A stretch of DNA of 36,679 nucleotides. Source: Desulfobacteraceae bacterium. Lineage in GTDB: Bacteria; Desulfobacterota; Desulfobacteria; Desulfobacterales; Desulfosalsimonadaceae. Below the pieces are notes generated by a model. It was given only the letters and a program-made list of their open reading frames with translations, did not search any database and had not been told where the DNA came from. This document shows, in pieces, positions 1-36,679 of this stretch (the stretch's first letter is position 1; each line of letters opens with the position of its first letter). The position numbers were made by a program, and so were the translations under genes. The stretch is taken from contig JAABSL010000346.1 in the NCBI GenBank assembly GCA_011390415.1, positions 1 through 36,679 on the forward strand, read 5' to 3'.

Positions 1-652
1 TGATTTTCACCCGCCCGGATCGCTGGTTTAAATCCGCATCCTGAAGTGCGATATTGATATCTTCCAGGCGCAGATTTTGGGTGTGCGGTAATGCCTGGCC
101 GGCAGGCAAAGCCGTATTTTCACTTAAAGTTGCCTCGGCGGGCATTGCAAAGGAAAACACCCCCTGTTTGAGCATCAGCGCGTTGATCCGGATCGTGAAC
201 GGGAGTCCTTCGGACGCGGTTTTTGCGTCCGGTTCCGTTGGGGTGGGCGCCTCCGCTGACACAAAGGCGCGCATCAGGTTCAGGCGTCCGTCGGCATCGG
301 TTTCCAGGAATACCTCCGGCCGGTCAAGAATGGCGGACGCTATGATCAGCTCTTTGTCTATCAGGTCGCGTAATCGGATATCGACTGCCAGTCGATTGGC
401 AGTGATAATCATGTCGTTTTCAATTCCCCGTATCTGAACGTTTTCAAGGGCCAACTGCCCCTTGAAAACCGAGAGTTCCTGGCGTTCCCATCGGATCTGA
501 CCGGGAATGGCGGAATTGATCTGATTCTGGATCAGTCGCCGGGCCATATCGGTTTCCAAAAATATCCGGACGCCGATGATTGTGGTCAGCAGTACGGCAA
601 GGACTGTGCCGATCAGGATGACAAATATTTTTAAAATCTTGCGGACAATCAT
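1..652 (-). CDS. TamB/AsmA-like translocation and assembly protein, N-terminal part (C-terminus beyond window edge)
   Basis: Own reverse-strand translation from ATG at 652: MIVRKILKIFVILIGTVLAVLLTTIIGVRIFLETDMARRLIQNQINSAIPGQIRWERQELSVFKGQLALENVQIRGIENDMIITANRL... stays open to base 1; N-terminal TM helix followed by an AsmA/TamB-like segment. Missing from the ORF track because no stop codon lies in the window. Confidence 0.75.
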   Translation of the reverse strand, partial: MIVRKILKIFVILIGTVLAVLLTTIIGVRIFLETDMARRLIQNQINSAIPGQIRWERQELSVFKGQLALENVQIRGIENDMIITANRLAVDIRLRDLIDKELIIASAILDRPEVFLETDADGRLNLMRAFVSAEAPTPTEPDAKTASEGLPFTIRINALMLKQGVFSFAMPAEATLSENTALPAGQALPHTQNLRLEDINIALQDADLNQRSGRVKI

Positions 653-1075
653 GTCTGCCTTTATGCCTGCCGGGTGTATCGTCTGGGGTCATTTGGGAAT
701 TACGGAATACGGAAAAGAAATAACAATTTGATTCCTTTTCAAAAAATATGACAAGATGTTTCGTGTGTCAATCTTAAACGCCGCTTGCTTTTTGATATAG
801 TGCGTATATTTTATGGAGATATACAGATAAACGAACCGCCCGAAAACAATTATGATGCAAGTATCTGTTCAACCGGAGCCGGCTGCTTTAATAATGAACC
901 TTTCCCTGATAGTTATCCCAATCCCACTCAAACTTATTATATAAACCAGGTCCCATCCTGTCGATCCGGGGGATGCGGAAAATAAGGCGCCTCCCTTTTA
1001 TTCGGTTGAATATCCTGCCATATTTTTTGGCCCAATTCGGCAAATGCATTGGTTTTGCAGCAGCGAGGAGCAAAT

Positions 1076-1540
1076 TCAGGAGCGTTTTCCCATCAGGATA
1101 TTATAGGCATTCTGGATTTCCACAAACTTTTGCTGGGCCAGTTCCCGGAATTCTTCGCCCAGATGAGCGACCTTGTCCGGATGATACTGCTGCGCCGCCA
1201 GACGATAGGCGGCACGTATTTCTTCCGGCGTCGCGTTCGGCCGCACGCCCAGAACTTCATAGGGGTCTTTGTCGGCCGCCGCGCCTTTTGACGCCCGCCC
1301 GGAAGAGAAACCGGAAGAATCGTCTTCCGGGATTTTGCCGCCTTTTTTAGAAAAAAATCCGATCACCTTTGAAACAAATTTGGGCAGCTGCCGGTACCGG
1401 AGATAATAGACAAAAAGCCCCACCAGAAACGTATCATCCAGCCATCCGAGCAGCGGAATGATATCCGGCACAATATCTAAAGGACTGAGAATATAAATCA
1501 GAATCAGAAAGAGAACCAGTATTACCCACAACGGATTCAT
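1076..1540 (-). CDS. DUF1232 (YkvA-like) membrane domain + C-terminal J-domain protein
   Basis: ILSPLDIVPDIIPLLGWLDDTFLVGLFVYYLR (DUF1232) and DPYEVLGVRPNATPEEIRAAYRLAAQQYHPDKVAHLGEEF (J domain, HPD). Confidence 0.88.
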   Translation of the reverse strand: MNPLWVILVLFLILIYILSPLDIVPDIIPLLGWLDDTFLVGLFVYYLRYRQLPKFVSKVIGFFSKKGGKIPEDDSSGFSSGRASKGAAADKDPYEVLGVRPNATPEEIRAAYRLAAQQYHPDKVAHLGEEFRELAQQKFVEIQNAYNILMGKRS

Positions 1541-1543
1541 TTT

Positions 1544-2011
1544 TTATGATCTCAATGTTGCGATCAGTCGCAAGGGGTTAGACAAAAGTGCCAGTGCCGA
1601 AAGAATGGAGGTGCAGACCACATCCGCGGACCGAACGGTTTGCGTTGATGCCCCTTCTTCAAGAATCACGGCGATTCCCAGGGCCGATGATTTGAGCATC
1701 ATCTGATCGTTTCTGCCGTTTCCGATGCTCACTGTATTTTCAGCGCCCAGGGCCTGCACGTATTGAAGTTTGCCGGTCTGCTGATCCTTTTCAGAAAGAA
1801 TGCTTAATTGGCAGTCAACCCCTTCAAGGCCTGATTTGGCCTTTCCAAATGTATCGGCCGTCAGCACATGCAATTCCAGATGGTCCGCAAGATCGGCCAA
1901 AACCTCTTTGACCCCCCTAATCAACAAGCCGTCCACCGCAAGGGTGCCGTTATAATCCATTACCAGATATTTCAGATCCAGAATGCCATGCCCCGGAATT
2001 GAGATTCTCAT
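1544..2011 (-). CDS. HAD-family hydrolase, soluble P-type-ATPase-like phosphatase
   Basis: DYNGTLAVDG motif I-like, LTADTFG, IGNGRNDQMML motif IV-like; abuts the J-domain gene. Confidence 0.8.
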   Translation of the reverse strand: MRISIPGHGILDLKYLVMDYNGTLAVDGLLIRGVKEVLADLADHLELHVLTADTFGKAKSGLEGVDCQLSILSEKDQQTGKLQYVQALGAENTVSIGNGRNDQMMLKSSALGIAVILEEGASTQTVRSADVVCTSILSALALLSNPLRLIATLRS

Positions 2012-2182
2012 TTTTTCGCCTCCTGTTGATTTTCTGCGACAAATAATATTTTATCCAGATCTACAAAACATTGCCGCTAAAGATCAATATGAAAATTGCT
2101 TGACAAGCCGGCGTGCGAAGATTTAAAAATTGAATTTACGAGAATATGCTCACAAACATCTATAAAAAAGGAGACAAAAAAC

Positions 2183-2527
2183 ATGCAAAAAGTTGCAATC
2201 GTGGCTTGCGGCGCCTATATGGATAACGGATATGGCTGTCCCGGCGAATGGCGGTGCCTCAAAGCCGCAGCCATGGGCGGAGGATCTTTTCAAGAGGAAT
2301 CTTCCGTGCTGGCGTTTGTCAAGTGCACCTGTCCCGGCCGCCCTACCGTGGCAAATGTCGGCATGGCGATTAAAGCGCTTGAGATGAAACCGGATGTGAT
2401 CCATTTAAGTTCATGCATGGCCAATGCCAAGCCGGGCTGTCCGTATGCCACGCCGGAAGAGATGGCAAAGAGCATTGAAGACAAAACCGGCATCAAAGTT
2501 GTTATGGGTACCCATGATTATAAATAA
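2183..2527 (+). CDS. CGGC domain-containing protein
   Basis: MQKVAIVACGAYMDNGYGCPGEWRCLKAA...KCTCPGRPT...IHLSSCMANAKPGCPY; internal ATG preferred over the ORF start at 2096 because of the AAAGGAG RBS just upstream. Confidence 0.75.
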   Translation: MQKVAIVACGAYMDNGYGCPGEWRCLKAAAMGGGSFQEESSVLAFVKCTCPGRPTVANVGMAIKALEMKPDVIHLSSCMANAKPGCPYATPEEMAKSIEDKTGIKVVMGTHDYK

Positions 2528-2581
2528 ATTACAAATAACAAGACCGGATAACCGGATTTGATTTTATAGAAGGAGAACGTC

Positions 2582-2830
2582 ATGCCGATTTACGAATATT
2601 TATGCCGGGATTGCGGTAAAATATGTGAGATTCTTCTTTCAAAATCAGCAGATATAATTCAGTGCAATTATTGTAACAGCAAAAACGTTAAAAAATTTTT
2701 CTCAGCCCACTCCGCCATTTCCGGAAGTACCGGAAACACGTTTCCCGGTGCCGGGGATACCACATGCTGCGGCATTGCCCCGGGCTCGGGAAATTGCGCC
2801 GGTCCCGGAAGCTGCTGCGGAAAAGCCTGA
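2582..2830 (+). CDS. FmdB-family zinc ribbon protein
   Basis: MPIYEYLCRDCGKICEILLSKSADIIQCNYCNSKNVKKFFSAHS; upstream AGAAGGAG RBS. Confidence 0.85.
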   Translation: MPIYEYLCRDCGKICEILLSKSADIIQCNYCNSKNVKKFFSAHSAISGSTGNTFPGAGDTTCCGIAPGSGNCAGPGSCCGKA

Positions 2831-2930
2831 TCAAGTTGGTATCAGAATAAAAAACGGTTGGAAAAAGGATGTTCAAAAGTACCGGGCGGTCGGTCGCTCA
2901 TAGAGAATGAAAAAGCATCAGAAACATGCA

Positions 2931-2978
2931 AAAAGCATCCGGCCGGTTCGATTTTAATCGGTCTGGCCGGATGCTTTT
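2931..2978. terminator. Probable bidirectional intrinsic terminator
   Basis: Perfect 14-bp inverted repeat AAAAGCATCCGGCC (2931-2944) / GGCCGGATGCTTTT (2965-2978) with an inner CGATT/AATCG; lies between convergent genes fmdB-like (+) and 3050..3349 (-). Confidence 0.85.
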
Positions 2979-3049
2979 ATTTTCTTATTTAAAAACAGCG
3001 CAATATTTGATTAAAAAATAAAAAAAGCGGGTGATTCAGCGAATATAGC

Positions 3050-3349
3050 TTAGAACACGCCCAACGGACGGAGAAATGTCATCCGGGCGGGTTCTACCAT
3101 CATCATTTTATAGGCATCGTCGACATTATCTCCCAGGGCGGAAAAAGGAAGAGAGACAACAAAGAAAACCGTGCCCGAGACCAAACCGATAAACTGCAGC
3201 GGCCGGACTACAGTAAAATCAGCCGCCATAAGCTCGGCCGAATTTTCGATCGGATAATCCGAATTCTTCGCAACCGCTGAAGACCCGAACGGAACCAATA
3301 TTAAAGATACGGCCAGTAACATAATAATTATTTTTTTTCGTCCGGTCAT
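3050..3349 (-). CDS. Small exported/membrane hypothetical protein
   Basis: 99 aa with signal-like N-terminus MTGRKKIIIMLLAVSLILVPFGSSAVAKN and a second hydrophobic segment LQFIGLVSGTVFFVVSLPFSALG; GGAGG RBS upstream. Confidence 0.65.
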   Translation of the reverse strand: MTGRKKIIIMLLAVSLILVPFGSSAVAKNSDYPIENSAELMAADFTVVRPLQFIGLVSGTVFFVVSLPFSALGDNVDDAYKMMMVEPARMTFLRPLGVF

Positions 3350-3519
3350 GCGCGACCTCCTTTAATTAAATCCGAGTATAATTTGCCAATTGAATTACAG
3401 ACCCAAAAATCATAATACGTAAATAAAATAAACTTTTGGCCGTCAGCTGTCAAGGAACATTCACACCTCATTTGCAAAATAACCGATATCCGGCAGCGCA
3501 TCAACCCCGGAAATATTTA

Positions 3520-3560
3520 TCACCGGATTATCGGATTCCGCTGACATGATAATCCGGTGA
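3520..3560. repeat. Intergenic hairpin (perfect 13-bp inverted repeat)
   Basis: TCACCGGATTATC (3520-3532) and GATAATCCGGTGA (3548-3560); between the GAF gene and the small exported-protein gene; no clear U-tract. Confidence 0.7.
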
Positions 3561-3611
3561 CGGTTTCACAAGGGCTTTTGACGTTCATTTAAATGATTAA
3601 GATACCCGTTT

Positions 3612-4235
3612 TCAGTGGACCCGGCCTTCCTGACCAGGCAGTACACTGACCGGCACCCCTTCATGGGGTGTTCTTCTTTTTGACTTGACGAATTTCGGGT
3701 CCCGCATGGTTTTGAGGATTTCGATACTGTCTTTCATGCCTTTGTAGTATCTGGCCATTTCCATTGCCATACCCGCCATATACGCCATGGCCTGGACAAA
3801 ATTCACATCATCTAATGTAAATTCCCAGGGCTCGGCCGTATACACCCGCAATGCCCCCATGGTATAGCCGCCGGCCACGATGGGAACGGAAAGAATCGAT
3901 GAGATGCCTTCTTTTACCGCTTCATCCGGGTATTGAAGCCGGGGGTCGTCTTTCACGTCATATATGGCAATCGGCCCCTCCTCAAGGGCCTGGGCTATGG
4001 ATTTAATGGCACTTACCGGGCCTTTGTTGATATATTCACTGCTCAACCCGAATGAGGCAGCCACCTCCAGTTCATTGGTTTTTTTATCAATCAGAAAAAT
4101 GGTACAGCCTTTGACATCCAGCGCTGATTTAATACTTTCCACAGTCAGCAGGACCACTTCTTCAGGATCTTTGGAATGAGAAATGACCCGGGTCACTTTC
4201 ATCAGGGTTTCATAATTCAGAAGCTGTTTTTTCAT
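3612..4235 (-). CDS. GAF domain-containing protein
   Basis: VTRVISHSKDPEEVVLLTVESIKSALDVKGCTIFLIDKKTNELEVAASFGLSSEYI...ISSILSVPIVAGGYTMGALRVYTAEPWEFTLDDVNFVQAMA. Confidence 0.88.
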   Translation of the reverse strand: MKKQLLNYETLMKVTRVISHSKDPEEVVLLTVESIKSALDVKGCTIFLIDKKTNELEVAASFGLSSEYINKGPVSAIKSIAQALEEGPIAIYDVKDDPRLQYPDEAVKEGISSILSVPIVAGGYTMGALRVYTAEPWEFTLDDVNFVQAMAYMAGMAMEMARYYKGMKDSIEILKTMRDPKFVKSKRRTPHEGVPVSVLPGQEGRVH

Positions 4236-4781
4236 AACGCCTCCTTATTCGAAATTAAAAGGATTCTGTCTATTTTCCAGCCCTGCCGGCTTCCGGAAAA
4301 TTCAAAAAAGAACTGTTTTCCGGAAGCAAATCAAAATACATTTGAGATTCATCCGTGTTCTCCTATGTTTAAATCAGATTTTATACCTGAAGTTTAAAAG
4401 GCATCGGATCTGTGAAATCGTTCAACTGAGGTATTTGAAAACAGATGCGGTTGGAAATAAACCTACAATAGCGTGTGTCGCAGAAGTTCTTTGGCAGGCA
4501 TTACGCACAAAATTAAAGCAGAAATGAAATGGAATTACCGGGGTCACTGAGAAATCGGTGAGAAGTCAAAAAGCTTAATTAAAACTATATCAGGATAATT
4601 TGCCTGAATCAACGACAACTTTGCTGGGGCCGGAAATTTATTTTTTACGGTAAGCGTTTCAGGATTTGAAACGCTCATCTGAAATTTATTTATTTTATTT
4701 TATTTCCCATTTTAGCTGGAACTCAACCTCTTCGTTGTTTTCTTCCCGCTCGTGCTCAATATTAATCAATGCATTACGAGT

Positions 4782-5546
4782 TCAGCGGTCAAACAACCCT
4801 TTGAACTGGTCGCCGATAGACTTGACTTCATCTTTTACGCTTTCAAACTCATCTTCAAGCCCTTTTAGCTGGTTTTTCAATTGACCCAGAACATCTTTGG
4901 AAAGGACCTGGCCGTATATTTCATTTAAAACAAGTATGGCTGCCTGGGTTATCTGTACACCGTTTTGTTTTTCGCCGACATTTTTCAAATGAATTTCAGC
5001 AATCGTGGTGGTGGCAATGTCACCCCCGGCCATAGCCGCGGCTGTTTTGATTGTAACATCTTTTAAAATCAAATCCCGGATCACGACTTTTTTTCCGTCT
5101 TTTTTCTCTGCTTTTCCTTTTTCCGGCGGTTTGCCCGGGCTTGCCGGTTCTGCCGGTTTTTTCATATTATTGATCATGGTCCGGAAATTATCCGTTGTGC
5201 CCTTGATTTCATAAGTGATCACCGGCTGGCGGATCTCGATGGTATCAATAATGATGGTATCCTGGGTCAGGGTGGTTTCGTCAATATCAACCAATGCCGA
5301 CCCCACCGTCATGGCATGGGGAGAAGAAAATCCGTCCGGGTTGCCCAGAACAAAATCCTTGAGTTCGGCCCGCCCCTGGAAAACAGCCACATCGGCATTA
5401 TCTACCCGCAGTTCCGTTTTCGTAATATCCGGTCCGTAGGTATTTACCGCGATTTTGACAATCGTGCCCAGATTAAAAACAGCCACCGTCAAAACAATCG
5501 CCACAAATAATACAACGCAAAGCAAACCGATCAGCCATTTTTTCAT
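4782..5546 (-). CDS. AsmA-like exported/membrane-anchored protein
   Basis: N-terminal TM MKKWLIGLLCVVLFVAIVLTVAVFNLGTIVKIAVNTYGPDITKTELRVDNADVAVFQGRAELKDFVLGNPDGFSSPHAM; begins 15 bp after cysK. Confidence 0.75.
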   Translation of the reverse strand: MKKWLIGLLCVVLFVAIVLTVAVFNLGTIVKIAVNTYGPDITKTELRVDNADVAVFQGRAELKDFVLGNPDGFSSPHAMTVGSALVDIDETTLTQDTIIIDTIEIRQPVITYEIKGTTDNFRTMINNMKKPAEPASPGKPPEKGKAEKKDGKKVVIRDLILKDVTIKTAAAMAGGDIATTTIAEIHLKNVGEKQNGVQITQAAILVLNEIYGQVLSKDVLGQLKNQLKGLEDEFESVKDEVKSIGDQFKGLFDR

Positions 5547-5560
5547 ATCAAAAAATCCCC

Positions 5561-6484
5561 TTACGCCTGAAAAAGCGGTGTACTGATATAACGTTCTCCC
5601 GTACTCGGCAAAACGACCACGATATTTTTATTTTCAGCGGCCGGTGTTTTTGCCACCTGCATCGCCGCGGCCACGGCAGCTCCTGAGGAGATGCCGCAAA
5701 GCAGACCCTCTTTTTTCGCCAGCATGCGCGCGGTTTCAAAAGCCTGGTCATTGGTCACGGTGACCACTTCATCAATCAGGGAGCGGTCCAGTACATCCGG
5801 AACAAACCCGGCACCGATGCCCTGAATCTTGTGCGGCCCCGGACTGCCGCCGGATAAAATCGGCGAATCCGCCGGTTCCACGGCAATGGCGCGAAAGCCG
5901 GGTTTTCTTTCTTTAAGAACCTGGGCAACACCGGTAATGGTTCCCCCGGTTCCCACACCGGCCACAAAAATATCCACCTGCCCTTCGGTGTCATGCCAGA
6001 TTTCCTCGGCCGTGGTCACCCGGTGAACAGCAGGATTGGCCGGATTTTTGAACTGGTCGGGCATAAACGCATTTTCCCTTTCGGATGTAATTTCAATTGC
6101 TTTTGCAATAGCACCTTTTATCCCGTCGGCTCCCGGTGTCAGCACAAGCTCAGCCCCTAAGTGAACCAGCAGTTTACGGCGCTCCATGCTCATGGTATCC
6201 GGCATGGTGAGACACAGCCGATAGCCTTTGATCGCACACACAAATGCCAGGGCAATGCCGGTATTCCCGCTGGTAGGTTCCACAATCAGGGTTTGCGAAT
6301 CAATGCTGCCGTCTTTTTCCGCCGCTTCGATCATGGATGCGGCAATACGATCTTTCACACTCCCCAACGGATTAAAATATTCGAGTTTGGCAAAGATCGT
6401 TGCATTGCACCCTTTGCCGGGGTAATTCAGGCGAACCAGCGGCGTGGTTCCGATGGTGTGCCGGGCATTGCTGTAAAATTTCAC
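5561..6484 (-). CDS. cysK: Cysteine synthase A (O-acetylserine sulfhydrylase)
   Basis: TPLVRLN..., [22 protein letters not shown] (PLP Lys), [26 protein letters not shown]; overlaps the upstream serine acetyltransferase gene by 4 bp. Confidence 0.95.
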
Positions 6485-7449
6485 GAGGCCGCCTTTTTAT
6501 TTCGATAGATTTGATGAGCGGATTCAATCAGCACCTGCGTATCCGGCGGGAGCGATTCCGTGATCCAGACATTGCCGCCGATCACGGAGCGTGCGCCGAT
6601 CACCGTATCGCCGCCCAGAATGGTGGCGCCGGCATAAATGATCACATCATCTTCAATGGTCGGATGGCGTTTCTGATCTTTCATTTCCTCGATCTTTCCC
6701 TTGGGCACCGACAGCGCCCCAAGGGTCACGCCCTGATAAATTCGCACATTGTTGCTGATGATTGCCGTCTCTCCAATCACCACACCGGTGCCGTGATCAA
6801 TGACAAACCGCTCACCAATGTCAGCCCCGGGATGAATGTCAATTCCGGTTTCCCCATGAACATATTCCGACATGATGCGCGGCAGCAGCGGTACGCCAAG
6901 GCTATACAACTTGTGGGCAATACGATAGACGGTTGTAGCGAACATGCCGGGATAACTGAAAATAATTTCATCATAGCTTTTAGCCGCCGGATCGCCTTCA
7001 GCCACCGCCATAATATCTGTGGAAAGTTTGCTCTGCAGTTCCGGAATCGCGTCCAGCAGCGCCAGTGCATTTTCATAGCCCCGTTCATTGCAGTGAGTGC
7101 ATTCAAGATTAAATTTGATGCAGTCATGCTGGATGCTTCTTGCGATCTGCTCCGAAAGCGTATCAAAAAGTTCGGAAACTGTTTTGCCGATAAAATACCG
7201 GAGATTGACCGGGTCCAGTTTTTCATCGTTGAAATATCCCGGGAAAAGCACTTCCCTTAGTTTATGCAGAATGTCAATAACAGCGGTCTTGGAAGGCAGC
7301 TGCTCATAGTCGATATGGGCATTGCATCTGTCTCCGTCACATTCTTCAATCACCCGGTCGACAATATCGTGAAGCCGCGATCGATATTGTTTATAGGCCA
7401 CTGATTCCGACCGGCAGGCATTTTTGTCATGTGCATGTTCGTTTGACAT
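6481..7449 (-). CDS. epsC: Serine O-acetyltransferase (EpsC/CysE family)
   Basis: [63 protein letters not shown], left-handed hexapeptide repeats. Confidence 0.93.
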
Positions 7450-7484
7450 ACTATTTATTTATCTCCGGCAATATATAGATACCA

Positions 7485-8660
7485 TCATTGCACTTTACAG
7501 GCACCCTCTTTCCAGAAAGGCGACATGTTTCTCAGGCGCTCGATAATCGGCGGCAGATTCTCAACCACAAAATCCACCTCTTTTTCGGTATTGTACGTAC
7601 TTAAGCTGAAACGGATGGATCCGTGGGCCGCGGTAAACGGAACGCCCATGGCACGCAGCACATGGGACGGCTCCAGGGAACCCGATGTACACGCAGACCC
7701 TGAAGACGCGCAGATGCCGAGCTGATCCATCATCAGCAAAATGGCTTCACCCTCTATGTATTCAAAACTGATATTGGTGGTATTGGGCAGCCGGGCATCT
7801 TTTTTGCCGTTTAACAGGGCATTGGGCACATTTTTCAGCAGCCCGTCTTCCAGCCGGTCGCGCATGGACCGCACCCGGGTGTCAATTTCTTCTATATGAC
7901 TGCCCACCAGCTCACAGGCTTTGCCCATGCCGATAATAGATGCGGAATTTTCCGTACCGCCGCGCCGGTTTCGTTCCTGGTGCCCGCCGATCATAAAGGG
8001 GGAAAACTTGGTTCCCTTTTTCACATACAATGCCCCGACACCCTTTGGGGCATGAAGTTTATGCCCGGAGATCGACATCATATTCAGACCTGTTTTTTTA
8101 ACGTCCACCGGCAGTTTCCCGACGGCCTGCACCGCGTCTGAATGAAATACGATTTTGCGGGATGCCAGTTTTTCGGCAATTTCATCAATGGGAAAAATGA
8201 CGCCGCTTTCATTGTTGGCCCACATGATGCTGACAATGGCAGTATCTTCTGAAAGATGGTCGTATAAAAAATCGAGATCCAGCACCCCCTCACTATCCAC
8301 CGGCACCCAGGTCACCCGGTATCCGTTTTTGGCCAGGTATTCATACAAATTTTTTATCGCCGGATGTTCCACCCGGGTGGTAATGATATGTTTTTTTGAC
8401 GGGTTGGAGCGGATTGCGGCATGAACTGCCGTGCTGTCACTTTCGGTCCCGCAGCTGGTAAAGATAATCTCACCCGGGTCCGCATTGATCAGGGCGGCCA
8501 CTTTTTCCCGGGCTTCGACGATCTGGCGCCCCACCATGCCCCCGAAATTATGCATACTGGAGGCGTTTCCGTAATAATCCGTCAGATACGGCATCATGGC
8601 ATCCAGCACTTCCGGCGCGATTTTTGTGGTGGCATTGTTATCCATATAAATGACGTCCAT
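7485..8660 (-). CDS. nifS: Cysteine desulfurase NifS
   Basis: MDVIYMDNNATTKIAPEV..., SISGHKLHAPKGVGALYVKKG (PLP Lys), CASSGSACTSGSLEPSHVLRAMG; start moved inside the ORF to MDVIYMDNN, giving a 1-bp overlap with the nifU stop. Confidence 0.95.
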   Translation of the reverse strand: MDVIYMDNNATTKIAPEVLDAMMPYLTDYYGNASSMHNFGGMVGRQIVEAREKVAALINADPGEIIFTSCGTESDSTAVHAAIRSNPSKKHIITTRVEHPAIKNLYEYLAKNGYRVTWVPVDSEGVLDLDFLYDHLSEDTAIVSIMWANNESGVIFPIDEIAEKLASRKIVFHSDAVQAVGKLPVDVKKTGLNMMSISGHKLHAPKGVGALYVKKGTKFSPFMIGGHQERNRRGGTENSASIIGMGKACELVGSHIEEIDTRVRSMRDRLEDGLLKNVPNALLNGKKDARLPNTTNISFEYIEGEAILLMMDQLGICASSGSACTSGSLEPSHVLRAMGVPFTAAHGSIRFSLSTYNTEKEVDFVVENLPPIIERLRNMSPFWKEGACKVQ

Positions 8661-9487
8661 TACTTTACCTCCTCCACCACCAGATCCGGTGACACCATTT
8701 CCTGAAGCCGGATTTCCACATAATTTTTCAATGTCAGCTGGGAGGCCTTGCACGTGGCGCATGTGCCGATGAGCTTGACCAGTACCCGGCTGCCGTCCAC
8801 ATCAATGAGTTCGATATTGCCGCCGTCTTTTTGAAGGGCTGGCTTGATTTCCCTGTCCAGGGTCTCTTCGATCATCCGGATTTTCTGAATATTGGTGAGC
8901 TCTTTTTTCGCCGGCGCCGCTTCCGGCGTTTTGTTGTTGTATTCATCAAGAATTTTTTGAATATCTTCGTGACAGTTTTCGCAGCCGCCCCCGGCTTTAA
9001 CATAGTTGGTGACTTCTTCAATGGTTTTCAGCTGGTTTTCAGCCACGGTCCGCTCAATTTCCTTGTCCGTGACCCCGAAGCATTCGCACACAATATTGCC
9101 GTCGATTTCTTTCTCGCCTTCCCCCCGATAACAATAAATGGCTTTTTCCAGGGCATCTTTTCCCAGAACGGAACAATGCATCTTTTCCTTGGGCAGGCCC
9201 CCCAGATAATCGGCAATGTCGTCATTGGTTATTTTCTCCGCCTCTTCCACGGTCTTGCCGATGAGCATTTCCGTTAAGGCCGATGAAGATGCAATGGCGC
9301 TGGCGCACCCGAAGGTCTGGAACTTGGCTTCTTTTATTTTTTTATTTTCATCCAGTTTGAATGTCAGTTTCAGGGCGTCTCCGCACGCCATGGACCCGAC
9401 TTCCCCGACGCCGTCCGGATCTTCCACTTCACCGACATTTCTGGGGTTTATAAAATGGTCTTTCACTTTATCCGTATATTCCCACAT
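8660..9487 (-). CDS. nifU: Fe-S cluster scaffold NifU (three-domain form)
   Basis: IscU-like domain (GDALKLTFK..FGCASAIASSS..HCSVLGKDAL), central BFD-like CECFGVTDKEIE...GGGCENCHEDI, C-terminal Nfu domain IKPALQKDGGNIELIDVDG...GTCATCKASQLTLK. Confidence 0.95.
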   Translation of the reverse strand: MWEYTDKVKDHFINPRNVGEVEDPDGVGEVGSMACGDALKLTFKLDENKKIKEAKFQTFGCASAIASSSALTEMLIGKTVEEAEKITNDDIADYLGGLPKEKMHCSVLGKDALEKAIYCYRGEGEKEIDGNIVCECFGVTDKEIERTVAENQLKTIEEVTNYVKAGGGCENCHEDIQKILDEYNNKTPEAAPAKKELTNIQKIRMIEETLDREIKPALQKDGGNIELIDVDGSRVLVKLIGTCATCKASQLTLKNYVEIRLQEMVSPDLVVEEVK

Positions 9488-9634
9488 GGCATGCTCCTAA
9501 ACTTACTGTTATTTCGAATAATTATAATTTCAATAAATCCGGTTCTGTCTACACAGCCTGAATTCGACCTCAGTTTCACCCATAATATTCTCATTTTTTT
9601 TAAAAATTCAATCTTTTAGAAAAAATAAGACGTT

Positions 9635-10513
9635 TTACTCAAGCATAACATCAGCGTTTTCTATGATAACCGGATATTTGAGTCCATACCCGAAGTCCCG
9701 GTCCACCGACACCACCCCGCGGACCAGAACCACATCCCCGACATTCACCGCAGCATCCGTGGTGATGATTAAGTCATTGGTGCCGTCATCGCCGCTGCCG
9801 TCCTGAACATGGAGCCAGTTCTTATCCATAATATCCGGCGTAAACTTTACGACTTTCGCCCGAACCGTTATGTTTTTACCGGCCAGACGTTTCCGGCCGG
9901 TGATGATTTCAGATACCGTCTGGCCGCCCGCTGCCGGTTTTATTTCACCGATTTCCACGGCCAGGCTGCCGGGCATCCCGCCCATGGGCGGATGCGTCAT
10001 CTGCGCTTCGGCCGGCTCACCAATCGGCGGATGGCCTTCGGGCATTTCCTGCTGCCCGGTGACCGGCGGATGATCTTTGGGCAGCGCCGGCTCCTTGTGC
10101 GTTGCTTCATTCTCATCCTGCCGGTGAATCGCGCCCACAAAATAAATCATTTCAAATTCACGATCAAGGGTTTTGCTCTTAAAATCCGCCATGGGCAATC
10201 CGGACGGGACCAGGACCGCTTCGCCGGGTTCACCGTCAAACCCGGGTGTCGCTGCCCATACCTTCTTTTCGCCGGTATCGACCTGGACGTAGGTATAGCG
10301 GCTGGCATGAATGGTCTCCACGACGGTGCCCGTAAAGGGATCTGACATATCCTCCGATGTTTTTTCTGAAAATTCCGAAGCCATGTGATCGCCGGCAGAC
10401 TTTTTTTCAGACGATTTTTCCGATGAATCGCCCATCTGCTTGCACCCGATGGTCAATGTCAGCACCAGGATGATGATTATAAAATCAGACAGGGGATAAG
10501 ATATTTTTTTCAT
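9635..10513 (-). CDS. Lipoprotein with three HPP motifs and a C-terminal OB-fold-like domain (NrfJ-like)
   Basis: Lipobox LTIGC; KDHPPVTG, EGHPPIGE, MTHPPMGG; C-terminus LAGKNITVRAKVVKFTPDIMDKNWLHVQDGSGDDGTNDLIITTDAAVNVGDVVLVRGVVSVDRDFGYGLKYPVIIENADV. Confidence 0.65.
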   Translation of the reverse strand: MKKISYPLSDFIIIILVLTLTIGCKQMGDSSEKSSEKKSAGDHMASEFSEKTSEDMSDPFTGTVVETIHASRYTYVQVDTGEKKVWAATPGFDGEPGEAVLVPSGLPMADFKSKTLDREFEMIYFVGAIHRQDENEATHKEPALPKDHPPVTGQQEMPEGHPPIGEPAEAQMTHPPMGGMPGSLAVEIGEIKPAAGGQTVSEIITGRKRLAGKNITVRAKVVKFTPDIMDKNWLHVQDGSGDDGTNDLIITTDAAVNVGDVVLVRGVVSVDRDFGYGLKYPVIIENADVMLE

Positions 10514-10576
10514 TTTTAAATTCCTTTGGATGTTTGGTATTTATAAATTCGTCAAATCCGAGAACAGTAATTATTT

Positions 10577-12286
10577 CTATTGCGAATAATTTTCCGGATT
10601 GTGGGCTCTGCCATGGCAGTTTAAAAAACATTCTCCCCGGAAACGGCCCTGATCATTAAATTCAAGCCGGCCCGTTTGGGTTGGCATAACAATTGACACG
10701 TCAAAATTGATGAGATGACTGTTGCGCAAAAAATTGCCCTGCGTAAAACTAACGCCGTGCGGATCGTGACAGGCTGAACACGGCGCTTTTTGATCCGCCA
10801 CATGGATACTGTGCGGAAAACTTTCATCATTTAAAAGGGTTGTCCGGCTATGACATTGGTAACACAGCGCATAGCCGGAAGGCGTTTCCGTTGTATAATC
10901 ATCTGTCACATACCGTTGGGTCAGCAGATACTGCCAGTCTGAGCCATGGGGCCCCCGGGGGGCGGAAGGATCACTGCTGCCATGGCAGTCCGTGCAGCTG
11001 ATCGTGCTGGTGCTGGTATATGGCGGCATCAGGCTTGGAACATCGGGATTTTTACCCGGACCGGCCACCGGATGAAACGAAGGGTTTGCCGGATCAAAAT
11101 CAAGGCGCGTATTCAGCTGAACAATCTGACGGGTAACGGGCAGCGCATTGATGACATTATTGTCCGCATGGCACTTGAAGCAAATTTCATAAACATACCG
11201 GGCTTCTGCCACCATCTGGCCGCCAATAGACACCCCGGATGCACCCTTTACGGCACCGGAAACCATGGAAGCGTCCAGGGCCGGGTCGCTGTTTGCCTGG
11301 TGGGCATCGTGGCAATCACTGCACTCCACATGTTTGGGAACATTGCGGGAGGAAAAATCTTCGGCCGGATCATGAACGCCCGTATATTCATACACCGGAT
11401 GGTTATACCGTTTTGTGATCGCTGACGCGATGTCCGAAGACGCCGTGCCGCCGTCATGACAGACCAGACAATTGTCTTCTTCAAAGGCAGATATCAGCAG
11501 CCGGCTGTTTGTTCCCGCCGTATGCGGTTTGTGGCAGTTTTCACACCCATTTTCAGCGATGGTCGCATAATCGGTATTCGGCCAAAGCCCGCCGGTTCTG
11601 TCCAGCAATGCACTGGATTGTGAATGGGCCGAACCATGCCAGCCGTTTATATCATGGCAGGCAATGCACAGCGATGACGCCGTATTGTCCATCACCAGGA
11701 ACCGGCCGAACGTGTCATCATGGGGATCATGGCACGAGATACACTGCAGCATCTTGTCATTTTCCAGTTTTACGGACGGCGGCAGGAGCGCCGGGTCCCG
11801 AAGTTCGCTTTTTTCCACAGACAAAGCGCTATCATACACAAACGATATGGGGTGGTCATCGGACAGGTCGGTGCCTAAATGCGACGATCGTTCTTCGGCA
11901 AGAAACCGTGCACCGCCCTTAAACGGTATTTCCACGGCCGGGGAAGCGACGGCGCCCAAGGCGATGGTTCCGTCATGGCAGCTCAGGCACATGCGTGAAG
12001 ACCCGGTGGGCTGGCCAATCGTTGCTTTGAGGGTGGAACTGTCATACGGGGTATAAGGACCCGCAGGAGACGACCGGTTCCAGAGATACGGCATCTCGGA
12101 ACCTTCCCGGTGGGGAATGTGGCAGAAAATGCAAATCCTGCTCTCCGATACCGCGGCAATGGAACCGGGGCTGCTGACGGAAAGATTATGTTTTGTCACA
12201 CGGATATTTCCGGCCGGGGCGGACATGGCGAAAAAAAACACCATCAGCGCAGCGCCGGTCATTATTATTTTTTTATTTGTCTTCAT
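10577..12286 (-). CDS. Multiheme cytochrome c, 12 putative hemes
   Basis: Signal peptide; CIFCH, CLSCH, CISCH, CIACH, CENCH, CLVCH, CSDCH, CFKCH, CTDCH, CYQCH, CSACH plus terminal CFLNCH (CX3CH). Confidence 0.93.
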   Translation of the reverse strand: MKTNKKIIMTGAALMVFFFAMSAPAGNIRVTKHNLSVSSPGSIAAVSESRICIFCHIPHREGSEMPYLWNRSSPAGPYTPYDSSTLKATIGQPTGSSRMCLSCHDGTIALGAVASPAVEIPFKGGARFLAEERSSHLGTDLSDDHPISFVYDSALSVEKSELRDPALLPPSVKLENDKMLQCISCHDPHDDTFGRFLVMDNTASSLCIACHDINGWHGSAHSQSSALLDRTGGLWPNTDYATIAENGCENCHKPHTAGTNSRLLISAFEEDNCLVCHDGGTASSDIASAITKRYNHPVYEYTGVHDPAEDFSSRNVPKHVECSDCHDAHQANSDPALDASMVSGAVKGASGVSIGGQMVAEARYVYEICFKCHADNNVINALPVTRQIVQLNTRLDFDPANPSFHPVAGPGKNPDVPSLMPPYTSTSTISCTDCHGSSDPSAPRGPHGSDWQYLLTQRYVTDDYTTETPSGYALCYQCHSRTTLLNDESFPHSIHVADQKAPCSACHDPHGVSFTQGNFLRNSHLINFDVSIVMPTQTGRLEFNDQGRFRGECFLNCHGRAHNPENYSQ

Positions 12287-13349
12287 TGGCGATATCTTCT
12301 TTTATGTATTTAAATACCTGAATCCGCTGATTGCTTGAATCAGACACAAAAATCCGGTCCTCTTTATCAATATGGATTCCATTGGGAAGCCAGAACTCGC
12401 CGTATCCGCCGCCATGATCACCGAATGCCATCAAAAGACGGCCCGACGCGTCAAACATCTGGACATTGTCAAACAGGGCATCCACCACATAGATGTTGTC
12501 CGCGCTGTCGCATGCCACGCCCTTGGGTCTTGAAAATGTGCCCGGGCCATGCCCCATCTGGCCGAACGCGTTCAAAAACCGGCCGTCCGGAGAAAACACC
12601 TGCACCCGGAAATTTAATGAATCGGATACAATGATGTTTCCAGCCGACGTCACGCATATCTGGGTGGGATAATGAAACCGGCCGGCTGCCCTGCCTTTGC
12701 CGCCAAAAGCCCCTTTTGGCCAATGATCGGCCAGATCATACCTGAAAACCTTCGACTGCAGGGTATCCACCACAAGCAGTTCCGATGTCGTCGCATTGAC
12801 GGCAATACCGGTGGGCCGCTGAAGATCGTCCCGGCCCAGTTCGGATACAAACTGCCGGCCGCGGTCCTTAAAGATTTTAACGACCCCGTCTTTTGCATCC
12901 GTGACATAGATCACTCCATTTGAATCAACGTCAATGCCCACAGGAGCGGAAAGCCCTTCCCTGTCCGCAGGAAAGGCAAAATAATTGTTTCCGTCCGCGT
13001 CAAAAACATGCACCTGTTTTTGGAACGTATCCACCACATAGAGCCGGCCCTGATCATCGGACGACACACCATAGGAAGAGACAATGCGCGGGACCGGACT
13101 GCCGATGATATAGTTGACCACCTGTTGAATCATCCCGGCCCTGATATTTAAATCCGCCGGCGTTGAAACCGCGTTTAAAAATTGTATCCGCTTTACTTCC
13201 GGCGGGTTCGGCCAGAAAATATCCGAATCCGGCCGCATGGGTTCCGGCGACTTATGGCATCCGGCCATCCCCAGGCAAAGGACTGCAATCACTATAATGA
13301 TAAGGGGATGTTGATGAATCACAGAAATTTTTAGTCTTACAGAATTCAT
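12273..13349 (-). CDS. NHL-repeat (6-bladed beta-propeller) lipoprotein
   Basis: Lipobox LGMAGC; repeated YVVDTFQKQVHVFDADGN, IYVTDAKDGVVKIFKDRG, IIVSDSLNFRVQVFSPDGRFLNAFG, IYVVDALFDNVQMFDASG, IFVSDSSNQRIQVFKY; overlaps the 3' dodecaheme gene by 14 bp. Start moved to internal ATG. Confidence 0.9.
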   Translation of the reverse strand: MNSVRLKISVIHQHPLIIIVIAVLCLGMAGCHKSPEPMRPDSDIFWPNPPEVKRIQFLNAVSTPADLNIRAGMIQQVVNYIIGSPVPRIVSSYGVSSDDQGRLYVVDTFQKQVHVFDADGNNYFAFPADREGLSAPVGIDVDSNGVIYVTDAKDGVVKIFKDRGRQFVSELGRDDLQRPTGIAVNATTSELLVVDTLQSKVFRYDLADHWPKGAFGGKGRAAGRFHYPTQICVTSAGNIIVSDSLNFRVQVFSPDGRFLNAFGQMGHGPGTFSRPKGVACDSADNIYVVDALFDNVQMFDASGRLLMAFGDHGGGYGEFWLPNGIHIDKEDRIFVSDSSNQRIQVFKYIKEDIANEDK

Positions 13350-13405
13350 TGTTATTCCAAGGCGGTCGCAACTGCTTTGATAATACGCCGGTTCATGGCT
13401 TAAGC

Positions 13406-15394
13406 TTACCAGAGGCTTCTGTTGACGACAAAATAGAACCGCTGGCGCCACAGGCTGTCATCATTTTCCTCATCTTCCTGATCCGTCAGCCGGTAAGAGA
13501 TGGTCCCGGTCCAGACGCCATATGCCAGGCGGAGGGTCGGGCCGATTTCCGAATACAGCATATCCTGCCGGTCTCCGGAAATACTGTTTCGCAGCCAGAT
13601 CAGACTGAGACTGCACCACCATTCCGGGGTCCAGCTGATATCGGTGCCGAGGGTATAGAATGTTTCATCTTCATGGGTGTCTGTATATTCTCTTTCTCCG
13701 TAGTCTCCGGAGAAGTTGAAATAAAAACTCCGCCACGGTCTGAGATTAATGAGCTGGCGCACACTTCTGGTAACGCTGGAATTTCCGTTCCGGCGGTCCT
13801 GGTCTTCATATAAAAACTGCGTCTCGGACCAGTCTGTTTCCAGCCTGATCCGCACCCTGTCGTAGGTATCATCAATGGGACCGGTGCGGGATTCGCCGGA
13901 AGTGATATTCTGATCCAGCCGGCCGTGGGTATACATAAAATATAAAAAAGACCACAGGTCCAGGCCGACGCGATAATTTTGTCCGAACCGGGAATCGTCA
14001 AACCCCGTATCTATCCGATAACTGTAACGCACACTCACCAACTGGCCGTCTGCGATGTCGCCAAGCAGGGTGCGGCTGATTCTTACATCCGGACCAATCA
14101 TCTCGATCCGGTAATCCACGTCCCGGAGAAAAACCCGGCTTCCCGGTACATCGGTAACCACAATGGTATCGAGTTCAACATTTTCTTTGTCCAGATAGGT
14201 TTCCGCAGATGATGACAAAACATGGCGCTCTTCGGTGGGTATGGTTGTATCCGTGCCGCTTCGTTCGGTCATTCCGTAATCGTACACAGCACCCAGTTCG
14301 AGATTGCCCCAGGGAATGGGCCGCCGATAATTAAATCCGAGGTTTGCCTGATACGTGTCTTCGCTGCCGCCGACAAAATCGTTTACCCCGGCGCCGGCGC
14401 CAAGATCGGTTGTGAGACGGTTGAACAGCCGATGGGTTAAACCGGCTTTGACCGCTCTTTCCTCGGTGACCGTGTCGTCGACATCCCGGCGGTTATAATT
14501 AAATGTATACCGGGTCAGCAGATTCGGGTTGTGGGTCCAGAAAAGATTTTCAGCCATTACCCAGGTATCATAATCAGAATCATCATATTCGCTCCGGGTA
14601 TTATAAAGCAGGGAATCCAGCCGTACCCGGTTGTCCCGGGTAAAGAACCAGGTGTTTGTCAGCTCCGAATTGGTCATCGTTGATTCGGTATCCCTGGTTT
14701 CCGATACCGTCCGGGTGGTTCGGTCCGATTCATCATAGAGTATATTCAGTTCCGTAATGCTGTTGTTGGCATTATGCCGGATTTTTGCCTGCAGTTCATT
14801 ATTGTCTTCTTCCGACTGGTAAAATCCGGTCTGGTCAACTTTCCGGTTGGTGAATCCAAAAGAAGCCGGCAGTGTCGGGTTGGTAAAATTTAACCGGGTG
14901 CCCCAGGTTTCACTTTCAATATCAGAATCCCGGACAGATGTCAGATCAAGCCGACGGTTGTTCCGGCTGCCGAAGATATCCAGGGAACAGGGCTTATGCT
15001 TAAGCAGTGTTGTCCTTGCATCATAGGCCATCACCGATGTGCCCCTCCGGGTTGTGTGCGTTGAATCGGTGGCCGAGCGCCAGTGATCGAATTTTTCCTG
15101 GCGCCATTCGGGCTCCAGAAACAGCCGGTATTCCATCAGGTTGGGATGATACACCCATCCGTTCGTCCCGAGACCGATGCGCTCCTGCAGGTCACGGGTG
15201 GTGGTTTCTTCCTTCATTTCAGGGGTTTCTCTTTTTTCTTCCTCCAATTCATAGGATGCGCCCATGGACAGTTTGGGCCGTTCAATAAAAAAAAAGTCCC
15301 CTTCCCGGGCATACAGCGTCGAAACCGCTGTCAAAACAACAACACACGATTGCATAAAAACGATTAAAATTGTCAGCATCTTTCGATGAATCAT
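13406..15394 (-). CDS. Outer-membrane beta-barrel protein, candidate porin of a cytochrome conduit (OetB/MtrB-like by context)
   Basis: 662 aa, signal peptide, many alternating amphipathic strands (e.g. LGAGAGVNDFVGGSEDTYQANLGFNYRRPIPWGNLELGAVYDYGM), C-terminal aromatic ...RQRFYFVVNRSLW; embedded among multiheme cytochromes. Confidence 0.75.
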   Translation of the reverse strand: MIHRKMLTILIVFMQSCVVVLTAVSTLYAREGDFFFIERPKLSMGASYELEEEKRETPEMKEETTTRDLQERIGLGTNGWVYHPNLMEYRLFLEPEWRQEKFDHWRSATDSTHTTRRGTSVMAYDARTTLLKHKPCSLDIFGSRNNRRLDLTSVRDSDIESETWGTRLNFTNPTLPASFGFTNRKVDQTGFYQSEEDNNELQAKIRHNANNSITELNILYDESDRTTRTVSETRDTESTMTNSELTNTWFFTRDNRVRLDSLLYNTRSEYDDSDYDTWVMAENLFWTHNPNLLTRYTFNYNRRDVDDTVTEERAVKAGLTHRLFNRLTTDLGAGAGVNDFVGGSEDTYQANLGFNYRRPIPWGNLELGAVYDYGMTERSGTDTTIPTEERHVLSSSAETYLDKENVELDTIVVTDVPGSRVFLRDVDYRIEMIGPDVRISRTLLGDIADGQLVSVRYSYRIDTGFDDSRFGQNYRVGLDLWSFLYFMYTHGRLDQNITSGESRTGPIDDTYDRVRIRLETDWSETQFLYEDQDRRNGNSSVTRSVRQLINLRPWRSFYFNFSGDYGEREYTDTHEDETFYTLGTDISWTPEWWCSLSLIWLRNSISGDRQDMLYSEIGPTLRLAYGVWTGTISYRLTDQEDEENDDSLWRQRFYFVVNRSLW

Positions 15395-15478
15395 TTATCG
15401 CCCATCGCCCATGTCCAAATGTCCAAATCCATAAGAAAAACAGAAAATGTATTATATAAAAACAGCGGCATCTATTGT

Positions 15479-16228
15479 CTATTCCGGTATTGTGGTATCT
15501 GCGGCCGGCAGTTTCTCACCGGGTGCACCCTGCTCCGGAGGAACGCTGTGATGCGGTTCCTCATAATATTTTTTTAACAAGGCTTTTGAAGTCCCCAGGT
15601 GCGCATTATGGCAGGACAGGCACGGACCGGTGACATGCAGTTCCCGCACGCATTTTGGAATGCCCGGCTTCTCATTCACATTGTGGCAGCTGATGCACAA
15701 CGGGTCCGGCTCCGCAATCAGCCGGAACGGATGCCGGCCCTGATGGGGAACGTGACATTTTACACAGTCTCCATCGGCGGCTGTTTTGTGCAGGTATAAT
15801 CCCTGTTTTTTTGCCCACCCGGGAGTCAGGTCTTTATGGCACCTTACGCAAAGTTCTTTGACCGGAAGGGTCAGCGGCCCCGGTTTCCCGCCGCCTATTC
15901 TGAAAATACCGTCCCAGTCCGAGCCGAAAATCGGGGTGGAAAACGCTTCGGCCCCTTCATGGCATTCCGCGCATTTTCTTTCAATATACGGTTTGTGGGA
16001 AACCAGCAGATAATACTGATCTTCATCAACGTATTTTTTTTCAGGGTTCCGGCTTTCATCGACTGCTTCAGCGCCGGCTTCTGCCTCCGCAGCCGCCTGC
16101 TCTTCCGGAAAAAAAAAGGCCAATACCCCGTTTTCGGGATGCGGTTGACAGCCGGCCAGGGTCAGCACGGTCGTTATCCAGAAAGCAGCCAGGATAAACA
16201 GATGTCGGTTTTGATCCGGAAATTTCAT
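15479..16228 (-). CDS. Pentaheme cytochrome c lipoprotein
   Basis: Lipobox LTLAGC; CAECH, CVRCH, CVKCH, CISCH, CLSCH. Confidence 0.92.
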   Translation of the reverse strand: MKFPDQNRHLFILAAFWITTVLTLAGCQPHPENGVLAFFFPEEQAAAEAEAGAEAVDESRNPEKKYVDEDQYYLLVSHKPYIERKCAECHEGAEAFSTPIFGSDWDGIFRIGGGKPGPLTLPVKELCVRCHKDLTPGWAKKQGLYLHKTAADGDCVKCHVPHQGRHPFRLIAEPDPLCISCHNVNEKPGIPKCVRELHVTGPCLSCHNAHLGTSKALLKKYYEEPHHSVPPEQGAPGEKLPAADTTIPE

Positions 16229-16304
16229 TTTTTTCGTGGCCTCCCCATGTTTTATTCCGATTTTAAAGCCTGGTCCAACCGGTCCGGATTTTCAGGCTTC
16301 CGGT

Positions 16305-17369
16305 CTATTCTTCCGGAAGGGACTCGCCGATCCAGTGTCCGAAGCCGTAAACACTCAATTTCCCCTGGCCATAGGTACTGGTCACATACACAAGATATTC
16401 CAGCTCGAAATTCGGGTCCGCATATTGGGAAAAATAACCGACATTCTGGTAATCGATTGCCACCCCGGCCGGAAGATACAAGCTGCCCGGCGCATTTCCG
16501 GCCCCGCCGAAAAAAAGCAGCAGCCGGCCCTGATCATCAAATATCTGTACATTTTCAAATGCCGCGTCCACTGAATAGAGATTGCCCTTCCGATCCACGG
16601 CCAGCCCTTTGGGCCGGGCAAATCCGCCGACGTTATCCCCGTGAAAACCGATGGTATCAATGAATGCGCCGTCGGGAGTCAACTTTTTGACAGTAAAATT
16701 AAAGGCATCATTAACAAAAACACTGCCAGACGGGCCTACCGCCACGTGGGTCGGATTAAAAAAATCGCCCTTCTCCCCCACGGCCCGGATCACCTCGCCG
16801 GTCGCCTTGTCCAGAATAATCAGCTGATCCTTTTCCATGTCCACCACATATACACGGCTGCCGTAAACCGCGACATCCACCGGCTTTTCAAACACCTCTT
16901 TGCCGCCGTAGACCCTGAAAAACGCATCGTTTGCATCGAATACCACCACCTGCTTTCTCTGCATGTCCGCCACATACTTGAAATCATCTTCAGACACCCA
17001 TATGCCGGACGGATTGCCAAGGCTTCCCACGCCGGTATCTTTTAAAAACGACAGCTCCTTTCGGGCCAGATCAAAAATAACAATTTTTTTGTACATCCGG
17101 TCCATGACGTATATTCTGTCTTTGGCAGCCCCCACATCATAGGGCCTTCCCAAATTCTGATACCGGGGTTTGCCCACCAGAAATTCTTGAAACGCGCTCT
17201 GCCCTTTTCCCAGGTCATGCCCGCCGGATATGGCATGAAGAAACTGCAGCCGCGGCTGCTGGGGCAGCGGGGGATAGAAAACGGTGCCAAAAGACGGCTT
17301 CTTTTCAGCTGTTGACGCGCATCCCAGACAGAACATCACTATGAACAGAATAACTACCGTTTTTTTCAT
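16305..17369 (-). CDS. NHL-repeat beta-propeller lipoprotein
   Basis: Lipobox CLGC; IYVMDRMYKKIVIFDLA, KYVADMQRKQVVVFDAND, VYVVDMEKDQLIILDKATGEVIRAVGEKG, VFVNDAFNFTVKKLTPDG, LYSVDAAFENVQIFDDQGRLLLFFGG; RLQFLHAIS near the N-terminus resembles RIQFLNAVS of the 12273..13349 protein. Confidence 0.9.
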   Translation of the reverse strand: MKKTVVILFIVMFCLGCASTAEKKPSFGTVFYPPLPQQPRLQFLHAISGGHDLGKGQSAFQEFLVGKPRYQNLGRPYDVGAAKDRIYVMDRMYKKIVIFDLARKELSFLKDTGVGSLGNPSGIWVSEDDFKYVADMQRKQVVVFDANDAFFRVYGGKEVFEKPVDVAVYGSRVYVVDMEKDQLIILDKATGEVIRAVGEKGDFFNPTHVAVGPSGSVFVNDAFNFTVKKLTPDGAFIDTIGFHGDNVGGFARPKGLAVDRKGNLYSVDAAFENVQIFDDQGRLLLFFGGAGNAPGSLYLPAGVAIDYQNVGYFSQYADPNFELEYLVYVTSTYGQGKLSVYGFGHWIGESLPEE

Positions 17370-17555
17370 CTTATCGTGTGATCCTTAAATTCATAATCAT
17401 CCGGCAAACCTTTTTCTTCAGATTTCTTACCGAAAATGCAAATTTTGATTCAGGCCAAGGCCGCAGTACTTTTGAAACCGGAGGCGTAGCAGTTTTACGC
17501 TGAGGATTTCAACAGTGCGAGAACACAGGCCCGGATCAAAAGGTGCTTTTTCGGG

Positions 17556-18215
17556 TTATTTGTCATGACATGTGAGGCACAACGCTGACGCCGTATTGTC
17601 TTTGAGCAGCAATTTTGTTCCCGGCACGGCTCTTGTATTATGAACATCATGGCAGGAGGAACATTCCATCCGGCTTTGAAACAGCATATCATCATGAATG
17701 GTTCCCGAACTGCGGATCAGGCCCGACAGTTTGGTGGACGGGTCATAGAGTTCACCGTCTTCCGTGGCCAGAGACGTATCATAAACAAAAGAAATCGGGT
17801 GATCATTGCTCAGGTCGGTGCCGATCAGCACATCACCGAAAAGAAAAATGGTGCCGTTTTTGATATCCCCGTAATTTTCCAGCGCCACCGTACCGTCATG
17901 GCACGAAAGACAGATTTTGGAAGGCCCGCCCGGCTGGCTGTCCACGTCCGCATCTAAGGTGGGGGACCGGGCGGTGTCATACATGATATACGTCACGGTG
18001 GACATTTCATGGTTCCACAACGGTGCCGGCAGCGGCTTTGTATTATGGGGGGTATGGCAGGGCTTGCAGATCTCTCCGCTTTCATTCCACAAATACCCGC
18101 GAAAATCATGGGCAGACCCGGCAATGGTTCCTGCCAGGGCAACCGATGAAAAAATAAGCAGCAACACCAACATCACGGCCGGCATTTCTTTTTTTAGGTT
18201 CGACGCACTCACCAT
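17556..18215 (-). CDS. Tetraheme cytochrome c, small secreted
   Basis: CKPCH, CLSCH, CSSCH, CLTCH; ends 2 aa after the last heme (CLTCHDK*). Signal peptide MVSASNLKKEMPAVMLVLLLIFSSVALA; internal ATG at 18215 preferred (AGGTG RBS). Confidence 0.88.
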   Translation of the reverse strand: MVSASNLKKEMPAVMLVLLLIFSSVALAGTIAGSAHDFRGYLWNESGEICKPCHTPHNTKPLPAPLWNHEMSTVTYIMYDTARSPTLDADVDSQPGGPSKICLSCHDGTVALENYGDIKNGTIFLFGDVLIGTDLSNDHPISFVYDTSLATEDGELYDPSTKLSGLIRSSGTIHDDMLFQSRMECSSCHDVHNTRAVPGTKLLLKDNTASALCLTCHDK

Positions 18216-18401
18216 ATTCACCTTTAATACCCAATTTTCATGGTTAAACAAACGGGAAGAACGGGTTCTATTCTCCCCGGCCAGTCTATTTTATAACAGC
18301 GCCCGGGAATGCTATAATTAAATATGTTACCGAAATAATTTAGCAATTCTGTTGTCAGGTGGCAAGGACTATTTCCCGCCCTCACTGTGTGCGTCCCGGT
18401 G

Positions 18402-19409
18402 CTACATCTGATGACACTCCTTGCACAAATTTTCCGGGATGCGATGCCTGTACTTACTGCCCGCCCCTTTGGAGCCGGGACGATCAGCCGGAATCACCCC
18501 GCGCGCATGCGGGTTATGGCAGGTAATGCATGTCATTTTTCCGTTTTCATCCAGAGGCAGCCGGATGTTGTATTTTTCTTCCATGACCTCGATCCGCTGC
18601 AACCCGTCCGGCGACGGCTCAATCCCCATATGATCGGCATTTCCCGAATGATTTCCCGCAATATGATGGCACCGGCGGCACATCATCTCTATATCTCCCA
18701 AAAACTTCACATCCTTAAACGTGGCATGTTTTTCATCCGGTTTTTCAGTATGGCACATCAGGCACGTCTCTATGATGATCTCACCCTCGTCGTTTAACTG
18801 CTGGTGAGGATCGAGCTTTTGGTAATTTTCCCGGGCATGACATTTATAGCAAAATTCCGTCCGGTTCGGATAAGGGGCCCCGCGCAAAGAATTCCTGTTA
18901 AACAGCCGCTTCTGGCATTGCCAATAAATATTATGGCATGTCAGGCAGGTAACCTGCCCGTTTTCCAAAGGGAAATCAGCCGGCATCCGTTCCTTTTTTT
19001 CCGGTGCGGGCGTTACGTCAACCGGATGGATATAGACCCCCGGCGAAAGATCATGACAGCGGCATAACCGATTATAGTCACCACCGAACATCAGATACGG
19101 ATCTTCGCCCTCCACCGGGGTTGTTTCATGGCACTCGTTACAATATTTACCGGTATAATGAATATTGGTGGATGCGGTGACATCCGGATTTTCAAAACTG
19201 AATTCCGGTGCCGGGGGCGTTGCCATATCATCAGCCGCACCGTCGGCCGCACCAGTTGTTGAACCGGACTCCGAATACTCACCATCGCCGTCCGGTTCAA
19301 CGATCTGACATGCAACCAGCACCAGACAGAACACGGCCATGAGGGCTACTGCCAGTTTTACCTTTAATAGCATCTGCCGGGACATCGGATAATGGTTACG
19401 GAATAACAA
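18402..19409 (-). CDS. Multiheme cytochrome c lipoprotein, 7 CXXCH + conserved CRCH
   Basis: Lipobox VLVAC; CNECH, (LCRCH), CLTCH, CYKCH, CLMCH, CRRCH, CITCH, CKECH. Start uncertain (TTG at 19409 or ATG at 19385). Paralog of 33165..34058. Confidence 0.9.
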   Translation of the reverse strand: MLFRNHYPMSRQMLLKVKLAVALMAVFCLVLVACQIVEPDGDGEYSESGSTTGAADGAADDMATPPAPEFSFENPDVTASTNIHYTGKYCNECHETTPVEGEDPYLMFGGDYNRLCRCHDLSPGVYIHPVDVTPAPEKKERMPADFPLENGQVTCLTCHNIYWQCQKRLFNRNSLRGAPYPNRTEFCYKCHARENYQKLDPHQQLNDEGEIIIETCLMCHTEKPDEKHATFKDVKFLGDIEMMCRRCHHIAGNHSGNADHMGIEPSPDGLQRIEVMEEKYNIRLPLDENGKMTCITCHNPHARGVIPADRPGSKGAGSKYRHRIPENLCKECHQM

Positions 19410-21921
19410 ATCGGTTTCTCCCTATCCCCTGTTTCGGTTCTTTTCGTTTATCAGCCTTGTGAAAATATTTGAACATAAACAGTCCTTCCGGTCCATGGCA
19501 CCGGCTGCACACCCGTTCAGGCAGGTGGGGTCTTAAAAAACTGGAGGCAACATTACCTTCACGATTGGCTTCATCGCCTTGTCTTACGTCGTCGCTGCGC
19601 CATTGATGGGCATTGTGGCATGACGGGCATGAGATCCTGCCGGCCATGACCAGGCGCGCATTTTCCGGATCAAAAATCGGAAATACCGGTTCCGCCATGG
19701 AACCCTTTTGAAAATTGGCCACAAACAAAGTTTCCGGATGCGATGAAATCTCCGGCACTTTGGCGGCGGCGGCCCCTTTTTCAGAATGGCAGGTATTGCA
19801 CATCCGGTCCATTACATGATCGCCATTGCCCAGTTGCCGGGCCCACAGCCGAATCCCCTCGGCGTTATGATGGACCAGGTGACAGGAGCCGCATACACCG
19901 GATTCAAACGGTGTCCGGCCGGCGATATTTCTTGCGCCCGGAGCGGTCCGGAGCAGGTTGTGGTCCGACTGCCGGACATCGGTTTTATCGGGATGGCAGC
20001 GGAGGCAGATATCCGATTCCGGGGCCGTGTCGAGGCGCAGAAACCGTTCCAACGGACGGCCTTCAACTGCCACCGGTTCACCGTTTTTCGATAGAACGAG
20101 GGTCCGGCGATGGGGATCATGGCAGGTATAGCAGGTCATGACGCCGCTGTCTGCCACCTCCCCGGCCGCATTGAAAAGGGGCAGTCCTTTCAAACGGGTC
20201 CGCATCCCTTCGGATAAGGAAACATTGACCGGATGAGAATTTTCCGGAATAATTTTGTGGGCCGCCAGTCCGCCCTCTTGATGACATGCGGCACACATAT
20301 CGTAAATTTTCGTGCCGGTTTCCGTTGTTATATTGCGGCCCCAGATAAATCCTTCCGGTTCACTGTTATGGAGGAAGTGACAATTCCGGCACAAGCCCGG
20401 TTCGGCAATCTTTTGTGTCATGATTTCGTGGCCGTCGGGGAATTCGCTTTCAAGGTCATGGCCGGAACCCCGGATGCCAAATTTGTCATCATGGCAGGCG
20501 CGGCAGAGTCCGGGGGACGGCTTTCTTAATAATGTATTTTTGGGGGCTGCCGTGCCGGTTTCAGCAAGGGGCGTTTCTTGGATCGCCGGGCCGCCGTGGG
20601 TATCATGACAGGTAGCACAGGTCATTTCGCCGTATTTATCCGCCACCCCGAATTTATTGAACAGCGGCAGATCCAGCCGCCCGTTTTCCAGGACAATGGT
20701 CCGGTAAGGATCGGCATCTGCGTCACCGATCATTTCAGCCAGCGTCATTCCCACCGGATGGCTGTAGCCGGCCAGTTTTTCGTTTTCAGCCACCGTTCCC
20801 CGGGCATGACAACTCATGCAAAGGGCCGTGGTCCGGTCCGCCTCTTCATACTTTTCCGGCAGACGGCGGGCCGGATTGTGAGGCAAATGGCAGGCCGAAC
20901 AGACGCCGGATTCGGACACGGTTTTTCCTTGCAGGTTCTTTTCGTCTTTGGCTGAAATGCCGAGATTGTGCCGGGTTTTTTCCAGCCGCTGTTTGTCCGT
21001 GTGGCAGGTCATACAAAACTTCGATTTTTCATTTTTCTCGACCAGCAGCGCCGGTTGATTGATCTTGTTATTATGGACCTTGTGGCAAGTCTGACAGGTG
21101 ATCACGTCATCATAGCCCAGTTTGGCGCCTTTTTCCTGCAGCGTCTCCGGCACCACGGCTTTCTGAGGGCGCACATTGATCACATGATTGGCGTTTCGCA
21201 TACCGGACGGATCAAAAATATTCTTATCCCGGTGACACGTTATGCAGAGTCCGCTGTCACCGGCGCCCATGACCAGATACCCTTCCCGGGGGGCGCCATG
21301 GGCCGTATGGCAGGTTTCGCATATCATCTGATTTTTTTTGCTTCCTTCATGGGCGCCGCGCATCTTCAGCGTCTTTGGAATGATTTGTTTGCTTTCACCC
21401 AAGCTATGATTGCCCGCATCCGGGCCGCCGGATTTGTCCGGATGGCACATGCGGCACATGGCCGAATCCCGGTTGGACACCCGCATAAAAATGGTTTCAT
21501 CGATGCCGGGCCCGCTCGGCACACCGTGGGCCGTGTGACAGGTGGCGCACTGTACCCTGCCGTTTTCATCAAGGGGGAAGGCTGCCGGGATTTTCATATC
21601 GGCCGGCGGCTTCACATTGGTTTGATGCTCATTGCCGTGGCGCGTCCGTTTTCGGGAATCCATGACACTGCCGTCGTGACAGGAAAAGCACATTTCCGCA
21701 TCAGCCGCCACTTTCTCGGATTGATAGGGAACCAGGTCCGTTCCCCTGCCGTCAACAAAAAAAGTGTCAATCCAGCGATAATGACATATGGCGCATGCCT
21801 TGGCCGAATTCGGATTTTTGGGAACATCTGCGGGGGCGGCCGCAAACCCGGCTGCGGGCATCTGGAAAACAATCATCAAACAAATGGTGATGATGCTGCG
21901 GCAAATTCTTTTCTGCATCAT
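19396..21921 (-). CDS. Large multiheme cytochrome c, 20 CXXCH, paired-CXXCH repeats
   Basis: Signal peptide; 20 CXXCH counted by hand from CAICH to CSRCH; repeated tetraheme units; 4-bp overlap with upstream NHL gene. Confidence 0.93.
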   Translation of the reverse strand: MMQKRICRSIITICLMIVFQMPAAGFAAAPADVPKNPNSAKACAICHYRWIDTFFVDGRGTDLVPYQSEKVAADAEMCFSCHDGSVMDSRKRTRHGNEHQTNVKPPADMKIPAAFPLDENGRVQCATCHTAHGVPSGPGIDETIFMRVSNRDSAMCRMCHPDKSGGPDAGNHSLGESKQIIPKTLKMRGAHEGSKKNQMICETCHTAHGAPREGYLVMGAGDSGLCITCHRDKNIFDPSGMRNANHVINVRPQKAVVPETLQEKGAKLGYDDVITCQTCHKVHNNKINQPALLVEKNEKSKFCMTCHTDKQRLEKTRHNLGISAKDEKNLQGKTVSESGVCSACHLPHNPARRLPEKYEEADRTTALCMSCHARGTVAENEKLAGYSHPVGMTLAEMIGDADADPYRTIVLENGRLDLPLFNKFGVADKYGEMTCATCHDTHGGPAIQETPLAETGTAAPKNTLLRKPSPGLCRACHDDKFGIRGSGHDLESEFPDGHEIMTQKIAEPGLCRNCHFLHNSEPEGFIWGRNITTETGTKIYDMCAACHQEGGLAAHKIIPENSHPVNVSLSEGMRTRLKGLPLFNAAGEVADSGVMTCYTCHDPHRRTLVLSKNGEPVAVEGRPLERFLRLDTAPESDICLRCHPDKTDVRQSDHNLLRTAPGARNIAGRTPFESGVCGSCHLVHHNAEGIRLWARQLGNGDHVMDRMCNTCHSEKGAAAAKVPEISSHPETLFVANFQKGSMAEPVFPIFDPENARLVMAGRISCPSCHNAHQWRSDDVRQGDEANREGNVASSFLRPHLPERVCSRCHGPEGLFMFKYFHKADKRKEPKQGIGRNRFVIP

Positions 21922-22859
21922 GGGCCCTCTGGTGTAATGCGGTAGACACTGACCTTCTGGTCCAGCATTTCAACCACGTACAGGCGGTTGTCCCGGTCAA
22001 TATAAAGGCCGACGGGTGTCTTAAATTTTTGAACTGTTTTCTGCCGGCCATCTCCCAGCACCCCGTAAAATCCCCCCCAGGTGCCGAATACCTGGATCAC
22101 GCCCATGTAACTGTCGCTCACATAAATTCGGTTGTTCGCATCTACGGCAACCCCTTTGGGCCGGAAAAACTGTCCTTTTTCCACACCCCAGCCGCCGACA
22201 TAGGTGACGAACAAGCCTTCGGGACTGATGACCTGGACCCGGGTATTGATGACATCGACAACATAGAGATAATTCTCCTTGTTCAGTGCGGCTAAAAACG
22301 GATACCGGAACTTCAGCTCCTGGTCTCCCGCCCCCCCGATGGTATTAATCAACTGCCGGGTTGACAGATCATAAACAAGAAGCCGATGGTTGTCGTTATC
22401 CACCGCATACAGACGGTTGCGCGACTCATCCACCGCCACATCCGTGGGATCCGCGGGTTTATCGCCTTTGGCCGGCAGGTCAATGGATGCGGTAAAATTT
22501 GTATCCCGGTCAAATATCTGAACCCGGCTGTTGCCGGCATCGGCTATGTAAATATTGCCCGCATTGTCCACATCAATGCCGAGGGGAAACTGAAACCGGC
22601 CATTGCCGCTGCCTTCTTTTCCAAAGGCCGAAAGTGCTTTGCCATCTTTGTCAAACACTTTTATCCGGTTGTTCACACCGTCGACCACATAAATTTTGCC
22701 GTCTTTTGAAACCGCCACATCACTGGGCTCGCTGAAGTCTGCTGAAATTTCAAATAAAAGATCGATATTCACAATATTGACGCCCAAAGCAGGACCTGCC
22801 GACAGAACCGCAAAAGCCACAATCATATGGAAAAGAATAATCCGGCGGATGTGCATCAA
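21918..22859 (-). CDS. NHL-repeat beta-propeller protein, secreted
   Basis: Signal peptide; IYVVDGVNNRIKVFDKDGKALSAFGKEGSGNGRFQFPLGIDVDNAGNIYIADAGNSRVQIFDRD...; paralog of 29241..30185. Confidence 0.92.
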   Translation of the reverse strand: MMHIRRIILFHMIVAFAVLSAGPALGVNIVNIDLLFEISADFSEPSDVAVSKDGKIYVVDGVNNRIKVFDKDGKALSAFGKEGSGNGRFQFPLGIDVDNAGNIYIADAGNSRVQIFDRDTNFTASIDLPAKGDKPADPTDVAVDESRNRLYAVDNDNHRLLVYDLSTRQLINTIGGAGDQELKFRYPFLAALNKENYLYVVDVINTRVQVISPEGLFVTYVGGWGVEKGQFFRPKGVAVDANNRIYVSDSYMGVIQVFGTWGGFYGVLGDGRQKTVQKFKTPVGLYIDRDNRLYVVEMLDQKVSVYRITPEGP

Positions 22860-22938
22860 AGCCCCCGTTTAAGTGTGCGCACGGTTTTGGTTATTTTCGG
22901 GTTATCTGGTTTTTTTATCATATTTTCTGGTTTTATAT

Positions 22939-23886
22939 TTACCGGAACATGTCCGGGAAGTAAAAGATCTTGTATTTGGTCACCAGCCCCTTGATATTGA
23001 TATTGATCAGGTCATGTGCTTTTCTGGACGAAAAACCGAGATCTTCGAAATCAAGGATAGTGTCCGTTGAATGGCATTCATGGCAGGTCACACTGACGGC
23101 ATTTTTATGGATGTCTTTGTGAAAATACGCCAGCCGTTCTTTTTTCTCGGCAGATGTCCACTGGTCTGCTTTTGCAAGGTATGCTTCTGCTTTTTCCGTA
23201 TCCCAGGTATTGTGCAATGATTTTTTTTCACCGTTTTCTTCGGAAAAAACCGAAATTCTCGATATAAAATGACCGGTTTCCGATTCACCGCCGAGCTTGG
23301 GGTTAAACCGGGCACCAAACGGTTTGCCCGCAAAATCGGCGGTTTCCGAACCCGTCCATTCATAGTCGATATTTGTATATTCCTCCCGGTTGATATGGCA
23401 TGTCTCGCAGGTCATAAAACCGACATGCATGTTAATGAACGCTCTTGCCAGTTCATTGCTTTTGTGCGGATACAGCCGATGACATACCCGGCAGGCAGAC
23501 CCGTCCGCCAGACGGGTAATATAAAACTGCTCATTGTCATGCATTGTCTTTAAATTAAAGTCTGCGATCAGCTTTTTGTCTTTTTCGGCCAGATGGCATC
23601 CGTTCGTGCAATTAACGGCTGTTTCGCCCACATGCGGCACCTTGTTAACCGTGGTATGACATTTCCGGCAATCGGTTTTACCGTGGGGAGATTGCAGGTA
23701 ACGCTCCTCATCAATATGAAACACCCGGAACCCTTCCGGCGTTTCCGGCCGGGTCAGTCCCGGATACTGATGGCAGGTAAAACAGCCGCTCTCGTCCATG
23801 GCAAACCCGTTGTCCCGGGCAGATGCCAGTATCAGCACCAGCATCGATACACAAACCACTAATCGGCAGGGAATTTTTGGTATCAT
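22939..23886 (-). CDS. Hexaheme cytochrome c (chimeric architecture)
   Basis: CFTCH, CRKCH, CTNGCH (CX3CH), CRVCH, CETCH, CHECH; N-half resembles 25576.. and 32005.., C-half resembles 23939.. and 30189... Start at internal ATG 23886. Confidence 0.9.
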   Translation of the reverse strand: MIPKIPCRLVVCVSMLVLILASARDNGFAMDESGCFTCHQYPGLTRPETPEGFRVFHIDEERYLQSPHGKTDCRKCHTTVNKVPHVGETAVNCTNGCHLAEKDKKLIADFNLKTMHDNEQFYITRLADGSACRVCHRLYPHKSNELARAFINMHVGFMTCETCHINREEYTNIDYEWTGSETADFAGKPFGARFNPKLGGESETGHFISRISVFSEENGEKKSLHNTWDTEKAEAYLAKADQWTSAEKKERLAYFHKDIHKNAVSVTCHECHSTDTILDFEDLGFSSRKAHDLININIKGLVTKYKIFYFPDMFR

Positions 23887-23938
23887 TGGTTTAATCCTCT
23901 TCCTATTCGAATCCGGAGCCCGGATTTTCAGCCGTCTT

Positions 23939-24802
23939 TTATTCTGTCTGCGGCGCTTCCCGAAAATCAATCACGGACGGCAGATGAATTGTCTTGTCCT
24001 TGTTGATCATGCCCACAAATTCATTGGAGATCAGGTGATCGACCCGCTGCCTGGAAAATCCGAGCTGTATGAAATCAAGATACCCGTCCTTTTTATGGCA
24101 GTCATTGCAGGATACGGGCTCTTTTGAAATCCCTTCGTGAAGCTTGGCTCTGGCTGCGTCGAATTGTTCTGTATTCAGTTCGGGGCTGATTTCCAGAAAA
24201 CGCCGGGCAGCGGATTCTGAAATCGGTGTCAGAATTTGCCGGATTCCCTGTTCGTTGACTTTTACGGGAAATATGGTTGCCGGATACTTGCCGTATTCTC
24301 CCTCAACGGCTTTTTTAAATTCCCCGGTCGCCCAAACCCGCCATAAAAATGCCGATATCTCATTTCCAAGGCGGGGTCCGTCGGGGATGTTTTCACCCCC
24401 CTTGCGCACATGGCATACGGAACAGGATATAAAGCCTTCATGCATGTTTAATAAGGCGCGTACCTTCTTTTCCTTGTCATGAGCATACCTCCCGTGACAC
24501 ATCACGCAGATCGGCGGCGGTTTTGCCGATTTTTCAACATAGGCGTCAATCATATGAAAATGGTCCCGGGGCACGGCTTCTTTTTTCGGAATAACCACCG
24601 GCAATACTTGCGGCTCCGGGCGGTATCGTAAAAGTGAAATCGACGCATTTAAATCAAATCCCGGGAAATAGACAAGACCCAGCAGCCACAGGCCAAATAC
24701 AAAAAAGGGTAAAAGATAGATCACTTTTATCAAAAACAGGCCGCTTTTTTTGATCATGCGAAAGGCCCGGGTAAAAATCGAAGCCTTCTTTTCTTTATTC
24801 AT
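23939..24802 (-). CDS. Membrane-anchored triheme cytochrome c
   Basis: N-terminal TM SGLFLIKVIYLLPFFVFGLWLLGLVYF; CVMCH, CSVCH, CNDCH. Confidence 0.9.
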   Translation of the reverse strand: MNKEKKASIFTRAFRMIKKSGLFLIKVIYLLPFFVFGLWLLGLVYFPGFDLNASISLLRYRPEPQVLPVVIPKKEAVPRDHFHMIDAYVEKSAKPPPICVMCHGRYAHDKEKKVRALLNMHEGFISCSVCHVRKGGENIPDGPRLGNEISAFLWRVWATGEFKKAVEGEYGKYPATIFPVKVNEQGIRQILTPISESAARRFLEISPELNTEQFDAARAKLHEGISKEPVSCNDCHKKDGYLDFIQLGFSRQRVDHLISNEFVGMINKDKTIHLPSVIDFREAPQTE

Positions 24803-25568
24803 CCTGTTTCGGTCCCTTCGTCAGGTAGATTTTCCGGAGTTTCGGATCACTCATGATCCTTTTGTAATGCAGGGGATACTCTTCCTTCATTTCGGCTTCA
24901 TCTATGATGCCGGTGAGCCACATGTTATCCCCGGGAAACTTGTGCGGCCGCAGGTGAACTTCATACATATGCCAGACCATCACCGCCAGGCAGGCCAGAA
25001 CCGCTTCCATCCCGTGAATCAGTGCGGCAATATCAATGATGAATTTATCCCAGAAAGACTCGGCCCACAAAATCAGACCCGAAGCCGACATCAGCCCGGT
25101 ACCGACAATCAGGGCCAGATACTCCATTTTGTGTTTATAGGAGAACCGGTCAAACTCCGGCGGGTGTTCTTTCACCTCGATATAATAGAGCATATTATGA
25201 ATAAATTCTTTGATATCTTTCGGCCGCGGCATCATGTCAAAAAGCCAGCGCCGGCCGGCCCGTTTAAAAATCAGATAATAGAAATGGTAGGCACTCACTA
25301 TAATCATAGCGGTCCCGGCCATACGATGCAGCACGCCGCGCACGGTAAACACGGTTTCTTTCGCCCCGCCGAGAAAATCAAGGGTTGTTTCGGGAATCCA
25401 GACCATAAAGCCCGTGGCGGCCAGAACAATAAAGCTGACGACAAAGATCATATGCTGGACTCTTTCATTAAAATTGAGCCGGACAAAATACAGGGGGGTA
25501 TCGCCCTGCTCTTTCTCCTTGCTCATTTTCCCTTGTTCCATGGTTATTTCATTGTGTGACATATGCAA
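24795..25568 (-). CDS. Cytochrome b, FdnI/Cbc-like membrane subunit
   Basis: VQHMIFVVSFIVLAATGFMVWIPE, VLHRMAGTAMIIVSAYHFYYLIFK, MEYLALIVGTGLMSASGLILW, ALIHGMEAVLACLAVMVWHMYEVHLRPHKFPGD; His residues placed in TM helices. Confidence 0.9.
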   Translation of the reverse strand: MHMSHNEITMEQGKMSKEKEQGDTPLYFVRLNFNERVQHMIFVVSFIVLAATGFMVWIPETTLDFLGGAKETVFTVRGVLHRMAGTAMIIVSAYHFYYLIFKRAGRRWLFDMMPRPKDIKEFIHNMLYYIEVKEHPPEFDRFSYKHKMEYLALIVGTGLMSASGLILWAESFWDKFIIDIAALIHGMEAVLACLAVMVWHMYEVHLRPHKFPGDNMWLTGIIDEAEMKEEYPLHYKRIMSDPKLRKIYLTKGPKQDE

Positions 25569-25575
25569 CCTCTTG

Positions 25576-26736
25576 TTAATGATGGGTCCCTTCGGTTTTC
25601 ATTTTCTTTCGGATCCGCCGGAAATCCAGCAACTGGTGCAAAACCATAAATCCGATCACGGAGCCGATAAGGACCTGATACACCAGCCGGATCAGGGAGA
25701 GGATTTTGTAATGGAATATCTCTTCATCCGAAACTTCTTCGCGGGCCCGGATCAGCATGACGGAATCTTCGGCTTCGGCTTCAGCGATGACGGCTTCCCG
25801 GGCCGTCAAAAGCTGCACTTTTGATCCATAGGCATGCACCCGCCCTTCGGCAAAATCGGCGGTGGCCCCGGGATGACATTCCTGAACCCCGCCCTGGTTG
25901 CTGCATGTTTTCACCCGGTTGCGTTTATTGGTCGGTGACACGGGATCGGTTCTGGGCTGGATTTCATGGGTGGTATATCCCACGGGCACATGACAGGAGA
26001 TACAGTCGGGGGCATTTTCCACGCCGTATTTGACCATTGTCCAGTGAAATGTGTCCTTAAAGGTCGATACCGCTTCAAGGCCGTGGCGCGTCATTTTTTC
26101 TTCATTTTCATGACAGCTCGTACACAGCCGGATAATTTCATCCTGTTCCCGTTGCCGCCGCATGCGATGGGTGAAATGGGCATATATCTCTTCGGTCCAG
26201 GCCTTCTCCGTATGACACGCCTGGCACCGGGCCAGGGTTTCAAGGGCCAGGGCCGCACTTTTGCCCCAAGCCCCCTCATAGGGATTGTAGGACCGATTCT
26301 CATGACAGTAAGTGCAGGTGGGCAGGTCTTCGGGAAATTTTTTCTTTTCATCTGCGGCTTGTCCGTGCACGCTGTTGTCATACTTTTTTACCATGTTTTT
26401 ATGCGAAAAATCCAGATTGGAAGAGGGTTCTTTTATGTGGCACTGTGTGGCGCAATCCACTTTTTTCACTTCATCATGGGGTATCTTGTCCAGATCCGTA
26501 TGACAGCCTTTGCACCGGGCTTCCCCGTGAACGGAATTTCCGAATAAAACGTCATTAATGTAATAGATCCGTCTGGTTCCGTCTTCATCATATCGTCCCA
26601 GGTTGGGATATCGATGACAAATCAGGCAATTTTCTTCATCCGGCGCTGCTTCTGACTGGGCAAAACCGGCCCCGGCCCCTGAACAGACCGCAATAAACGC
26701 AACAACAGCCAATTTAAAATAAAGGGATAATTTCAT
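25576..26736 (-). CDS. Octaheme-type cytochrome c with C-terminal TM (7 canonical/CX3CH + CX8CH)
   Basis: CLICH, CKGCH, CATQCH, CTYCH, CQACH, CTSCH, CISCH, then CSNQGGVQECH; C-terminal TM YKILSLIRLVYQVLIGSVIGFMVLHQLL. Start at internal ATG. Confidence 0.9.
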   Translation of the reverse strand: MKLSLYFKLAVVAFIAVCSGAGAGFAQSEAAPDEENCLICHRYPNLGRYDEDGTRRIYYINDVLFGNSVHGEARCKGCHTDLDKIPHDEVKKVDCATQCHIKEPSSNLDFSHKNMVKKYDNSVHGQAADEKKKFPEDLPTCTYCHENRSYNPYEGAWGKSAALALETLARCQACHTEKAWTEEIYAHFTHRMRRQREQDEIIRLCTSCHENEEKMTRHGLEAVSTFKDTFHWTMVKYGVENAPDCISCHVPVGYTTHEIQPRTDPVSPTNKRNRVKTCSNQGGVQECHPGATADFAEGRVHAYGSKVQLLTAREAVIAEAEAEDSVMLIRAREEVSDEEIFHYKILSLIRLVYQVLIGSVIGFMVLHQLLDFRRIRKKMKTEGTHH

Positions 26737-26835
26737 TTTTATCGATTTTGTCCTGGTTCGTTGTATTATATCCACTGAACTACCTTATGCCGAATGCCGG
26801 TTACGCTTTCCGGACAATGTTGCATGACCGTCTCA

Positions 26836-29244
26836 TTAGCGAGGCCTGAGCCCTTTGAGCATCTCTCGTTTTTCAAGTGAATGATAGTAAGTATATCGCC
26901 AGATCGCCCTTTGACCATGACAGTCAATACACACTGCCTGGTCGCTCGATGTCCGCAGAAAACTCGTGTCGGCATTGCCCTCTATATTTTCACCCGGTCC
27001 CTGTTCCGCCAGGCGATGATTCCACTGGTTGAAGGAATGACAGGATGAGCACGACAGGTCACCGGAATTGACCTCCTGCCAGTCCGCGTCAAACAGCTTG
27101 ATGTAGCCGAAGAACGGGGTGTCCGCCCACATGATATTACTGATCAGCTGACCCGGCGGATGCATAGCTACCGGCGGTATTTTATCGCCGGCAATCCCCT
27201 CTTTGGAATGACACCCGGTGCACAGGCCGTTCATCGAATGCTGGTCTTCGGCCACCGGTCCATAGGGCCCGACCCAGAGCAGCCGTTTTTCCGGACTGTT
27301 GTGAACCGCATGGCAGACCCCGCATTGGCCGGATTCCGTAACATTCCGGTTCTGCTGATTTTTAGCAGACGGTGCGGTAACAAAAAGATCGTGATCCGTC
27401 CCTGTGAGCAAGGCCGTGTCTTCGTGACAGACCACGCATAGGTCCGGAGCAGGAGAAGCTACTTTTCTTAAAAAACTGTTTCGCGCGTCCCCTTCGATGT
27501 TTTTGCGTTCTCCCGAGGCGCTGATCACCTCATCACCGACCGTCCAGATATGGGGATTATGGCAGGTCCGGCACAGAATCCGGTCGCCATTTTCAGTACT
27601 GCCTTTTTCATTGTACAGCGGCAGCATCGAAGCCACCCGATCGGCGGGCGGGATCTGCGGGCCCCGGGAAACCACATTGACCGGATGATCATTTTCGCCG
27701 ACCGGTTTTTCTTTTGCCATCTTGTTTTCCCCATGGCATCCAATGCAGTATTGCAGGGCCGAAACATCAGCCGGATCATTACTGTCCGGTGCCGGATCTC
27801 GTGCCCACAGCTTTTTGTCTGCTGCATTATGCGCAATGTGGCAGGCCCCGCAGGGTCCTGAAACCGCGGCAGTCCGTCCCTGGATGTTTTCAGCTTCCGG
27901 CGCGGTGACGGCCAGATTATGATCATAGGATAACAGCTGGCGTTTGTCCCGGTGACATTCCAGGCAAAGCATGGATGCCAGGCCGGCGGATATTCTCAAA
28001 AAACTGGTGGACGCGTCGCCGATTGCGTCCTTCCCGCCCTTATTTTCAGGGGAAACCGGATCCCATTGATGCATGTTATGGCAGGTAAAACATTGAACCG
28101 TTTTCGCGGTACCTTCAGTCTGCCGCGCTCCGTTTTTGGCGTACAGCGGCAGTTTATCCGTAATTGCCGTTGGCGCAAGTTCCAATACCGACTTTGACAC
28201 AATGTCCACATCATTGGGATGAGAATATTGACCAATACCTTTTATCTCAGCCTTATTCTCCTTGCCGGGGTCCGCTGCCGTATTCTCTTTGTGGCAGGAA
28301 AGGCAGATTCCGGAAGCCGGGTTGCCCGGGGGCATTTTCCGCGCCCACAGCTTATAGCCGGCGGCATTGTGGGGGACATGGCAGGCCCCGCAGGGACCGG
28401 ATTCCGACATGCGCTCTCCCTTTATATTGATTTCTTCGGGCATTGTCAGCCGCAGATCATGCAGGGTCCCGGTAACGGACCGCTGCTCATGGCAGACCAT
28501 GCAAAGCGCTGACCCGCGGTTATCCATTACCGTTAAATTGCGTCCTTTCGCCCCATGAACCGCATGACAGGTCTGGCATATGACCGAATCCTTTTTTTCA
28601 GCCGGTATGCTGCCGGTTTCAAACAGGGTGTCCGGTATCCTGAGTTTGTCCGTGTGCACCGGATGGCCGTTGGTTCGCTTGTAGTCAGCGGCGTTCACAT
28701 GGCATGCTTCACACATGGCGGAGTCCGTGTTCGACACACGGAGAAAGGAATTCGGACCGGCAACGGATGCGTCAGGATCACCTTCAGGTGCGGCAGCCTC
28801 TTCACTATGGGGGGTATGACACGTCCCGCAGTAAATTTCGTCTGTATTGCTTAATGTAAAGGGTTCGGGGATTTTTGCATTCTCCGGCAGCTTTTTAAAC
28901 GTGGTGTGATTGTTGCCCTTCCATGCAATGTGGCGCGAATCCAGGACATATCCGTCATGGCAGCTGTAGCAGATCTCTTCGGCACTGACGATTCCCTGGG
29001 TATCTTTCATCAAAACATTTCCCGGTTCCCAATCAATCAGGGTTTCCTGCTCTGTTCTGAATACGTTCAGCCACATGACATGACACATGGCGCACTCTTT
29101 TTTGGATGATTTTTCAAGGGCCGCCCATGCGGCCGGGCATTCCAACAATACCACCCAAAAGAGTACAATGACCATATAAAATGTCAGGTTGATGGTGAAT
29201 ATCCGGTAGAGAGATATTCGGCGGCGGTAAGCAAAAAATTTCAT
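26836..29244 (-). CDS. Large multiheme cytochrome c, 18 CXXCH, paired-CXXCH repeats
   Basis: 18 CXXCH counted from CAMCH to CIDCH; three ~4-heme internal repeats; 4-bp overlap with upstream NHL gene; paralog of 19396..21921. Confidence 0.93.
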   Translation of the reverse strand: MKFFAYRRRISLYRIFTINLTFYMVIVLFWVVLLECPAAWAALEKSSKKECAMCHVMWLNVFRTEQETLIDWEPGNVLMKDTQGIVSAEEICYSCHDGYVLDSRHIAWKGNNHTTFKKLPENAKIPEPFTLSNTDEIYCGTCHTPHSEEAAAPEGDPDASVAGPNSFLRVSNTDSAMCEACHVNAADYKRTNGHPVHTDKLRIPDTLFETGSIPAEKKDSVICQTCHAVHGAKGRNLTVMDNRGSALCMVCHEQRSVTGTLHDLRLTMPEEINIKGERMSESGPCGACHVPHNAAGYKLWARKMPPGNPASGICLSCHKENTAADPGKENKAEIKGIGQYSHPNDVDIVSKSVLELAPTAITDKLPLYAKNGARQTEGTAKTVQCFTCHNMHQWDPVSPENKGGKDAIGDASTSFLRISAGLASMLCLECHRDKRQLLSYDHNLAVTAPEAENIQGRTAAVSGPCGACHIAHNAADKKLWARDPAPDSNDPADVSALQYCIGCHGENKMAKEKPVGENDHPVNVVSRGPQIPPADRVASMLPLYNEKGSTENGDRILCRTCHNPHIWTVGDEVISASGERKNIEGDARNSFLRKVASPAPDLCVVCHEDTALLTGTDHDLFVTAPSAKNQQNRNVTESGQCGVCHAVHNSPEKRLLWVGPYGPVAEDQHSMNGLCTGCHSKEGIAGDKIPPVAMHPPGQLISNIMWADTPFFGYIKLFDADWQEVNSGDLSCSSCHSFNQWNHRLAEQGPGENIEGNADTSFLRTSSDQAVCIDCHGQRAIWRYTYYHSLEKREMLKGLRPR

Positions 29245-30185
29245 TCCGATACTTCCACTATCCGTATCCGGTTGGCGCGCATTTCCACGACATGCATCCG
29301 GTTTTGGGCATCAAAAACCATCCCCACGGGCGTATCAAACTCCCGTTTTGCTCCGTTTTCGCAGACCACTCCGATAAAACCGCCCAGATTCGTAAATGCC
29401 TGAACGCATCCCATGAAACTGTCTGATATAAATACCCGTCCGGTGTTGTCCACGGCAACCCCCTTGGGCTTGAACAGGCCCCCCGGTGTCACCCCCCAGG
29501 TGCCGATTTCAGCGATAAAATTGCCGAACGGATCAAACTTCTGAATCCGTGTATTTAATACGTCCACTACAAAAATCTGATTGAATTCATTGACCGCCAG
29601 AATGCCGGGGTAACGGAACCGGCCCCGCACTTCACCAAAGCCGCCGAATTCAAATTCAAAGGTGCCGTCCTGCTGGTGGACTTTTATTTTATGATTGTCA
29701 TTGTCCGCCACATACAGATAATTTTTCAGCTCAATTGCCAGTACGTCCACCGGATCAGCCGGTTTTTCGCCGTCAGACGTCTTCACCGGAAACAGGTACT
29801 GGAATGTGCCGCCGGCATCAAAAACCTGTATCCGGTGATTGCCGGTATCTGCGATAAAAACCCGCCCGTCCTTTGCAATGTCGATGCCCAGCGGATATTG
29901 AAACTCGCCCGGACCGCTTCCGCCTTTGCCGAACGAAAATTGAAGCGCACCCTCGCCGCTGGTCACCACCACCCGGTTATTTACGCCATCCACCAGATAA
30001 ATATTGCCTTTTGCGCCGATGGCCAGATCGCTTGGCTGGTCGACACCCGGCGGGGTGATTGACCGCACCACATCACTGCTCACACATTCCATTGAAAACA
30101 CATTTTTTGCCGGCAGGAACAGGAACAAAAAGCCAGCGATCCATGCAAAAATAATTTTTTTCCGGGTACGTCCCATGTCTGCCAT
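29241..30185 (-). CDS. NHL-repeat beta-propeller protein, secreted
   Basis: Signal peptide; IYLVDGVNNRVVVTSGEGALQFSFGKGGSGPGEFQYPLGIDIAKDGRVFIADTGNHRIQVFDAGG...; paralog of 21918..22859. Confidence 0.92.
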   Translation of the reverse strand: MADMGRTRKKIIFAWIAGFLFLFLPAKNVFSMECVSSDVVRSITPPGVDQPSDLAIGAKGNIYLVDGVNNRVVVTSGEGALQFSFGKGGSGPGEFQYPLGIDIAKDGRVFIADTGNHRIQVFDAGGTFQYLFPVKTSDGEKPADPVDVLAIELKNYLYVADNDNHKIKVHQQDGTFEFEFGGFGEVRGRFRYPGILAVNEFNQIFVVDVLNTRIQKFDPFGNFIAEIGTWGVTPGGLFKPKGVAVDNTGRVFISDSFMGCVQAFTNLGGFIGVVCENGAKREFDTPVGMVFDAQNRMHVVEMRANRIRIVEVSE

Positions 30186-30188
30186 TAT

Positions 30189-31076
30189 CTACTGCTCCTG
30201 TCCGTCGGGTTCAGGTGGTGGCATTGCTTCGGGCAATTGGCTCCCGTCTGAGGATTTGAATAAATCCGGAAGATAAAACTCATCGTATTTGGTGATCATT
30301 CCCTTGATGCTTAAATTCTGAAGATCCACAATTCTTTTTTCGGAAAATCCCAGCTTCTTAAAATCAAGAATGCCGTCTGTGGCATGACAGGTATGGCATT
30401 CCGGACCCTTGGGAAGAATATCTTCGTGAAATTTTTTGACCATTCCTTCCCGCTGCTCGGGGGTGAGCTGATCCCGGACCCGCATATAATCCTTTGCCAT
30501 GTCCGTCTTCTCCATGTGCAGGGTGGGCACCAGTTTTCCGTCTTTTTTATAAAAAGGGACAATTTGAGATAAATGATCATCCGTGCGTTTGAGTTCCCCG
30601 GATTCGGGATCATAGGACGTGCCGAAAAAGGGACCTTGCGGATTCTCCTCCACCGGAGAATACCACTGATACACCACCACCTCTTCTTCTTTTATTTCCA
30701 GGTGGCATGTTTCACAGGCAAAAAAATTCGTGTGCATGTTCAGCATGGCCCGGATCTTCTTTTCTTTACCATGGGGCAGGGTTGAATGACAGATAAAGCA
30801 GGTCGGCCGGAGGGCTTCCGGGGCCTGGGGATAATCGACTATACGGTGAAAATGGCGGTGCTCCTCGGCGAGTCGGTGCTGCTCGAATTCCTGCAAAATA
30901 TCCGACTCTTTTTCCTGAAATTTTTCAACCAGCGGCAGCAAAAGCCCGGGACCGTGGTGGGAAAAGGCCAGATGGTTGACCACCCCGGCCAGCACAAAGA
31001 GTGTCATGAGCAGCACAAAAAGCCCAATCAAATAGATCACCCACGGATGATTCAGTCTTTTCGGGTCTCTTCTCAT
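30189..31076 (-). CDS. Membrane-anchored triheme cytochrome c
   Basis: TM HPWVIYLIGLFVLLMTLFVLAGVV; CFICH, CETCH, CHTCH. Start moved to MRRDPKRL (31076), giving a 4-bp overlap with the cyt b stop. Confidence 0.9.
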   Translation of the reverse strand: MRRDPKRLNHPWVIYLIGLFVLLMTLFVLAGVVNHLAFSHHGPGLLLPLVEKFQEKESDILQEFEQHRLAEEHRHFHRIVDYPQAPEALRPTCFICHSTLPHGKEKKIRAMLNMHTNFFACETCHLEIKEEEVVVYQWYSPVEENPQGPFFGTSYDPESGELKRTDDHLSQIVPFYKKDGKLVPTLHMEKTDMAKDYMRVRDQLTPEQREGMVKKFHEDILPKGPECHTCHATDGILDFKKLGFSEKRIVDLQNLSIKGMITKYDEFYLPDLFKSSDGSQLPEAMPPPEPDGQEQ

Positions 31077-31972
31077 CCGGATTCCCCTTCTTTTTCCGCA
31101 TACCCCATTTCCGCCAGCACAGAGCGCATATATTCCCGCTCTTCCGGAATTTCCGCCAGGTTGCGCACATATTCCAGAAAATGTTCTTCCAGCTGATGTT
31201 CCCGGGTAATTTTTCCCGTAAAAACTGTCCATTGGGCGGGAAACCGGCCCGGTACCAGGTGCACATTGGACAGATGCCAGAGGGCAACAACAATCAGGGC
31301 CATAATGGCTTCATCCGCATGCATGATCCTGGCCAGGTCCTGGACAAATGACGGGTTAAACGGCCACAGCAATGCGACATACTCCGGATAGAGCAGCGCC
31401 AGGCCGGCAAATATCAGAACAAAGGAACCCCACAAAATGGCAAGGTAGTGAAGCTTCTGCTTGTACATGAATTTTTCCATTTTCGGGCGAAAAGGCGCAC
31501 GACCCAGAAAATATTTAATATCATGGATTAAATCAAAAAGATCCTTGGGCAGCGGCACCTGGGTTCTCCGGATATCAAATTCTTTTTTTACGATCTTTTT
31601 TATGGTGCCGCCGGCAATGGTTAAAATGTGATATACGGAGGCGCCGATCATGATATAAGCGGCAATCCGGTGGATCACCTGGGCCATATCAATGCCCCCG
31701 AAAATCCAGATCACATGGGGCGCCCAGAACGCGTCATTGTAGTGCAGGGGAATGCCGGTGGCAGAAAGCGCAATAAACGTCGTAAAAATCAGAATGTGCT
31801 GAAAAACGATATGCGCCGAGTATCGGGGCAGATCCCCGAGCGGGTTGGATTTGACGTACTTGTATATGTCCCGGGGAATGGAGCCCACCCCTGCCACATG
31901 GGTAAAATAGTCGTCCGGCATTGGCTTAACGGATTGCCCGGACCCGGCGATCTTTTCAATGGCGGCCGTCAT
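31073..31972 (-). CDS. Cytochrome b, FdnI/Cbc-like membrane subunit
   Basis: IVFQHILIFTTFIALSATGIPLHYNDAFW, VIHRIAAYIMIGASVYHILTIAGG, LHYLAILWGSFVLIFAGLALLY, IMHADEAIMALIVVALWHLSNVHLVPGRFP; paralog of 24795..25568. Confidence 0.9.
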   Translation of the reverse strand: MTAAIEKIAGSGQSVKPMPDDYFTHVAGVGSIPRDIYKYVKSNPLGDLPRYSAHIVFQHILIFTTFIALSATGIPLHYNDAFWAPHVIWIFGGIDMAQVIHRIAAYIMIGASVYHILTIAGGTIKKIVKKEFDIRRTQVPLPKDLFDLIHDIKYFLGRAPFRPKMEKFMYKQKLHYLAILWGSFVLIFAGLALLYPEYVALLWPFNPSFVQDLARIMHADEAIMALIVVALWHLSNVHLVPGRFPAQWTVFTGKITREHQLEEHFLEYVRNLAEIPEEREYMRSVLAEMGYAEKEGESG

Positions 31973-32004
31973 CGAAACTCCTTTTGATCACATGTTTAAT
32001 CATT

Positions 32005-33078
32005 TTATTTTCCCTTGTCCTGAATCCGCCAGCTGCTCCCCGCCTTTAATGTCATGTGAATGCCGTCTTTTTTTCTGCGGTAGGTTTCCAGAAACAAAAG
32101 CCCCATAAGACCGAATACGGTGCCGTAGAGGATGGCTTTGAGCACCAGATTGCTCATGACAAAAAGGACCGGATGATGCGGCACTTTAATGCGGGGATGA
32201 ACCGCGATTTTAACAAAATGCTGGTTGATCTTTGCGTGGCAGTTTTTGCAGATGGCCTGCAGATTATCTTCGTGAATTGAAGATTTCGGATTGTCTTTTT
32301 CATAAATATCATGAATCAGGCTCGAGGCATGACAACTGATGCAGTCCGCGGCTTTCTCCGACCCGAGGGCGGTCATCTTGCCGTGGATCGATTCTTTATA
32401 GGTCGCAACCACTTCCAGATCCCGGCCGGTAGCACCCAGTTTTTCCATGAGCGGGACATTCCCGTGACAATTTCTGGCGCACAGCGACACAATTTCCTGT
32501 GAAGATCGCGATGTCTTGTGGCGCAGCCGATGGGTCATGTGCAGATAGGCCTCTGTCACGCCTTTTTTCTTATGGCAGTTCAGACAACGGTCCAGTGTTT
32601 TTTCATAATCAATATTTTTTTCATCCGCTATTTTGTACAGGGGGTTCAGATGGCAATACTTGCAGTCGGGTTTGGATTCTTTCATTAACGGCGAGTCATC
32701 CGCCTTTACTGCATGATCGCTGGAATTAAAGACTTCGATGATTTTCCGGTGGGAAAAATTCTTTTCCGCAAACGGCGGCTTGATGTGACACTCATTGGCG
32801 CAATTGACGGTTTCCGTTACCGGCTCATGGGGGAACTTCTTGATATAGGTATGACATCCCCGGCATTCAACATCTCCGTGCAGGCTGTTTAAAAAGAGGT
32901 GTTCATCAACATGATAGTTTCGTCTCAGGCCGTCTTCAGCGATTCTGCCCATAAACGGATATTTATGACACATGAGGCAGTTCTCCGGGTCCGCAGCCTG
33001 TGCCTTTGAAAAACCGGACAGCCACAATGACGGTATCAAAAGCACTATCACTGCGATCAGAAGATATTTTCGTTTCAC
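32005..33078 (-). CDS. Octaheme cytochrome c with C-terminal TM
   Basis: CLMCH, CRGCH, CANECH, CKYCH, CLNCH, CARNCH, CISCH, CKNCH; signal peptide VKRKYLLIAVIVLLIPSLWLSGFSKAQA after a GTG start with AGAGGAG RBS; C-terminal TM LVLKAILYGTVFGLMGLLFLE. Confidence 0.88.
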   Translation of the reverse strand: MKRKYLLIAVIVLLIPSLWLSGFSKAQAADPENCLMCHKYPFMGRIAEDGLRRNYHVDEHLFLNSLHGDVECRGCHTYIKKFPHEPVTETVNCANECHIKPPFAEKNFSHRKIIEVFNSSDHAVKADDSPLMKESKPDCKYCHLNPLYKIADEKNIDYEKTLDRCLNCHKKKGVTEAYLHMTHRLRHKTSRSSQEIVSLCARNCHGNVPLMEKLGATGRDLEVVATYKESIHGKMTALGSEKAADCISCHASSLIHDIYEKDNPKSSIHEDNLQAICKNCHAKINQHFVKIAVHPRIKVPHHPVLFVMSNLVLKAILYGTVFGLMGLLFLETYRRKKDGIHMTLKAGSSWRIQDKGK

Positions 33079-33164
33079 CGTATCGGCTCCTCTGTTTTTT
33101 GAGCACATACCTCTAACCATTTCACAAAAATAACCCGAAAATAAATTGATGGCTAAGAACGCCA

Positions 33165-34058
33165 TCACATCTGATGGCATTCCTTGCACATCTTCTCCGG
33201 CAGCCGGTGCCGGTTTTTGCTGTCCGCCCCTTTTGCCGACGGTTTATCCGCCGGAATCACCCCTTTTTCATGGGGATTATGGCAGGTGATGCAGGTCATT
33301 TTGCCGTCTTCCGTCAGCGGAAGGATGATATTGAATTTTTCTTTCATCCGTTCCATTCGCATCAGCCCCTCATCTGTCGGTTTTTCCGCCATATGGTCGT
33401 AATCGCCCGCGTGATTGCCCGCAATCTGGTGACATCTCCGGCACAGGGCCTTTATATCTCCTATAAAGGTGACTTCTTCATAGGTGGCGGTCTTTTCATC
33501 CGGTTTTTGTTCATGGCAATAAAGGCACATTTTTATGCTCAGCGTTCCATCCGGCTGCGTCTGATGATGGGCATTCAATTTTTTATATTTTTCTGCGTCA
33601 TGGCATCTGTAGCAAAAATCGGATTTAAGGGGGTACGGCGCACCCCGCAATGACTGTTTGTCAAACAACCGCTTCTGGCACTGCTTATAAACATCGTGGC
33701 AGGTATTGCAGGTAAATTTTCCGTCTTCTATGGGAAAATCCGAAGGCGTATCGGCTTTACGGTCGCCTCCGGTGGTTATCTCCAGAAGGTGACAGTAACC
33801 GGGCGACATGCCGTGATGGCACCGGCACAAGCGGTTATAATCGCCGTTGAATTTCAAGTAAGGATCACCGCCTTCTGTCGGTCTTTGTTCATGACATTCC
33901 CCGCAAAACCGGCCGGTATAGTGTATATTGGTGTTTTCATCGATAATGACGGGCCAGGAGGCCGGCGTTTTTTCTGTTGGTTCTTTCTGATCCGGCGCCA
34001 GACGGCAGCCTGAAAAAAACACAAAAAAGATGAGAACCATTATCGATATATTTTTCAT
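33165..34058 (-). CDS. Multiheme cytochrome c lipoprotein, 7 CXXCH + conserved CRCH
   Basis: Lipobox FSGC; CGECH, (LCRCH), CNTCH, CYRCH, CLYCH, CRRCH, CITCH, CKECH; paralog of 18402..19409. Confidence 0.92.
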   Translation of the reverse strand: MKNISIMVLIFFVFFSGCRLAPDQKEPTEKTPASWPVIIDENTNIHYTGRFCGECHEQRPTEGGDPYLKFNGDYNRLCRCHHGMSPGYCHLLEITTGGDRKADTPSDFPIEDGKFTCNTCHDVYKQCQKRLFDKQSLRGAPYPLKSDFCYRCHDAEKYKKLNAHHQTQPDGTLSIKMCLYCHEQKPDEKTATYEEVTFIGDIKALCRRCHQIAGNHAGDYDHMAEKPTDEGLMRMERMKEKFNIILPLTEDGKMTCITCHNPHEKGVIPADKPSAKGADSKNRHRLPEKMCKECHQM

Positions 34059-34099
34059 ACGCCATTACTTGTTCTTACATCATAATTGAAAATAACGAC

Positions 34100-34126
34100 A
34101 AAAAAACGGGTTATCCAAAGCAACCC
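34100..34126 (-). terminator. Possible weak intrinsic terminator/attenuator between two cytochrome genes
   Basis: Minus strand reads GGGTT-gctttggat-AACCC-G-TTTTTTT; only a 5-bp stem but followed by 7 T. Confidence 0.4.
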
Positions 34127-34155
34127 AAAAGCAAACCCAAACCCAATCAGACCCG

Positions 34156-36306
34156 TCAATTCAGCCCGGCAAACGCATGACAGCTCCCGCACGGATCGGT
34201 AATTCCCGTGGGAGTGGTCTCTTTAATCCCCCTGGCCCCGCCCATTTCATTGACCGCTTCGGTGGCCATTACGTCAAACGTATGCGCCGTGACATCGCCA
34301 TGCCGGTACTGACCCAGCTGCGTCACCAGGGCATTGCGCCAGTCAGCCGATCGGGCGGTTTTGGGCATATGGCAGAGGGTGCATCTGCCCATTGCCGTGC
34401 CTTCTGGATCATAGGGGGCCATCTGTTGGGTGCCGGTCTTATCAAAAATATGGTCTTCGACATCTTTTCCTATCGCTGCCCGATCCGCCGATGTGGCTGC
34501 CTCGTTCTGCAGCCGGACGACCATTTTTTGGGCAATATTGGGAAAAACCCGGCCCGGTCCGGAATGGCAGGGCAGGCAGACGGCGTTATTGTCCGCGCTG
34601 TAGCTTACCATGTGCCTGTAGGCTGAACCATGGGGATCATGACAACTGATGCAGGTCAACAGCGTCTCCGGGTTACGGAATTTCACGGATCTGACAAGAT
34701 CCTGATAATGCTGCTGATTTTTTTTGGAATGGTTGAATGCCGCGCCAAAGAGCTTGTCGATCCAGCTTGATTCGGCATTTGTTTCAAAATTAACGGGCGC
34801 CAGATATCCGTTTTCGGTGAGCGACTCAATTTCCAGGGTTCCGAATGGGGCGATGTTTTTTCCGGTGTCATCCGAAGCGCCGAAAAACTGCGCCGGAGGC
34901 ATGCCGGGCCGGAAAGTTTCGTAATTTCCGCTGCCATCGGCTGCCAGTGCCGCTCCGCCGGCAAACGCCGTATGGTTTTCACCCCGGATATGGCAGGTCC
35001 CGCAAATCATGGCCAGCCGGCCCGCGGTAAGCTTATCCGGAGCGATGATCCTTTTTCCTTTTCCGCCGGAATTCAAATGATTGGAGCCGGGCCCATGACA
35101 TTTTTCACACCCGACATTCATCTCTGACAGGGTGCCGTCAAAATCATACCCGTTCTCATCTTCTACAAAAACAGCCACCTTTCTTTCCGCTGCCGGTCCG
35201 CTATTTACGGTTTTGATCCGAATCGCCCCATGACAGGCCGCACAGGCAAGATCAAAGGAATTTTGCTCCACGTCAGCCGTAAAACCCTTGTTGCCGGTGC
35301 CGGCAAAATCCCATCGGTCGGCATGATAGGTGACAAATTGGTCCCCGTTGATGGAATTTTCGTCTTCGTTATACTGAATGGGCAGCATCACATAATAGGC
35401 ATAATCATTGCCGTTTATCCCGTGATCGGGAGCGTATGTGCCGTCTTCGGCATATACGGTGGTCATGAACAGACCGCGCCAAAGTCCGGTTTCGCCGCCA
35501 TAGGTATATTCAACATAAAATCGGGGATTATCCGCGGACGTCATCTGAAAATACAGTCCCTCCGCATCTTTTCCCAGCAGGAAAGATCTGGCCGGATCAT
35601 CAGCAAAAGTGTATTGGGTGGCCGGGCGGGTAAAATGGTCCAGCATTTTTTCGTTGTTGGCTGACAAATCATAAACCGACGTGTCATTCATATTCATCAG
35701 GCCGTTTGTGATGGTGCCGTCGGTCCCGATTTTTCGAATGCCCGTAAAATGGAGGGTATGCTTTATGGAATTCTTTTGCGGATGGCAGACCAGGCAGACG
35801 GTGGAACCGATATAGGCGGCGTCTTCGCCGCTTGCGTCGGAGAGCGTGATATCCAGTTCAAGTTCGCGTTTCCGGCTCAGTGCAACACTTGTTCGCGAAG
35901 CACTGCCACCAGGCAAAAGTTCTTTGGATGCTGCCGGCGGCTCAACAAAGATAAAATAATTTCCATCCGCCGGATAGGCACTGGAAAAAGCAGCCCGTGT
36001 GAACTGATAAAATCCATCCGGATCACCAGTAACTGCGGGATAGCGATTCTTTTCGTTTGCCAGATCCTCCACCGGCGAAATGGAATCCGCTGTTTTAATA
36101 TCTTCGGCCTTTACCAGAATAACCGTTGCCCCGGCAACCGCCCGGGCAGATCCATCGGTTTCGGTATGATTGTTCGTCACCCTGCCCGACAGCACGACGT
36201 TTCCGGAAGACGGCCGGTCATCGCCGGATCCGTCGCTGTCGCTGCAGCCGGCAATAAGCATTGCCGCGAAAAAGACAGATATAACAGCCATTTTAAATGC
36301 TTTCAT
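34156..36306 (-). CDS. Octaheme cytochrome c lipoprotein with N-terminal carboxypeptidase-regulatory-like domain
   Basis: Lipobox LIAGC; VVLSGRVTNNHTETDGSARAVAGATVILVKAED...YQFTRAAF; CLVCH, CAACH, CEKCH, CGTCH, CISCH, CLPCH, CTLCH, CGSCH. Confidence 0.9.
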   Translation of the reverse strand: MKAFKMAVISVFFAAMLIAGCSDSDGSGDDRPSSGNVVLSGRVTNNHTETDGSARAVAGATVILVKAEDIKTADSISPVEDLANEKNRYPAVTGDPDGFYQFTRAAFSSAYPADGNYFIFVEPPAASKELLPGGSASRTSVALSRKRELELDITLSDASGEDAAYIGSTVCLVCHPQKNSIKHTLHFTGIRKIGTDGTITNGLMNMNDTSVYDLSANNEKMLDHFTRPATQYTFADDPARSFLLGKDAEGLYFQMTSADNPRFYVEYTYGGETGLWRGLFMTTVYAEDGTYAPDHGINGNDYAYYVMLPIQYNEDENSINGDQFVTYHADRWDFAGTGNKGFTADVEQNSFDLACAACHGAIRIKTVNSGPAAERKVAVFVEDENGYDFDGTLSEMNVGCEKCHGPGSNHLNSGGKGKRIIAPDKLTAGRLAMICGTCHIRGENHTAFAGGAALAADGSGNYETFRPGMPPAQFFGASDDTGKNIAPFGTLEIESLTENGYLAPVNFETNAESSWIDKLFGAAFNHSKKNQQHYQDLVRSVKFRNPETLLTCISCHDPHGSAYRHMVSYSADNNAVCLPCHSGPGRVFPNIAQKMVVRLQNEAATSADRAAIGKDVEDHIFDKTGTQQMAPYDPEGTAMGRCTLCHMPKTARSADWRNALVTQLGQYRHGDVTAHTFDVMATEAVNEMGGARGIKETTPTGITDPCGSCHAFAGLN

Positions 36307-36376
36307 GCTCCCGCCAGATTCACGCATTCTTCACTTTAATTATAAATTATCAAAGCACCAGGGACCATGACCCGGG

Positions 36377-36589
36377 TTGTGTTATTTGCTTATCCGGTTC
36401 GCTCAAGTTGGGCTGGTCAAAGGTAGGGATGTCATATTTTTCTGTCATTGCGAGGGAGGCACGACCGAAGCAATCCCCTGAAAAACCGGGAGATTGCTTC
36501 GTCGTTCGTTCCTCACTTCTCGCAATGACTGCCATTTTTAAACTCGTTGTACCAATAACAAGCGAACCGGATAACCGGATTGTGTTATT
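36377..36589. repeat. MITE/REP-like nested palindromic element
   Basis: Outer direct repeats TTGTGTTATT (36377-36386, 36580-36589); inner inverted repeats TTATCCGGTTCGCT (36390-36403)/AGCGAACCGGATAA (36561-36574); core palindrome GTCATTGCGAG (36444-36454)/CTCGCAATGAC (36519-36529) with ACGACCGAAGCAATC / GATTGCTTCGTCGT inside. Confidence 0.65.
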
Positions 36590-36617
36590 AGAACCGACCT
36601 GCCTGACTTTGCCAGAA

Positions 36618-36645
36618 AAAAGCCCCCGCCGGCGCGGGGGCTTTT
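36618..36645. terminator. Intrinsic terminator hairpin
   Basis: AAAAGCCCCCGC-CGGC-GCGGGGGCTTTT, perfect 12-bp stem with 4-nt loop and A/T-tracts on both sides. Confidence 0.85.
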
Positions 36646-36679
36646 GAAATGGCAACCGGAGGTTTATAGTCACCGGGTG

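Follow-up and report, generated by a model that had tools for sequence, protein, structure and literature searches.

The stretch of DNA analysed here (hereafter the window, 36,679 nucleotides) carries two adjacent multiheme cytochrome modules, which we consider likely to represent two members of an ancient set of three classes (A, B and C), conserved together, of a quinone-linked complex consisting of an octaheme c-type cytochrome (tm8), a cytochrome b (cytb) and a triheme c-type cytochrome (tm3). The complex would feed an extracellular conduit, its classes would be specialised, and class C would have been lost. A preliminary description of the same DNA had presented the modules as a diverged tandem duplication of an entire block. 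All the genes it named are there, closely packed on the minus strand: from 34058 to 18402 they run in a single direction, with no gap exceeding 79 bp and many overlaps. The features are as follows.

33165-34058, minus strand: lip8, A-side 7+1-heme lipoprotein, lipobox near residue 15
32005-33189, minus strand: tm8 class A, octaheme c with signal/N-terminal TM, eight hemes (6 CxxCH and 2 CxxxCH; last motif CX2CH) and C-terminal TM
31073-31972, minus strand: cytochrome b class A, FdnI-like
30189-31076, minus strand: tm3 class A, triheme c, N-terminal TM (the conserved protein begins at about 31076; the ORF from 31232 overlaps cytochrome b)
29241-30185, minus strand: NHL beta-propeller, A type
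26836-29244, minus strand: 18-heme c-type cytochrome, A type
26776-26835, no strand: 60-bp A/B junction, the site of triad C (tm8-cytb-tm3) in the UBA5616 sister locus
25576-26775, minus strand: tm8 class B, octaheme-type c (6 CxxCH, 1 CxxxCH and a last motif CX8CH)
24795-25568, minus strand: cytochrome b class B, FdnI-like
23939-24802, minus strand: tm3 class B, triheme c
22939-23970, minus strand: hex6, hexaheme chimera of the tm8 N-terminal and tm3 C-terminal triheme domains, lacking the cytochrome b (5 CxxCH and 1 CxxxCH)
21918-22859, minus strand: NHL beta-propeller, B type
19396-21921, minus strand: 20-heme c-type cytochrome, B type
18402-19409, minus strand: lip8, B-side 7+1-heme lipoprotein
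17556-18251, minus strand: tetraheme c, first gene of the outer-membrane conduit module
16305-17369, minus strand: NHL protein, conduit module
15479-16228, minus strand: pentaheme lipoprotein, conduit module
13406-15394, minus strand: candidate outer-membrane beta-barrel, conduit module (proposed from sequence character and context; no NCBIfam match)
12273-13451, minus strand: second NHL protein, conduit module
10577-12286, minus strand: 12-heme c-type cytochrome (11 CxxCH and 1 CxxxCH), conduit module

As had been noted before, gene order and domain plan agree between A and B member by member while the sequences are diverged, with pairwise identities within the window of approximately 28-42% (tm8 38-39.5%, cytb 30-33%, tm3 28-31%, NHL 42%, and 29-36% for the 18- versus the 20-heme cytochrome). 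These A/B pairs are nevertheless related far beyond chance, with BLASTP E-values from 3e-29 to 1e-123, and the two lip8 paralogues, correctly placed at opposite ends of the array, are 56-60% identical. The preliminary description had proposed gene trees of each paralogue pair as a check, and held that independent donors with convergent gene order would overturn its view. In the trees of five genes (tm8, cytb, tm3, NHL and the large cytochrome) A and B separate cleanly, and independent donors are not seen. Classes A, B and C each form one clade in the trees of tm3 (support 94-99) and tm8 (95-100), with the hexaheme as a further clade in both, and in that of cytochrome b (99-100), while NHL and the large cytochrome show the A/B split at 99-100. 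When phylum-wide members are added to the cytochrome b tree, each class reaches at least 100/98, and the union of A, B and C is separated from other FdnI-like cytochromes at 99/94. The branching order among the classes varies, cytochrome b joining A with C at 93/69 and tm3 pairing B with C.

By these comparisons A and B are related copies, ancient members of a three-class family common to two phyla. What stands of the block duplication is therefore the common ancestry of A and B and the homology of their order, in adjacent collinear blocks with the same class split in every gene; what falls is its local character. A simple block tandem duplication in the window's lineage followed by fast divergence would explain the collinear order and the member-by-member homology, but we regard it as very improbable. 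The two blocks are not each other's closest relatives: each gene is approximately 40-79% identical to orthologues in other genomes, as against approximately 30-42% to its own neighbouring paralogue, so the A/B pair is not a duplication made here. Moreover, the class clades span Desulfobacterota, and those of A and C also Nitrospirota; the trees thus rule out a recent local duplication. Even less credible is a convergent gene order assembled from independent donors. While the patchy spread of the cluster (3 of the 36 genomes of the window's family are positive) and the frequent location of A and B at separate loci in other genomes could be taken to favour it, every member is homologous to its counterpart and several families have fusions that follow this gene order, and together the homology and the fusions rule it out. 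The lip8 pair has a different history: both window copies fall inside a clade restricted to Desulfobacterales, so their duplication is younger than the A/B/C split. In the class A trees the window pairs with UBA5616, a genome of another family, before it joins G018 of its own family, a grouping that fits a transfer of the cluster between families and could also reflect differential loss.

The picture of two modules, although accurate for A and B, was incomplete, as a third class exists that is absent from the window. Searching a collection of 84,980 genomes with a tm3 profile yielded 60 loci, mainly from Nitrospirota (Thermodesulfovibrionia) and Desulfobacterota. Thermodesulfovibrionia (33 of 230 genomes positive) typically carry A and C in tandem together with the hexaheme, and typically without B, whereas related Desulfobacterales typically carry A, C and B plus the hexaheme. 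The order to which the window belongs has 24 positives among 389 genomes; of the 23 with usable context, A, C, B and the hexaheme are all found in 10, only C is missing in 5, and the hexaheme is present in every genome with class B (20/20). A sample across the phylum Desulfobacterota gave 22 positives in 345 genomes, some with more divergent forms.

The sister locus is that of UBA5616, a Desulfobacteraceae MAG whose contig reads lip8-A-C-B-hexaheme-NHL-20heme-lip8-4heme-...-12heme and is collinear with the window except for triad C, which lies between A and B (locus L028, 14246-17074), where in the window just 60 bp separate the two. No class C gene was found in the window's own genome (a 91% complete assembly), and none was seen in a fragmented, 76% complete genome of the same genus. 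The simplest reading is that C has been lost from between A and B in the window's lineage, and its absence exactly where the sister locus carries it suggests that the two-module appearance is a remnant. The modules themselves are also mosaic: in 11 Nitrospirota loci, module A is directly followed by a second module in which a class C triad is combined with a B-type NHL (52-61%) and a B-type large cytochrome (45-57%), so that the NHL and 20-heme pair of "module B" goes with triad C in that phylum. The "module" is a divisible unit: at least six genomes, in some cases on short contigs, have no large cytochrome and NHL protein beside triad A.

Several variations on the large cytochromes were observed along the way. 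In G018, a second NHL and 18-heme pair occurs without a second triad (L019, 892-4223), its large cytochrome being 48% identical to the A type. Some Nitrospirota and Desulfobacterota have a 25-26-heme cytochrome paired with a 16-heme one in the vicinity of the triads (L046 389-3689, L050 8283-11629, L158 2433-5690), and a cytochrome of 1639 residues with 38 CxxCH motifs takes the position of the 18/20-heme protein in L158 (11777-16696).

The "extra hexaheme" of module B is present as described, and far from being an unrelated insert it proves on alignment to be a chimera in which the first three hemes of tm8 are joined directly to the three of tm3, the cytochrome b being absent: residues 36-139 align with the N-terminus of tm8 (39%), residues 159-343 with the C-terminus of tm3 (36%). 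The tm3 half groups with class A (support 99, with long branches flagged), and the tm8 half takes no firm position. Because the two halves lack an agreed placement, the idea that the hexaheme is a collapsed class-A-like triad is only a suggestion. Its AlphaFold model is poor (pLDDT 52.7) and we draw nothing from it, and searches of the PDB with the hexaheme and the 20-heme cytochrome returned marginal matches only.

The three subunits of these triads can also be found joined in nature. In divergent relatives, tm8, cytb and tm3 occur as one chain in class A (L159, 9089-11758) and in class C (L169, 13178-15943), and partial fusions of tm8 with cytb (L164, L171, L172) or of cytb with tm3 (L141, L144, L155-L158, L161, L165, L166) are also present; in the window the genes are separate. 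When the alignment is led by a one-chain form, each separate gene maps to its own segment. Together, these natural fusions and the segment alignment offer strong, though indirect, evidence that the octaheme c, the cytochrome b and the triheme c form one complex, and we infer the same for the window's organism.

The cytochrome b answers to the b561/FdnI-type diheme cytochromes in sequence, fold and heme histidines. It matches FdnI, the gamma subunit of formate dehydrogenase N (1kqf_C), at E 3e-10 by sequence, and PF01292 recognises class B above its cut-off (48.6 bits) and class A just under it (27.9 against 30.1). The AlphaFold model of a fused homologue, of moderate quality (pLDDT 73, pTM 0.61), aligns with 1kqf_C at Z 14.5 over 202 residues and 2.9 A (TM 0.71 to target), in a comparison that is dominated by cytochrome b and barely probes the other parts. 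While the fold, the membrane topology and the four heme histidines, conserved in every class, are shared with FdnI, the partners are not: the triad cytochrome b stands beside multiheme c-type cytochromes instead of a dehydrogenase. Pfam searches of tm8, tm3 and the hexaheme at E 0.01 gave no match to the NapC/NirT domain of the CymA and NapC/NirT quinol dehydrogenases.

Downstream, the gene set of tetraheme cytochrome, NHL, pentaheme lipoprotein, candidate barrel, NHL and 12-heme cytochrome fits a conduit of the porin-cytochrome type. By gene set alone it resembles the OetABI-like conduits of syntrophic sulfate reducers, in which a periplasmic cytochrome, a beta-barrel and a surface lipoprotein cytochrome are clustered (PMC10553843), but the window's cluster adds two NHL proteins and a 12-heme cytochrome. 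The 12-heme gene and the triads co-occur in both phyla: in the order, 9 of 389 genomes have the gene, and each of the 9 is one of the 24 triad carriers (p 2.6e-12; the other 15 carriers lack it), and in Thermodesulfovibrionia 14 of its 15 close homologues lie in triad genomes (p 1.4e-12), p-values that overstate independence because of part shared ancestry.

The probable role of the modules is to transfer electrons between the quinones of the membrane and the cell exterior. In the scheme that we propose, the FdnI-like diheme cytochrome b would exchange electrons with menaquinone, and electrons would cross between its hemes and those that tm8 and tm3 hold in the periplasm. They could then pass via the soluble hexaheme, the NHL-associated 18/20-heme cytochromes and the octaheme lipoproteins, with the adjacent outer-membrane conduit as the presumed final stage. 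Classes A, B and C would thus act as parallel inner-membrane complexes into one extracellular conduit.

Why a genome should keep several such complexes may be indicated by features conserved within classes across many genomes, namely class-specific residues, a cytochrome b N-terminal extension and the spacing of heme motifs. The last motif of tm8, beside the membrane anchor, is diagnostic of the class: it is CX2CH in 35/35 core members of class A, CX4CH in 25/25 of class C and CX8CH in 15/16 of class B. Phylum-wide, B forms of tm8 are mostly CX8CH with one CX4CH, and divergent fused A forms carry CX4CH. A retention of redundant paralogues for dosage would be in line with their common domain plan and common operon, but we hold it to be improbable, as it leaves these class-bound features unaccounted for, and as genomes usually hold one copy per class and seldom several of one class. 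Specialisation of the classes for different redox windows is the most likely explanation, on the model of Geobacter, in which ImcH, CbcL and CbcBA each work in a potential range of their own (PMC9129911, PMC12133095).

In the window (25576-26775) and its group, the putative CX8CH heme motif of class B reads CSNQGG[VI]QxCH, and it is conserved in relatives at L028, L142, L055, L155, L156, L160, L161 and L174. Searches for the common CX2-5CH patterns would miss it, and we found no description of it, or of this triad, in the open-licence literature.

A related possibility concerns direction, with one class oxidising menaquinol (export) and another reducing menaquinone (import), in a Q-loop or a switchable respiration. 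The host genome carries dsrA and its owner is thus a probable sulfate reducer, the classes differ in the membrane-proximal heme motif, a reversed operation of CbcBA has been proposed for syntrophic Seep-SRB2 (PMC10553843), and CbcL/MtoC families are known from reducers as well as oxidisers (PMC6295460), all of which would accommodate such a division. No sequence feature predicts direction, however, and the cited survey found none either (PMC6295460), so that we consider opposite directions unlikely, though worth keeping in mind.

Specialised classes of one complex also invite comparison with the Cbc-type systems. CbcL, MtoC and MtrH act as quinol oxidases or as quinone reductases and have a role in extracellular electron transfer (PMC6295460, PMC9129911), and by description they share with the triad a periplasmic multiheme c coupled to a membrane diheme b cytochrome. 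In the window, however, these are not united in one polypeptide, as they are in fused relatives only; the complex is encoded by three genes (8c + b + 3c) with a second, anchored triheme subunit, and the triads form three co-conserved classes linked to NHL and 18-24-heme cytochromes. CbcBA of Geobacter sulfurreducens, which serves low-potential respiration and was transferred into Seep-SRB2 (PMC10553843, PMC12133095), likewise has a cytochrome b gene beside a multiheme c gene, by description, but differs from the 8c + b + 3c make-up, and in the cytochrome b tree a neighbouring 6c-b-7c type, seen in relatives (L020, L021), does not belong to the A/B/C clade. In D. alkaliphilus, a CbcL homologue has been named as the quinone link (Nature 2025, PMC12545173). 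We regard the triad as a new variant of Cbc-type systems, set apart from CbcL and CbcBA by their descriptions.

The triads bear on how sulfate reducers and their relatives, outside Geobacter-type systems, link the quinone pool to extracellular electron transfer. While Geobacter covers three potential windows with three different complexes (ImcH, CbcL and CbcBA), here a single complex in three paralogous versions may cover them, in a set common to Desulfobacterales and Thermodesulfovibrionia, in which case redox tuning would become testable inside one protein family. More tentatively, the triads could constitute an undescribed family of three-subunit quinone:multiheme-cytochrome oxidoreductases, held as a matched set of two to three classes in most carriers, tuned by CX2CH/CX4CH/CX8CH spacing and used by sulfur-cycling Desulfobacterota and Nitrospirota either at differing potentials or for extracellular electron flow in opposite directions.

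The triheme domain of tm3 and the hexaheme (22939-24802, 30189-31076) bears a distant resemblance to octaheme tetrathionate reductase (OTR, 1sp3). One could therefore imagine the complex as a periplasmic terminal reductase acting, for example, on tetrathionate or on some other compound of sulfur or nitrogen, given that tm3 and the hexaheme have TIGR04315 matches with E-values from 1e-5 to 3e-7 and that 1sp3 was aligned at Z 6.5 over 120 residues. Yet the TIGR04315 scores of 24-30 bits are far below the cut-off of 375, tm3 offers three hemes and a membrane anchor where eight hemes are expected, and the triads co-occur with an outer-membrane conduit gene, all of which makes a terminal reductase quite improbable.

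Outside the cytochrome array, the translations of the region downstream of it (5561-9487) include cysteine synthase-, serine acetyltransferase-, NifS- and NifU-like genes. At the right end of the contig, positions 36380-36679 are a dispersed repeat, with 27 matches listed in its own genome, itself included, and this repeat is the likely cause of the assembly break there.

Follow-up and report, generated by a model that had tools for sequence, protein, structure and literature searches.

HEX, a hexaheme cytochrome c encoded in the window (the whole stretch of DNA analysed here, 36,679 bases), is a composite protein, whose N-terminal half is homologous to the N-terminus of 8-heme cytochromes (OCT) and whose C-terminal half is homologous to the periplasmic head of 3-heme cytochromes (TRI). 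This composite nature is well supported, and HEX represents a real, conserved cytochrome family that is undescribed as far as the open-access literature shows. OCT and TRI are encoded together with a membrane cytochrome b (CYB) in OCT/CYB/TRI operons, denoted as triads in the following. On balance, HEX is considered to be a soluble periplasmic electron carrier that would have arisen from a single fusion of OCT and TRI by loss of the membrane part of an A/D-type triad, a reading that appears to us probable. The window comprises one whole contig (C346) of a 3.4-Mb draft genome; as this genome harbors dsrA, its host probably reduces sulfate.

The HEX gene starts with an ATG at 23886 and ends with a stop codon at 22939-22941 (window coordinates). 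The preliminary description had predicted a hexaheme protein from this reading frame, and 315 residues with six heme motifs were indeed found. The gene and its parts are as follows:

22939..23886, minus strand: HEX, composite periplasmic hexaheme cytochrome c, 315 aa (from the ORF list, a motif scan and homology)
Residues ~1-29 of HEX: signal peptide
23593..23799, minus strand: HEX N-half, residues ~30-98 with hemes 1-3; homolog of the OCT N-terminus, whose CX3CH form of the third motif it shares
22942..23541, minus strand: HEX C-half, residues ~116-315 with hemes 4-6; homolog of the TRI periplasmic head

Five of the motifs are CXXCH (at residues 35, 73, 132, 160, and 268) and one is CXXXCH (at residue 93). 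All members of the pooled HEX set, which consists of 49 distinct full-length sequences besides that of the window, show six motifs, apart from a single sequence that has eight. The latter is a second HEX copy in the bin Glo_13 (L099:8090-9256, plus strand), which carries two extra motifs and an inserted segment. The signal peptide is present across the 49 relatives, and mature HEX contains no membrane helix (highest 19-residue hydropathy 1.33, 49 relatives). OCT carries a C-terminal and TRI an N-terminal membrane helix, so that the earlier suggestion of a soluble form devoid of the parental anchors holds. Seven histidines outside the motifs are conserved in at least 94% of the 50 HEX sequences, enough to provide six distal ligands.

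Searching the own genome with HEX yielded only five matching places, namely HEX itself, two TRI, and the N-termini of two OCT. HEX residues 130-315 share 36% and 29% identity with the two TRI, and the identities to the two OCT N-termini amount to 40% and 32%. In profile-profile comparisons, HEX matched TRI with an E-value of 9.5e-47 (HEX 129-314) and OCT with 2.2e-29, the latter match running from the HEX N-terminus to about residue 168 and being strong only through heme 3. TRI and OCT compared in the same way gave no convincing match (best probability 37%), and as the two parents do not match each other, HEX is a true composite with halves homologous to different, mutually unrelated families. 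The heme spacing follows the same division: hemes 1-2 and 2-3 are separated by 38 and 20 residues in HEX and by 38 and 20-21 in OCT, hemes 4-5 and 5-6 by 28 and 108 residues in HEX and by 28 and 105-106 in TRI. The tail KGLVTKYKxFYFP, conserved at the C-terminus of TRI, is likewise present in HEX. The alignments proposed in the preliminary description, hemes 1-3 with the N-terminus of the 8-heme and hemes 4-6 with the 3-heme proteins, are borne out by these profile matches and spacings and, for the former, by the shared CX3CH motif. Its interpretation as a fusion of both families stands as far as the composite is concerned, but not as a local event, since the family is conserved in two phyla. 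With 49 independent full-length relatives, an artificial join of two genes through sequencing or assembly errors is ruled out. H116 lies 16 residues before heme 4, its TRI counterpart (HFH) lies 16 residues before the first TRI heme, and an OCT counterpart is found 17 residues before OCT heme 4; as this histidine has counterparts in both parents, the joint is placed within residues 99-131, and no more finely.

The structure of HEX was modeled from 18 orthologs alone (pLDDT 50, pTM 0.40) and from a 150-row alignment including the parent halves (pLDDT 87, pTM 0.83). In the latter model, the segment linking hemes 5 and 6 forms a beta hairpin and helices. A Foldseek search of the HEX model against the PDB returned nothing at E<=0.001, which is weak evidence either way, as the model contains no hemes.

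On its minus strand, the window harbors a cluster of multiheme cytochrome genes. It begins with OCT_A-CYB_A-TRI_A, an NHL-type protein and an 18-heme cytochrome, continues with OCT_B-CYB_B-TRI_B, HEX, a second NHL-type protein and a 20-heme cytochrome, and is followed by more cytochromes and NHL-type proteins:

32005..33189, minus strand: OCT_A, 8-heme cytochrome with C-terminal membrane helix, module A
31073..31972, minus strand: CYB_A, membrane cytochrome b, module A (PF01292 just below cut-off)
30189..31232 as listed, minus strand: TRI_A, triheme cytochrome with N-terminal membrane helix, module A; the listed frame overlaps CYB_A, so the true start is probably near 31073
29241-30185, minus strand: NHL-type protein after module A
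26836-29244, minus strand: 18-heme cytochrome after module A
25576..26775, minus strand: OCT_B, seven standard heme motifs plus a conserved CX8CH, C-terminal membrane helix, module B
24795..25568, minus strand: CYB_B, membrane cytochrome b, module B (PF01292 above cut-off)
23939..24802, minus strand: TRI_B, triheme cytochrome with N-terminal membrane helix, module B
21918..22859, minus strand: NHL-repeat-type protein after HEX, named by sequence appearance
19396..21921, minus strand: 20-heme cytochrome after the NHL-type gene, a conserved neighbor of HEX/module B in Desulfobacterales

The "8-heme" protein of module B is to be corrected to seven standard motifs, its eighth site being the CX8CH (CSNQGGVQECH, residues 291-301, window 25873-25905, minus strand). 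The eighth OCT site lies in the same place in types A, B, and C and is conserved within each of them, with the forms CX2CH (A), CX4CH (C), and CX8CH (B); no description of a CX8CH heme motif was found in the open-access literature. In both phyla, an NHL-type protein and a large cytochrome with 18-24 hemes regularly follow the triads (in the window at 26836-30185 and 19396-22859), an arrangement for which likewise no open-access description was found. Further along the cluster (window 10577-15394), a 662-aa protein of beta-barrel appearance without Pfam match is encoded next to the genes of an NHL-type protein and a 12-heme cytochrome and represents a candidate outer-membrane conduit.

HEX was split and trees were calculated for each half, as had been suggested. 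All HEX form one group in both trees (99-100% support), i.e. HEX has a single origin. In the C-half tree, HEX groups with lineage D (100/95) and, together with it, with lineage A (98/92), apart from B and C. Lineage D comprises triads with fused subunits from other families of the window's phylum. Grouping the HEX C-half with B is rejected (p-AU 0.0005), and a clade of A and D without HEX is not (p-AU 0.12). The initial impression that the C-half is closer to module A than to its neighbor B is correct with respect to B, but in the best tree D and not A is nearest. In the N-half tree (112 columns), HEX stays together on a long branch with unsettled placement: AU tests rejected none of five placements and significantly favored no parental lineage, the cheapest of the five being HEX with A and D (5.6 log units, p 0.18). 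Judged from these trees, the C side of HEX probably stems from the A/D lineage, an origin that is moderately supported; for the N side, which may share it, the same origin is weakly supported.

Full-length HEX is encoded in 20 of the 390 genomes of the window's class, including its own, the other copies being 44-72% identical. A scan of GTDB genomes revealed 50 loci, mostly with full-length HEX (39-73% identity), in Desulfobacterota and Nitrospirota, apart from single bins labelled otherwise; judging by their titles (Desulfococcus, Desulfobacterales, and similar), nearly all related loci come from metagenome bins. In the window's class, HEX and triads occur together in 20 genomes, triads alone in three, HEX alone in none, and neither in 367. 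The corresponding numbers for the Nitrospirota class are 22, 11, 1, and 166. Fisher tests of this co-occurrence gave p-values of 1e-30 and 4e-20, respectively, which are indicative only, since the genomes are related. Triads are more widespread than HEX, TRI being present in many families lacking it, and as triads are found without HEX, HEX is not essential to them. The Nitrospirota genome G441 has kept its triads and contains decayed HEX fragments (C32:60380-60589 and C56:1499-1789), one of them with several stop codons.

The genomic context of HEX differs between lineages. In Desulfobacterales, the gene resides inside the cytochrome cluster, usually next to OCT_B-CYB_B-TRI_B. Outside this setting (Nitrospirota, Desulfocapsaceae, and some further groups), HEX is a solitary gene with unrelated neighbors, and the triads are located at other sites of the genome. 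Solo HEX genes in Nitrospirota have no multiheme neighbor at the locus; their conserved neighbors, identified by eye from the sequences, are serine acetyltransferase/cysteinyl-tRNA synthetase, a YajQ-like protein, and a copper ATPase. As these resemble housekeeping or regulator genes, the neighborhood gives no clue to a partner or function in Nitrospirota.

The conserved distal histidines, the secretion signal, and the missing anchor point to periplasmic electron transfer by HEX rather than catalysis. HEX would exchange electrons with the membrane-bound triads, which are regarded as cytochrome-b type quinone-cytochrome oxidoreductase modules and may be quinone-linked, judging by their likeness to CbcBA and CbcL. 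Electrons would then pass along the six bis-histidine hemes of HEX to the 18-20-heme and outer-membrane cytochromes of the cluster. We infer this route, along which electrons may flow either way; in sulfate reducers paired with methanotrophs, such electron chains are thought to run inward (PMC10553843). Alternatively, HEX could be a fixed, non-diffusing extra subunit of OCT_B-CYB_B-TRI_B, as its position directly behind or beside these genes in most Desulfobacterales loci and the retained TRI tail would suggest. This is unlikely, given that the HEX gene stands alone in Nitrospirota, Desulfocapsaceae, and others, is often divergently oriented even close to module B, encodes no membrane anchor, and has a C-half that groups with A/D instead of B.

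A more specific version of the diffusing carrier, put forward tentatively and regarded as rather doubtful, is that HEX keeps the contact surface of the OCT and TRI heads, docks on the triads A, B, and C, and wires them together or to the outer membrane, so that a complex would have begotten its own carrier by internal deletion. If the general reading of HEX as a carrier of fused origin is right, it would clearly illustrate how subunits of a membrane respiratory complex can give rise to a soluble multiheme carrier, and it would point to the carrier of an electron-transfer system widespread in uncultured Desulfobacterota and Nitrospirota. Since both parents persist beside HEX, origin and interface are directly testable.

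With respect to its origin, the OCT N-terminal three-heme part of an A/D-type triad would have been joined to the three-heme head of TRI, and the membrane-bound stretch between them lost entirely. As the gene order is OCT-CYB-TRI, one internal deletion would be enough, whether it affected a second copy of a triad or a gene in which OCT, CYB, and TRI were already fused, and we infer such a deletion of the membrane-bound middle as the simplest course. D triads consist either of a fused OCT-CYB plus a separate TRI or of OCT-CYB-TRI as a single chain of 897-923 aa, and CYB-TRI fusions are found in further lineages. Triad genes fuse repeatedly, in operon order, as OCT-CYB-TRI in one chain, OCT-CYB, or CYB-TRI (fused genes at L214:2091-4781, L215:10180-12948, L221:254-3022, L049:15597-17168, and L207:8596-10203). 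One locus of a Nitrospirota genome (L105:3752-5575, minus strand) lacks CYB: OCT_A continues in frame directly into TRI_A, and the first heme motif is interrupted by a stop codon. This is probably a dead, natural deletion remnant, and it shows that a deletion of the kind proposed for HEX is possible.

The reverse direction, with HEX ancestral and OCT and TRI derived from its halves, had been named as the case that would speak against a fusion. The half-trees are unrooted, HEX forms the long branch of the N-half tree, and holding CYB of B and C together, as needed for a root at HEX, is not rejected (p-AU 0.14). Nevertheless, such a fission appears quite improbable: five hemes and two membrane helices would have to be gained and a CYB gene inserted, and HEX is nested beside A/D in the C-half tree. 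In the CYB tree, moreover, A is united with D in a single clade (100/100), and rooting with outside b-type cytochromes puts the root on the B side and A+D among the most derived (98/99), other roots not being rejected. Nesting, CYB rooting, and the wider spread of triads favor fusion as the probable direction; an ancestral HEX is disfavored by nesting, rooting, and parsimony, yet not rejected statistically.

That HEX is an enzyme, e.g. a periplasmic reductase resembling octaheme tetrathionate reductase, is highly improbable: the sole match to solved structures passing E 0.001 is a local one of residues 125-178 (hemes 4-5) to this reductase (1sp3, E 1e-6), which aligns just two hemes and is obtained with TRI as well, the TIGR04315 model scores HEX at 28.3 bits against a cut-off of 375, and HEX has six hemes instead of eight, all motifs ending in CH, with enough conserved histidines to saturate every heme and no sign of a catalytic one. 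HEX scores 24.6 bits with the cytochrome c3/c7 model PF02085 (cut-off 22.9) and 24.1 with PF14522 (cut-off 24.8), and 12 and 17 of 18 relatives, respectively, match at E<0.01; its six motifs are spread over 286 mature residues, about 100 of them between hemes 5 and 6, unlike the small 3-4-heme c3/c7 fold. Neither HEX nor TRI matched NapC/NirT (PF03264), and downstream of its signal peptide HEX is devoid of an anchor.

HEX resembles the carriers PpcA/cytochrome c7, TpIc3, and ExtA/ExtKL in being a soluble multiheme cytochrome of the periplasm, with an expected place between the two membranes; it differs from them in being built from the heads of two membrane-complex subunits and in matching c3/c7 only marginally. 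The papers on Cbc modules considered here (PMC11434368, PMC7894505, PMC10553843) mention no protein corresponding to HEX. The triads themselves, by description and gene make-up, resemble CbcBA/Cbc5 and CbcL of Geobacter in combining multiheme c with cytochrome b: CbcA is a 7-heme subunit in complex with the cytochrome b CbcB (PMC11434368, PMC7894505, PMC10553843), and CYB is a cytochrome b of the FdnI/HydC type paired with a 7-8-heme c subunit. In contrast to the Cbc modules, triads add a membrane-anchored triheme subunit, followed by the NHL-type protein and the 18-24-heme cytochrome. A 610-aa protein of L103 with nine hemes and a b part, CbcL-like by make-up, matches CYB_A at 32%.
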